Positions 1 through 49,558 of a stretch of 49,558 bases of DNA are shown here, in pieces (within the stretch, counting starts at the first letter, position 1; every line of letters starts with the position of its first letter). Under the pieces are notes generated by a model that did no database searches, had not been told where the DNA came from, and worked only from the letters and a program-made list of their open reading frames with translations. Position numbers and translations under genes: made by a program. Source of the stretch: Leisingera sp. ANG-Vp (lineage in GTDB: Bacteria; Pseudomonadota; Alphaproteobacteria; Rhodobacterales; Rhodobacteraceae); assembly GCF_000813725.1 (NCBI RefSeq), contig NZ_JWLD01000065.1:1-49558 (forward strand), given 5' to 3'.

Positions 1-200
1 CGGTACGCCTTCCCGGGTGTGTCCGCTTACCCGGGCCGGCCCCCATTGGGGCCTTCAAACTTCCGGGCCCCTTTGAAGTTACCCCCCCGCTTGGGGTTTT
101 TCCCCGGAGCCCTCCGGTTCCCCACCCGCTTCGCCCGCACCAATGCCCCTCCCCCTCTGGACCCCCCCCCCCCAGGCCGGCACGGCTGCCCCCCCCCCCA
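1..200. other. Low-quality contig-end sequence
   Basis: Uninterrupted C runs of 11 and 12 bases and many shorter G/C runs appear here and nowhere else in the window. The capsid reading frame loses its family-like sequence exactly where they begin. This is best explained as collapsed or inserted homopolymer bases at the edge of an assembly rather than biology. Confidence 0.7.
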
Positions 201-1920
201 ACCCCGCCCCGCCGAAGTCCACCACGTTCACGCCATTGGTGTTTGCAATGCCAAGCGGCCGGTCGCCGGTTCCCGGACCATAAAAGCCGTCATAGTCGAG
301 CGAGGTGCCCAGAGCGAGCGCAAGGTCACTGCGGACAAGCGCTTCCATATCCAGACTGGATTGCTTCAGCGTGCGACGGGTGATCTCCGAATAAGCCGCA
401 ACGGTCTTCGGCGAGAACTGACGCTGCCCCAGGCTCAGCAGATCCTCGGTCGCCTCATCGTCTTCGCCGATCCAGTAGCCGGTGGCACCACCCTCCTGCG
501 TCGGAATATCCGGATTGCCCACCAGCCCCATAAGCGGGGTAGCCAGTTGCAGCAGGATGGTCCGGTTGCGGAGCATCTGGATAAAGCTTTGCGTCAGCAG
601 CGGATTTGCAATTGCATTACCGCCAGTGTCTGCCGGGGTGGCACCGCCGCTGCCGGTGTTAAGCGGAGCACGCATCAGTACATCCGTTGGCACCATGATA
701 CCCTGCGCATCCCGGCCCAGAGCTTCAGCGGCAGCGTCGGACGCTTCAAATTCAAAGGCCGCAGCTTCCTGGGCCGCACGGTCGGCGGGGTTTGCAAGAG
801 CCCGGATAGCACGCAGAAACGAAAACTGGTCGGCCTCGCCATCAGTAAGGCCAATGCCGGAGCGCTCGGTGATCTGGCGGTTTTCGATGCTGCGCTGGTG
901 CAGATGATCGAGCAAGCCGTCGCGCATTTCCTGAACGCCACGACCCTCCGCAATCATCCGCTGGGCCAGTTCCGGGGCACCATACTCGGCACCCAACTCG
1001 TTCAGCTCGCGTACACGGGTGCGCTCTTGTTCACGCCCACGCTCCACGAGCGCCACCTCGCTCTGACCGCCACCGTCACCGCCGGAGCTTGCGCCGCCCC
1101 CTGCACCGCCATCGGTACGTTCCAGCACCTCGAGCACTTTGACGATATCGCCGTTTTCATCCACTTGTGCGCGGACCTTGTTGCCTTGCGCATCGCGGGT
1201 GATGATCTCATGCATCTTGTTGTCCCTTTGCTGATTGCCCGCGGACTGGTCCCCCGCGCCTGCATCTTCCCCCGCAGTCTGCCCGCCTGCGGTCTCGCCG
1301 CCCTCTGGCGGAATTTCCATTTCTCGCCCCACGCCGACGCTAGGGTCGGCCGGAACAGCAACGATTGAGATTTCAAAAGGTTCCCACCGGGTCACGGTGA
1401 CCAAGTTCGGCTGGCCTTCCCGGATCTCTTCCTTGATGGTGTGGACCTTGTAGCCAACCGACACATGGCGCCGGATGCCGTCGGCCACGTCCTGAAAGAT
1501 TTCCTGGGCGCGGGCACTCTGTCCGAAGCGGACCACGGCCCGGCCGACGCCATCACCATCGACACGCGCGCTTTCGACAACGCCGATTTGATCGTCCCAA
1601 TCGTGGCTCAGCAGCAGCGCGCCGCCGTCGTTCAGCCGTTCGAGGTTCACCGCGCTCGCATCATGCGAAAGAACTTCTTCGCCGAACCAGCGGCGAACCG
1701 GCTGGGTGCTGGAAAAGGCCAGCTCGACGGTGCGTTTGCCCTCGTCGATCTCGCGCACCTCGCCCATCCGCCGCAGCCCGCCGCCCTCACCGCGCGCGTT
1801 AATCTGCTCCGCTGTCAGTGCCCGGGTCAGCGAGCGGCCGATCAGGTCAGCTGCCGTTCTTACTTCCTTCGTCGGCCCCTTCACCGGTGGCTCCGGCTTC
1901 TGGATTGGCTGTTTGGCCAT
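79..1920 (-). CDS. Prohead protease - major capsid protein fusion (HK97 type), 3' end unreliable
   Basis: The protein combines head maturation protease and shell protein in one chain. Residues ~55-195 resemble the HK97 prohead protease (family U35), with candidate catalytic His106 (SHDWDD) and Ser154 (VSVGY), followed by the EPFEISIVAVPADP segment. A charged linker or scaffold-like stretch (~200-350) leads to an HK97-fold capsid domain (~370 onward). The start at 1920 is supported by AGGAGG eight bases upstream, although it overlaps the portal gene by 74 bases. Normal capsid sequence runs to about GVNVVDFGGAG. After that the translation becomes Gly/Arg-rich and stops, in a stretch full of long C runs (162-173, 189-199). 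I read this as sequencing error at a contig end, so the stop at 79 is probably not real and the true gene continues out of the window. Confidence 0.85.
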   Translation of the reverse strand: MAKQPIQKPEPPVKGPTKEVRTAADLIGRSLTRALTAEQINARGEGGGLRRMGEVREIDEGKRTVELAFSSTQPVRRWFGEEVLSHDASAVNLERLNDGGALLLSHDWDDQIGVVESARVDGDGVGRAVVRFGQSARAQEIFQDVADGIRRHVSVGYKVHTIKEEIREGQPNLVTVTRWEPFEISIVAVPADPSVGVGREMEIPPEGGETAGGQTAGEDAGAGDQSAGNQQRDNKMHEIITRDAQGNKVRAQVDENGDIVKVLEVLERTDGGAGGGASSGGDGGGQSEVALVERGREQERTRVRELNELGAEYGAPELAQRMIAEGRGVQEMRDGLLDHLHQRSIENRQITERSGIGLTDGEADQFSFLRAIRALANPADRAAQEAAAFEFEASDAAAEALGRDAQGIMVPTDVLMRAPLNTGSGGATPADTGGNAIANPLLTQSFIQMLRNRTILLQLATPLMGLVGNPDIPTQEGGATGYWIGEDDEATEDLLSLGQRQFSPKTVAAYSEITRRTLKQSSLDMEALVRSDLALALGTSLDYDGFYGPGTGDRPLGIANTNGVNVVDFGGAGLGGGAAVPAWGGGVQRGRGIGAGEAGGEPEGSGEKPQAGG

Positions 1921-3466
1921 TGCCCTGCCCTCCTTTTGATTTTGCTGTGATCAGCGCCATGATGATTTCTTCGGGGATTTTGGCTGCGCGCATGTCTTCG
2001 ATATCCCCCGCAATCTCTGCGTAGACTTCGCGCGGATCCCGGCCGCGTTCTCGGATGACCTGGCCGCGGGATTTGAAGAAGTTCTCGACAGCGTCGGCGT
2101 CGGCCTTCACGTCCTTCGCCGGGTCGATCCACTGCCACCGGCGCGCCTGAAACATCACCGACAGGAACTTCTGCCGTTTCGCCGCTGGAAGTGCGGAGCC
2201 GTTGTCCAGGGTGATCCGCTGCCGCAGGAGGGCCACCTCGAGCCAGCGCTCATAAACCGGAATGGCAAAGGCCTCGATCAGGCTTTCCTGCAGTTCCTGC
2301 CAATGATCCCGCTCGCTCAGCACGCCATGCCGGATGCTCGACAGGTTCACACCCTCAAGATCATTGGCCAGATCGTTGTAAGCCACGCCCAGGCCGGTTG
2401 CGATCCCGCGCAGCTGATGCTTGGAAAAGACAGCCATTTCGCCATTTGGATAGGCGGTTTGCGTCCCTTTCAGGCGCGCGCCCATGGGCAATTCCTGATA
2501 GACACCATCCTCACTGTCGATTTCAAATTCACGCAGCTCGTCGTCGCCGTCTACGCTATCTTCATCGTCTTCATCGTCGGCAGGGCCGTAGCCTTCAGCC
2601 CATTCGATCACACCAAACTTTTTGGCGCTTTCGCGGGCATTGTTCAGCGCACTTTTCTCGAAGTCGCCCAGCTGCCGCATCCGCAACAGTGCAGTCGCCA
2701 TCCAGGGCAAGCCCCGTTTCTGGCCGACAAATTCCTCCTCGAACCAATGGACGATCTCGTCAGCGGGCACCCGGATAAAGGCCCGGCCGGAATAGTGGTA
2801 ATCAGCCTGGGACTGGTCCAGCGTTGTGAAGTAGTAGGCAACCGGGCGGCCAAGCTTTGTGTATTCGATACCTGCTCGGATAAAGCCGCCGCCAGGCCGC
2901 CGGTCCTCGTCGAAGTCTACCGGACACAGAACCGGGTCCAGCACCTGCAACGCAAATCCCCAAGGCCCGGCATCGCGGCCATAGACAAGCCGCACCATGA
3001 ATTCTCCGTCAGTGCAGAGGCCGTTGACCAGAGTTTTCTGGATCTGCCGGAAAGACCGGCGCCCCCTTACATCGCAGTTCCGCCCCCGGCACCAGTCAAT
3101 CCAAGCGCGTTCCAAGGCCGTATTCGCCCCGCTATCTAACTTGCCTTTTCCGTCCCGCGCCTGAGCTTGCAAAACAAACCCGCGCTGTCCAATCAGGTTG
3201 CGCCTAGCACTGCGCTTGAAGGCCTTGGCATAGTCGTTATTGGCGGATTGCTCCCGCGAGCGCGCCACCAGAACACGCCAGTTTCGGCGGATGATCTGAT
3301 CCGCAGGCATGGGTGTGCTTGTCCATCCGCTTGTGAGACGGTCGGTTTCAGCCGCCTGAAACATGCGTGTGCCGCGGCGGCGAGGCGGCGACAGCATGGG
3401 CGGCGCCCGGCGCTGCGGTTCCGGCTCGGCTGTCGGTGTCGTTCTGCTGAACCAATTTCGGATCAT
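1847..3466 (-). CDS. Phage portal protein, lambda gpB-like family
   Basis: The portal forms the twelve-fold ring at the capsid vertex through which DNA is packaged and the tail is joined. The 539-residue length fits the lambda-type family. The N-terminus carries the RSREQSANNDYAKAFKRS type of segment, the middle has the GLPWMATALLRMRQLGDFEKSA stem region, and the C-terminal third has NLEGVNLSS followed by the E-rich and W-rich helices of the family. An acidic insert (DDEDDEDSVDGDDE) at about 300 is unusual. The gene starts four bases inside the end of the gpW-like gene and its own end overlaps the protease-capsid gene, so the head genes are translationally packed. Confidence 0.9.
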   Translation of the reverse strand: MIRNWFSRTTPTAEPEPQRRAPPMLSPPRRRGTRMFQAAETDRLTSGWTSTPMPADQIIRRNWRVLVARSREQSANNDYAKAFKRSARRNLIGQRGFVLQAQARDGKGKLDSGANTALERAWIDWCRGRNCDVRGRRSFRQIQKTLVNGLCTDGEFMVRLVYGRDAGPWGFALQVLDPVLCPVDFDEDRRPGGGFIRAGIEYTKLGRPVAYYFTTLDQSQADYHYSGRAFIRVPADEIVHWFEEEFVGQKRGLPWMATALLRMRQLGDFEKSALNNARESAKKFGVIEWAEGYGPADDEDDEDSVDGDDELREFEIDSEDGVYQELPMGARLKGTQTAYPNGEMAVFSKHQLRGIATGLGVAYNDLANDLEGVNLSSIRHGVLSERDHWQELQESLIEAFAIPVYERWLEVALLRQRITLDNGSALPAAKRQKFLSVMFQARRWQWIDPAKDVKADADAVENFFKSRGQVIRERGRDPREVYAEIAGDIEDMRAAKIPEEIIMALITAKSKGGQGNGQTANPEAGATGEGADEGSKNGS

Positions 3467-3993
3467 TTCATTCGCACCTTGATCATGCGACCGAGACGCC
3501 GCCCTTTCCGGGCGGCTTTCTTACTTGCCAGCTCGGCACGGTACCGGTCGCGCAGCTTCATGAGCTCGCCAAGCGGAGTGCGCTGCAGCGAGCGGTTGTT
3601 GATCTGGTAGCTTTGCTGGTCGATGGTCGCGCGGTTCTCGATCACCGCCTCGATGGCATCCAGAACCCGCTGCACATGGCCGCGCCCGTCATAACCTGCA
3701 ACTTGCGCTGACAAGTTCGGTGCGACCCGCACCTCCCCGGCTTCCACGGTGATCACGTCGGCGCCTTTGCTCGCGCGCAGTTCATAGCGGTAATGGCCCG
3801 GCTTCCAATCAGCGGTAGCACTGGCCAATGCGTGCAGCGCGTGGTTTTCCTCCTCGCCAGTCCCTGCCAGGTCAATTTGACTGGGCCCCCGCATGATCAG
3901 GGACACGGACCACTCAGGCGCCGGGTAAACCGGCAGGCTCACTGTCTGCCGGAAGGTTACCCCCGCGCCAATTTCTGCAGGAATTGCGCCCAC
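3463..3993 (-). CDS. Phage head-tail joining (gpW-like) protein with N-terminal Ig-like extension
   Basis: The last ~70 residues (QVLDAIEAVIENRATIDQ-type helix, then QSYQINNRSLQRTPLGELMKLRD and a very basic tail) resemble the small lambda gpW head-completion family that normally sits between terminase and portal, as this gene does. The first ~100 residues look beta-rich and Ig-like (VSLPVYPAPEWSVSLIMRG, HYRYELRASKG), which is longer than gpW alone. The start is GTG at 3993, with AGGGC about nine bases upstream. It begins nine bases after the terminase stop. The gpW assignment rests on position and the C-terminal pattern. The role of the N-terminal domain is unknown. Confidence 0.6.
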   Translation of the reverse strand: MGAIPAEIGAGVTFRQTVSLPVYPAPEWSVSLIMRGPSQIDLAGTGEEENHALHALASATADWKPGHYRYELRASKGADVITVEAGEVRVAPNLSAQVAGYDGRGHVQRVLDAIEAVIENRATIDQQSYQINNRSLQRTPLGELMKLRDRYRAELASKKAARKGRRLGRMIKVRMK

Positions 3994-4002
3994 GATTTTG
4001 CC

Positions 4003-5961
4003 CTATTCATGACTGCGGCGCCGCCTTCGCTTTTTGGTTTTGAACCGGCGGCGCTTTTTTGCAGTCTCTTCCCTGGGTGGACTTGTTTCCTCTGGCGGAT
4101 TTTCCCTAGCCTCTTCCCCGGCCTCGGCTTCCTGTTCGATCTCCTGCTCGATTTCCTGGCCCTGCTCTTCCAGGCCTTTCAGCAGACGCCTGATGTTTGG
4201 CCGCAGGATCCGTAGTGCAGCATAGGCATAAACCCGGCAGTCAAAGGCCTCATTGCGCGGGCGGACGTTGTGCCATTCCCGGATGGGAAAGCCCTTCAGA
4301 TACTTCGTGCGCAAGGTCTCGGCCGTGAACATGTCATACCAAGCCGGATCGCGGCCTAAGGGGAAGTGGCAATGGCCTGGCCCCGGCTCAGGCACCCGCG
4401 CGAACTGGGCGACAACGACTTTGGCCTCGTCCACGCCAATCGCATGCAGCCAGACAGGGCGCACCCCGCGCTGCTTGACCTTGCTGGGCTGGGTGACAAT
4501 CGGCCGCCCCCAGCCACCCACGCCTTTGATCGCCCAAACCTTCCGGCCCAGCCGTTTGCGGGCGTAATCATAGGCCGCCTGCGTCCGCCCGCCCTCGCCG
4601 CCAGTGTCCAGGCACGCGGCAGAGATCCGCAGCTCGGCACCGCTCTCATGCTCCCAGGTCTCGGCAAGCAGTTCGTCCAGCTCGTCCCATACGTCCTGCT
4701 GCAACGGGTCGCCCCACAGGACTTTGTAGTCGACGGACCAAGACTCTTCGCCCAGCCCCCAGCCGACGATTTCCACTTCAAGCCGGTCATTCTGCATGTC
4801 GATGCCCGCCGTCAGCACACCCGCACCCATCGGCACCGGCGCTTTGAATTCTTTGGCACGCGCCATCAACACCGACGACTCGAGCTGGTCGCCCTCTTCT
4901 TCCCAGGTTTCCGCCAGCGACACATTCACAAAGGTCTGCAGATCGTTTGCCGCCTTCTTGTCCAAGAAGGACTGCACAATGTCTTTCAGGTAGCGGAAAC
5001 AGCTATAAAGTTCGGACAGATGGTAAGAGGCATGGCCGCGGAAAGGCTTCTTTGCGATCCAGCCGCCGCCCTGTTTCTCCGCGTTGCGGATCGCCGCGCA
5101 GCGCTCGCCATCGTTCCAGGCGGTGCCGCAGCCGTCGCCCTCGCAAAGATAGGTGGCAGTTTCCGGCAAGTGCTCGCCATTCTCATCTTTGCACCAGGTC
5201 ACCTGCGGCCATTTCAGGGTTTGGATATGGCCGCAGTGCGGGCAAACCACATGGAAATGGCGCTGATCCCCTTCAAGAAATGCGGTCTCGATCCAGCTCT
5301 CTCCCTTGATCGTGGGAGTACTGATTTCGAACAGGAGTTTCTGGTCGCCAAAGGTTGCCGCCCGCTGCCACAGCAGGCCGACCGGGTGCCCTTCGCTGGT
5401 CCGGTCATAGCCATCCGTCTCGTCGCACACGATGAACGGCGCCGACCGGCCGCGCATGGTTTTCGGCGAACCCGACCAGCTGAACATGAGAAACCCGCCC
5501 GGGTAACTCTTCATGCGCTGATTGTTCACACCATCCCGGCCGCGCGGCTTGGCCAGGACCTCCTGCAGTCCTTCGTTCGCCTCGACCATGGGATTGAACT
5601 TGGTCTCAAGCCATGTGGTCAAATCGCCCTGGCTGGGCTGCATCATCATTTGGGAAACGGGGTTGAACCCGATCCGGTAAGCTTGCGCCGCCAGGCCCGT
5701 CTGCGTTTTGCCAACCTGTGCGCCCCACATCAGCGAGATACGGTCGCACCGCGGGTTCGCTGTCATGTCGATCACTTCCCGCTGATACGGGGCGTTGTCG
5801 AACCGCATTGGCCCCGGCACGGCATTGCCGACCGGGATTCTGATATTGGCCTCAGCCCATTCTGAGGGCAGCAGGTTCGGAGGCGGCCGCAGGAATTCCC
5901 GCGCGCGGCGGGTCGCGCGGACTACCGCGCGAGCATTGGAGAAGTCAGCCCGGGCGTTCAC
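4003..5961 (-). CDS. Phage terminase large subunit, GpA family
   Basis: This is the packaging motor that cuts concatemers and pumps DNA into the prohead. An N-terminal ATPase has Walker A GAQVGKT (80-86) and Walker B FIVCDE (Asp180, Glu181). A zinc-binding pair of cysteines follows (CPHCGHIQTLKW), then a second Cys pair (CEGDGC). A C-terminal nuclease region runs through GIDMQNDRLEVEIVGWG and CLDTGG. The 652-residue length matches the lambda GpA family. The extreme C-terminus is an unusual acidic run followed by a poly-basic tail (KKRRRFKTKKRRRRRS). The ATG overlaps the stop of the small-subunit gene, as expected for a terS-terL pair. Confidence 0.93.
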   Translation of the reverse strand: MNARADFSNARAVVRATRRAREFLRPPPNLLPSEWAEANIRIPVGNAVPGPMRFDNAPYQREVIDMTANPRCDRISLMWGAQVGKTQTGLAAQAYRIGFNPVSQMMMQPSQGDLTTWLETKFNPMVEANEGLQEVLAKPRGRDGVNNQRMKSYPGGFLMFSWSGSPKTMRGRSAPFIVCDETDGYDRTSEGHPVGLLWQRAATFGDQKLLFEISTPTIKGESWIETAFLEGDQRHFHVVCPHCGHIQTLKWPQVTWCKDENGEHLPETATYLCEGDGCGTAWNDGERCAAIRNAEKQGGGWIAKKPFRGHASYHLSELYSCFRYLKDIVQSFLDKKAANDLQTFVNVSLAETWEEEGDQLESSVLMARAKEFKAPVPMGAGVLTAGIDMQNDRLEVEIVGWGLGEESWSVDYKVLWGDPLQQDVWDELDELLAETWEHESGAELRISAACLDTGGEGGRTQAAYDYARKRLGRKVWAIKGVGGWGRPIVTQPSKVKQRGVRPVWLHAIGVDEAKVVVAQFARVPEPGPGHCHFPLGRDPAWYDMFTAETLRTKYLKGFPIREWHNVRPRNEAFDCRVYAYAALRILRPNIRRLLKGLEEQGQEIEQEIEQEAEAGEEARENPPEETSPPREETAKKRRRFKTKKRRRRRSHE

Positions 5962-6518
5962 TCACTGTCCGCCCCTTCTGCCTCGCCGTCCTCACCGTCA
6001 TCGAGATACAGGTCGGTTTCTTCCACAAGATCCCGGTCGGCCAGCGCCTCGAGCACATGATCGACTTCCTCACGCATCTTTTCTTTGAAAGCGGTCTCTT
6101 CGGTCTCACCCATGAGACGGCGGGCTGCCCGCTGCGGAAGCACATTGCGGATACCTGCGCGCACCTCGCCAAAGGCCTTCGTCAGTGCCCGCTCGTACTG
6201 TTCAACCGGCACGACCTCGTCTTTCGCCTTTGCCAGATCAAGTTCCGCCTGTTCTGTCTCGGCCGCCAGCTTACGCAGCTGCAGCTCGTCTTTGCTCGCG
6301 TTTGTGGTGTGGCTGGCCTGCGCCCGGATATCATCGTCCCGCCAGCTGCGCACCTCCGCAGTGTTGAAAATCCACGCCCGGCCGCGGCCGCCGCGCTGCA
6401 CCACCGGGCAACCACGGCGCACCCATTCGTCGATAGTTGGCAGCGAGACACCGTTGATTTCGGCAAGCTCGGTGCGGTTTACTTCTCTTCCCTTGGATTT
6501 CTTTTTCTTTCCAGCCAC
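5958..6518 (-). CDS. Phage terminase small subunit, Nu1-like
   Basis: The small subunit recognises the packaging site and hands the DNA to the large subunit. Near the N-terminus is a winged-helix of the Nu1/MerR-like kind (VNRTELAEINGVSLPTIDEWVRRGCPV, then a basic wing and AWIFNTAEVRSW). A long helical segment (LQLRKLAAETEQAELDLAKAK) for oligomerisation and an acidic C-terminus follow. Two starts are possible: TTG at 6530, or GTG at 6518. GTG at 6518 is preferred because GGGGG lies five bases ahead of it. The stop overlaps the TerL start by four bases. Confidence 0.85.
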   Translation of the reverse strand: MAGKKKKSKGREVNRTELAEINGVSLPTIDEWVRRGCPVVQRGGRGRAWIFNTAEVRSWRDDDIRAQASHTTNASKDELQLRKLAAETEQAELDLAKAKDEVVPVEQYERALTKAFGEVRAGIRNVLPQRAARRLMGETEETAFKEKMREEVDHVLEALADRDLVEETDLYLDDGEDGEAEGADSE

Positions 6519-6586
6519 TTGCGCCCCCAACGAATAGAAAGCCGTGCCTCTGCGCCAAGGCAGGTGTTTTTACATCCCGAACCGGA

Positions 6587-7075
6587 TTAGATGTTTTCTT
6601 TCAGAGACTTGCGCGGGCTATATAATAAACAACCCCTATCCCCGGCGGCACGCACACATAATTTTCTGCGGTTCGGCCTACCCACGTGAGATCCCCCTGG
6701 GGAGGGACCCATTTTTGTTACCCTGCTGAAGCCTGAGGCGAGGCTTGCAGCGATCTGCGCGGGGGTTGGCAGCAGCCAGCCCAGCAGCGCGACCAGCAGC
6801 AGCCAAGGCGGCGGATCCTCCTGCACAACAACCGTCTGCACTGCTTCGCTGCGCACGCTGGTGCGGCCTGCGCTCTGCTCTATGGTGCGAGCCTGCGGCC
6901 GGGTGATCTTCTGCTCTGTAATAACCGTCTGCCCGACGGTCTGCGTGTTTGTGCGCCCCGCTTGGATATTGGCCGCCACGTTTGGCGCCCCTGCTCCAAG
7001 GCTGGCAAGGCGCCCAACTGGCGACCCGCAGGCCACCAGGGCGAGGCAAAGGGGAACACAAACCCGCCAGTGCAT
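6587..7075 (-). CDS. Unimolecular spanin-like lipoprotein (spanin2 family)
   Basis: The spanin fuses inner and outer membranes in the last step of lysis. The N-terminus is a short lipoprotein signal with lipobox LVAC just before a small mature region. GAPNVAANIQAGRTNTQ, the hallmark I recall for roseobacter-phage spanin2 proteins, comes next. A hydrophobic segment (PPPWLLLVALLGWLLPTPAQIAASL) near residue 95-120 would sit in the inner membrane. One chain with an outer-membrane lipid anchor and an inner-membrane segment is the u-spanin plan. The start is ATG at 7075, sharing one base with the endolysin stop (TAATG). The ~45 basic residues after the membrane segment are longer than I expect and not family-like. 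Confidence 0.75.
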   Translation of the reverse strand: MHWRVCVPLCLALVACGSPVGRLASLGAGAPNVAANIQAGRTNTQTVGQTVITEQKITRPQARTIEQSAGRTSVRSEAVQTVVVQEDPPPWLLLVALLGWLLPTPAQIAASLASGFSRVTKMGPSPGGSHVGRPNRRKLCVRAAGDRGCLLYSPRKSLKENI

Positions 7076-7800
7076 TAAGTTAGCCCTACAAGGCACAGGG
7101 CGTGCTTACTGTCCGCGCGGCGGTTCTCGAGGCCGCGGATACGCTGGCCACCGGCCTTGACCCAGCGGCGCAACTCATTGCAGGCGCCGACGTAGTCGCC
7201 CGAATTGGCCTTTCGCATCATGGTCGACCGGCACACCGGCCCGGAACCGACATTGAAAGCCAGTTCCAGCATGGAAGCCTGAACGCCCATGGGAATGTGC
7301 TTGTTCGTCATGCACGGGGAGATTTCGGCGTAGAAGGTCTGAACATCTTCCTCGAGCCGGTCGACGCACTCTGCCATTGTCGCTGTGTCGCCCAGCTGCA
7401 CCCCATTGGTGTCGCCGAAACAGATGGTCGGCACACCAACGATATCGAGATAGGCTTCCGTCTTCACGCCCTCCCATTTGGCGATAAAGGGCGTCGCCAT
7501 TGCGATCACCACAGCACCGGTCGCCATGCCGCCCATGGTTCGGCGCCGCACCGCCCCGCTGGTGTCGGTCAGAAAGTTTTTCAGCATTGTCAGCCTGGTC
7601 TGCACAACCAGGCGCGCCGGAATGGCCAGAACGTTGATCACTGACGCCACGACCGCAAACCAGACCGGATTCCAGCCCAGCTGGGCGGCCGTTACCATGC
7701 TGAAGAAAACGCCAGCCATCGAGACCAGCGCGGCCAGCACCATCAGACGCACCGACCACGAACCGGCCAGAACGGCTTTCCAATTAGGAATGAGTGACAA
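7075..7800 (-). CDS. Holin-like domain fused to GH24 endolysin (lysozyme)
   Basis: The C-terminal part cleaves peptidoglycan. It has the T4/P21-type catalytic pattern E-8-D-5-T as Glu110, Asp119 and Thr125 (KWEG...YLDIVGVPT), then FNVGSG and a C-terminal ENRRADE-like segment (LENRRADSKHALCL). The first ~70 residues are a separate module with two membrane segments (LMVLAALVSMAGVFFSMV and PVWFAVVASVINVLAI), like small phage holin-type proteins. A third weak hydrophobic stretch (MGGMATGAVVIAMATPF) lies just before the catalytic Glu and could act as a signal-arrest-release anchor. The gene sits ten bases after the coiled-coil membrane protein and overlaps the spanin start. Confidence 0.85.
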   Translation of the reverse strand: MSLIPNWKAVLAGSWSVRLMVLAALVSMAGVFFSMVTAAQLGWNPVWFAVVASVINVLAIPARLVVQTRLTMLKNFLTDTSGAVRRRTMGGMATGAVVIAMATPFIAKWEGVKTEAYLDIVGVPTICFGDTNGVQLGDTATMAECVDRLEEDVQTFYAEISPCMTNKHIPMGVQASMLELAFNVGSGPVCRSTMMRKANSGDYVGACNELRRWVKAGGQRIRGLENRRADSKHALCLVGLT

Positions 7801-7809
7801 TTCCGCCTC

Positions 7810-8151
7810 CTATTGGCTATCAGGGAAAAAACTGGGCGCCGGGGCTGACCTGCGGTCCAACCGGGCGCGAATGTCGACAAGGGTTTCGAGAATACGGTCG
7901 AGCGTCGCGTCTTGGGCGCTGATGCGCTGTTCGACCTGACGCAGCCGCGGGCTGATGTTGTCGATCTGGTTTTCCAGCCGCTGGAAATCATCCAGCGCAA
8001 CGACCTGCCCTTCGAGCCGTTTGATTGTGGCCTCAGTCACCGACATACGCGTGTTGAACTGCCCCCAAGCGAAAGCAAGAGACGTGAGGATCGTTGCCAG
8101 GCTCAGGACGGTACCCAGCGAAATGCTTTTGTTGATGATAGGTTGTGACAT
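7810..8151 (-). CDS. Small membrane-anchored coiled-coil protein of the lysis cassette
   Basis: This 113-residue protein has one membrane segment (residues ~10-30, SLGTVLSLATILTSLAFAW). A long heptad-patterned helix follows (~35-100, ATIKRLEGQVVALDDFQRLENQIDNI and onward). Such proteins commonly sit first in alphaproteobacterial prophage lysis cassettes, but their role (holin accessory or spanin partner) is not established. It is the first gene of the leftward lysis-packaging transcript visible here. Nothing on its strand lies between it and the cargo island. Confidence 0.6.
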   Translation of the reverse strand: MSQPIINKSISLGTVLSLATILTSLAFAWGQFNTRMSVTEATIKRLEGQVVALDDFQRLENQIDNISPRLRQVEQRISAQDATLDRILETLVDIRARLDRRSAPAPSFFPDSQ

Positions 8152-8807
8152 TCCGGCGGCCTTGCTTATTTTTGAGCAAGATTGCGCATTACGTGTAGGT
8201 TAGCCTCTGGCGGTATTTCCGCTCAGTGGCCCGAGTTAGAAGATGCAATTTCAGATCGTACAGGACGTTTTGGCGGCACGCCGGACTTTTGACCGTCCGC
8301 TGCGGATCCGAAGGGGTCGACAAAGAACGGTCGCTTCAGGCCCGATGGGCGGGAAGCCGACCTTCGCTGCTTGCGCGCAACGAGTAACCCAAACATTGAA
8401 AAAGGAACATTCATCCGACAGAAGATTGCATTCTGTATTGAAGCATGCACTACGGTTCGAGCCGGACAATAGGTTTCCTATGGGTCAAAAGGCGACGGTT
8501 TCAGCCACTCGCGCACAGTCTGGAACGGTTGAGCCACCTATCTGGTAGGTAGGGTGCCATTGGTTCGCAGCTCCAGAGAGTACTCTGCGTTACATCTCTT
8601 GCTAATGCGCGATCAGTGCCCCAGGGTCATCAGGCATCCTCCGGCAAGCAATGAGCGCTACAAAATCGTTTTATTTCAATGTGTTAACTAAATACCTGAT
8701 CGCCTTTTACTTTTCCAGCTACTGCGGATAAAGTCTGTGCGGAAGAGGCCTTCGAACTACTTTGCCGCCATTCGATTAAGGGAACTAATAGATGGTTTTG
8801 CCACCGA
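8152..8807. other. Gene-poor 5' flank of the cargo island
   Basis: No convincing gene is seen in these 656 bases. Open frames of 75-101 codons exist on both strands but are Arg/Pro-rich with no family-like pattern. Composition shifts from GC-rich prophage at the left to AT-rich cargo at the right from about 8,650. The promoter of the methyltransferase operon should lie in the last ~150 bases, but I cannot point to a clear -35/-10 pair. Confidence 0.5.
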
Positions 8808-8815
8808 ATGAATAA
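8792..8815 (+). other. Possible seven-codon leader ORF overlapping the methyltransferase start
   Basis: An ATG at 8792 has AAGGGA about seven bases upstream and reads Met-Val-Leu-Pro-Pro-Asn-Glu before TAA at 8813. The methyltransferase ATG at 8808 lies inside this mini-ORF in another frame and has no good ribosome-binding site of its own. Translation coupling through the leader is therefore plausible. This is inference from spacing only. Confidence 0.3.
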
Positions 8816-10199
8816 AGAGATATCGAATGGGATTGACAGCTTTTCATATTGCGCTGTCCCAGCTCAGTTCCAACCGAATAAGTTCTTCCCTACTGACACG
8901 AGTGCTCCGCTTTCAGAGCTTCTGGAGCTCTATAGCTCATCGGCGGGCAAACCTCTTGAAGTATCCTTTAGAGAATTAGTTCCGTGGGTATATGGAGGAA
9001 GTCGCGCGAGCCACTATCTGCACAGCTACCCAGCAAAGCTCCTTCCTCAGATAGCTCACTTTTTCTTGGCAAATGAAGTACTCTGCCCTCGTGATGGCGT
9101 GGTTCTAGATCCATTTTCTGGTTCCGGGACGGTCGCCCTCGAAGCTGTTCTCTCAGGGAGAGACGCTTACTATTGTGATGTAAACCCATTCGCAAGATTA
9201 TTAACCAAGTCCAAAACCACTGCCATCCCCCCTTGCGATGTGGACATCGCAATGAAAAAAGTATCGAAGGCGTATCTCAGTTGCAGTTCAGACGCGTATC
9301 CTGACGTTGTAAATCTATCTTACTGGTACAACGAGGGTACCAGTTCACACCTTTCTAAGTTAAAACATGCCATCTCAGCTGTTCCAGCAGAAGAACTCCG
9401 CGCTCTTCTGCTTGTATGCTTTTCTTCTGTCGCTCGGAAACTTAGCAGAGCTAATCCAAGATTCTCAGTCCCAGTAAGATTAAAAGTAAACGGCGAACCG
9501 GTAGACGTCATTGCAAGTGCTCAAGAAGTTTGGAGCTGTTTCGAAAAGACCGTTGAAAAGGCAAAGCGTCAAATCTCAGGGTTGTCAGAAGTTCACTCAT
9601 TGGGTGAAACGCACCTGGTATCAGAAAACGTACTCAATCTTGGAGATGGCTGGCCTTCTACACGAAAGAATTATGGCGAAGTTGACATGGTTATCACCTC
9701 ACCACCTTATGCTGGGGCGCAAAAATATGTCCGTGCCACGAGCTTATCGCTGGGTTGGTTGGACCAAGTCAAGTCTACCCAATTGAAATCCATCGAAAAT
9801 CAAACATTGGGTAGAGAACACCTTCCTAAAACCGAGACACTGAAGCTCAAGCCAACATCCATTGATGAAGCCGATAAAATCATCAGATCCATTTCCGAGA
9901 GCAACCAAACCCGCGCTGCCATAGCATCTGTCTTTCTTCGAGAAATGAAGGAGGCTGCAGAAAACATTATGAAGGCTTTAAAGGGTGGCGGATACGCAGT
10001 CGTGATAATGGCCGACAATACCATCTGCGGGCGACACTTCCCGACAGCGAATTTTACAGCAAAGTTGTTCGAAGATGCTGGAGGGGTCAAAATTTTAGAA
10101 GTACGAGACAAAATTGTATCAAGAGGTCTTCAAACCAAGAGAGCCTCAACTTCATCAAGTATAAGTCACGAAACAATCACCGTTTTTAAAAAGGCATAA
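8808..10199 (+). CDS. DNA methyltransferase (N4-cytosine or N6-adenine type) of the cargo operon
   Basis: This is an S-adenosylmethionine-dependent DNA base methyltransferase of 463 residues. The SAM-binding motif I is DPFSGSGT (101-108), preceded by HSYPAKLLPQIAHFF, typical of one group of N4/N6 methylases. Acidic motif II is YYCDVNPFA, and catalytic motif IV is TSPPY (297-301). A late strand, GGGYAVVIMADNTI, completes the fold. TSPPY is commoner in N4-cytosine enzymes, but the modified base is not certain. The gene is AT-richer than the flanking prophage genes and lies five bases ahead of the phosphoribosyltransferase-like gene. No restriction nuclease is recognisable beside it, so it may mark self DNA for the neighbouring genes or act as the targeting part of the system. 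Confidence 0.85.
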   Translation: MNKEISNGIDSFSYCAVPAQFQPNKFFPTDTSAPLSELLELYSSSAGKPLEVSFRELVPWVYGGSRASHYLHSYPAKLLPQIAHFFLANEVLCPRDGVVLDPFSGSGTVALEAVLSGRDAYYCDVNPFARLLTKSKTTAIPPCDVDIAMKKVSKAYLSCSSDAYPDVVNLSYWYNEGTSSHLSKLKHAISAVPAEELRALLLVCFSSVARKLSRANPRFSVPVRLKVNGEPVDVIASAQEVWSCFEKTVEKAKRQISGLSEVHSLGETHLVSENVLNLGDGWPSTRKNYGEVDMVITSPPYAGAQKYVRATSLSLGWLDQVKSTQLKSIENQTLGREHLPKTETLKLKPTSIDEADKIIRSISESNQTRAAIASVFLREMKEAAENIMKALKGGGYAVVIMADNTICGRHFPTANFTAKLFEDAGGVKILEVRDKIVSRGLQTKRASTSSSISHETITVFKKA

Positions 10200-10203
10200 T
10201 TCT

Positions 10204-11235
10204 TTGGACGAAATCGACCAGCTGCTTGGGTTCGATCAGGATCATCCAGCAGCCCAGCTTGTAGATACTTTTAGTTCATTGAAATCCCGGATCACAATTT
10301 TAAACGCACGATCTTGGGAGAATAAGCTTCGTTGGAAGGAGGTGCAAAGTTGGTTAGACAACTTTGATGGCAAATCGGGCTGCTGCCCGGAAACCGAAAG
10401 ACTACACGCGCTTTTTTTGCTTTCCCAGTTTATGTACTATGGAGGTCGTGAAGTCAGGGTGCTGCTTAAAGCCTTATACCGAGAAATGATTGTGGTTCCT
10501 TTCGTTCAGCGTGCACGGGAAGCACTCGGAAATACGCGTGATTTGCATGCAATCGAACCTGAATTCAATAGGTTGCTACAGCAAACAAGAATATTAGGCA
10601 TCGGAAACCCATCAGAAAGTGGCCCACATCTACTCTACTTCTTTAGACAAGAGAACTCCTTGTCAAAAGATCGCTTTATGGGCGCTTCGGAGATTGTGAA
10701 GGCAGAGCGTGCAGAGGGTGGAGCATTCTCGCGCTCCATTCGTTTTCCGAACGTAACCGACTACTTTTTTATCGATGACGTTTGCGGTTCTGGTGAAACC
10801 GCTAAGAAGTTTTCTGAAAGCGTACTCGAAGAAATAATAGATATGTCGGGGCATGGAAACATCCGCTTCCACTACTACTGCATGTTTGGAACCGAAGGTG
10901 GGATGAAGGCTATACGCGAAAACACTGTCTTTGGAAGAAATTCTGGTGCTATTTATGAGCTTGACGAGACATTTGGGGCTCTGTCTGAGAGTTCAAGATT
11001 CCTAAAAAATCATCCCAGTGACATCAGCCCTCAAACCGTGCGACAAATATGTTTGCACTATGGTAGTCTGCTCTGGCCTGGGCTGCCAGGCGGCTTTGAC
11101 AACAACCAGCTTGTCCTTGGCTTCGGGCATAACACACCCGACAACACGCTACCGATATTCTGGGGTCATCCTGAACATGGAGCGAAAATTCCTTGGAACC
11201 CTGCGTTCCAACGGCACTGGAAGTACGGATACTAG
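10204..11235 (+). CDS. Phosphoribosyltransferase-like protein of a predicted conflict system (PRTase-CE type)
   Basis: The key feature is FIDDVCGSGETAKKF (189-203). It matches the PRPP-binding loop of type I phosphoribosyltransferases: hydrophobic strand, two acidic residues, then a small-residue loop. The family normally uses PRPP to build or salvage nucleotides. The ~180 residues before it are helical with no known motif, and the C-terminus contains LVLGFGHNTPDNTLPIFW, a conserved-looking stretch. I recall a Pfam family named PRTase-CE for such proteins beside ORC/CDC6-like ATPases, which is exactly the neighbour here. The start is taken as TTG at 10204, with AAAAAGG upstream inside the methyltransferase end. 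Its substrate is unknown. Confidence 0.65.
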   Translation: MDEIDQLLGFDQDHPAAQLVDTFSSLKSRITILNARSWENKLRWKEVQSWLDNFDGKSGCCPETERLHALFLLSQFMYYGGREVRVLLKALYREMIVVPFVQRAREALGNTRDLHAIEPEFNRLLQQTRILGIGNPSESGPHLLYFFRQENSLSKDRFMGASEIVKAERAEGGAFSRSIRFPNVTDYFFIDDVCGSGETAKKFSESVLEEIIDMSGHGNIRFHYYCMFGTEGGMKAIRENTVFGRNSGAIYELDETFGALSESSRFLKNHPSDISPQTVRQICLHYGSLLWPGLPGGFDNNQLVLGFGHNTPDNTLPIFWGHPEHGAKIPWNPAFQRHWKYGY

Positions 11236-11239
11236 ATCA

Positions 11240-13255
11240 ATGATGCAAAACCCCTTCGATACCCCAAAGGCGTCGCACTTCACCGCGGATGAAATCCTTG
11301 ATCTCTATGTGGACGCTGAAGGTGACAATGAAGAACTAGTCAACGGCCTTCTCGAACCGACATCAACAACGCCCTTGCGCTTGTTGGGCGGCAAAGGAAG
11401 TGGAAAAACCCACTTGCTCCGGTATTGTTCGCATTCAGTAAGGCGGAGAAAGTACAAGGGAGATCTTGTTTCCGCAATAAAGAGCGATGGTTACATCGGA
11501 CTTTATGTGGATTCAGGTGCTCTGAATGCACAAAAATTTTTCGGAAAGAGGCTGGAGAGAGAACAGTGGCAAAGTATTTTTGGCTACTATTTCGAAATGT
11601 GGTTGGTGCATCATTTTCTTGCGGTGATGAAGCAACTTTCAGATCAGGTTGATGGAGAACAGTTTTTTGACACTGGGGTTTTTCTCTCCTCAGTTCGGGG
11701 ATGTTTTGATGTCGACGTGTCAGAAAAATTTCAAAACATAGATGAATTCTCCGACTACCTAACTGCGCTGCGCAAGGATGTCGACTATCGGTCTAACAAT
11801 GCAGCTTTGAGAAACACCTTTGAAGACCTGGAAATCCTCTTTTCTCCTGGGAGATTGATTTTCGGAACGGCTGAAGCTTTCCGCTCAGCTTGTCCAGACA
11901 TAAAGGGTGCGACAGTTTGCTACATGATAGATGAAGTTGAAAACTTTAGCGAGCTCCAACAAACCTTTTTCAATTCATTGATGCGCTTTCGCGAAGGCCA
12001 CGTCACGTTCAAAGTCGGAGCAAGACTGTATGGCATTCTTACAAATGACACTATGAACGAAGGAGAGCCGATTAAACGTGGATCGGAGTTTGTTGAAGTA
12101 CACCTTGATGACCATCTGCGGGATCTCGGGGAGGCAGCTTATCGGAATTTTGCGACAAAGCTTATAGCGAAGCGCTTGAATCAAAGTGGAATCAATTGTT
12201 CCACTGAGAGAGAGCAAAATCTTTCGCAGGAATTTGAGAGTGTTGATCCAGCCAACGATTACGCTGCAGAGTGCCTGAAAATACTAGGATCGACTGACAA
12301 AGGGGGGCGTGAGAGACCTTACTTTAAAAAACTTCGGTCCACACTTTCAAATAAAACAAATATTACACCCAATGCAATTGATGACATTATTGAAGGACTG
12401 AAATGCGAGAATCACCCCTTGGTGGAAAAGGCTAGTGTGCTCCTATTTTTTAGAGGTGCCAAGAGGGAGACAAATGACGCAATCGCCGCGGCACAAGAAA
12501 TTTCCGAAAGTGCAAGAGCATACACATCTGGTGACAAAGCAAAGGGAGGGAAGCACGTTCGTGTGCTTGACTACTACAAATCGGATCTCTTAGCCCAACT
12601 ATATCGGGAAGCAAGGCAGCCGGTTGCCTATTGTGGTTTTGATACGATCGTTACTCTCTCGCAGGGCATTCCCAGAAACCTTTTAATGCTGCTCAAGCAT
12701 ATCTACCGCCGCTCATCATTTGCAGGAGAAAACCCTTTCGAAGGGGGTGTTATAAGCAAGGAATCACAAACAGATGGAATTAAGGATGGTGCGCAATGGT
12801 TTTGGGAGGATGCTCAGCCAGAAGTTAATGCGGCTTCAGTTAGGCTAAGTGTCGAGGCGATCGCTCGATTATTCAGGACCGTCCGCTACAGCGCAAAACC
12901 TTCTGAACCCGCTTTGTCTGCCTTTAGTATTAGAGAAAGCGAGCTCACTGAAAACGCACGAAAGACGCTTAGAACTGCAGAAAACTGGTCCTACTTAATC
13001 CACATCCCTCATTCAGGTAGCGACAAGAACACTGAAGAACGACGCTACAAGTACCAGCTCGTTCCAATGTTGGCGCCCAAATGGGACGTGTCTTACGCAC
13101 GTCGTGGCACCATTGAACTGGATGACGATTTCTCAAACGCGCTCTTTGATGAGGAGAGGCGCGAAAACCTTGGCGTTCTGTTCAAGAAAAGAACCAACCC
13201 AATGCTGGAGAGCGGTATATTCAAAGTTGATGCAAATCAAGGAACTCTGCTGTGA
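11240..13255 (+). CDS. ORC/CDC6-like AAA+ (STAND-type) ATPase of the cargo operon
   Basis: This 671-residue ATPase has Walker A GGKGSGKT (50-57) and Walker B CYMIDEVENF (about 229-238). A following strand with a charged residue (FKVGARLYGILTN, ~260) is in the sensor position. The C-terminal ~400 residues contain helical and winged-helix-like stretches (TIVTLSQGIPRNLLMLLKHIYRR resembles the lid after sensor 2). The layout resembles ORC/CDC6-like ATPases of predicted immune systems, which could sense invader DNA and signal to partners. The start ATG at 11240 (or 11243) is four bases after the previous stop. An open frame extends upstream to 11018 but overlaps that gene. Its stop overlaps the next gene's GTG start by four bases. 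Confidence 0.75.
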   Translation: MMQNPFDTPKASHFTADEILDLYVDAEGDNEELVNGLLEPTSTTPLRLLGGKGSGKTHLLRYCSHSVRRRKYKGDLVSAIKSDGYIGLYVDSGALNAQKFFGKRLEREQWQSIFGYYFEMWLVHHFLAVMKQLSDQVDGEQFFDTGVFLSSVRGCFDVDVSEKFQNIDEFSDYLTALRKDVDYRSNNAALRNTFEDLEILFSPGRLIFGTAEAFRSACPDIKGATVCYMIDEVENFSELQQTFFNSLMRFREGHVTFKVGARLYGILTNDTMNEGEPIKRGSEFVEVHLDDHLRDLGEAAYRNFATKLIAKRLNQSGINCSTEREQNLSQEFESVDPANDYAAECLKILGSTDKGGRERPYFKKLRSTLSNKTNITPNAIDDIIEGLKCENHPLVEKASVLLFFRGAKRETNDAIAAAQEISESARAYTSGDKAKGGKHVRVLDYYKSDLLAQLYREARQPVAYCGFDTIVTLSQGIPRNLLMLLKHIYRRSSFAGENPFEGGVISKESQTDGIKDGAQWFWEDAQPEVNAASVRLSVEAIARLFRTVRYSAKPSEPALSAFSIRESELTENARKTLRTAENWSYLIHIPHSGSDKNTEERRYKYQLVPMLAPKWDVSYARRGTIELDDDFSNALFDEERRENLGVLFKKRTNPMLESGIFKVDANQGTLL

Positions 13256-14217
13256 TTTCAAGTGCTGAACTTGCTTACTTGGTTGATGCAAAGCAAAAAA
13301 TAACGAACTTTGATGATTTGAACAATATTGATGTATTTATCTCCGCCTTTAATGACAGTGAGCGGGTTAGATATGTTTTTAACGAAGTGGTGGCCAAGGA
13401 GAAATTCTGGTGGATTTTGCCAGAGTACAATTATTCAGGTGTAGATTTGGGGGTCATCCCCGCATCCGACAAGAGAGTCGAGGGGCTGCCAGAAAATGAA
13501 GCTGAACTGATCCTCCAAGGAGTTGACAGCTCGGGAATCACAGATCCTTCAAATTTGGACATTTGCATCGACATAACGGGCTTTATGCGACCGCATATTT
13601 TTATGTTGCTGAAGTTTTTTGAGACCCAAAAAGCAAAATCTTTGACCATCTTATATTCAGAACCGGAGCGTTATTCCCGGGGGGCCGACACAAGCTTTTC
13701 CCTGAAGGATATTCAAGATGTGCGTCAAGTGTCTGGGTATGAAGGAAGCCATATTCCAGACACGAGCAAAGATGTTCTCTTACTAGGTGTCGGATATGAT
13801 CACCAGCTTATGGGGCAAGCTATTCGCTTTAAAGAGGGCGCTCGCCTGCTCCAACTCTTGAGCTTGCCATCTTTGGCAGCCGACATGTACCAAGAGAGCC
13901 TAATTCGCGTAGATCGTGTGGACACAGACGAGTTAAACCCTCCTGGCAGAACCGAACAGTTTTGCAGTGCGAACGATCCGTTCCTTGTTGCAGCTAGCGC
14001 TTCAAAACTTTACCATAGAGAGCTGAGAAACGGTGGAATAACAAACTTCTACCTCTGTCCGTTAGCTACAAAACCACAGGCTCTTGGATTTGGTCTTTTT
14101 TATCTTCGTGAGCTTGTTGATACCGCTTCTAGCGTTATCTTTCCTTTCCCGAGGCGCTATAGTAAAGAGACTTCAAAAGGGGTTGGTAGGATTTGGCGCT
14201 ACCCGATCGTATTCTAG
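13252..14217 (+). CDS. Unrecognised 321-residue protein, last gene of the tightly packed cargo operon
   Basis: I do not recognise this family. The start is GTG at 13252, overlapping the ATPase stop (GTGA), so its translation is probably coupled. The N-terminus (IDVFISAFNDSERVRYVF) and a middle strand-loop pair (LDICIDITGFMRPHIF, then AKSLTILYSEPERYS) give an alternating strand-helix pattern like a Rossmann-type nucleotide-binding domain. C-terminal sequence includes FYLCPLATKPQALGFGLFYL, which looks conserved. No membrane segment is obvious. It could be the effector or a ligand sensor of the operon. The first lines recall TIR-like sequences only faintly, and I do not claim that. Confidence 0.6.
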   Translation: MISSAELAYLVDAKQKITNFDDLNNIDVFISAFNDSERVRYVFNEVVAKEKFWWILPEYNYSGVDLGVIPASDKRVEGLPENEAELILQGVDSSGITDPSNLDICIDITGFMRPHIFMLLKFFETQKAKSLTILYSEPERYSRGADTSFSLKDIQDVRQVSGYEGSHIPDTSKDVLLLGVGYDHQLMGQAIRFKEGARLLQLLSLPSLAADMYQESLIRVDRVDTDELNPPGRTEQFCSANDPFLVAASASKLYHRELRNGGITNFYLCPLATKPQALGFGLFYLRELVDTASSVIFPFPRRYSKETSKGVGRIWRYPIVF

Positions 14218-14584
14218 CTTCCGAAGCCTCGCAGGGACGTTAACGTTGGCTGCTGCAAATTATTGTGTGTTAGCGTCGACTTCGATTTTGCCTCACTTTC
14301 TGAGCATTCGAATTTCTCTTCTGTGAGGCTACCGTGTTGTGCGGCTGCCTGGGGCTGTGGCGAAAGGCTGTGGTCATTCCTGCTGAGGAAGTACTGCGTT
14401 GTAGATCAGCGGTAGATTTTCCGGGCACTGCTGCAGCCGTTCGAATGCCTGATGATGAGCTCTTTGCCGGAGAGCCTATAGAAGGTACTGAGCTCTGAGA
14501 CACCGCACCTACCTTCTATGCGACTATAAGTTGATGTACTGAACTCCAACACATGTTTCACTAACTTTGGATGATGAGCTTACT
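14218..14584. other. Intergenic region with a perfect 10-bp inverted repeat
   Basis: No gene is seen. The stretch contains ATAGAAGGTA at 14478-14487 and its exact reverse complement TACCTTCTAT at 14510-14519, separated by 22 bases. This could be a weak terminator of the upstream operon, a regulator site or a mobile-element scar. No T tract follows it. Confidence 0.5.
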
Positions 14585-15040
14585 ATGGGATTGTTAAAAA
14601 GCTGGTTTGCGGTCGCCAAGGGCGCCTGGATATCCATGATCCTTGGATATAGCTGGGTCCTCTTTTCGCTCCTCACTGATTGGAAAGTACCCGCTTCTGG
14701 AGCAATCTTGATCTGTGCCAGCTTGATTGCAGAAATCCGTTTGACTGGCCAAGAATGGAATCGGCTTGCAACACGGTTTCCAATCGACAGATTGCACAAA
14801 GTCGAAGGTTCGGACGAGACATTTTACAGGGCTGGCGAAGTTGTCATTAGGAACTCGAATGAAACTCTCGATTGCCTGCGAGCAGTTGCCCGAGGAAAAA
14901 ACGTTGCTCCGGGTGGATTCTATTGGTCACTTTCAGGAGCAGCCGACGATGTAAACCAAGTCGTAAACTGGTTTATTACTGTTTCCGCCATACTTGGCTC
15001 GGTCCTTTGGGGATACGGCGACCTCCTGTTTTCCACCTAA
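14585..15040 (+). CDS. Small multi-pass membrane protein, downstream of the cargo operon
   Basis: This protein of about 151 residues is not recognised. It has two N-terminal hydrophobic segments (SMILGYSWVLFSLL and SGAILICASLIAEI) and one C-terminal segment (VVNWFITVSAILGSVLWGYG). A ~60-residue cytosolic or periplasmic part (FYRAGEVVIRNSNETLDCLRAVARG) lies between them. The ATG at 14585 is preferred over a TTG at 14567, with a weak GATGAG ahead of it. It is separated from the four-gene operon by about 370 bases, so it may have its own promoter. Small membrane proteins are common effectors or superinfection-exclusion factors in prophage cargo, but no evidence beyond position supports that here. 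Confidence 0.55.
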   Translation: MGLLKSWFAVAKGAWISMILGYSWVLFSLLTDWKVPASGAILICASLIAEIRLTGQEWNRLATRFPIDRLHKVEGSDETFYRAGEVVIRNSNETLDCLRAVARGKNVAPGGFYWSLSGAADDVNQVVNWFITVSAILGSVLWGYGDLLFST

Positions 15041-15249
15041 CTACTACAAAGTGTCTGGACCTCCAGCAGCCAGACCGCGCGCCAGCAAAGCGGGCTTTGG
15101 CGAGGACAGATTGTCACTGCCAAGGAACAGGGTTTTGCTCTTGCAGCGAATGGCTGGAATGTCCCGCCGTCCGTCGTTCCCGGCGGACATCGCAATGGCC
15201 GCTTAGCACCCCTCGCGACCTGCTGCACAAGCGAAGAGCCGACAAGCGA

Positions 15250-16119
15250 TCACAAGCTTACTCCCCAATAGTCGGCAAGCTGCTGTTTCTTGGCAATTGA
15301 CAGAGGGGCAGGCAAAACAACAACCCCGATCAAGTCACCCCTCAGAACGTCATAGTCTGCTGCCATTGCAACGTTCTCGTCGGCAATCAGCAACGCGCCT
15401 GCCGCGATATAGGCGGAATGTATTCCAGCCACTGGCAAGATCAGGGCTTCGTCACCCGCATCGTCAGTGAGCCTGCCATTCGCCTTAATCGTCGGCCTGG
15501 CAGCGTCTGACGGCGCTGTGAGGTGATTTCCCGCGATCACTCTTGCTCTGATGTTTGAAATGGTTGCACCGTCATCCGAGGTGACAAACCGCAAATCATT
15601 GTCCGACGACAAGCTCTCTACTTTCAGAAAGAAAGTGCCCGATGCGGAGGCTGTATGGTAGTTGAATGAGCCACCGGAGTCGCCGACACGTACGGCGAAA
15701 CTGCCGCCTGAAATCACGGCTGAAACCTCAATCCAACCACCCTCATTGAAAACGCCAGCGACACGGACCGAGCCCGAAGATGTTCCTGTGTGGGTATAGC
15801 CTCCATTGCCATTGTCGATGAACCCGGATCCAGTAAGGTATGACGCCTCGTCGTTCCAGAGCTCAGCCGCTCGCGCCAACCCCTGCGATTTATCCAACAC
15901 CAGCCTCACCGGATCCCCGATGGATACGGCGGGCGATGTTCCGACCCAATCCTGAAACAACGTCGCCAGATCGGAAGCTTCAAGCCATGCACCCTGCACA
16001 CCACCTGCGAAGAACTCGGCCGGACTGAAGGAGGCACCCGCCCAGCCATCAAGGCGACCATTGGCCGCCAAACGCGAACCTGCAAACCGGCCTGCATGAA
16101 AGCGCCCGCCGAAATGCAT
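15250..16119 (-). CDS. Putative virion-associated protein of roseobacter-type phages
   Basis: The 289-residue protein has a Gly/Ala-rich N-terminus and then FQDWVGTSPAVSIGDPVRLVLDKSQGL, a segment I associate with phage tail or particle-surface proteins of Rhodobacterales. A beta-rich middle (YTHTGTSSGSVRVAGVFNEGGW, GGSFAVRVGDSGG) looks like a carbohydrate-binding or jelly-roll domain. The C-terminus (LSIAKKQQLADYWGVSL) matches the family's usual terminal helix. Its ATG shares one base with the stop of the 88-residue gene (TAATG). It is an odd neighbour for early regulatory genes, and the cargo island begins directly after it. Exact virion role unknown. Confidence 0.5.
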   Translation of the reverse strand: MHFGGRFHAGRFAGSRLAANGRLDGWAGASFSPAEFFAGGVQGAWLEASDLATLFQDWVGTSPAVSIGDPVRLVLDKSQGLARAAELWNDEASYLTGSGFIDNGNGGYTHTGTSSGSVRVAGVFNEGGWIEVSAVISGGSFAVRVGDSGGSFNYHTASASGTFFLKVESLSSDNDLRFVTSDDGATISNIRARVIAGNHLTAPSDAARPTIKANGRLTDDAGDEALILPVAGIHSAYIAAGALLIADENVAMAADYDVLRGDLIGVVVLPAPLSIAKKQQLADYWGVSL

Positions 16120-16385
16120 TAGGGCACCAGCAAGCTAGCGCTTGCGCTTTCACCGGCGAACCAAAGGCGCTCGCCCGACTTCAGCTGCATCGGGACAGAC
16201 CGGCCAGGCCGGACCGGATGGGCTTTGCGCGCATGGACTCCGGGCAGATCGTCGGTTGTGGTGATCTCGAAATAGGCGACGTATCCGCTGGTATTGGTCA
16301 GCAGGATATCCTGATCGTCGGCGGCGGTGTGGCGCTTGGAAACGTCCCAGGAATCAGAAAGCTCGTCGAAAGGGGTGGTGGGCAT
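16119..16385 (-). CDS. Small phage protein (88 residues), probably structural
   Basis: The short protein is beta-rich (ILLTNTSGYVAYFEITTTDDLP, VRPGRSVPMQLKSGERLWFAG, then SASASLLVP). This pattern is common for small virion or tail-tip accessory proteins, but I cannot name a family. It has a good ribosome site (GGAGG shortly before ATG at 16385) and is coupled to the following 289-residue gene. A strong hairpin lies about 20 bases upstream of the start, so it probably begins a transcription unit separate from the Mor-like gene. Confidence 0.5.
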   Translation of the reverse strand: MPTTPFDELSDSWDVSKRHTAADDQDILLTNTSGYVAYFEITTTDDLPGVHARKAHPVRPGRSVPMQLKSGERLWFAGESASASLLVP

Positions 16386-16405
16386 GCGTGCCTCCGCAAT
16401 GTCAA

Positions 16406-16434
16406 AGGGCTGGCTGATTGTCTCAGCCAGCCCT
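16406..16434 (-). terminator. Perfect 12-bp hairpin after the Mor-like gene
   Basis: AGGGCTGGCTGA (16406-16417) and its exact complement (16423-16434) enclose a five-base loop. Read leftward, the stem ends in CCCTTTG, a short T run. It lies between the end of the early leftward genes and the 88-residue gene, and would stop or attenuate early transcription. Confidence 0.6.
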
Positions 16435-16451
16435 CTGCTTGCCCTCTGGCG

Positions 16452-17027
16452 CTATTCCGGCGCCTGCAGCCGTGGCCGCCAATATTCCCCTTCATCCACC
16501 AGGCTTGCCACCGTCTTCTTTTCAACCCCGATTTCCCGGGCGATCTCGGCCTCGTCGGCCCCCTGATCCTGAAGCCGCATCACATAGTCAGCCAGATACG
16601 CCTTGCGCAGGCCATGGCAGGACGGCAGCTCGAGGATGCAATTCGCATGGCTGAAACTGAGTTTGGTGGCATCTTCCAGGCCGATCAGGGTGGCGATCCG
16701 GTGCCCCTCCGGCATTTCGGCCGGCACATACAGCTGCCGCCGCCACCGGCGCCGCCCGCGCGGCCGGGTGCCTTCCACCAGCCGCACCGCATTTTCCCGC
16801 CCGATCACCTCGGCGATTTCCTCGACGCTCTCCGGCAGCGGCACCCTGTGCCCCCTACCAGCTGCAAATTCCGCCAATGGGTAACGCACCACATCTGGCA
16901 ATTCGAGCTGCTGGGCTACGTCTGCCGGGGCTGGACGGGAAGGCACTGCACGCCCAGCGCGCTGCGCCTGGTTCAAGAGCTTGCGCAGCTGCTGGTTCTC
17001 AGCTTTCAGCTCCTCGAGCGCACCCAC
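16452..17027 (-). CDS. Mor-like transcription activator (C/Mor family)
   Basis: Residues ~65-190 match the Mor pattern. LPESVEEIAEVIGRENAVRLVEGTRP is the dimerisation part, a basic YVPAEMPEGHRIATLIGLEDATKLS segment follows, and the C-terminal helix-turn-helix is DQGADEAEIAREIGVEKKTVASLV. Mor activates middle or late promoters in Mu-type phages. The N-terminal ~35 residues form a coiled coil (LEELKAENQQLRKLLNQ). The start is GTG at 17027, only three bases past the previous stop. Its place at the end of the early operon and just before a terminator suggests it switches on the downstream late genes. That is inference. Confidence 0.6.
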   Translation of the reverse strand: MGALEELKAENQQLRKLLNQAQRAGRAVPSRPAPADVAQQLELPDVVRYPLAEFAAGRGHRVPLPESVEEIAEVIGRENAVRLVEGTRPRGRRRWRRQLYVPAEMPEGHRIATLIGLEDATKLSFSHANCILELPSCHGLRKAYLADYVMRLQDQGADEAEIAREIGVEKKTVASLVDEGEYWRPRLQAPE

Positions 17028-17030
17028 GGC

Positions 17031-17444
17031 TCACCCTTTCGCCTTGGTGACAAGGATCTCCATCCCCTGCGCAAGCAGTATGGCCTGCTTAAGCTTGAAC
17101 ACATCGGTTTCATGCCCCTTGCGGTCCTCGATCACCGCGCAGCCAAGCCGCTTGTCGACATAGGTGAAGTCTGCCCGGTAGACGCGCTGTTGCTTCCCCC
17201 CATCGGTCATAATGGGACCGTCCCGGCCGTGCAGGGGAATATCTACCTGGCGGCGCAAACCGCAAATCTCCCCAGCCGATTGCAACACCTTCAACTCTTC
17301 CCAGCGCTGGGCCTCTGTTTTGCTGTCATGGGTAATGCCGTCTGATGTGGTGGTGCGCTGCGTGCCCCGTACCCTGCGCTTGTCCTGGGTCTGATCTTCT
17401 TTCAGGGCCTTTCGGTACTGCTCGGCCGTCAACCTATCTGTCAT
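17031..17444 (-). CDS. DUF1064-family phage protein, PD-(D/E)xK nuclease-like
   Basis: The central part reads DSKTEAQRWEELKVLQSAGEICGLRRQVDIPL, then YRADFTYV and AVIEDRKG. An Asp followed ~15 residues later by an acidic-x-Lys set on a beta strand is the PD-(D/E)xK nuclease pattern, and DUF1064 proteins are common in phage replication regions. The start ATG at 17444 (MTDRLTAEQY) is chosen over an upstream open frame that overlaps the GapR gene. The likely role is recombination or replication-linked DNA cleavage, but no activity can be shown from sequence. Confidence 0.65.
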   Translation of the reverse strand: MTDRLTAEQYRKALKEDQTQDKRRVRGTQRTTTSDGITHDSKTEAQRWEELKVLQSAGEICGLRRQVDIPLHGRDGPIMTDGGKQQRVYRADFTYVDKRLGCAVIEDRKGHETDVFKLKQAILLAQGMEILVTKAKG

Positions 17445-17451
17445 GACGCCC

Positions 17452-17721
17452 TCACATGCCCAGCGCTTCTTTGTACATTTCGAGGACTGCCTCTTCCTCG
17501 GCGATATCGTCGCTGTCACGCTTCCGCAGAGCGATGATCTTACGCATGACCTTTGTGTCGTAGCCGCGGGCCTTGGCCTCTGCCATTACCTCTTTCTGCT
17601 GTTCTGCAATGGTCTTCTTTTCTTCGTCCAGGCGCTCGAAGCGCTCGATAAACTGGCGCAACTCAGCCTCGGTAACGCGATAGTTTTCGCTCTTCTCGCT
17701 GTCTGTCATTTCCACTGTCAT
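17452..17721 (-). CDS. GapR-like nucleoid protein (DUF2312)
   Basis: This 89-residue protein has the family signature ARGYDTKVMRKIIALRKRD after a long first helix (ELRQFIERFERLDEEKKTIAEQQKEVM). Chromosomal GapR binds overtwisted AT-rich DNA ahead of replication forks and stimulates type II topoisomerases. A phage copy next to a replication initiator may serve the phage fork or act on host DNA structure. The ATG overlaps the previous stop (ATGA type), showing tight coupling. The assignment is firm at family level, and the phage role is inferred. Confidence 0.85.
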   Translation of the reverse strand: MTVEMTDSEKSENYRVTEAELRQFIERFERLDEEKKTIAEQQKEVMAEAKARGYDTKVMRKIIALRKRDSDDIAEEEAVLEMYKEALGM

Positions 17722-18014
17722 CAAACTGCCTCCTGATGTTGCTTTAGTTGTTGGCCTGCGAACTTGAGGGCACGGGCCATGTCCTGTGCGTTCGGGTGTT
17801 TGTTCCCCGCGGCTTGTGCCAGCTGAAGCTGAATGCGGTAGGCGCCCTCGATCTCGTCGAGACTGTTGAACCGCTTGCGACTGGGCACTTCCTGCCCGAC
17901 CAGCCCCCTGCCCGGGGCGATAATGATGCAATCGCCGCGTTCCAGATCGACGGTCACGATGACTTTGCCGAACTTGGTGCCGTAGTCTTCCGCGGTGAGG
18001 TGCGGGCTGCTCAT
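17721..18014 (-). CDS. Hypothetical phage protein (97 residues) in the replication operon
   Basis: I do not recognise the family. The N-terminus is beta-rich (FGKVIVTVDLERGDCIIIAPGRGLVG), and the C-terminal half is helical (EIEGAYRIQLQLAQAAG, MARALKFAGQQLKQHQ). The start ATG at 18014 overlaps the end of the replication-initiator gene, and its stop overlaps the GapR start. It is therefore a genuine member of the early operon. No function can be given. Confidence 0.55.
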   Translation of the reverse strand: MSSPHLTAEDYGTKFGKVIVTVDLERGDCIIIAPGRGLVGQEVPSRKRFNSLDEIEGAYRIQLQLAQAAGNKHPNAQDMARALKFAGQQLKQHQEAV

Positions 18015-18907
18015 ACGTGGATCCCCGCCGCGATGCAGTCCGCCACAGTGACCAACCCGGCCGCGATGCACTCACCTGCCTGGCTGGGCTTGATGGTGCG
18101 CGCCCAGGGCTTCTGCGAACGGATATCCGCTGCCCGAGCTTCCAGCACCTTGCGCGGATCCTGGCTCGGCAACAGCGCGGTTGCGTGCTGGCGCCAGCGC
18201 TTCTCATCGATCCAGTTCTCGGAATACTTGATGAAGCGCGGTTTGTTCCCGACCTGCTCGACGGCATAGGCCCGTGCACCGGCCAGGATCGCCTGCGGGT
18301 CCACACCAGCGCCCAGCGCCTCTCTCAGCGATTCCTCTGTCGCCTCGGGGTCGCCCATCCGGGGATAGGCAGAGACGAACTCACCAAAGAACCCGTCAAA
18401 ATCAAAATCCGATTTGTGCGTGGCTTCAGCCGCGCAATAGGTTCTATTTGGTTTATTTTGGTTTGGGTGACACTCTGTCGGGGGTTCCCCTGACACACTG
18501 TCGGGGGTTGGGTGACACTCTGTCAGGGGTGACACTGTGTCGGGGGCTAGATGTTGTGCCTTGCTCCCTACATCCTGTGTCGAGGGGTGACGCTGTGTCG
18601 GGGGTGAATTGCGAAGATCTTCACACCGCTCGATACGCTCAACGATGATCCGGTATTCATAGGTGTAGCCGTTACGGTGTTTTCGCTTACCGACTTCGGA
18701 CACAAATCCGGCGTCGATCAGGTCCTTTATGGTGCGCTGAACCGTGCGCTCTGACGTCTCAAGCTCGCTCGCCATCGTGGGCTTAGACGCCCAGATGCCC
18801 GAGCCATCGTCGCTTGCGAGATCGCCCATAAGCAGGATCAGAGCTTTGCCAGTCAGGCCAACGCCCAACCGCCTGCGCCGCAGCAGTGACGTCACATGGT
18901 TACTCAT
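18011..18907 (-). CDS. Phage replication initiator-like protein (lambda O-like) with internal iterons
   Basis: Residues ~1-85 form a winged helix (LTGKALILLMGDLASDDGSGIWASKPTMASELETSERTVQRTIKDLIDAGFV, then a basic wing GKRKHRNGYTYEY), the DNA-binding domain of O-like initiators. A low-complexity linker of repeated ECHPTPDSVSG-type units (~105-150) is encoded by the iterons. The C-terminal ~150 residues (FFGEFVSAYPRMG, KPRFIKYSENWIDEKRWRQ) resemble the part that recruits host helicase-loading factors in such proteins. The start ATG at 18907 has GAGGGA about ten bases upstream. As in lambda, the origin seems to lie inside the gene. Either O-like or a generic helix-turn-helix replication protein would fit. 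Confidence 0.75.
   Translation of the reverse strand: MSNHVTSLLRRRRLGVGLTGKALILLMGDLASDDGSGIWASKPTMASELETSERTVQRTIKDLIDAGFVSEVGKRKHRNGYTYEYRIIVERIERCEDLRNSPPTQRHPSTQDVGSKAQHLAPDTVSPLTECHPTPDSVSGEPPTECHPNQNKPNRTYCAAEATHKSDFDFDGFFGEFVSAYPRMGDPEATEESLREALGAGVDPQAILAGARAYAVEQVGNKPRFIKYSENWIDEKRWRQHATALLPSQDPRKVLEARAADIRSQKPWARTIKPSQAGECIAAGLVTVADCIAAGIHV
18436..18600. repeat. Iteron array, probable prophage replication origin
   Basis: Five copies of TGACRCWSTGTCR, each followed by a G run, start at 18468, 18491, 18513, 18530 and 18588. A half copy (CTGTGTCGAGGGG) lies at about 18575. The unit is a near-palindrome (GACAC/GTGTC). The first four are spaced 23, 22 and 17 bases apart, roughly two helical turns. 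Immediately to the left, 18436-18466 is the most AT-rich stretch of the gene, made of TTTGG/TTTATT runs, fitting a DNA-unwinding element. Location inside the initiator gene parallels lambda ori. Confidence 0.7.
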
Positions 18908-19034
18908 GCCGTGTTCCCTCTGCTCTATGTTTCTTGGCCCCGCTGCATCCCGGGACTTCTCCTTGCCTTCCGGCCTTGGCCGCAGCATCTTGCTGGCGGA
19001 ATTTTGAGTTTTCTTTTGACAGGACAGCTACTTG

Positions 19035-19532
19035 ATGGATTTCGACGTAGACACCGCGAAGCAGGCAATAGACATCGCAAAGCAAGGGGCCACGACGCTC
19101 AATACGGCGGTAGGAGCCGTTGATAGACTCAAGGCGCTGTTTAAGTCGCCGGAGGCGCCGCCAATGGAAGAGGTCCGAGAAACCATCACTGGCTTGCGAG
19201 AACAGATAATGAGTGCGCGCGAGGCGAATATAACGCTTCGTGAGACGATAGGAGATCTTCGCGACGAGATGATCGAGCTTAAACGCCGCCAGGAAAAGTT
19301 TGCAGGCTACGAACTTTGGAATACCCCCTGCGGGTCCGTTGTCTACCGCTCGGCTGAGGGCGTAGAGCCAGTCCACCACCTTTGCCCCAGCTGTCATGAT
19401 GCGGGGGTTAAAACCGTCCTGCAGGGCAACCAGTACGTTAAAGAATGCCGTGCCACGCCAAGTCATGGGAGTTTTCAGTTTGAACCGCGCGGGTCCATTC
19501 AACGCAGGGTGCACGGAAAACGGCGGTACTGA
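19035..19532 (+). CDS. Zinc-ribbon phage protein with coiled-coil N-terminus
   Basis: Of about 165 residues, the first ~90 are helical and coiled-coil (ITGLREQIMSAREANITLRETIGDLRDEMIELKRRQ). The C-terminal part has a zinc-ribbon-like pair of elements: YELWNTPCGSVVYRS, then HHLCPSCHDAGVKTVLQ and VKEC. Similar small proteins occur in alphaproteobacterial prophages and chromosomes, and their role is unknown. The start ATG at 19035 follows AGGACAG by about eleven bases. It is on the opposite strand from its neighbours, divergent from the replication gene, so leftward early transcription would read through it antisense. It may be expressed from the lysogen. Confidence 0.65.
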   Translation: MDFDVDTAKQAIDIAKQGATTLNTAVGAVDRLKALFKSPEAPPMEEVRETITGLREQIMSAREANITLRETIGDLRDEMIELKRRQEKFAGYELWNTPCGSVVYRSAEGVEPVHHLCPSCHDAGVKTVLQGNQYVKECRATPSHGSFQFEPRGSIQRRVHGKRRY

Positions 19533-19567
19533 TCCGAAGTACATCCACGTCTTGTCCTTCGTCTCCG

Positions 19568-19891
19568 TCATGCCGCCTGCCCCATCGCTTGGCCGAAAAA
19601 CTCTGGCGCGTCTGGATCGGTCAGCATGACCAGCAAGGCGATGTGGCTGGCCGGGGCCGTCACAGCACCCCACCAGTTCAACGCGGTCTGAAAGCTCACA
19701 TCGCAGAACAAAGCGACTTCGCGCGGGCTGCTGTAGCGCGCACGAAAATAGGCAGACCAAAGATCAGGTGCCCCGACCTTAAGCGCATAGGGGTCAAACT
19801 TATTTGACCAAGACTTTTGACCTATGGGTGCTCCACGCTCACGGCATGGCACATCGTTGTTCACAATCAGGGTCAGGCGGGGCCGGTTCAT
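19568..19891 (-). CDS. Hypothetical phage regulator-like protein (107 residues)
   Basis: The central part, SPREVALFCDVSFQTALNWWGAVTAPASHIALLVM, reads like a helix-turn-helix of the Cro/XRE sort adapted to small prophage proteins. The flanks are unremarkable. Its start overlaps the stop of the 77-residue HTH gene by four bases, so the two are co-translated from the leftward early promoter. It could be a second regulator (CII-like by position), but no family is recognised. Confidence 0.5.
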   Translation of the reverse strand: MNRPRLTLIVNNDVPCRERGAPIGQKSWSNKFDPYALKVGAPDLWSAYFRARYSSPREVALFCDVSFQTALNWWGAVTAPASHIALLVMLTDPDAPEFFGQAMGQAA

Positions 19892-20121
19892 TCAGCCCCT
19901 CCAGTGTCGCTGCCTTCCTTCTCGACCGAAAGAAAGGAGAAAAGGGAACGCGATGGTTCCACGGCGCCTTTTTCACGCGCCAGAATACAAATCGCATCGT
20001 ACCAAGCCGCGGGCAGAGCCCCGGCCTGCATATGCGTGTGTACCGTTGTTGGCTTCTTACCCAGGCGTTTCGCTACGGATCGGTAGCCGCCCAGAGCTTG
20101 GATCAAATCACGTATCGTCAT
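19888..20121 (-). CDS. Cro-like small HTH regulator
   Basis: This 77-residue protein has an N-terminal helix-turn-helix, TIRDLIQALGGYRSVAKRLGKKPTTVHTHMQAGALPAAWYDAI, close to the short Cro/YdaS-type repressors of prophages. It is the first leftward gene from the control region and is divergent from the CI-like gene, the usual cro position. No ribosome-binding site precedes the ATG, and the predicted start of transcription falls on or next to it, so a leaderless message is possible. Its likely job is to shut off the lysogenic repressor during lytic growth. Confidence 0.7.
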   Translation of the reverse strand: MTIRDLIQALGGYRSVAKRLGKKPTTVHTHMQAGALPAAWYDAICILAREKGAVEPSRSLFSFLSVEKEGSDTGGAE

Positions 20122-20133
20122 GCCATAGCGTTA

Positions 20134-20150
20134 GTCCGAAAAATTTGAAC
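20134..20150. promoter_or_regulatory. Operator-like dyad 1, in the leftward promoter spacer
   Basis: GTCCGAAAAATTTGAAC is an imperfect dyad of half-site GTYCRAA with a three-base centre. It fits exactly between leftward TTGCGG (20156-20151) and TAACGC (20133-20128), giving a 17-base spacer. Repressor binding here would block the Cro-like gene promoter. Confidence 0.6.
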
Positions 20151-20173
20151 CCGCAAGATCCGACAGTCAGAAA

Positions 20174-20190
20174 GTTCACTTTATTCGGAT
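20174..20190. promoter_or_regulatory. Operator-like dyad 2, upstream of the CI-like gene
   Basis: GTTCACTTTATTCGGAT matches the reverse orientation of dyad 1 at 13 of 16 core positions. It lies 19 bases before the CI-like start and could mediate autoregulation. Confidence 0.55.
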
Positions 20191-20208
20191 TTGAGTTAGG
20201 CAGAAAAT

Positions 20209-20511
20209 ATGGACATCGATGCAAAAGAACGCCTGGCACAGACCGGCGATATTAGCCCGGACGCAATTCGAACCCGCCTTTTGGCAGCTCGAAAATCGAT
20301 AGGCATGCAGCAACTCGATGTAGCCAAGGAACTCGGCCTGAAGAAAACGACCTTCCACTCACAAGAGAGTCGAGGCGCTCCCGGACTGAAGACTATGCGC
20401 TATTATTATCGACAGCACCGCATAGACTTTAACTTCATCTTACACGGCGATTTTGCGCAACTCCCTCAAGACGTTCAGGATCGCCTCTTCGCTGCCTTGC
20501 AAAGCGAATAG
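20209..20511 (+). CDS. CI-like small HTH repressor
   Basis: The 100-residue protein has a helix-turn-helix at ~20-65 (IRTRLLAARKSIGMQQLDVAKELGLKKTTFHSQESRGAPGLKTMRYYYR) of the XRE type. A short C-terminal helix (LPQDVQDRLFAAL) follows. There is no LexA/CI-type self-cleavage domain, so induction must work by another route, for instance an antirepressor or the divergent Cro-like protein. The dyads at 20134, 20174, 20659 and 20690 are its probable targets. AGG about ten bases before ATG 20209 is a weak ribosome site. The repressor role is inferred from position. Confidence 0.7.
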   Translation: MDIDAKERLAQTGDISPDAIRTRLLAARKSIGMQQLDVAKELGLKKTTFHSQESRGAPGLKTMRYYYRQHRIDFNFILHGDFAQLPQDVQDRLFAALQSE

Positions 20512-20658
20512 CTCCAACCGGATCGAACACCCAGTTTAAGTCCAGTCCAGCTCGCCTCAAGCGAGCTGCAATCCATACGACCATTCTCTCTCGATTCTCA
20601 AATGTTCCCCTTCTGTTCTCATTTTTCCACGCACACTTGCAAGGGGTCGAAACCATAA

Positions 20659-20675
20659 GTCCGATATTTTTGAAC
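20659..20675. promoter_or_regulatory. Operator-like dyad 3
   Basis: GTCCGATATTTTTGAAC has the same half-sites as dyad 1 and the same orientation. With dyad 4 it forms a second inverted pair, upstream of the gene at 20740. Confidence 0.6.
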
Positions 20676-20682
20676 TTCGTGA

Positions 20683-20712
20683 TTGACTGGTACGCTTTTT
20701 TCGGACTACAAC
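20683..20712 (+). promoter_or_regulatory. Rightward promoter with operator-like dyad 4 in its spacer
   Basis: TTGACT (20683-20688) and TACAAC (20707-20712) are 18 bases apart. Dyad 4 (GTACGCTTTTTTCGGAC, 20690-20706) fills the spacer, the same geometry as at dyad 1. It would drive the 87-residue gene and perhaps xis-int under repressor control. Confidence 0.55.
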
Positions 20713-20739
20713 TCTCCTCATCAACCGATGGAGGATTGA

Positions 20740-21003
20740 ATGAAAGCCATTACCAAAGCCGCCCAGCGCATTGCCGGATCTCCTGAAGATTACCTGGAAG
20801 ACCCTGCAGCCTTTACCGTCGCTTGGGCATTGCTGAAGGCCGCACGCGGCCAGAGGTTCGACCCCGCCCGTTTGCGCCCCCAGCATCTGATCGATCACCC
20901 GGCACCAGCGCCGGAACCCACAGCGCAAACGCTTGACCGCATTTCGCAGAAGACCCGGGAAATCATGACGGCTAAGGGCTATCAGCCCCACCAGGCAGCC
21001 TGA
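20740..21003 (+). CDS. Hypothetical phage protein (87 residues), first gene of the rightward unit
   Basis: No family is recognised. The protein is helical with a Pro/Ala-rich middle (HPAPAPEPTAQTLDRI) and ends in a helix (ISQKTREIMTAKGYQ). Translation support is good: GGAGG eight bases before the ATG at 20740. It is preceded by an operator-bearing promoter, so it should be repressed in the lysogen and made on induction. About 280 bases separate it from the excisionase-like gene, and they contain no other gene. Confidence 0.55.
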   Translation: MKAITKAAQRIAGSPEDYLEDPAAFTVAWALLKAARGQRFDPARLRPQHLIDHPAPAPEPTAQTLDRISQKTREIMTAKGYQPHQAA

Positions 21004-21281
21004 TTTGAAAAGCGGCGCGCGGTGGAGGATTGGCGCGCCCTTTGATTTCCAGTTTCGCGCCTTTGAACTTAGGCGCGGACCTGCGCGGGCGGTGCAATCC
21101 TCCAAATTCCTGCCGCCCGCGCCTCAACACACGCTATAGTAACCTTAGAACACCCGCGGGCTGGCACCCGCACTCCCGGGCGCGGCAGCCGCCACTCACT
21201 CATCAGCCGCGCCCGGCCTGTTTAGCCGCTGGATTGCAGCAACAACTGTTCGACCATCCCCAGAATTCCCGGAGACCAATC

Positions 21282-21488
21282 ATGGGCCGCATGACACCTA
21301 TTGCTGTGGCAGAGAAAGGCGCGGCGCAGCTTCTTGATATGAAGCCTGCGGAGTTCCGCGAGCTCGTCGCTCAAGGTGTATTGCCGCGGCCGCGTAAAGT
21401 TGGCCCCTATGAGCGCTGGGACGCTGAGGAGCTGCGAGCGATTTTGCGCGGCGATTTCGTCGACGGCTTCGAGGATGTGAAATGGTGA
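21282..21488 (+). CDS. Excisionase-like small winged-helix protein
   Basis: This 68-residue protein reads VAEKGAAQLLDMKPAEFRELVAQGVLPRPRKVGPYERWDAEELRAIL. That is the AlpA/Xis-type helix-turn-helix: a recognition helix, a GxLPxP turn, then a Trp-Asp helix. It overlaps the integrase start by seven bases, the usual xis-int coupling. It would bend the attachment DNA and favour excision. The start ATG at 21282 has GGAGA six bases upstream. A longer open frame upstream to 21030 lacks coding character. Confidence 0.75.
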   Translation: MGRMTPIAVAEKGAAQLLDMKPAEFRELVAQGVLPRPRKVGPYERWDAEELRAILRGDFVDGFEDVKW

Positions 21489-22480
21489 AGAAGAAATTCA
21501 CTACAGCCAAAATGGTCAAGGGGCGGTTGTACCAGTACTTCCGCAAGGACGGCCGCTATGTGCGCCTGCCCGACGATCCCAACAGCGAGGAGTATGATCG
21601 GGAATACTGGCGGCTGATGCGCGGCGGTGGCGCGCTGTCGCAGCGGTTCACCTTCGAGAAGCTGATCAGGAGCTACAAGCAGTCGCCCAAATGGGACCGC
21701 CTGGCCCCGCGTACCAAAGCCGACTATTCGAAAGTTCTGGAATACCTTTCCGACAAGCTGGGCGGCAAAGACCCGACAAAGATGCGCCGCTCCACCATCA
21801 TCGAAGCGCAGATGGCAAACCGTCATCGGGCCCGCTTTGCCAACTACATTCCCCACATGCTCTCTATCCTGTTCGAGCATTCGATTGACTTGGACTGGCA
21901 GCGCGACAACCCGGCTAAGGGGATTCCGAAGATAAAGACAGGCGAAGGCCACAAGCCCTGGCCCGCCTCTGCGGTCGCCGCCTATCGCAAGAATGCGGAC
22001 GGGCTGGCCCTGTTGATTTTCGAGCTGGCCCTCGGCACCGGTCAGCGCGCCTCGGATCTGACCCGCATGGAATGGGAACATGTCGAGGATGGCGGGGTCT
22101 GGGTCACCCAAGGCAAAACGAAAGCCCGCCTCTGGATCCCCTTCACGACACACCTTGCCGCCGTCCTAGCAGCAACCAAGCGAACCAGCCTGCGCTATAT
22201 CTTAGCCGATGAGTTCGGCCGGGCGCTGAACTATGACCAAATTCAAAAGAAGGTAATGGCGGTTCGGAAAGCTGCCGGGCTCACCGAATATTCACTGCAC
22301 GGGCTGCGTTACAGCGCCGCTGGTGAATTGGCTGAGGCTGGTTGCACTGATCAGCAGATCGCGGCCATCACCGGCCACAAAAGCCTTTCCATGGTCCAGA
22401 AATATTCGAAAGGCGCGAGCCAAAAGCGCCTGGCGAAGGAGGCTCAAAGCCTTCGGGAACAGAACAAAAACGGATCATGA
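21482..22480 (+). CDS. int: Prophage tyrosine integrase
   Basis: The 332-residue site-specific recombinase has the catalytic set Arg189 (GTGQRASDLTRMEW), a lysine on the beta-hairpin (TQGKTKARLW, ~212-214), His273 and Arg276 (SLHGLRYSAAG), His299 (TGHKSLSM) and nucleophile Tyr308 (VQKYSKG). A core-binding helical domain occupies ~60-150. It lies 84 bases from the 3' end of tRNA-Ser(UGA), so that tRNA is the probable integration site. All catalytic residues are present, so the element may still be able to excise if its other end is intact. Confidence 0.93.
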   Translation: MVKKKFTTAKMVKGRLYQYFRKDGRYVRLPDDPNSEEYDREYWRLMRGGGALSQRFTFEKLIRSYKQSPKWDRLAPRTKADYSKVLEYLSDKLGGKDPTKMRRSTIIEAQMANRHRARFANYIPHMLSILFEHSIDLDWQRDNPAKGIPKIKTGEGHKPWPASAVAAYRKNADGLALLIFELALGTGQRASDLTRMEWEHVEDGGVWVTQGKTKARLWIPFTTHLAAVLAATKRTSLRYILADEFGRALNYDQIQKKVMAVRKAAGLTEYSLHGLRYSAAGELAEAGCTDQQIAAITGHKSLSMVQKYSKGASQKRLAKEAQSLREQNKNGS

Positions 22481-22492
22481 ACGTGGGAAAAA

Positions 22493-22509
22493 TTTTGGGA
22501 AACCCAAAA
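22493..22509 (+). terminator. Short hairpin after the integrase gene
   Basis: TTTTGGG (22493-22499) pairs perfectly with CCCAAAA (22503-22509) around an AAA loop, 13 bases after the integrase stop. It could end integrase transcription before the oppositely oriented tRNA, or form part of the attachment region. Confidence 0.4.
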
Positions 22510-22560
22510 ATCACCCCTGCGGGGCAGCGTCATCAGGTGGCAGCTAAGTATTTGATTTAG

Positions 22561-22650
22561 TGGCGGGGAGACAGGGATTCGAACCCTGGGAACGCTCTCA
22601 CGTTCAACGGTTTTCAAGACCGCCGCATTCGACCACTCTGCCACCTCCCC
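22561..22650 (-). tRNA. tRNA-Ser (UGA anticodon), probable prophage attachment site
   Basis: Read leftward, the gene begins GGGGAGGTGGCAGAGTGG, has the anticodon loop CTTGAAA (anticodon TGA), a long variable arm typical of serine tRNAs, the T-loop GGTTCGAATCC and an encoded CCA (22561-22563). Acceptor ends GGGGAGG and TCTCCCC pair, with one G-U. At 90 bases the length fits class II tRNAs. Its 3' end faces the integrase, the normal orientation for integration that preserves the tRNA. Confidence 0.95.
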
Positions 22651-22902
22651 GGTCCGTCAGCGGTTTAGGGCGCAAAACAGGGCGAGGCAAGAGGAAATCC
22701 GCTGTCAGAAGGACCGTGCAAGGGAAAACCTCCGCCGCCTTCCCGGCGCGCGGATTTCTGCCGCCCCGGCAGGTTTCGCCGGCGGCCGGCCGCGTCAGGG
22801 TTTTCATGGGATGATACGCAGGCTATCATGCCGCCAAATCAAGAAGACCGGGCACTCCGGCGGGGGCGCACAAGCGCCGCGGGCACAGGCAAGGATGAGA
22901 GC

Positions 22903-23820
22903 ATGAACAAGACCATGTCGAGAGCAATGACGGCCCCGCGGATCGCCGCGGCGGTCACAAGCCTGCTGGTTCTGGCGGGCTGTGAAAACGGGCCGAAACT
23001 TGGCTTTCTGGAACCGAAACCGGAGGCCGCTGCTACTGTCGGCGGCAGCGGCACCAAAGCGTCCAGCCGCACCAAACTGGTGGAGCGCGACGTCGAGGCA
23101 CCGGATGTGTTCCAGGTCACCGAAGCGGGCCTGTGGGACGGCCGGCCCTCGATCGGCGGCGTCTGGGTGGCGCATCCGGATACCAAGGACCCCGAGCGGG
23201 TCATCATCCGCAACAACGCCAACGGCCAGTTTGTGATCGGCGCCCTGTTCCGGCGCGAACGCGAAATCCCCGGGCCGCGGCTGCAGGTCTCCTCGGACGC
23301 AGCGTCGGCGCTTGGCCTGCTGGCCGGTGCGCCGGTGGAGCTGAACGTGACCGCGCTGCGAAAGGAAGAAGTCCAGAACGAGCTTCCGCCTGAAGAACAG
23401 CCTCCAGAGGCTGCTTCGGAGGAGACGGACACGGATGCTGCCGAAGTGCTGGCTTCGGCAGCCGGTCCGGAGATCTCTGAAACGGCTCTGGATCCGATTG
23501 CAGGTGCGGCCGCTGCCATCGACGCTGCCGCCCCTGCCCCGGCTCAGCCTGCCGCAGCTCCCGCGGCTAAGCCGCAGAAATCGGCGTTGGCCAAGCCGTT
23601 CATCCAAATTGGCATCTTCAGCGTCGAAGCCAACGCCAAGCGCACCGCCAACATGATGCGCAGTGCAGGAATGGTGCCGACCGTGCGCGAGCAATCCACC
23701 AGCGGCAAGACATTCTGGCGGGTGCTGGTGGGTCCGGCCCAGAACAAGTCCGAACGCAGTGAACTGTTGAAAAGCGTGAAGGAAACCGGATTTGCGGATG
23801 CCTATGCTGTCACCAACTGA
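22903..23820 (+). CDS. SPOR-domain lipoprotein
   Basis: The protein has a lipoprotein signal (SLLVLAGC lipobox) and a mid-region barrel-like segment (GLWDGRPSIGGVWVAHPDTKDPERVIIRNNANGQFVIGALFRRE). An Ala/Pro/Glu-rich linker leads to a C-terminal SPOR domain (FIQIGIFSVEANAKRTANMMRSAGM...FWRVLVGP). SPOR domains bind denuded septal peptidoglycan, so a periplasmic role in division or wall maturation is likely. Start ATG 22903 follows AAGGATGAGA. An upstream in-frame start at 22828 is less good. It overlaps the start of the carboxypeptidase gene, placing both in one operon. It is RlpA/DedD-like in layout, but I do not assign a symbol. Confidence 0.8.
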   Translation: MNKTMSRAMTAPRIAAAVTSLLVLAGCENGPKLGFLEPKPEAAATVGGSGTKASSRTKLVERDVEAPDVFQVTEAGLWDGRPSIGGVWVAHPDTKDPERVIIRNNANGQFVIGALFRREREIPGPRLQVSSDAASALGLLAGAPVELNVTALRKEEVQNELPPEEQPPEAASEETDTDAAEVLASAAGPEISETALDPIAGAAAAIDAAAPAPAQPAAAPAAKPQKSALAKPFIQIGIFSVEANAKRTANMMRSAGMVPTVREQSTSGKTFWRVLVGPAQNKSERSELLKSVKETGFADAYAVTN

Positions 23821-25018
23821 TCCCGCTGCTCCGCACCGGGGCAGCGCATTGAAATCCTCGCTGCAGCTTGCTTTGGCCGCAGGTCTGATGGTCAGCTTCT
23901 CAGCGCTTTCGGCGGCGGCCTTTGATACCAAGGCCCGCGCCGCTTATGTGCTGGACGCGGGCACCGACACGGTGCTGTTGTCGAAGAATGCCGATGTGCC
24001 GCTGCCGCCTGCGTCGATGTCCAAGCTGATGACGCTTTATGTGGCGTTTGAAGCGCTGCGCGACGGTCGTCTGACCCTGGACGAACGGCTGCCCGTCAGC
24101 GAGCACGCGATGAGCTACAAGGGCTCGACCATGTTCCTGGACACCCAGGACCGGGTGCGGGTCGAGGATCTGCTGCGCGGCATTATCGTGCTGTCGGGCA
24201 ATGATGCCTGCGCGGTGATCGCCGAGGCGCTGAGCCCGGACGGAACCGAGGCGGGATTTGCCCGCTACATGACCAAGCGCGGCCAGGATCTGGGCATGAC
24301 CGCCTCGACCTTCGCCAACTCCAATGGCTGGCCCGCCGCCGGGCACCGGATGTCCGTGCATGACCTGGCAATCCTGGCCGAGCGGCTGATCGAGGATTTC
24401 CCCGAATACTACCCTCTGTTTGCCGAAACCGAATTTGCTTTTGACGGCCGCGCGCCTTCGAACATCCGCAACCGCAACCCGCTCTTGAAGCTGGGGATCG
24501 GCGCAGACGGGCTGAAAACCGGCCATACCGAGGAGGCCGGCTACGGGCTGGTCGGATCGGCCAAACAGGGCGACCGGCGGGTGATCTTTGTGGTGTCGGG
24601 TCTCGCCAGCGAGCGCAGCCGCGCAGAGGAGGCGGAAGCCCTCGTTAACTGGTCGTTTCGCCAATTTACCAAGAAAACCGTTGCCAAAGAGGGCGTTGCC
24701 ATCGCCGAAGCCGAAATATGGCGGGGCGCGGCACGATCGGTAGGGCTGGTGCCTGCCAAGGATCTGGAGATCCTTCTGCCGTCGCTGTCGGCCAAGACCA
24801 TCCAAGGCGAAGTTGTCTATAACGGCCCGATCGAGGCGCCGGTGGCTAAGGGCCAGCGGCTGGCAGAACTGGTGCTGCAGCCCGAGGAACTGCCGGAGGT
24901 ACGGCTGCCGCTGGTGGCCGAAAATGACGTGCCTGCGGGCGGTTTTGTGGTGCGCGTGAAGACTGCAGCGCAGGTGCTGATCAAGCAATTCCTGACTGGA
25001 CCCGAGGGAGCGCTGTGA
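23798..25018 (+). CDS. D-alanyl-D-alanine carboxypeptidase (PBP5/6 family)
   Basis: This serine penicillin-binding protein trims the terminal D-Ala from peptidoglycan stem peptides. It has a signal peptide (LALAAGLMVSFSALSAAA) and the three active-site motifs SMSK (~73-76), SGN and KTG (LKTGHTEEAGYGL). The C-terminal DacA-type beta domain (GPIEAPVAKGQRLAELVL) precedes a membrane-associating end (AAQVLIKQFLT). The start is ATG 23798 or 23804, both inside the end of the SPOR gene. The stop overlaps the tmk GTG start. It is dacC/dacA-like; which paralogue cannot be told here. Confidence 0.92.
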   Translation: MPMLSPTDPAAPHRGSALKSSLQLALAAGLMVSFSALSAAAFDTKARAAYVLDAGTDTVLLSKNADVPLPPASMSKLMTLYVAFEALRDGRLTLDERLPVSEHAMSYKGSTMFLDTQDRVRVEDLLRGIIVLSGNDACAVIAEALSPDGTEAGFARYMTKRGQDLGMTASTFANSNGWPAAGHRMSVHDLAILAERLIEDFPEYYPLFAETEFAFDGRAPSNIRNRNPLLKLGIGADGLKTGHTEEAGYGLVGSAKQGDRRVIFVVSGLASERSRAEEAEALVNWSFRQFTKKTVAKEGVAIAEAEIWRGAARSVGLVPAKDLEILLPSLSAKTIQGEVVYNGPIEAPVAKGQRLAELVLQPEELPEVRLPLVAENDVPAGGFVVRVKTAAQVLIKQFLTGPEGAL

Positions 25019-25662
25019 CGGCTGACACCAAGCCCGGCCTGTTCATCACCTTTGAAGGCATCGACGGGTCCGGCAAATCAACGCAGTGCCGCCTGCTGGC
25101 GGAGGGATTGCGCGCGGCAGGCCGCGACGTGGTGCTGACCCGCGAGCCCGGCGGCTCGCCCGGCGCTGAGGAAATCCGCCGCCTGGTGCTGGAAGGCGAT
25201 CCGGACCGCTGGTCGGCAGAGACCGAACTGCTGCTGTTCATGGCGGCCCGGCGGGACCATCTGGAACGCACCATCGAACCGGCGCTGGCCGCAGGCAAGG
25301 TGGTGATCTGCGACCGCTTTGCCGACAGCACCCGCATGTATCAGGGCCTGTCGCGCGGCGATCTGCGCGCCGCCGTTGACCAGATGCACAAGCTGATGAT
25401 CGGGCGCGAGCCGGATCTGACACTGCTCATCGACATGGACCCGGCTGAAGGTCTTGCCCGCGCAAAGGGGCGGCAGGGCAAAGAAGAGCGTTTCGAAGAC
25501 TTCGGCGTCGGGCTGCAGGAGAAGATGCGGGCTGGTTTCCTGGCGCTGGCGCTGGAGTTTGCAACCCGCTTCCGGGTGGTCGATGGGGCCCGGCCGCTGG
25601 AAGAAGTCGCAGCAGATGTACGCAAGCTGGCGGATGCGGCCCTGGAAGGTTCCGGGGCATGA
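25015..25662 (+). CDS. tmk: Thymidylate kinase
   Basis: The enzyme converts dTMP to dTDP with ATP. It has the P-loop FEGIDGSGKST near the N-terminus and the TREPGGSPGAEEIR lid segment. DRFADSTRMYQG is the DR(Y/F) dTMP-binding motif. The 215-residue length is normal. The start is GTG, overlapping the carboxypeptidase stop, and its end overlaps the holB start, a conserved order in this group. Confidence 0.95.
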   Translation: MTADTKPGLFITFEGIDGSGKSTQCRLLAEGLRAAGRDVVLTREPGGSPGAEEIRRLVLEGDPDRWSAETELLLFMAARRDHLERTIEPALAAGKVVICDRFADSTRMYQGLSRGDLRAAVDQMHKLMIGREPDLTLLIDMDPAEGLARAKGRQGKEERFEDFGVGLQEKMRAGFLALALEFATRFRVVDGARPLEEVAADVRKLADAALEGSGA

Positions 25663-26777
25663 GCGGTGACGACGACCTGCCCCGCGCCGACCAGGCCGAG
25701 GGCGCCCCGCATCCGCGCGAAACCCTGCGGCTGATCGGCCAGGAGGCCGCCGAGCAGGATTTTCTGACCGCCTATAACTCCGACCGGCTGCACCACGGGT
25801 GGCTGCTGACCGGCCCGCAAGGCGTCGGCAAGGCGACGCTGGCCTGGCGGATTGCCCGTTTTCTGCTGGCCACGCCTCCGGCTGAGGACGGGCTGTTCGG
25901 CGCCCCGCTGCCGCCGCAGACGCTGGACATTGACCCTGAGCATCCCGTCTCCCACCGCATTCAGGCACTGGCGGAGCCAGGGCTGGCGCCGATCACCCGG
26001 TCTTATGACGACAAGGGCAAGCTGCGCAGCCAGATCGTCGTCGATGACATACGCAAACTGAACCGGTTCTTTGGCCTCTCGGCCACGGACGGCGGCCGCC
26101 GGGTGGTGATCGTGGACGCCGCCGACGACATGAACGTGAGCGCCGCCAATGCGCTCTTGAAGATGCTGGAGGAGCCGCCTGCACGCACCACGATCTTCCT
26201 GATCTCGCACCAGCCCTCGCGGCTATTGCCGACCATCCGCTCGCGCTGCCGCACGCTGCGGCTGGGACCGCTGTCCGCTCCCGATATGGAGGAGGCACTG
26301 GCGCAGTCCGGAGGAGAGCTGCCGCCGAACATGGACAACCTGGCAGCACTTGCAGGCGGTTCGGTCGGGGCAGCGCTGCGGCTGATCAATCTGGGCGGGC
26401 TCAAAATCTATGCTGAACTGGTGCAGATCCTCGACTCGATGCCGCGTCTAGACCGGCAGCGTGCCATGGCCCTGGCCGAAGCCGCCGCCCAGCGCGGTGC
26501 TGCGGAACGGTTTGAACTGCTCCTGTCGCTGACCGAGATGGCGCTGGCCCGGCTGGCCCGCACCGGCGCCACCGGCGCGCCGCCAGCGCCGGAAGCGGCA
26601 CCGCAGGAGGCAGCGATGCTCCAGCGCCTGTCGCCCGACCCCCGCAAAGCCCGGGCCTGGGCGGACCTGGCAGCGGAAGTGACGGCGCGTGCGCGCCATG
26701 GCCAGGCGGTGAACCTTGACCCCGCCGCCCTTGTCCTAGATACGGTTTTCAAGATGCAGGAAACCGCGTCGCGCTGA
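25659..26777 (+). CDS. holB: DNA polymerase III subunit delta-prime
   Basis: This is the clamp-loader subunit. An AAA+ module has GPQGVGKATLAWRIARFLL as P-loop, then a Walker B-like RRVVIVDAADDMNVSAANALLKMLEEPPARTTIFLI, and the SRC motif TIRSRCRTLRLGPL. That SRC arginine region and the helical C-terminus are as in other HolB proteins. The 372-residue length is usual for alphaproteobacteria. It is the third gene of the dac-tmk-holB operon, with ATGA coupling to tmk. Confidence 0.93.
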   Translation: MSGDDDLPRADQAEGAPHPRETLRLIGQEAAEQDFLTAYNSDRLHHGWLLTGPQGVGKATLAWRIARFLLATPPAEDGLFGAPLPPQTLDIDPEHPVSHRIQALAEPGLAPITRSYDDKGKLRSQIVVDDIRKLNRFFGLSATDGGRRVVIVDAADDMNVSAANALLKMLEEPPARTTIFLISHQPSRLLPTIRSRCRTLRLGPLSAPDMEEALAQSGGELPPNMDNLAALAGGSVGAALRLINLGGLKIYAELVQILDSMPRLDRQRAMALAEAAAQRGAAERFELLLSLTEMALARLARTGATGAPPAPEAAPQEAAMLQRLSPDPRKARAWADLAAEVTARARHGQAVNLDPAALVLDTVFKMQETASR

Positions 26778-26817
26778 GGCCCCGGCCCCGCGCGGCAGAA
26801 GGCGCGCCAGAGGATTC

Positions 26818-27627
26818 ATGACCAAGACGACCCCCCAGATTACGGACAGCCACTGCCACCTGGACTTCCCCGATTTCGAGGGGCGGCTGGACGAGGTGAT
26901 CGCCAGCGCCGCCGCGGCCGGCGTCACCCGGATGGTGACCATCTGCACCAAGATGAAGAACGAGCCCGCCGTGCGCGCCATTGCCGAGGCCCATGCGCCG
27001 GTGTTCTATGCTGCCGGCACCCACCCGATGAGCGCCGCGGATGAACCGATGGTCTCGGTCGATGAACTGGTGGCGCTGGCCGAACACCCGAAATTCGTCG
27101 GCATCGGCGAGACCGGGCTGGACTATCATTACACTGCGGACAGCAAGGACGTGCAGCAGCAGTCCTTGCGCATTCACATCGCCGCCGCCCGTGAAACCGG
27201 GCTGCCGCTGATCATCCACGCCCGTGCCGCCGATGACGACATGGCCCGCATCCTGGGCGAGGAGATGAAGAACGGCGCCTATACTTGCGTCATGCACTGC
27301 TTCTCCTCCTCGGCGGAGCTGGCCAAGGCTGCACTGGATTTGGGGTTCTACCTGTCGATGTCCGGCATTGCCGCCTTCCCCAAGAGCCAGGAGCTGCGGG
27401 ATATCTTTGCCGCCGCCCCGGTGGAGCGCATCCTGGTCGAGACCGATGCCCCCTACCTGGCGCCGCCGCCCTACCGCGGCAAGCGCAACGAGCCCGCTTA
27501 TACTGCCTTTACCGCCAAAGTGGGCGCAGAGGCGTTTGGCATGGATTACGCAGCTTTTGCCGCCCGGACCCAGGCCAATTTCGACCGGCTGTTCTGGAAG
27601 GCCGCAGCATATGAGGCCGCCGCCTGA
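26818..27627 (+). CDS. TatD-family metal-dependent nuclease
   Basis: The protein is a TIM-barrel hydrolase of the TatD family: ITDSHCHLDF (metal-binding HxH), GETGLDYHY (Glu), LIIHAR, MHCFSSS and ETDAPYLAPPPYRGKRNEP. Family members have 3'-5' exonuclease activity with roles in DNA repair and peroxide resistance. The length of 269 is normal. It follows holB by 40 bases and overlaps the metallohydrolase gene by one base, the usual neighbourhood for YcfH-type members. Confidence 0.92.
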   Translation: MTKTTPQITDSHCHLDFPDFEGRLDEVIASAAAAGVTRMVTICTKMKNEPAVRAIAEAHAPVFYAAGTHPMSAADEPMVSVDELVALAEHPKFVGIGETGLDYHYTADSKDVQQQSLRIHIAAARETGLPLIIHARAADDDMARILGEEMKNGAYTCVMHCFSSSAELAKAALDLGFYLSMSGIAAFPKSQELRDIFAAAPVERILVETDAPYLAPPPYRGKRNEPAYTAFTAKVGAEAFGMDYAAFAARTQANFDRLFWKAAAYEAAA

Positions 27628-28424
27628 TGGGAGAAATGCGCTTTACCATCCTCGGGTCCGGCTCCTCCGGCGGGGTGCCGCGGATTGGCGGCCATTGGGG
27701 CGACTGCGACCCCAAGAACCCCAAGAACCGCCGCCGCCGCTGCTCGATGCTGGTGGAGCGCGACGGGCCGGACGGCACCACCTCTGTGCTGATCGACACC
27801 ACGCCGGACATGCGCAGCCAGCTCTTGGATGCGGAGGTCAGCCGCCTGGACGCGGTGGTCTACACCCACTCTCATGCGGATCACCTGCACGGCATCGACG
27901 ATCTGCGCATGGTCTATTTCAACATGCGTCAGCGGATTCCGGTCTATGCGGACGGGCCGACCCAGAATGACCTCTTGAACCGTTTCGGCTACGCGTTTGC
28001 ACAGCCCGATGGCTCGCCCTACCCGCCGATCCTGGAGCTGAAGACCATAGACGGCCCTTTCAGCATTAGCGGTCCCGGCGGCGACATCACCTTCCGCCCG
28101 TTCCAGGTCAACCACGGCGCCATTGACGCGCTGGGTTTCCGCATCGGCGGGCTGGCCTATCTGCCGGATGTGGCCAGGATCCCGGATGCCGCCCTGCCGG
28201 AACTGCAAGACCTGGATATCTGGATCCTGGACGGCTTGCGCCGCACCCCGCATCCGACCCATTTCAGCTACCAGGAAGCCCTGGAGTGGTTTGAAAAACT
28301 GGCGCCCAAACGCGGCATCATCACCAACATGCATATCGACATGGACTATGCGACGGTCGAGGATGAGACGCCGGACCACATCACACCTGCCTATGACGGC
28401 ATGGTCATCCGGGTGGACATCTAG
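27627..28424 (+). CDS. Metallo-beta-lactamase-fold hydrolase (PhnP-like)
   Basis: It carries the metal-binding motif THSHADHLHGIDDLR and later acidic/His metal residues (FQVNHGAIDALG, LDIWILDGLRRTPHPTHFS). An N-terminal GSGSSGGVPRIGGHWGDCDPKNPKNRRRRCS shows the PhnP type, which often has a structural metal. PhnP is a cyclic phosphodiesterase. Chromosomal relatives next to tatD have unknown natural substrates. The gene shares one base with the tatD stop, so it is co-translated. Confidence 0.88.
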   Translation: MGEMRFTILGSGSSGGVPRIGGHWGDCDPKNPKNRRRRCSMLVERDGPDGTTSVLIDTTPDMRSQLLDAEVSRLDAVVYTHSHADHLHGIDDLRMVYFNMRQRIPVYADGPTQNDLLNRFGYAFAQPDGSPYPPILELKTIDGPFSISGPGGDITFRPFQVNHGAIDALGFRIGGLAYLPDVARIPDAALPELQDLDIWILDGLRRTPHPTHFSYQEALEWFEKLAPKRGIITNMHIDMDYATVEDETPDHITPAYDGMVIRVDI

Positions 28425-28554
28425 CGTATGCGCAGGCCTGACGCCGATTGCACGATAGCGCTGCGCAGACCTGCTCTTTCATCTTGCCCTAAATACTCCC
28501 GCCGGAGGCATCCCCGGCTGGCGTCAACCGCCGCCCTAGCAGATGGAGCGGGCC

Positions 28555-29487
28555 ATGTTCCAAAGCCTGATTGACGTCATCCTGCCGGTGTTTCTGGTTG
28601 TCGGCGCAGGCTATGCCGCGACCGCGCGCGGTGTGCTAAGCGAATCTCACATCGAAGGCGTGATGAAGTTCGCGCAGGGCTTTGCCATCCCCTGTCTGCT
28701 GTTCAAAGCAATGGCAGAGCTGGACCTGTCGGCCAGCTTCGACCCGCGGCTGCTGGCCAGTTTCTATACCGGCGCCTTCACCTGTTTCCTGATCGGCGTC
28801 TTTGGCGCCCGCATCCTGTTCAAGCGGGAGTGGGAGGATTGCGTTGCCATCGGTTTCTGCTGCCTGTTCTCCAACTCGGTGCTGCTGGGATTGCCGATCA
28901 CCGAACGCGCCTTCGGCCCGGAGAACCTCACCGGCAACTACGCAATCATCGCCTTCCACTCACCGTTTTGCTACGGCGTCGGCATCACCGTGATGGAATT
29001 CGTGCGCAACCGCGGTGCGGGCCGGATCAAGACCGCGGTCTCGGTGCTGAACGCGATGTTCCGCAACGTGCTGATCCTGGGGATTGCCCTGGGATTTGCC
29101 GTGAACCTCTCTGGGCTTTCGATCCCGCTGGTGGTGGATGAAGCGCTGTCCTTGATCATCCGGGCCGCTCTGCCCGGTGCGCTGTTTGCGCTTGGCGGGG
29201 TGCTGGTGAAGTACCGGCCCGAAGGCGATCTGCGCGCCATCCTGTTTGTCTGCTTCACCTCGCTGATGATCCACCCCGCCATCGTCTGGGTGCTGGGCTC
29301 TTCGCTGTCGCTGCCGCAGGACCTGTTCCGGTCGGGCGTACTGAATGCGGCAATGGCGACCGGGTTCAATGGCTACATTTTCGCAAACATGTACGGGCGC
29401 GCGAAACGGGTGGCGGCCTCCTCGGTGCTGATTGCCACCGGGGCCAGTATTTTCACCGTCTGGTTCTGGCTGCTGCTTCTGAGCTGA
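28555..29487 (+). CDS. AEC-family transporter (auxin efflux carrier type)
   Basis: This inner-membrane carrier has about ten predicted segments (LIDVILPVFLVVGAGYAA and others). NSVLLGLPITERAFGPENLTGNYAII and LPGALFALGGVLVKYRPEG are the crossover regions of the AEC fold. ATG 28555 is preferred over 28543 because GGAG lies eight to nine bases ahead of it. Bacterial AEC proteins export or import organic acids, and the substrate is unknown. It is convergent with the racemase gene and not clearly part of an operon. Confidence 0.85.
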   Translation: MFQSLIDVILPVFLVVGAGYAATARGVLSESHIEGVMKFAQGFAIPCLLFKAMAELDLSASFDPRLLASFYTGAFTCFLIGVFGARILFKREWEDCVAIGFCCLFSNSVLLGLPITERAFGPENLTGNYAIIAFHSPFCYGVGITVMEFVRNRGAGRIKTAVSVLNAMFRNVLILGIALGFAVNLSGLSIPLVVDEALSLIIRAALPGALFALGGVLVKYRPEGDLRAILFVCFTSLMIHPAIVWVLGSSLSLPQDLFRSGVLNAAMATGFNGYIFANMYGRAKRVAASSVLIATGASIFTVWFWLLLLS

Positions 29488-29525
29488 CACAGGCGGCGGC
29501 GGGCGGAATCGCCCACCATGCGGCC

Positions 29526-30260
29526 TCACCAGCGCGGGTCGTCAAGCTCCAGCGGGAAGCCCTTGGGCAGCAGGCCAGCCTGGAACCAGCTCACAAAGGA
29601 ATGGATCGAAAACACCGGCAGCCCGGTGGCTTTCCTCACGTCGCGGGCATAAGGCACCATATTGGTGCATTCCAGCACAATGGCGCCCAGGTCCGGGATA
29701 TCCGCAACCATCGCCCGGGCGGCGTCGATCATGTCCAGGCGGCAAGCCTCAAAGTCGATCTCTGCCGCGTCACCCAGGATGTCGCGGGTAAAGGCCCGTC
29801 CGCCGTCAGTGCCTGCAACCGGCGTGTCCAGCGCCACCCCTGCGGCCTGCAGATGCGCAGGCGTCAGCGTCTCCTTTGAGATCGTCAGGATGCCGCAGCG
29901 CTTGCCCGCGGGCAGCAGATTCTGCACCATCGGCACCTGCATCAGCGAAGACGTAGCCACCGGCACGCCAAGCGCCTGTTTCACTTCCTCCTGGATCAAG
30001 GCGAGGAAGCCGCAGTTGGTGGTGATGCCGTCAGCCCCCATGGCAACCAGATCGCGCCCCGCGTCGACGAAGAGATCGATCAGTTCCTTGGGATTGCCGC
30101 GCACCACATTCCCAGGGTTGGCGCCGCGCACCACCTTGTAATGCACCGGGAAATCCCAGGTCATCGCATTGCCCATGTCACCATGGATACGGGGGAAGCG
30201 CGTTTCCAGCATCAGGATGCCAACCGCTGCCCCAAAGACCGTTTTTCCGCCTCTTTCCAT
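29526..30260 (-). CDS. Aspartate/glutamate racemase-family protein
   Basis: The 244-residue protein has the two catalytic-cysteine regions of the Asp/Glu/hydantoin racemase superfamily: TTNCGFLALIQEEV and VLECTNMVPYARDV. The N-terminal DMGNAMTWDFPVHYKVV and the middle VATSSLMQVPMVQNLLP fit the family. The exact substrate (an amino acid, hydantoin or arylmalonate-like acid) is not determined. It lies twelve bases after the GntR regulator gene, so the regulator and enzyme share a transcript. Confidence 0.8.
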   Translation of the reverse strand: MERGGKTVFGAAVGILMLETRFPRIHGDMGNAMTWDFPVHYKVVRGANPGNVVRGNPKELIDLFVDAGRDLVAMGADGITTNCGFLALIQEEVKQALGVPVATSSLMQVPMVQNLLPAGKRCGILTISKETLTPAHLQAAGVALDTPVAGTDGGRAFTRDILGDAAEIDFEACRLDMIDAARAMVADIPDLGAIVLECTNMVPYARDVRKATGLPVFSIHSFVSWFQAGLLPKGFPLELDDPRW

Positions 30261-30272
30261 CGGCCTGCCCTT

Positions 30273-30965
30273 CTATTCGTCTGGCACGTAGAGCTGGGAA
30301 AAGGCGATGCGGACGGCTTCCGTCGCCTCCTCCCGGCGTTTTTCGATATGGCTGCGCATGGCTGCCGTCGCAGCCTCCGCGTTGCGGGCGGCGATGCCTT
30401 CAACAATCTGCCGGTGGGCCGAGATATCGCCTGGCGCCTTGCCCCTGGCCCGGTCACGCAGACGCTTGAGGTCAATCAGCCGGATATAGCGGATCCGGCC
30501 GTTGAGGTTGTTAAGGATCCGCTGCAGCTCGCTGTTACCCGAGAGCTGGGCGAGACGGGCGTGGAAGCTTTCATCCATCGCCAGCAGCGCTTCCGGATCG
30601 GTGGCGCTTTGATACTCCGGCTCCATCCGGTTGAGGTAATCCGCCAGCGCTGCGATGTCTTCGTCCGAGGCGCGGGTGCAGGCCAGCCGCGTAGCCTCGC
30701 ATTCTACCGCCACCCTGGCCTCGTAGAGGTCCATGATGTAGCTCGGCGTCAGCGGGCGGCAGAAGAAGCCGCGGTTGTTTTGGAAGGTCAGGAAACCCTC
30801 AGCCACCAGCCGGTTCAGCGCCTCCCGCAGCGGCGTGCGGCTGGCGCCCAGCACCTCGGACAAGGCACTTTCGTTGATCCGCTGATCGGGCTTGAAGGCA
30901 AAATCCGCCGCCATCCGGCGCAGCGCCTCGTAGACCCTATCCACATTGCTTTCGCGTTTGGCCAT
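30273..30965 (-). CDS. GntR-family regulator with FCD ligand domain
   Basis: The N-terminal winged helix is RVYEALRRMAADFAFKPDQRINESALSEVLGASRTPLREALNRLVAEGFL. The FCD all-helical domain has the metal/ligand pattern around DLYEARVAVECEATRLA, DESFHARLAQLSGNSEL and HRQIVEGIAARNAEAA. FCD members usually respond to organic acids or amino acids. It is the first gene of a two-gene operon with the racemase and probably regulates it and itself. Confidence 0.9.
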   Translation of the reverse strand: MAKRESNVDRVYEALRRMAADFAFKPDQRINESALSEVLGASRTPLREALNRLVAEGFLTFQNNRGFFCRPLTPSYIMDLYEARVAVECEATRLACTRASDEDIAALADYLNRMEPEYQSATDPEALLAMDESFHARLAQLSGNSELQRILNNLNGRIRYIRLIDLKRLRDRARGKAPGDISAHRQIVEGIAARNAEAATAAMRSHIEKRREEATEAVRIAFSQLYVPDE

Positions 30966-31063
30966 GATACCGCCGTTTGTTCATTCCGCGCTCCAGCCTA
31001 GGGGAGCCGCCGGGCTTGCGCAACATTGAATTCCAAACTGCATACAATTCTGACAAGCACTAA

Positions 31064-31143
31064 GGGCAGCGCCCGAGCCTGGGTGGGCGCATGAGCGCCC
31101 TCCCGTGGGGAGGGTCGGGCGCTGCCCGGCCGTCAGCCGGGCC
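31064..31143. repeat. Compound palindromic element (REP-like / LysR-gene terminator)
   Basis: A perfect 13-bp outer stem (31064-31076 with 31115-31127) encloses two perfect inner hairpins: GGGCGC-ATGA-GCGCCC, and CCCTCCC-GTG-GGGAGGG. The first shares its last bases with the second. A fourth stem, GCCCGGC (31124-31130) with GCCGGGC (31136-31142), abuts it. It lies just after the LysR gene end, so it may stop that transcript, but its complexity suggests a dispersed intergenic repeat. Confidence 0.65.
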
Positions 31144-31161
31144 AAAGGTTTCAGAGAAGAT

Positions 31162-32085
31162 CTAGTCTTCTGCCGCCGAATAGGGCGCCAATTCCTGCTT
31201 CAGCAGTGCCAGGAACTCCTGCCCCACCGCCGACAGCGGCCGCGACTTGGAGGTGATCACCGCCATCTCCATCATGATCCGGGGCCTGAACGGGCGGGAA
31301 ACGAAGCCGCCGCCGGCCTCGAAATCCAGCACAAAGGGATCGAGGATCGAGACCCCCATCCCCTCCTGCACAAAGCTGAGGAGGTTCTTGAACAGATGCG
31401 AATGCACCCGGGTTCTGAGCGGAATACCCGCCTGCTGGAACACCTCGCGGGTGCGGCGGTGGGTCATGTGCTCCGGCCCCATGACGATAAAGGGCACATC
31501 TTCCAGCAGCTCGGGCGTCAGCACCTCGTGTTGTGCCAGCGGACTGTCGGCCGGCATCGCCAGACGGGTTTCGACGCTGACCGGATGCACCTCCAGCCCG
31601 TCATGGATCAGTGGCATTTCACAGACGCCTATCTCAAACAGACCGGCAATCACCCATTCCTGGATCTTCAGCGAATACTGCGCCTGGAATGAAATCGACA
31701 TATCCGGGCGGGTGCGGGCAAAACGCGCGATCAGCGCCGGCATGAAGCCAAAGGACATGGAGTGCTGCGAGGCGACCTGCAACTGGCCCGCCTGCTTGTT
31801 CTGCAGGTCGGTCACCGCCTGCGCCACGTGGTCGAGGCCGCGCACCACAGTGTCGACCTCTTGAAACAGCACACCGGCCTCCGGCGTCGGGATCAGGCGG
31901 CCCTTGCTGCGTTCGAACAGCTTGAGGCGGGTCTGGCGCTCCAGCTGGTACAGCAGGTTTGAGATGCCGGGCTGAGAAATCCCCAGCTGTTCTGCAGCGC
32001 CGGTGACGGTGCCGGTTTCGACAATCGCATGGAACGCCTGCAGCTGGCGGAAGCGGAGGGACATCGGCAGTACATCACTTTTCAT
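31162..32085 (-). CDS. LysR-family regulator of the catabolic locus
   Basis: The N-terminal helix-turn-helix is LRFRQLQAFHAIVETGTVTGAAEQLGISQPGISNLLYQLERQTRLKLFERSKGRL. An effector domain (residues ~95-295, e.g. LQVASQHSMSFGFMPALIARF) follows. The 307-residue length is normal. It is divergent from the enolase-superfamily gene with only ~80 bases between, the classic arrangement for control of the divergent operon. The start is ATG 32085 or the internal ATG 32064. Confidence 0.93.
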   Translation of the reverse strand: MKSDVLPMSLRFRQLQAFHAIVETGTVTGAAEQLGISQPGISNLLYQLERQTRLKLFERSKGRLIPTPEAGVLFQEVDTVVRGLDHVAQAVTDLQNKQAGQLQVASQHSMSFGFMPALIARFARTRPDMSISFQAQYSLKIQEWVIAGLFEIGVCEMPLIHDGLEVHPVSVETRLAMPADSPLAQHEVLTPELLEDVPFIVMGPEHMTHRRTREVFQQAGIPLRTRVHSHLFKNLLSFVQEGMGVSILDPFVLDFEAGGGFVSRPFRPRIMMEMAVITSKSRPLSAVGQEFLALLKQELAPYSAAED

Positions 32086-32160
32086 GATACTCTATCGAAT
32101 TCTTTGTATTTGTAATGATATTCAAGTCAAGGCACCCTTCCGCTCGCACCTGGGAGGACG
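32086..32160. promoter_or_regulatory. Divergent promoter region with LysR-type dyad
   Basis: ATAC (32087-32090) and GTAT (32106-32109) form an ATAC-N15-GTAT dyad in the short AT-rich gap between the regulator and the first catabolic gene. This is a plausible LysR recognition site. Promoter boxes are not clear enough to mark. Confidence 0.4.
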
Positions 32161-32166
32161 TTGAAA

Positions 32167-33294
32167 GTGCTGGAAGAAAAGATTGCCGGGATGGATTTGT
32201 GGCATCTCGCGCTGCCCGTGATGTCGCGCCGCGACCATGGGATCGGGTCTGTTGAGGGCTTCTGTGAGGTCATCATTGTGCGCCTGCGCAGCGAAGGCGG
32301 GGCGGAAGGATACGGCGAGGCCTCGACCTGGTCGGTGTTCACCGGCACGCCCGAGGCCAGCCTGGCGGCGCTGGACCGCTACATCCGCCCGCTGGTGGAG
32401 GGCCGCCGGGTGGCGGACCGTGCGGCGATCATGGAGGACGCAGCCAAAGCCGTCGCCCATTGCACCGAGGCCAAGGCAGCGCTGGAGAGCGCCCTGCTGG
32501 ACCTGACCGGGCGGATCACCGGGGCGCCGGTCTGGGCGCTGCTGGGCGGCAAGTGCCGCGACACCATCCCGCTCAGCTGTTCGATTGCCGACCCGGATTT
32601 CGAGAAGGACATTGACCTTTTGCACCGGCTGCGGGCGGACAAAGTCGGGCTGATCAAGCTGAAAACCGGCTTCAAGGATCATGCCTTTGACATCATGCGG
32701 CTGGAGCGGATCGCCAAGGATTTCCCCGAGTTCCGGGTGCGGGTGGACTATAATCAGGGTCTCAGCATCGAGGACGCGCCTGCGCAGGTGCGCGATGTGG
32801 CCGCGTTCAAGCCGGATTTCATCGAGCAGCCGGTGCGGTTCCATCACTTTGCCATGATGGCCAAGCTGCGCGGGATGATTGACGTGCCGCTGCTGGCCGA
32901 CGAAAGCGTTTTCGGCCCCGAGGATATGGTGCGCGCGGCGCGCGAGGGCATCTGCGACGGTGTCTCGGTCAAGATCATGAAATCGGGCGGCCTCACCCGC
33001 GGCCAGACGGTGGCGCGGATTGCCGCGGCCAATGGGCTGTCAGCCTATGGCGGCGACATGTTCGAGGCGGGTCTCGCGCATCTGGCGGGAACCCACATGA
33101 TTGCCGCCACACCCGAGATCAAGCTGGGCTGCGAGTTCTACCAGGCGAGCTACTTCCTGAAGGAAGACATTCTGGAAACGCCTTTCCAGGTTGAGAATGG
33201 CCAGGTGGTGGTGCCGGACGGCCCCGGCCTGGGCGTCAAGCCGGATGTCGAAAAGCTGGACCGCTATGCGGTTTCCAAAAAGGTCGCGGCATGA
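32167..33294 (+). CDS. Enolase-superfamily enzyme, muconate-lactonizing (MLE) subgroup
   Basis: The barrel residues of the MLE subgroup are all visible (numbering from the TTG at 32161): LIKLKTG (Lys166, Lys168), VDYNQG (Asp196), IEQP (Glu222), ADES (Asp247) and VKIMKSGG (Lys271). This subgroup abstracts a proton next to a carboxylate. Members include cycloisomerases, dipeptide epimerases, hydroxyproline-betaine epimerase and cis-3-hydroxyproline dehydratase. The start is probably GTG 32167, nine bases after GGGAGG; TTG 32161 is only three bases from it. It overlaps the FAD oxidoreductase start by four bases. The partner genes point to an amino-acid-like substrate, but the reaction is not assigned. 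Confidence 0.85.
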
Positions 33295-34544
33295 GCCAGC
33301 CTAAGAAAACTGTTGCCATCATCGGCGCCGGCATTGTCGGCGTCTCGGCAGCGATCGAGCTGCAGCGCGACGGCCATCAGGTGATCCTGATCGACGGCAA
33401 AGGGCCGGGCGAAGGCACCAGCCACGGCAACGGCGGCATTCTGGCCTCCTGCTCCATCGTGCCGGTGACGGGGCCGGGGCTGTGGAAGAAGGCACCGAAG
33501 ATGCTGCTGGACCGGAACCAGCCGCTATTCATGCGCTGGGGCTACCTGCCCAAGCTGGCGCCCTGGCTGATGAAATACATGAGCCATGCCAATGCGGACG
33601 ACACTGCGCGCATCGCCTCGGCCCTGGCGCCGGTTGTCGGGGATTCGCTGGCAGATCACCAGGCGCTGGCGGCTGGCACTTCGGCGGAGCGGCATCTGAA
33701 GCCCTCGGATTATCTGTTCCTCTACAACGACCGGGCGCATTTCGGCGATGACGCCTTTGGCTGGGGGTTGCGCAAGAGGCACGGCTTCCGCTGGGATGAG
33801 CTGGAGGGGGCAGATTTCCGTACCTATGACGATATCTATTCCGAGGAATTCGGGTTTGCCGCACGGCTGCAGGACCACGGGATCATTTCCGATCCCGGGC
33901 AATACGTGAAAGATCTGGCAGCACATGTCACCGCCAATGGAGGCCAGCTGGTTCAGGCCTTTGTGACCGATGTGGCGCGGGAAAACGGCAAAGTGACCGG
34001 CGTGCGCGCGGGCGGTGAGACCATTGCTTGCGACACGGTGGTTGTGGCCACCGGCGTCTGGTCCAAACCGCTGGCAGAGAAACTGGGAATTTCCGTACCA
34101 CTGGAAGCAGAACGCGGCTATCATCTTGAATTGTGGGAGCCTTCGGCGATGCCCAAGGCCCCCGTCATGGTGGCAGCAGCCAAATGCGTGGTGACCCCGA
34201 TGGAGGGACGGATCCGGATTGCGGGCGTTGTGGAATTCGGCGGGCTGGAGGCCGGGCCGTCGAAAGGCCCGCTTGAGCTCTTGCGCAAAAACGCGCGGCA
34301 TATCCTGCCCGGTGTCACCTGGAAGCATGAAGAAGAATGGCTGGGGTTCCGGCCGGCACCTGCGGATTCCATTCCGGTGATCGGCGAGGTGCCGGGGCTG
34401 TCCGGCGCCTATGTCGGCTTTGGCCACCATCACATCGGCCTCACCGGCGGGCCGAAGACCGGGCGCCTCTTGGCGCAGATGATTTCGGGACGCACCCCGA
34501 ACATGGATATGAGCGCCTACGACCCGGCGCGCTATGCGATTTGA
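33291..34544 (+). CDS. DadA-like FAD-dependent D-amino-acid dehydrogenase
   Basis: It has the N-terminal dinucleotide-binding motif [50 protein letters not shown] follows, as in DadA-type enzymes, and then a second FAD/substrate region, [10 protein letters not shown]. The C-terminus has [24 protein letters not shown]. The family oxidises D-amino acids, N-methyl amino acids or D-hydroxyproline to imino or keto acids. Translation is coupled to the enolase-family gene by an ATGA overlap. This fits a two-step route in which the first enzyme changes stereochemistry or dehydrates and this one oxidises. Confidence 0.88.
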
Positions 34545-34595
34545 ACTTGAACCAGTGCCCCAAAAAGGGGCCGTGAATAACACAGGGAGAAGACC

Positions 34596-35570
34596 ATGAA
34601 GAAACTGACCAAACTGCTGGCTGCCACCGCGCTGACCGCGGCTGCCGCCCTGCCCGCCGCTGCCGAGGTCTGGGACATGCCGATGGCCTATTCGGCGTCC
34701 AACTTCCACTCGGCCACCGGTGCAGAGTTTGCCGAATGCGTGACCACCGGCACCGGCGGCGAGATCGAGATCAAGACCCACCCTTCGGGCTCGCTGTTCA
34801 AGGGCGCCGACATCAAGCGCGCGATCCAGACCGGCCAGGCGCCGATCGGCGAGCGGCTGCTGTCCGGCCACCAGAACGAAAATGCGCTGTTCGGCTTTGA
34901 CTCGATCCCGTTCCTGGCGACCTCGTTCGATGACAGCGACAAGCTGTGGAAAGCGGCCAAGCCGGCGCTGGAAAAACTGCTCGCCGAGCAGAACCTGACC
35001 CTGCTTTATGCCGTGCCGTGGCCGCCGCAGGGCCTCTACTTCAAAAACGAGGTGACTTCCGTTGCCGAGATGAAGGGCATCAAGTTCCGCTCCTACAACA
35101 ACGCCACCTCGCGCCTGGCAGAGCTGACCGGCATGCTGCCGGTGACCATTGAGGCGGCAGAGATCAGCCAGGCCTTTGCCACCGGCGTTGCGGACTCGAT
35201 GGTCTCTTCCGGCTCCACCGGCTATGACCGCAAGGTCTGGGAAAGCCTGAACTATTTCTACGAAGTGGATGCCTGGCTGCCGCGCAACTACGTAATGGTG
35301 AACTCCGACGTCTGGAACGGCACCTCGGATGCCAATAAGAACGTGATCCAGGGCTGCGCCAAGCTGGCGGAATATGCAGGCAACTGGCGTGCCAAGGAAT
35401 ACACAGGGTTCACTCTGCAAGGCCTGCGCGACGGCGGCATGACCGTGGGTCCGGCCTCTGAACAGATGACAAATGAGCTGAAGGAAATCGGCGTCACCAT
35501 GACCAACGAATGGCTGGAAGCCGCCGGTGACGAAGGCAAGGCCATCGTCGACGCCTTCCACGCCGATTAA
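34596..35570 (+). CDS. dctP: TRAP transporter solute-binding protein
   Basis: This periplasmic binding protein has a signal peptide (LLAATALTAAAALPAAA cleaved before EVWDMPMAY). The family's hinge region reads NLTLLYAVPWPPQGLYFKNEVTSVAEMKGIKFRSYNNATSRLAELTGMLPV, with the ligand-binding arginine in FRSYNNA. TRAP receptors mostly bind carboxylates. A strong ribosome site (GGGAGAAGACC before ATG) and a stem-loop after the gene suggest it is expressed above the membrane subunits. Confidence 0.93.
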   Translation: MKKLTKLLAATALTAAAALPAAAEVWDMPMAYSASNFHSATGAEFAECVTTGTGGEIEIKTHPSGSLFKGADIKRAIQTGQAPIGERLLSGHQNENALFGFDSIPFLATSFDDSDKLWKAAKPALEKLLAEQNLTLLYAVPWPPQGLYFKNEVTSVAEMKGIKFRSYNNATSRLAELTGMLPVTIEAAEISQAFATGVADSMVSSGSTGYDRKVWESLNYFYEVDAWLPRNYVMVNSDVWNGTSDANKNVIQGCAKLAEYAGNWRAKEYTGFTLQGLRDGGMTVGPASEQMTNELKEIGVTMTNEWLEAAGDEGKAIVDAFHAD

Positions 35571-35582
35571 TCACCTTGAATG

Positions 35583-35613
35583 ATACGGGCGGCGCGGCAA
35601 GTGCCGCCCGTAT
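35583..35613 (+). terminator. Perfect 11-bp stem-loop between dctP and dctQ
   Basis: ATACGGGCGGC (35583-35593) pairs with GCCGCCCGTAT (35603-35613) around a nine-base loop, 13 bases after the dctP stop, followed by TCTCATAAAAA. It probably attenuates read-through and protects the dctP message. Confidence 0.65.
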
Positions 35614-35643
35614 TCTCATAAAAAATAAGCCGATGGGGATGAT

Positions 35644-36177
35644 ATGACTGTGCTCAGGGGGCTGCGCTCCGGACTGGATTTTCTCTACCTTGCGGCGGGG
35701 GTGCTGGCCGCCCTCTGCCTGATTGCAATTCTGGGGCTGATCGTGGTCCAGATGCTGGCCCGCTGGACCGGCGAGGTCTTCCCCGGCGCGCCGGATTATG
35801 CAGGCTACGCAATGGCCGCGGCCTCCTTCCTGGCCTTCGCCAACGCGCTGAACCGCGGCAGCCATATCCGGGTGTCGATCCTGCTGAATGCCGTGCCTGA
35901 ACGCTTCCGCAGGGTGCTGGAGATCTGGTGTTTCGGCATCGGCACCGCGGTGATGTGGTACTTCTGCTATTACGCCTACCGCTTCGTCTACTGGAGCTGG
36001 AAGTTCCATGACGTGAGCCAGGGACAGGACCGCACCCCTCTGTGGCTGCCGCAAAGCACCATGCTGATCGGCGCAGTCATTCTGGCCATCGCCCTCACCG
36101 ACCATCTGATCCATGTGATATTCCGCGGCGATCACCGCATCACCCAGGATCTGGCTGACCAGAGCCACGCGGAGTAA
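35644..36177 (+). CDS. dctQ: TRAP transporter small permease
   Basis: The four-helix inner-membrane protein of 177 residues shows the DctQ pattern: LAALCLIAILGLIVVQMLARW, then PGAPDYAGYAMAAASFLAFANALNRGSHIRVSIL, and two C-terminal segments. The family acts with the large permease. It starts 30 bases after the stem-loop and ends five bases before dctM. Confidence 0.92.
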   Translation: MTVLRGLRSGLDFLYLAAGVLAALCLIAILGLIVVQMLARWTGEVFPGAPDYAGYAMAAASFLAFANALNRGSHIRVSILLNAVPERFRRVLEIWCFGIGTAVMWYFCYYAYRFVYWSWKFHDVSQGQDRTPLWLPQSTMLIGAVILAIALTDHLIHVIFRGDHRITQDLADQSHAE

Positions 36178-36182
36178 GCCTC

Positions 36183-37493
36183 ATGGAAAACATATCCGTC
36201 ATCATTCTGTTTCTCTTCGTGCTGTTCACCCTTCTCGGCACCGGCGTCTGGGTCGGCCTTGCGCTGATGGGCGTGGCCTGGGTCGGCATGGAGCTGTTCA
36301 CCACCCGTCCCGTCGGCGACGTGATGCTGACGACCATCTGGTCGGCATCGTCGAGCTGGACCCTGACGGCACTGCCGATGTTCATCTGGATGGGCGAGAT
36401 CCTCTACCGGACCCGATTATCCGAGGACATGTTCAAGGGCCTCTCCCCCTGGATGGCACCCCTGCCCGGCGGGCTGGTGCATACCAATATCGTCGGCTGC
36501 ACGGTGTTTGCCGCGGTCTCCGGCTCCTCTGCCGCAACCCTGACCACCGTCGGCAAGATGTCGATCCCCGAGCTGCGCAAGCGCAATTACCCGGAGCGCA
36601 TGGTGATCGGCACCCTGACCGGTGCGGCGACGCTGGGCCTGATGATCCCGCCATCGCTGACGCTGATCGTTTATGGCGTCACCATCAATGAATCGATCAC
36701 CAAGCTGTTCTTTGCCGGCATCCTGCCCGGCCTGGTGCTGGCGGCAATGTTCATGGGCTACGTGGCGATCTACTCCAAGATCGGCAAGGACTGGAACCCG
36801 GATCAGGAAAGCAAACTGACTTTCGCCCAGAAGATCCACAACTCCCGCTTCCTGGCGCCGGTGATTGCGCTGATCGTGGTGGTGATCGGGTCGATGTACC
36901 TGGGCTTTGCCACCGCGACCGAAGCGGCAGCCTTTGGCGTCATCGGCTCGCTGCTGCTGGCGCTGGGTCAGGGCTCGCTGAACTGGAAGACCTTCACTGA
37001 AAGCCTGATGGGTGCCACCCGCACCAGCGCGATGATCGCGCTCATTCTGGCGGGTGCGGCCTTCCTGTCGCTGTCGATGGGCTTCACCGGCCTGCCGCGC
37101 GGGCTGGCCGACCTGATTGCCGGCTGGGAGCTCACGCGCCTGGAACTCCTGATGGTGCTGCTGGTGTTCTACATCATTCTGGGCTGCTTCCTGGATGGCA
37201 TCTCCTCAGTTGTGCTGACCATGGCCGTGGTGGAGCCGATGATCCGCCAGGCCGGCATCGACCTCATCTGGTTTGGCATCTTCATCGTGGTGGTTGTGGA
37301 AATGGCGCAGATCACCCCGCCGATCGGCTTCAATCTGTTTGTGATGCAAGGCATGACCCACCACGAGATGAGCTATATCGCCCGTGCCGCGATCCCGATG
37401 TTCCTGATCATGGTGCTGATGGTGTTTGTGCTGATTGCCTTCCCGGAGCTGGCGACCTACCTGCCCAACAACCTCAGGCCGGGACCGGTCTAG
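36183..37493 (+). CDS. dctM: TRAP transporter large permease
   Basis: This 436-residue, ~12-segment permease couples solute uptake to a sodium gradient. Diagnostic stretches are GCTVFAAVSGSSAATLTTVGKMSIPELRKRNYPERMVIGTLTGAATLGLMIPPSLTLIVYG, LSMGFTGLPRGLADLI and QITPPIGFNLFVMQG. It follows dctQ by five bases and completes the transporter for the locus substrate. Confidence 0.94.
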   Translation: MENISVIILFLFVLFTLLGTGVWVGLALMGVAWVGMELFTTRPVGDVMLTTIWSASSSWTLTALPMFIWMGEILYRTRLSEDMFKGLSPWMAPLPGGLVHTNIVGCTVFAAVSGSSAATLTTVGKMSIPELRKRNYPERMVIGTLTGAATLGLMIPPSLTLIVYGVTINESITKLFFAGILPGLVLAAMFMGYVAIYSKIGKDWNPDQESKLTFAQKIHNSRFLAPVIALIVVVIGSMYLGFATATEAAAFGVIGSLLLALGQGSLNWKTFTESLMGATRTSAMIALILAGAAFLSLSMGFTGLPRGLADLIAGWELTRLELLMVLLVFYIILGCFLDGISSVVLTMAVVEPMIRQAGIDLIWFGIFIVVVVEMAQITPPIGFNLFVMQGMTHHEMSYIARAAIPMFLIMVLMVFVLIAFPELATYLPNNLRPGPV

Positions 37494-37497
37494 ACAG

Positions 37498-38430
37498 ATG
37501 ATGCGCGCGCTCGCCTTTGCCGCCCGGCACGGGCGGGCCGCTTTGGTCCTGGGGCTGCTGGCCGGGCTCTTGCTGCCCGGCCTTGCCGCCTCCCTCCAGC
37601 CCTGGCTGCCGGAAATGGTGGCCGGGCTTTTGTTTTTGAACGCCTACCGGATCGGTTTCCGCAAGGCGGCAGGCGGGCTGGCCGATGGTATCGGCACCCT
37701 CAAGGCCATTGCCCTGTTGCAGGTCGCACTGCCGCTGCTGGCGCTGGGAATTGCTGCGCTGTTCGGCGTCGCGCAGACGCCAGCCGCCGTGGCGCTGATC
37801 CTGATGCTGAGCGCCCCTTCCGTGACCGGCAGCCCCAACATCACTGCGCTGATGGGCCACGCACCGGAGCCGGCCTTCCGCTTGCTGATCCTCGGCACCG
37901 CGTTAATGCCCCTGACAGTTGTTCCGGTGTTCCTGCTGGCGCCCAGCCTCGGCGATCTTGCGGATGTGCTGCGTGCTGCAGGACGGCTGATCGGAGTGAT
38001 TGGCCTCACCGTTGCAGCTGCCTTCCTGCTTCGGCGGCTCACCCTGCCCCGCCTGAGCGATGCGCAGGGCAAGGCGATCGACGGGCTGACCGTGATTGCC
38101 CTGGCAGTGATTGTGGTTGGGCTGATGGCCGCCCTGGGGCCGGCCCTGCACGCAGATCCGCTGCTGGTGCTGCAATGGCTCGGCTTTGCCCTGGCTGCCA
38201 ACCTCGGACTGCAAGTGCTGACCTTTGCCGTGTTGCGCCGCCGCGCGGGCAGTGGCGCGGTGCCGGTCTCCGTTGTGGCCGGCAACCGGAACTTCGCTCT
38301 CTTCCTGATCGCCCTGCCCGCAGCCACCACCGATCCGCTGCTGATCTTTCTCGGCTGTTATCAGATCCCGATGTATCTGACGGCCATCCTGATGCAGCGC
38401 TTTTACGGACGCCCCGTGCAGCCGGCCTGA
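37498..38430 (+). CDS. Bile-acid:sodium symporter-like (BASS superfamily) permease
   Basis: The protein has about ten hydrophobic segments. LMLSAPSVTGSPNITALMGH and VVAGNRNFALFLIALPAATTDPLLIFLGCYQIPMYLTAIL resemble the crossover helices of the BASS fold. ATG 37498 is chosen (four bases after the dctM stop); the frame is open further upstream inside dctM but without coding character. The substrate is unknown. It could export a product of the same pathway. Confidence 0.65.
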   Translation: MMRALAFAARHGRAALVLGLLAGLLLPGLAASLQPWLPEMVAGLLFLNAYRIGFRKAAGGLADGIGTLKAIALLQVALPLLALGIAALFGVAQTPAAVALILMLSAPSVTGSPNITALMGHAPEPAFRLLILGTALMPLTVVPVFLLAPSLGDLADVLRAAGRLIGVIGLTVAAAFLLRRLTLPRLSDAQGKAIDGLTVIALAVIVVGLMAALGPALHADPLLVLQWLGFALAANLGLQVLTFAVLRRRAGSGAVPVSVVAGNRNFALFLIALPAATTDPLLIFLGCYQIPMYLTAILMQRFYGRPVQPA

Positions 38431-38445
38431 GTACGGCAGCCGGAG

Positions 38446-39348
38446 TCAGGACAGAAACGTCACTCCCGGCATATGCCGGATCAAGTTGGTGTCGTGCTGG
38501 TAAATCTCGGTCATCTCATCGACCAGGTCCTGTGACCAGCCAGGCAGATCGATTTCCTCTTCCACCGCCTCTTCCGAGTGGAAATAACTCAGGAACAGCC
38601 CGCGCACCCGTTCTCTCTGATCCTCTGACAGGCCCGGCCGGCCGGCCAGGTATGCTTCCAGCCGCTCGTGGCCTGAGTCGGACATGATGCCGCGGCTGAT
38701 GTCCAATTCACCGCTGAACCGGAAGCCGTTGCCCAGCCCTGTGATCTGGGCCAGGATGCTGGGCCAGATCACCGGTGTCTCCTCGTTGCACCAGACAGTC
38801 AGGGAACACCCCGGATTGCTATGAAGGATATCCTCCACGACATGCGACCATCGCAGGCTCAGGAAATCTGTGCCTGCGGCGAATTGGGTCCAGCTCTTGC
38901 TCGACTGGGACTTGAAAACCGGCCCGATCAGCGTTGCCGGATTGCGCAGCCCCAGAAAGAACCCGCAAGGGTTTCCGGGGAAAAGGTTGCGCAGCGCAGC
39001 CGCGTTTTTTCCCGCATTGCGGAACAGCTGCCCCTTGCTCAGCATCCAGCCCGGCACGCCCATAAAGCCGGAATTGGTCAGAATGATCCGGGACACCGGG
39101 TTTCCTTTGACCAGACCCGCCAGCAGCGCCTCGCGCTCCTCATCCGTCACGAACTCCTGCTCCTGCTTGCGGAGCAGCTGGTTGACCGCCTTCAAATACG
39201 TTCCGGGGCGGCGGATCATCACGCCGCGATCCAGCAGGCGCTGCACATCTTTGCGCAGCGACCACGTCAGCTGGCCGTTGTCGGTGTTTGGCGCCCCAAG
39301 ATGCAAGGCAAGGGTAATGTCCCGTTTGCTGCCGTCTGCCTGGTTCAT
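38446..39348 (-). CDS. Sulfotransferase-like protein of the surface-glycan cluster
   Basis: The N-terminus ITLALHLGAPNTDNGQLTWSLRKDVQRLLDRGVMI resembles the strand-loop-helix that binds the PAPS phosphate in roseobacter sulfotransferase-like proteins. The usual Lys-Thr-Gly/Ser loop is replaced by PNTDNG, so the donor site may be degenerate. Later, SRIILTNSGFMGVP and FLGLRNPATLIGPVFKSQ match the 3'-phosphate-binding region in position. The 300 residues end in MPGVTFLS. It is the last gene of the leftward glycan cluster. Catalytic activity is uncertain. Confidence 0.5.
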   Translation of the reverse strand: MNQADGSKRDITLALHLGAPNTDNGQLTWSLRKDVQRLLDRGVMIRRPGTYLKAVNQLLRKQEQEFVTDEEREALLAGLVKGNPVSRIILTNSGFMGVPGWMLSKGQLFRNAGKNAAALRNLFPGNPCGFFLGLRNPATLIGPVFKSQSSKSWTQFAAGTDFLSLRWSHVVEDILHSNPGCSLTVWCNEETPVIWPSILAQITGLGNGFRFSGELDISRGIMSDSGHERLEAYLAGRPGLSEDQRERVRGLFLSYFHSEEAVEEEIDLPGWSQDLVDEMTEIYQHDTNLIRHMPGVTFLS

Positions 39349-39410
39349 CTAATCGTCCGGCCTCTTTTCCGTCTTAGTACCGCGGCCTGCGCGCGCCGCG
39401 CGCGCCCGGT

Positions 39411-40784
39411 TCACAGCCGCTCCTTCATGCGGCGGAAGAACCGGTCGTCCCGCTGCCGCAAAATATAGCTGCAGACCTGTTTCGCAAGGCGCGGATGGCC
39501 GCGGTCCAGGGCCAGATTGGCCAGTTCCCTTTGAAACCGGGGAAAACCATGCCGCCTGCGCAGCAGCTGGTGGAACCGGTTCGGTGCCAGCTCGCCAGCG
39601 ATGGCGCCGCGGGCAATCTCCTGCAGCACCCCCATCTGCTGCAACGACGAGCCCAGCCTGTGGCCCAGCAGCGGACAGCGCCAAAGGGTCACGTTCGGAC
39701 CAGTGAAACGGGCTGCATGGGCGGCATCCGGCGCCACATAAGGGTCATACATGATATGCACGTCGCCCGCGTCCTGGCTGGCCAGCGCGGCGTCGCCGAA
39801 GGGGCCGGAAAAATCTCTGTCCCAAACCTTTTTATAGCGCATCTCCCAGGGCACCAGGGTCTTGTCGAGCGTCGACTGCGGGCTGATCGCAAAGACCGTT
39901 GATCCCGGCGCCGCCGCGGCAAAGGCCGCCGCGGCGTAACCGCCCATCGAGGCCCCGTAGAAGACCACCCGCTTGAACTGCGCAAAAAAGCCGCTGTCAC
40001 GCAGTGCCTCGAACCTGGCCGTCACCTCCGGGTGGCGGAACCAGGTCCAGCCATTGGCCATCACCCCGAGCATCGACCAGCCCTGAGCCTCGATAAAGCT
40101 GAAGCCCCAGGGCCGCCGGTCGTCCCGCTTGGTCATGGCAATGTCGAGATTGTCGAAGGTCACCACCAGCGTATCGCCGCGCGGCATGAACAGGAAAGAA
40201 TGCTCCTCCAGCTCGTCAAAGAAACCTTCCTTGCCGGCCAGCTTGCTTGCGATCCTAGACCATTCTCCCGAAGGCTGCAGCTCCTCCTGCGGCTCAACCG
40301 ACAGCACGGCCAGCCCGTTGGCGTCCGCCCCGGGTTTTGCCAGCGTGTTGCAGCTGCCATAAGACTTGAGGAACGGGTAGCTGCCCGAGCCTTTGCGGAT
40401 TTCAATCACCAGGCGGCTGAGCGGATGCAGGGCCTGGTCCAGCACCAACTTGAAATTCTGGATTTTGTTGCGGGCACCAAAACTGTTCAGTGCCAGGATC
40501 ACGTCGTAGCTGCCGATGCCGGCCTGCGTTTCAACTACCCGGACCGCGTCCCTGTCCACACCGCCGCGCTCCAGCCGGGCGCGCCATGCCTGCAGCTGCT
40601 GGGCATCGGGTGCCACCGGCTGCCCCTTGCGGTTCAAACTGACGAAATCGATGCTGCAGCCATAGCGCTGGTGCAGCAGAATGGACAGCTCAGGCGCCTG
40701 GCCGTTGACATCGGCAAGGGTGCGGACGTCGTCCACATCCAGCACCGGAACAACCGGCTTGAAATCAAAATTTTCACTCAGCAT
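39411..40784 (-). CDS. Two-domain protein: methyltransferase-like fragment plus alpha/beta-hydrolase-like domain
   Basis: Residues ~30-160 are clearly related to the C-terminal methyltransferase domain of the neighbouring 520-residue protein: SILLHQRYGCSIDFV, GSYDVILALNSFG and LVIEIRKGSGSYPFLKSYG. The SAM-binding motif I is not present, so this half may be a degenerate paralogue. Residues ~190-370 contain FYGASMGGYAAAAFAAAAPG, with a nucleophile-elbow-like Gly-x-Ser-x-Gly (GASMG, 277-281). Its closest counterparts appear to be roseobacter proteins of unknown function. It sits between two glycan genes and its role is not known. Confidence 0.6.
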   Translation of the reverse strand: MLSENFDFKPVVPVLDVDDVRTLADVNGQAPELSILLHQRYGCSIDFVSLNRKGQPVAPDAQQLQAWRARLERGGVDRDAVRVVETQAGIGSYDVILALNSFGARNKIQNFKLVLDQALHPLSRLVIEIRKGSGSYPFLKSYGSCNTLAKPGADANGLAVLSVEPQEELQPSGEWSRIASKLAGKEGFFDELEEHSFLFMPRGDTLVVTFDNLDIAMTKRDDRRPWGFSFIEAQGWSMLGVMANGWTWFRHPEVTARFEALRDSGFFAQFKRVVFYGASMGGYAAAAFAAAAPGSTVFAISPQSTLDKTLVPWEMRYKKVWDRDFSGPFGDAALASQDAGDVHIMYDPYVAPDAAHAARFTGPNVTLWRCPLLGHRLGSSLQQMGVLQEIARGAIAGELAPNRFHQLLRRRHGFPRFQRELANLALDRGHPRLAKQVCSYILRQRDDRFFRRMKERL

Positions 40785-40921
40785 GCCTTGTCAACTGCCC
40801 TTCAGGAATGCGCCGGCGCCGGACCTGGGCAGCATGGACCGCCCGCTGGCCTCATCCCCTTTTCCTTGGCTTATCCAAAAAGAGTTAAGGATCCTGTTAC
40901 CAGCCCTCTGCGCTGCGCCAG

Positions 40922-42484
40922 TCACGCTTCCTGCCCGGCGCGGGTCAGAACGGTGGAATACTTGCCGTGCTTGGCCAGCACTTCAACGGTGCCAAAGCGT
41001 TTCATGGCCGGGATGCCGCCCGAGCCCTTGCGGATGTCCAGGACAATGCCGCCGCCCTGGCTGATCTGATTGCCAAACAACTCCTGGTAAGTGTCCACCG
41101 GATAATGAAACCCGCAGGAGGCCAGGCTGACGACCAGATCGAAACGGCCCAGCGCCGCGGTGTCTTCGGTCCTGGGATTTACGGTCGTGATCATTTCGGC
41201 AGGCACGCCGTTCTGCTCCAGAAAGGCACGGGCGGTTTCCAGGCTGGTATAACCTGCGCCCTCGCCCTGGAAGCCGAAATGGCGGCCTTCGCTTTCTTCG
41301 ATATCGATCAGCACAATGCTGCAGCCGTATCGGCGGTGCAGCAGCAGGCTGGCAAAGGCGTAGCCGCAACCGATATCAGCGGCCCGCTTGGGGGCAATGG
41401 TGTCCGTTGATTGCAAAAAGAAATCGCATTCCCGGCCCGCAACCCGGATTGACTCATGCAGGATATGCTCGCGCTGCGCCCGGGCATCTTTCAGCAGCGG
41501 TTCAGCATCGCCGTCCATCCAATCCTTGATGACCTGATCCGAGCTTGCCAGCTCCGAGCGCTGCAGCAGGATATTGGCGACGTCCTGATCGCTGAACATG
41601 GAAAAATCCAGTGTGGCCGGATCAATCTGCGGCAGCGTTTCCGGCTCCGGCGCGGGCTGCAGCAAGTGCCGGGTCTTTTCCGGATCGATTCCGTGCTTGG
41701 CCAGCAGCTCATGCACATAGCAGCCTTCGGCCGGCACACCGCCGTATTTCGCGGCGATATTGCGGAAGCGGCGGCCCCAGAAATGGATCGACAGCGTATC
41801 ACTGCGGATATGGCCGCGGGCCTGGTTCGGACGATTGGGGTTGAGCACAACCCCCGCCCGTTTGAACGGCACCGGATAAATCACATGGCCGGGACGGGAG
41901 TTGGAGACTTCGCCGGTTTCCTGCAGGAACCAGGTCAGCGCATCCGGCCCCCAGACACCCCAGGGCAGCAGGGAAACATGCACCCCCTCGCCGCGGTCTT
42001 TCAGCGTTTGCAGCTCTGCTTGCTTTTCTGCGCTGTACCATGGCGGAATGGGATATTCATCGCTGGTGAACTGCAGCATCGCTTTCAGCGTCTTAGAGGT
42101 TTTGGGCAGCCGCAGCACCCCGTTGTTGACCATCGGCTTGTTGTCCGAGATCCAGCCGTGAAAATGCTTGCCCTTGATGTCCCAGGGCTGGCAGCAATAA
42201 GCGTCCGTATCGGCCCAGACATAATCAGTCTGACGCAGCATATGCAGGCGGAAGACATCCGCGTGATACGCCGGGCTGCCGGTCTTGGCGTGGCGGATGA
42301 TGCGCTCGGACGGCAGGATATCATTGGCATCCGCCACCCGCACCCCGTCGGGCACGCCTTTGACCTCGTCATAGGTGAACAGGATCATTTCGTGGCCGTT
42401 GTCCACAAAGGACTTCAGACAGAGCTGCTCAAGCCAGCTGAGCTCCGCGCCCACCCAAAGCGACGCGATGGCCGGAAGTGCCAT
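40922..42484 (-). CDS. Glycosyltransferase - methyltransferase fusion
   Basis: Residues ~1-250 are a capsular-polysaccharide-type glycosyltransferase with the DXD motif WADTDAYCCQP (Asp92-Asp94), FRLHMLRQTDYVW before it and HFWGRRFRNIAAKYGG after it. Residues ~367-520 form a methyltransferase with motif I AADIGCGYAFASLLL, an acidic loop (IVLIDIEES) and LVVSLASCGFHYPVDTY. One chain could add a sugar and methylate it. The domain is shared with the next gene downstream. The start is ATG 42484. Confidence 0.8.
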   Translation of the reverse strand: MALPAIASLWVGAELSWLEQLCLKSFVDNGHEMILFTYDEVKGVPDGVRVADANDILPSERIIRHAKTGSPAYHADVFRLHMLRQTDYVWADTDAYCCQPWDIKGKHFHGWISDNKPMVNNGVLRLPKTSKTLKAMLQFTSDEYPIPPWYSAEKQAELQTLKDRGEGVHVSLLPWGVWGPDALTWFLQETGEVSNSRPGHVIYPVPFKRAGVVLNPNRPNQARGHIRSDTLSIHFWGRRFRNIAAKYGGVPAEGCYVHELLAKHGIDPEKTRHLLQPAPEPETLPQIDPATLDFSMFSDQDVANILLQRSELASSDQVIKDWMDGDAEPLLKDARAQREHILHESIRVAGRECDFFLQSTDTIAPKRAADIGCGYAFASLLLHRRYGCSIVLIDIEESEGRHFGFQGEGAGYTSLETARAFLEQNGVPAEMITTVNPRTEDTAALGRFDLVVSLASCGFHYPVDTYQELFGNQISQGGGIVLDIRKGSGGIPAMKRFGTVEVLAKHGKYSTVLTRAGQEA

Positions 42485-42591
42485 GATTTCTGCCCCTCAA
42501 TACCTGTCTGCGCAGCGATTTTGCTGCAGTTTTTGTTAACGAATTTTAACCCGCTGCCCGGATTCCTGTCAATGTGCGCTGGGTCCAGCAG

Positions 42592-44871
42592 TCAATGCGT
42601 GGTCTCACCGCGCTCCACCGTGAACCAGAAGTCGCTGCCCGGCTCGTTCTCGGCAATTTCATCGGGGATCACCTCAGGACCGCTGAGAAAGACATTGGCG
42701 CCGAAATGCGCGTGCATCCGCGACAGCTTGCACAGTTTACTGCCGGTCAGCTCGCGGAACAGGCCGATCATGTCGTCCCGCTCTTTCAGCTCCTCGATTT
42801 TCTCGCGGTGCTTGCGGCAGGAGTAGTCATGGGCGGCCGCAATATCCGGATCTGCCAGCAGCCGCGCCATTTCCGCCTCCAGCGCCGGAATCATCCGCTG
42901 GATCGAGCGCTCCTCTTCGGCGTTGTTGTTCATCCGGAACCAGTAGGACAGCCCCTGATCGCGGTCCACGTGGTTCACCCGCCCTCGGTCGCGCTTGACC
43001 AGAAAGCTCTCGGCGCTGCGCACGGCATAGTGATTAAGCTGCACCAGGTCATATCCATAGGTGCTCATGGATGAGCGCCAGCCGTTGCGGAACATCTCGC
43101 GGGGCATGTCCTTGCCAGAGCCGTTGACCCAGCGGATGTCTTCCCACAATTGCGGCTTCAGCCCCTTGGGCCGGTGCACGCCCAGCTTCTTGAAGATGCC
43201 TGTGTTGCGGAACAGCGTCTTGAACCCCCAGGCCTGGTGCGGCTTGCGGGTCACCTCAAAGGCGCATCGGGTGAATTCGCGCAAAATCAGGTCGCCGGTG
43301 AAGTCGCGCACATCATTGTTGCCGAACAGCCGCCAGGTCATAGAGATCATGTTGGCCTCGCCCATGGCCTCGAACAGATCCGGCAATCGGCCTTCGCCGC
43401 ATTTGATGTTGATGAACTCATCGACATCCATGCAGATCAGCCAGTCGGCCCCGGTGATCACCGGCTCATCTTCCGCCGCCTGCAGCGCCGCGTGCTGCGG
43501 CTTCAGGTCGGTGCCCCGGAACGGGTTCTCACGGTGCTGCACGATGCCTTTCTCCTGCAGCATCTGCAGCATAGTGTCGGTTCCATCACTGCAATCGTTG
43601 GTGTAGACAAGGAAATCATCCACCCCGATCGCCCGGTGATAGGCCAGCCACTCCAGAATGAACGGCCCTTCGTTTTTCATCGTGGTAACGATGGTAGTCC
43701 TGGGCGTGCCGCCGCTGCGGCGGATTGCCTGCTCCTCAGGAATACGCACCGGCTTTGCCTGGAAGTACCCCGTGGCCAGCTCCAGCAATTCAGGCGTTTC
43801 CACCAGGCTGGTCTTCGGCACGATCTTGGAGACGGTATCCGCCGGATGACGCAGCGCCATGCAACGGTAGAACCGGCAATCATCAGCCGGGTCCGGCTCA
43901 GCCCCCACCACCCGGATCAGCCGCCATATGCAGCTGTCCTTGGCCTGTGCCGGCGCCAGGCACCAGCGAGGCCGGAGGCCGGCGGCATCAAACTGGGTGC
44001 AGATATGATCGCCGAAAGAGGCCTCATCGCCATTGCGTACCCGCCAGGGATAGGCTTGCACCCCGCCAAGCCGGATGCAGCCGCTTGGCGCCCGCACAGC
44101 CCGGTCAAAAACGTTTGGCCCCTCGCCCGGCGCCAGCAGGTCAAACAGATCGATATTGGCCACCGCGCGGGCGCGGCCCAGGAACCGGGCGCGCAGAATT
44201 TCGTAGATCAGGAACTCGCCCAGAGGCGCCTGCCAGGGATCAGCCGGCGGGATCTCCATCCGGTCCTTACCCGGCGCCCCCGGCACGTTGTAAGGATGCG
44301 CCTCCTCCGGCAGCCCCTCCTTGCCCAGCGGCAGCTTGGCGTGAACCACCACCAGCCGCTCCAGCCCTTCAATCCCCTCAGCGAGCTCCCGCAGAAACTG
44401 GGTATAACGGCGGCTGTCCTGCGGCTGGGCCCGGTCAAAGATAACGGCGCCCTGCATGCCATGATGCTCAATATGAAACCGGAGCCAGGCAGCCGTGACC
44501 TCAGGCGTTTCGCCGTTGCGGACAGCAGCCAGTACGTTGAGCCCTTCGAAGAGCTCGGTCTCGGCAGGCGACAAGGCAGCCGTATAGCGTTCACCGTGAA
44601 CCGACACAGTCAGGCCGCGGCCCGCCTCATCGATCTCTGCCTCCAGAACAGGCGCGCCGCCGTAATTCTGCAGCACAGTCTTGCCCGCATGAGAAGGTGC
44701 CGCAATCGCCTCCCGCGGAGTTCCCGATTTGAAGAACAGCCGGGCAGACGCCCCTTTCGGGCCGCTCAGCGCAACCGCGTCCAGCAGCACTTCTCCAGCC
44801 AGGGTCAAAGCGCTGAGCTCGCGTTCAAGGATCTTGCCGGTACGGCTCCCGGAGGCTGGATTGTTTGGCAT
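42592..44871 (-). CDS. Large glycosyltransferase, GT2/GT92-like
   Basis: The C-terminal half is a glycosyltransferase: TTIVTTMKNEGPFILEWLAYHRAIGVDDFLVYTNDCSDGTD, then DWLICMDVDEFIN (~480) with the DxD-like metal-binding acids, and WRLFGNNDVRDF. The first ~370 residues are another, unrecognised domain, including GRRYTQFLRELAEGIEGLERLVV-like helices. A role in a cell-surface glycan is inferred from the glycosyltransferase, methyltransferase and sulfotransferase-like neighbours. It is the first gene of the leftward cluster. Confidence 0.75.
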   Translation of the reverse strand: MPNNPASGSRTGKILERELSALTLAGEVLLDAVALSGPKGASARLFFKSGTPREAIAAPSHAGKTVLQNYGGAPVLEAEIDEAGRGLTVSVHGERYTAALSPAETELFEGLNVLAAVRNGETPEVTAAWLRFHIEHHGMQGAVIFDRAQPQDSRRYTQFLRELAEGIEGLERLVVVHAKLPLGKEGLPEEAHPYNVPGAPGKDRMEIPPADPWQAPLGEFLIYEILRARFLGRARAVANIDLFDLLAPGEGPNVFDRAVRAPSGCIRLGGVQAYPWRVRNGDEASFGDHICTQFDAAGLRPRWCLAPAQAKDSCIWRLIRVVGAEPDPADDCRFYRCMALRHPADTVSKIVPKTSLVETPELLELATGYFQAKPVRIPEEQAIRRSGGTPRTTIVTTMKNEGPFILEWLAYHRAIGVDDFLVYTNDCSDGTDTMLQMLQEKGIVQHRENPFRGTDLKPQHAALQAAEDEPVITGADWLICMDVDEFINIKCGEGRLPDLFEAMGEANMISMTWRLFGNNDVRDFTGDLILREFTRCAFEVTRKPHQAWGFKTLFRNTGIFKKLGVHRPKGLKPQLWEDIRWVNGSGKDMPREMFRNGWRSSMSTYGYDLVQLNHYAVRSAESFLVKRDRGRVNHVDRDQGLSYWFRMNNNAEEERSIQRMIPALEAEMARLLADPDIAAAHDYSCRKHREKIEELKERDDMIGLFRELTGSKLCKLSRMHAHFGANVFLSGPEVIPDEIAENEPGSDFWFTVERGETTH

Positions 44872-45141
44872 GCTGCTGCGTCACATTTGGTGTCATTGGC
44901 CCCTGCCGCAATGCATCAGGGGCAGATCACTTATAGCTGCCCTGCGGAATGCCCGGAACCGGGAAGCCTCCTTTCCGCCGCCAAAGCCCCCAGCAGCTGA
45001 TATTCCCGCAACAGCCCTGCAGGCGGCACCCGGCCGGTTTTGCCTGTGATTTGCAGGGACTGAACGCCTATCCGGGTGTTTCCGGGATCCACCCTGCTAA
45101 AGACGCCTTCGGCTGTTCTGCCCGCGGCGTAATGGAAATCT
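44872..45141. other. Gene-free spacer ahead of the IS remnant
   Basis: No gene is seen. The region holds the promoter of the leftward glycan cluster (boxes not clear) and a small hairpin (GCCCCTG with CAGGGGC, about 44,900-44,925). The missing N-terminal part of the AraC-like gene that was hit by the IS is not detectable here. Confidence 0.4.
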
Positions 45142-45259
45142 TGTCTTTGCCCCCTAAAAATGGGCCACTATTTTGGCCGAGAAGGGGGGACTGGATATGG
45201 CTCGGAAGCGATATTCGGACGAAGACATTCTGAAGCTGCTGCGTGAGATTGAACTGAAG
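45142..45259 (+). mobile_element. IS3-family (IS407-like) left-end remnant
   Basis: The stretch from TGTCTTTGCCCCC through AAATGGGCCACTATTTTGGCCGAGAAG resembles the left end of IS3-type elements. It runs directly into the start of an OrfA transposase (MARKRYSDEDILKLLREIEL) and then stops abruptly. Only about 20 codons of orfA remain, and no right end is present, so this is a deletion scar. Confidence 0.55.
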
Positions 45260-45421
45260 CACGCGCATCAGCTGCTCTGCCAGACCGACCTGCCGATGAT
45301 GGAGGTCTGTGTGGCAAGCGGCTTTGCCTCCAAGTCCAACTTTGCGCATTGGTACCGCCAGCAGTACAGGCAAATGCCAACCCAGGCCCGCAAGCTGTGC
45401 TTTACCGGGGCGGCAGGCTGA
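45197..45421 (+). pseudogene. Chimeric ORF: IS transposase start fused to AraC/GlxA-type HTH end
   Basis: The first ~20 residues are the transposase OrfA start. The following ~50 residues (HAHQLLCQTDLPMMEVCVASGFASKSNFAHWYRQQYRQMPTQARK) are the second helix-turn-helix and end of a GlxA/AraC-type regulator. The frame is intact, with AAGGGGGG before ATG 45197, so a 74-residue protein could be made. It most likely reflects a deletion between an IS and a regulator gene. Whether the product binds DNA is unknown. Confidence 0.6.
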
Positions 45422-45438
45422 ACCGCCCCGGCAGGTTG

Positions 45439-46734
45439 TCAGGCCAACAAGGCACGGCCTCTTTGCAGGAAACCCTGGTATTCCTTCTCGGGCACCATGC
45501 TGCCGCCAGTGGCCCACATCACGTGGGTGCCCTGCCCCAGCCGGCCTTCCAGCCCGTGCCGCGCCAGATACCCCTGCCCTTCCGCTGTCGACAGCAGCAT
45601 CTGCGGCCCGCCCAGGCAGGCCGCCGCTGACGGCTCCAGCTGCAGCCCGGCATGGTCCTGCGCCAGCGCCAGCCAGCGGAACAGGTCGTCGTCGGCAACC
45701 GTATAAATCCCGCTCAGCAGCGGCTGCATGACCTGCGCCACAAACTGGCTCACCTCGGCGACCGCCATGCCGTCAGCTTCGGTCCTGTTGGTTAGACCCA
45801 CATCGTAGACGTTGACCACCTTCTCCAGCCCCGAGGCCAGCTGCACCAGCGCGCAAGGAGATTGGGCAGGTTCTACAAAGAAGCAATGAGCGTGGTCGCC
45901 AAACACCTGCTTCAGCCCATAGGCCACCCCGCCCGGCGCACCGCCGATCCCGCAAGGCAGGTAAAGAAACAACGGGTGTTCTGCGTCTACCTTTATGTCC
46001 CGCTCTGCCAATTGATCGCGCAGCTCTTCCGCAGCGGCGGAATAGCCGAAGAACAGCAGCTCCGAGCGTTCGTCATCAACGAAGTAAATCGTTGGATCGG
46101 CCTCTGCCTGCTGACGCGCCGAAGCCACCGCAGTTCCGTAATCCGCCTGGTGCTGCACCACCTCAACCTCATTGTGGCGCAGGCGTTTCACCTTCCAGGG
46201 CTTGGCATCCGCCGACATATGCACCACCGCGCGGAAACCCAGTGCCCGGGCAGCGATGCCGACACTCAGGCCCAGGTTGCCGGTTGATCCCACTGCCACC
46301 GTATAGCTGCCGAAACGCTCCCGCACGGCCCCGGACGCCAGCGCTTCCGGCGCCGCTTCCGAGGCAACCAATCCCAGCTTCCGCGCCAGCGACAGCCCAT
46401 GCAGGAAGACCTCGTAAACACCGCCGCGTGCCTTGACTGAGCCTGCCACCGGCAGCGCGTGGTCGCCCTTCACAAAAAACCGGCCCTTGTCTTGTCCCAT
46501 GGCCGCGGCCAGATCCGCCACCTCGATCAGCTCGGAGGCAATCACCCCACCGCTTTGTTCCAGCTCTGCAAAACAAAGCTGCAACAGCGGCGCCAGCGCA
46601 CGCCAGTTGGCTTCTGCTTCCGCCACCTGCTCTGGCCGCACCGGCACCTGGGCCGCGGCAACGGGGCCCAACCCCGGGTTGATCCACATCAGCGATCCCA
46701 GCGCCTGCAGGCGGCGCAGCAGGAGTTCATCCAT
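45439..46734 (-). CDS. dsdA: D-serine ammonia-lyase (D-serine dehydratase)
   Basis: This fold-type II PLP enzyme converts D-serine to pyruvate and ammonia. PLP binds Lys101 in LPVAGSVKARGGVYE, where E. coli DsdA has GSIKARGG. VGSTGNLGLSVGIAARALGF and LPCGIGGAPGGVAYG are the substrate and phosphate loops. At 431 residues it is close to the E. coli enzyme (442). The start ATG 46734 has AAGGAACAAGAC before it. Upstream in-frame codons reach 47097 but run through glyA and are not coding. It lies downstream of glyA on the same strand beyond a terminator-like hairpin. Confidence 0.93.
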   Translation of the reverse strand: MDELLLRRLQALGSLMWINPGLGPVAAAQVPVRPEQVAEAEANWRALAPLLQLCFAELEQSGGVIASELIEVADLAAAMGQDKGRFFVKGDHALPVAGSVKARGGVYEVFLHGLSLARKLGLVASEAAPEALASGAVRERFGSYTVAVGSTGNLGLSVGIAARALGFRAVVHMSADAKPWKVKRLRHNEVEVVQHQADYGTAVASARQQAEADPTIYFVDDERSELLFFGYSAAAEELRDQLAERDIKVDAEHPLFLYLPCGIGGAPGGVAYGLKQVFGDHAHCFFVEPAQSPCALVQLASGLEKVVNVYDVGLTNRTEADGMAVAEVSQFVAQVMQPLLSGIYTVADDDLFRWLALAQDHAGLQLEPSAAACLGGPQMLLSTAEGQGYLARHGLEGRLGQGTHVMWATGGSMVPEKEYQGFLQRGRALLA

Positions 46735-46830
46735 GTCTTGTTCCTTCTTGCTTGCGGGCAGCATGCCCGGTTCTTGCTTCCTCTCCACCCCGAAAAGCGC
46801 GGGCAAGCAAAGTGTTTGCGGCATGAAGAA

Positions 46831-46860
46831 GCCCCGCCGCGAAATGTAGCGCGGCGGGGC
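46831..46860 (-). terminator. Strong hairpin between glyA and dsdA
   Basis: GCCCCGCCGCG (46831-46841) pairs perfectly with CGCGGCGGGGC (46850-46860). On the coding strand it is followed by TTCTTC. It would limit read-through from the hydroxymethyltransferase gene into dsdA. Confidence 0.65.
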
Positions 46861-46904
46861 CTGGGCAGCAGGCTGTGGCCAGCCTGCTGGGGAGAACGCG
46901 AGGG

Positions 46905-48170
46905 TCAGCCGCGGTAGACCGGGAAAGCGGCGCAAAGCTCTGCCACTTGCGCGGCATAGCGCGCCACGGCGGCATCCGTATCCCCGGCCGCCTCTGCTTC
47001 CACCAGATCCGCGATCATGTCCCCCAGCGCCTCGAACTCCGCTTCCTTCAGGCCGCGGGTGGTGGCAGCTCCTGCACCCAGCCGCAGGCCGACCCATTCC
47101 GGCGGACGCGGGCTGTCGTTCGGGATGGCATTTTTATTGGCGGTAATATTGGCTTGTTCCAGCACCGCCTCGGCGCGCTTGCCAGTGATGCCTTTGGGGC
47201 TGAGGTCGACCAGCACCAGGTGGGTGTCGGTGCCGCCGGAAACGATCCGCAGGCCGCGCTTCTGCAGGGTTGCTGCCAGGGTGGCCGCGTTGGCTTTCAC
47301 CTGGGCGGCATAGGCCTTGAATTCATCCGTCAGCGCTTCGCCCAGGCAAACCGCCTTGGCCGCCAGCACCTGGCTGTGGATTGAGCCCTGGACGCCCGGG
47401 AACACCGCCGACTGCAGCTTCTTGAACCACTCCTCATTGTTGGTGAGGATCAGCCCGCCGCGGGGGCCCCGCAGGGTCTTGGTGGTGGTGCAGGTGACGA
47501 TATCCGCATGCGGGAAGGGCGAAGGATGTTCACCCGCGGCAACAAGGCCAGCAATGTGGGCCATGTCGACGTGGAACCAGGCACCTACCTTCCTGGCAAT
47601 CGCTCCCAAGCGCTCAAAATCAATCGCCCGCGGATAGGCTGAGCCGCCGGTGATGATCAGCTTGGGCTGGATCTCTTCAGCTTGGCGTTCCAGTGCGTCA
47701 TAGTCGATCACTTCGCTGTCTGCATCGACACCATAGTGGTGCGGCTCAAACCAGCGGCCCGAGAGATTGGCTTTCAGCCCGTGGCTTAGATGGCCACCCG
47801 CCGCCAGATCCAGCGAGAGCACTTTATCGCCCGGCTTCAGCAGCAGAAAGAACACCGCCAGGTTGGCCTGCGAGCCGGAATGCGGCTGCACATTGGCGTA
47901 ATCGCAGCCGAACAGCTGCTTGGCGCGGGTGATGGCAGCCTCTTCCACCACATCGACAAAGCGCCCGCCGCCGTGGAAGCGGTTGCCCGGGTAGCCTTCC
48001 AGAGTCTTGTTGGTCATCTCGTGGCCCAGCGCGTCCAGCACCGCGCGGCTGACGATGTTTTCCGAGGCGATCAGCTCGATCTGGTCCTGCTGGCGCGACT
48101 TCTCGCCTGCCAGGGCTTCCGCCACCAGCGGGTCGGCTGCGGCGACGGTTTGGGTGAAATGCTGCGACAT
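46905..48170 (-). CDS. glyA: Serine hydroxymethyltransferase (atypical paralogue)
   Basis: The PLP enzyme interconverts serine and glycine with tetrahydrofolate. PLP binds Lys230 in VTCTTTKTLRGPRGG. Other family stretches are LIASENIVSRAVLDALGHEMTNKTLEGYPGNRFHGGG and NVQPHSGSQANLAVFFLLLKPGDKVLSLDLAAGGHLSHG. The segment GGGRFVDVVEE differs from the usual GGCEYVD. This suggests a paralogue beside the housekeeping copy, tied to D-serine use by the neighbouring dsdA. A hydroxymethyl-transfer variant (e.g. on alpha-methylserine) is possible. Confidence 0.88.
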   Translation of the reverse strand: MSQHFTQTVAAADPLVAEALAGEKSRQQDQIELIASENIVSRAVLDALGHEMTNKTLEGYPGNRFHGGGRFVDVVEEAAITRAKQLFGCDYANVQPHSGSQANLAVFFLLLKPGDKVLSLDLAAGGHLSHGLKANLSGRWFEPHHYGVDADSEVIDYDALERQAEEIQPKLIITGGSAYPRAIDFERLGAIARKVGAWFHVDMAHIAGLVAAGEHPSPFPHADIVTCTTTKTLRGPRGGLILTNNEEWFKKLQSAVFPGVQGSIHSQVLAAKAVCLGEALTDEFKAYAAQVKANAATLAATLQKRGLRIVSGGTDTHLVLVDLSPKGITGKRAEAVLEQANITANKNAIPNDSPRPPEWVGLRLGAGAATTRGLKEAEFEALGDMIADLVEAEAAGDTDAAVARYAAQVAELCAAFPVYRG

Positions 48171-48281
48171 GAGGGCTCCTCCGCATCACAAATGGAACTG
48201 CCCCAAGGATGCGTGTTGGAGCCTGTTCACAGCAAATCAGTATTGCTATTATTTTCGCGTAGAAAAACTAAGGCTCAGATC

Positions 48282-49172
48282 ATGGCAATTGCCCCCGTCC
48301 GCCCCAAAGGCCCGCATCTGAACGCGCTGCGCGCCTTCGAGGCCGCCGCCCGGCTGGGCAGTTTCACCGCCGCCGCCGATGAGTTGTCAGTCACCCCCGG
48401 CGCGGTAACCCAGCACATCAAATCGCTGGAAGCCTGGGCCGAAGCGCCGCTATTTGTCCGCAACGCCCGCGGCGTGGTTCTGACGCCGCTTGCCGAAGAG
48501 CTGCTGCCTGGTTTCACAACAGCCTTTGACCAGCTTGGCCTAGCGGTGCAGGCGCTGCGCACCAAGGCGGCGCCGGGCAAGATCAAGGTGGCGGCGCTGC
48601 CCTCGATTGCCCAACTGTGGCTGCCACCGCGGCTGAGGCAGCTGCGCCGGGCGGCGCCGGAGATCGCGGTATCGGTGGTGGCAATGGAAACCGCACCGAA
48701 CCTGACCCGTGAACCCTTTGACTTGACCCTGTTCTACAGCGCCAGTCCATTGCGCAGCGACGAGACCGAAGTCGTGAGGGACAGGATCTTTCCGGTCTGC
48801 GCACCAGAGATCGCCGCCCGCCTCAGCGCGCTGGCCGATCTGAACAATGAGACACTGTTGCATGACGGCGCCTGGGCCAAGGACTGGGACATGTGGCTCA
48901 GCGCCCAGCCAGATGCCGATCGTATCGCCCGCGGCGGCACAGTGCATTCGCTGTTTTCGGTGGCCCTGGAAGAAGCCCGCCACGGCGGCGGCGTGCTGAT
49001 CGCGCATGAGGCGCTGGTGCAGCCGCTGCTGGACAGCGGCGAGCTCGTACGGCCCTTTTCCGCCAGCCTAGAGCTGCCCGCCAGGATGGTCGCAAGAACA
49101 GCCTCGGCCTTTGCACATTCCCCCCTGTTCAGCCAGGTTCAGGCCCTTTTGCTACACGGCGCTTCCGGCTGA
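48282..49172 (+). CDS. GcvA-like LysR regulator
   Basis: The N-terminal helix-turn-helix reads LNALRAFEAAARLGSFTAAADELSVTPGAVTQHIKSLEAWAEAPLFVRNARGVVLTP, the GcvA type with PHLNALRAFE. The effector domain continues to 49172. ATG 48282 is chosen; the frame is open upstream as a shadow of glyA. It diverges from glyA across ~110 bases, so it probably senses a serine- or glycine-related compound and controls glyA and perhaps dsdA. Confidence 0.92.
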   Translation: MAIAPVRPKGPHLNALRAFEAAARLGSFTAAADELSVTPGAVTQHIKSLEAWAEAPLFVRNARGVVLTPLAEELLPGFTTAFDQLGLAVQALRTKAAPGKIKVAALPSIAQLWLPPRLRQLRRAAPEIAVSVVAMETAPNLTREPFDLTLFYSASPLRSDETEVVRDRIFPVCAPEIAARLSALADLNNETLLHDGAWAKDWDMWLSAQPDADRIARGGTVHSLFSVALEEARHGGGVLIAHEALVQPLLDSGELVRPFSASLELPARMVARTASAFAHSPLFSQVQALLLHGASG

Positions 49173-49558
49173 ACCCGCCGCCCGGATCGACGGTGTACGC
49201 GGATTTCCCCACGCAACTAAAGGCCAGCGCTGATAGCGGGTAATCTGTGCCTTTAGATTTCTAGACCATGCCGCCGCCGCTGGCGCCGGGTTAGGCCGCA
49301 TGAAAACCCGATTGCACCACCGTTGCGTTACCGAATGGAAAACAAAATCATAGACCGGAGAATGAGGCGCAAGATGGCCGAACCAGCCAATTTTGAATTT
49401 TCGATGCCCCCGGCTTGATCCTGGTTTTCCTATGCAAGCCAGCAGGCAGCGATGGGGTGTCCCCCTCATCGCTGACCTAGTGTCCTCCAGTTCGGGGTCA
49501 GCACAAAAACTGGGAAAGACTCGCTAACGAAAAAACATCTGGAGTGCCCCATCTGAAT
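49173..49558. other. 3' flank without a recognised gene
   Basis: No gene is supported. A hairpin-like pair (CAGCGATG near 49,449 and CATCGCTG near 49,469) flanks short G and C runs and could end the LysR transcript or mark a repeat. The last ~80 bases may be the start of an insertion element, since contigs often break there, but no end sequence is identifiable. Confidence 0.4.

Follow-up and report, generated by a model that had tools for sequence, protein, structure and literature searches.

Why does a prophage of Leisingera sp. ANG-Vp carry four tightly packed, AT-rich genes that run against the phage genes around them, and do these genes form a unit with a common function? The locus lies in the window – the whole 49,558-nucleotide stretch of DNA that was analysed, contig NZ_JWLD01000065.1 – and its features and those of its flanks are as follows.

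5958-6530, - strand: terminase small subunit (left flank)
7075-7800, - strand: endolysin (left flank)
8808-10199, + strand: DNA methyltransferase of the amino-methyltransferase type (Pfam, PADLOC, motifs)
10204-11235, + strand: PRTase-CE phosphoribosyltransferase, putative effector (TTG start)
11240-13255, + strand: ORC-CDC6-like AAA+ ATPase (PF24389; Walker A GGKGSGKT, Walker B IDE)
13252-14217, + strand: CARF6 protein with tandem CARF/Rossmann halves, putative nucleotide sensor (GTG start)
14567-15040, + strand: 157-aa ORF within the AT-rich stretch, with no support for its belonging to the set
21482-22480, + strand: integrase

The four + strand genes span 8808-14217 with intergenic spacings of 4, 4 and -4 bases; the mechanically defined ORF of the ATPase gene begins at 11018, and a start at the ATG ATG of 11240 is more likely. 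A preliminary description of this DNA had reported a tightly spaced one-strand block, AT-richer than the surrounding prophage and opposite in direction to the flanking phage genes, and these traits are borne out: GC content is 0.45-0.48 at 9-15 kb versus 0.60-0.64 at 1-8 kb and 0.53-0.64 at 15-22 kb, and the phage genes on either side lie on the - strand. They include the terminase large subunit, portal and head genes further left of the terminase small subunit, and late transcriptional activator, Holliday junction resolvase and replication initiation genes on the right. The block had also been placed between a virion-type gene and a lysis cassette; the lysis gene is present on the left, and on the right PHROGs give no match at E<=0.01 for the ORF called virion-type (15250-16119). 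High AT content extends from ~8.2 to 15.1 kb and thus takes in the 157-aa ORF, which has no Pfam, PADLOC or PHROGs match at E<=1 and just E 0.16 in NCBIfam; hydrophobic segments can be seen in it by eye. A scan of 8150-15100 gave 4 promoter-like sites versus 7.1 in shuffles, and 11 terminator-like sites versus 7.4 in shuffles (sd 2.4). Among the eight matches listed in a near-window DNA search of phages, coverage is ~3% of the query.

Family profiles agree with the earlier naming of the first three products as a methyltransferase (MT), a PRTase (PRT) and an ORC-like protein, and the fourth, previously listed as unknown, is a CARF6 protein. The methyltransferase matches Pfam N6_N4_Mtase (E 3.7e-12) and PADLOC MTase_II (E 1.8e-44 over residues 67-437), and has motif I DPFSGSGT and, further on, TSPPY; D101, P102, F103, G105, G107 and S298-P-P-Y301 are kept in 40/40 aligned members. 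Its 19 matches in a sequence-only PDB search all run through the motif I region and include DNA and tRNA enzymes alike, so that a DNA substrate is predicted from the PADLOC, Pfam and PHROG family names. The same search gave no match for the PRTase or the ORC protein and a single match, E 0.19, for the CARF protein. The PRTase scores 193.6 bits against PRTase-CE (PF24390; Pfam cut-off 27) and E 2.4e-24 against PADLOC PRTase_III-A, and the acidic pair of its PRPP loop is DD in 55/55 members; PRPP-dependent catalysis is predicted. The ORC protein matches PF24389 at E 1.5e-136 (456.9 bits, cut-off 27), with G50, G55, T57, D231, E232, R262 and R312 in 31/31 members, and K56 in 28 and R in 3. Predicted structures support PRTase and CARF folds for the second and fourth proteins. 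In the PRTase model uracil-enzyme fold matches tie with orotate and purine enzymes, and for the CARF6 protein a CARF-type Rossmann fold (best fold match 6sce) accompanies the profile match. The CARF motif [DN]x[ST]xxx[RK], located after strand 4 in a passage of PMC4012209, is present as D106, T108 and R112; D and S/T occur in 59/59 members each and R/K in 47/59. Binding of a cyclic oligonucleotide by this protein is putative.

GTDB genomes scanned with a PRTase-only profile yielded 121 matching stretches, of which 88 encode relatives, and the best 80 of these 88 were kept. The grouping seen in the window recurs in this neighbourhood survey: the four genes co-occur, and the order MT-PRT-ORC-CARF is complete in 69 of the 80 loci. 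Four loci have MT-PRT-ORC and then the contig ends; six have PRT-ORC-CARF without MT upstream, five of them with a methyltransferase of a different family downstream (L172, of this form, begins at a contig edge); one (L165) has the PRTase alone. Organism labels cover 12 bacterial phyla and two archaeal groups, many being metagenome bins. Pairwise distances for PRT-ORC, PRT-CARF and ORC-CARF correlate at 0.86-0.92, and those of MT with the same three proteins at 0.56-0.62; maxima from 100 permutations are <=0.22, and shared ancestry of the hosts is still included in these values. In a reverse test from ORC, using a phylum sample of 398 genomes, nine full-length relatives were opened with their flanks (L064-L068, L082-L085), and PRTase adjoins ORC in five. 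Conservation extends to the whole four-gene unit, and the catalytic or binding motifs in it are intact.

This unit is found in several genetic settings. Ten plasmid records have a PRTase match, and six of the eight that were opened contain homologues of all four genes – each in one frame at L086, L087, L089 and L091, with MT and ORC in pieces at L088 and ORC in pieces at L090. The other two have PRT-ORC-CARF plus the other methyltransferase (L092) and a PRTase adjoining an annotated retron (L093). No record of a phage collection matched the PRTase profile, and an IMG/VR scan returned two contigs only, one being the window's own locus, so the prophage setting looks unusual. In the closest relative (L094) the operon proteins are 66-76% identical to those of the window, nothing detectable is shared outside the operon, and the operon is AT-richer than most of its own flanks. 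Among 21 genomes of the genus, this PRTase form was found in the window's genome only; the other PRTase match (L004/L081) adjoins a reverse transcriptase (RT). Close systems on a Sinorhizobium plasmid (L086) and in Phyllobacterium (L096) fit with transfer. The mobile, conflict-type island proposed earlier is supported, and the four-gene set is best explained as a horizontally moving, antiphage-type operon, defence being suggested by family company and mobility.

The operon is also modular, with an exchangeable effector and methyltransferase; neither this nor the thymidylate/dUTPase link had been noticed in the preliminary description. CARF6 follows ORC in L065, L067, L068 and L083 by PADLOC, and in L066, L082 and L084 by profiles built in this analysis, and the gene before ORC encodes HD-CE in L082 and L084 and a metallophosphatase in L083. 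Relatives differ in the enzyme encoded immediately before ORC, which is a PRTase, an HD protein or a metallophosphatase – kinds of protein that often act on nucleotides. The methyltransferase is likewise swapped between families, with a PF01555 type, a PF02384 type downstream in L171, and a C5-cytosine enzyme (PF00145) in L082. A 1250-aa protein at L085:6461-10210 has an ORC region followed by one weak CARF match (E 3.7e-5), and is possibly the whole system in one chain; its N-terminal ~316 residues have no family assignment. A ~640-residue protein that matches HAD hydrolases recurs in the PRT-ORC-CARF6 loci L065-L068; the L068 copy has an SIS match. The PRTase-CE family also occurs in other company: a retron-type RT is present at the PRTase-CE locus in 10/10 loci L072-L081, and PRTase-CE adjoins a DUF1156 methyltransferase at L070:7330-12584 and, at L069:7099-15001, a DUF1156-like methyltransferase (own profile) followed by a DUF499 protein. 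In the latter two it is apparently plugged into a BREX-related system. Downstream of one MT-PRT-ORC-CARF operon lies an RT match (L157:5766-7061; E 1.1e-91 to a retron-derived profile).

dTMP-making genes recur beside the MT form. Flanking genes played no part in locus finding; ThyX adjoins 18 of the 80 loci, ThyA overlaps MT in three (L121, L133, L140) and dUTPase occurs without ThyX or ThyA in three (L103, L113, L168), giving 24 of 80, all among the 73 MT-form loci. L123 carries ThyX and dUTPase together, and ThyA genes at least 2.3 kb away in L112 and L118 were left out of the adjacency count. Plasmid loci L086-L090 also carry ThyX, that of L087 being verified directly with Pfam. When the closest flanking ORF of 130-899 aa was scanned on either side (137 ORFs of 150 listed, one viral locus included), Thy1 was the top Pfam family with 17, alongside dUTPase with 4 (3 if the L113 ORF had not been swapped by hand for an opposite-strand dUTPase frame), Phage_integrase with 4, DUF4365 with 4 and ThyA with 3. 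DUF4365-type proteins lie directly 3' of CARF at L133:11951-12781 and L140:11964-12929. Genes related to AIR synthase lie directly upstream of the operon at L108:5383-6525 (by Pfam) and L112:5462-6520 (by eye and from a two-member AIRS flank count), in Sphingomonas and Pseudomonas. Two other candidate neighbours, a MazG-like hydrolase at L110 (Pfam E 0.065, to another family) and a Nudix protein at L102 (NUDIX E 0.15), were rejected as below cut-off.

The position of ThyX varies – in line upstream, in line downstream or on the opposite strand – and its distances correlate with those of the four operon proteins at 0.72-0.81 (17-23 loci), host ancestry again being included in the values. On a FastTree tree of 77 systems, in which long branches are flagged and composition is skewed in many rows, thymidylate or dUTPase presence (25 rows) requires 13 changes, at least 10 of them forced by well-supported branches, and is clustered compared with a shuffled mean of 21.2. 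Some of the 13 changes may be losses, since the tree does not distinguish gain from loss; the variety of arrangement and the involvement of three enzyme families speak for gain on more than one occasion. Among loci of other forms the link is seen in 1 of 31, a dUTPase beside L064 (PRT-ORC-CARF plus the other methyltransferase), and 24/73 versus 1/31 gives a Fisher p of 0.0008, the comparison loci being few, some short, and taxonomically unmatched. Those 31 comprise the six of the 80 without MT upstream, L165, L064-L085, L092 and L093, the comparison set having been redrawn from 0/17 to 0/21 (L064 left out) to 1/31 (L064 in); an alternative split gives 24/80 versus 1/22 (p 0.012). PRTase-CE loci outside the system (L069-L081) have the link in 0/13, which may mean that it concerns MT, ORC or CARF, not PRTase chemistry. 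The other 56 of the 80 loci have no thymidylate gene nearby, no ThyX, ThyA or dUTPase gene was found around the operon in the window, and the host genome carries a single thyA and lacks thyX. The thymidylate link is the part of the system not found in print in the literature searched.

How could these parts work together? The reading that we favour, at slightly less than an even chance, is an antiphage-type operon in which ORC and CARF would form the constant switch, as suggested by the relative in which a single chain appears to carry both. During infection, DNA engagement by ORC, a nucleotide bound by CARF, or both would trigger the switch and release the PRTase, the exchangeable output encoded before ORC. 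The PRTase would act on pyrimidine or PRPP metabolism, DNA synthesis would be starved or poisoned, and the invading phage would fail. Methylation would mark resident DNA and so keep the switch off, and ThyX, ThyA or dUTPase, where present, would shield the host from leaky thymidylate shortage or uracil misincorporation. These three enzymes are ones that counter thymidylate shortage and uracil misincorporation, and hence fit an antidote to a thymidylate-harming output; they fit a dU-reading sensor too. A bolder version, which we regard as possible if doubtful, is a distinct immune class with a thymidylate currency, in which an ORC-CARF6-driven PRTase would destroy or counterfeit thymidine or uridine nucleotides, with methylation as self-mark and ThyX, ThyA or dUTPase as antidotes.

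Placing the thymidylate genes on the sensing side is an unlikely alternative: MT, ORC and CARF would take as a sign of non-self DNA that is abnormal or contains uracil, or an increase in dU nucleotides, while ThyX, ThyA or dUTPase hold host dU low and the alarm silent, with the PRTase as effector and a pyrimidine target unneeded. The distribution of the link agrees with it (24/73 MT-form loci versus 1/31 others, the dUTPase beside L064, and 0/10 where PRTase-CE adjoins retron-type RTs), as does an ORC-like fold suited to DNA engagement, but the operon proteins match no uracil-recognition family in Pfam or PADLOC and those 56 loci manage without a thymidylate gene. We consider it distinctly improbable that the PRTase is the signal maker, producing an unusual PRPP-derived nucleotide bound by CARF, with an ORC-MT complex that blocks as in BREX-like systems. 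ORC and CARF are retained where HD or metallophosphatase takes the place of the PRTase, for which an effector slot is the better fit, and the same PRTase family adjoins retron-type RTs; in favour are the correlated PRTase and CARF distances (r 0.87) and a CARF with no evident partner cyclase, the host genome having no SMODS match and nothing above cut-off among its Cas10-type matches.

A non-defence cargo operon, which would maintain a mobile element or tune nucleotide supply for its replication and methylate the element's DNA, seems very unlikely. Phages commonly carry thymidylate and dUTPase genes for replication, and the relatives on plasmids and the prophage location of the window's copy would suit such a role. 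Against it, the CARF and PRTase-CE families are catalogued with conflict systems, the operon opposes the phage genes in direction, no similarity to the window can be detected in the flanks of the closest relative, L094, and just 1 of 21 genus genomes, that of the window, has the PRTase in this form, the other match (L004/L081) being beside an RT.

The convergence of three unrelated families of one short pathway – ThyX, ThyA and dUTPase – on the operon is a hint at the role of effector or sensor, and recurrence beside dTMP-making genes suggests a virus-defence device working through nucleotide supply. With no SMODS cyclase and just sub-cut-off Cas10-type matches in the genome, the CARF protein of the ORC-CARF core, with its exchangeable effectors, has no evident partner cyclase and could bind a new ligand.

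PRTase effectors occur in retrons, in the DprA-PRTase pair, and in the window operon. Retron type III-A has a PRTase effector according to excerpts of PMC12548924; from these, and from the RTs at L072-L081 and L093, the name of the PADLOC PRTase_III-A model matched by the window's PRTase most likely means the retron type, and a reading as CRISPR type III-A was rejected. Unlike such retrons, the window has no RT by RT profile at 4001-19000, and ORC, CARF and MT instead. Passages of PMC9122126 describe a phage-carried DprA-PRTase system of P2-like phages, with the PRTase as proposed effector under a DNA-binding partner, and call the mode of action of PRTase effectors unknown; the likeness is one of proposed role, and the partner there is DprA. 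A DNA methyltransferase with an ORC/Cdc6-type ATPase recalls BREX and BREX-related systems as outlined in parts of PMC12839542, but the window set has the extra CARF and PRTase, and PglZ, which with BrxC and PglX marks BREX, has no Pfam match at E<=1 in the four operon proteins or the next ORF. The CARF6 protein resembles Can1 and type III CRISPR CARF effectors, as presented in sections of PMC9704534, in having two CARF units per chain and 6sce as best fold match; unlike Can1, it has no nuclease match in Pfam or PADLOC, and two Cas10 models gave only sub-cut-off matches in the 143-contig assembly. The CD-NTase (SMODS) of CBASS has no PF18144 match in the assembly, and, as regards type II restriction-modification, a methyltransferase is present but the Pfam and PADLOC matches of the other three operon proteins include no nuclease family. 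DefensePredictor text passages (PMC13092281) mention one validated system with a thymidylate synthase domain and a predicted system with dUTPase, and name no PRTase-ORC-CARF-MT operon.

A literature search gave no recognized description of that operon, and ORC-Cdc6-like in another sense only. The combination had been thought undescribed, a view that probably does not hold: Pfam and PADLOC already list the PRTase, ORC-like and CARF6 families, the consecutive accessions PF24389, PF24390 and PF24391 suggest one earlier in-silico survey, and at least part of the system has very likely been described in silico. The window's three non-methyltransferase proteins belong to PRTase-CE, ORC-CDC6-like and CARF6 within the PF24389-PF24391 set (PRTase-CE, ORC-CDC6-like, HD-CE) and PADLOC CARF6; in relatives, PRTase-CE is found together with ORC and CARF6, and HD-CE together with ORC and a CARF match. 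To this set the present analysis adds the methyltransferase and thymidylate partners.
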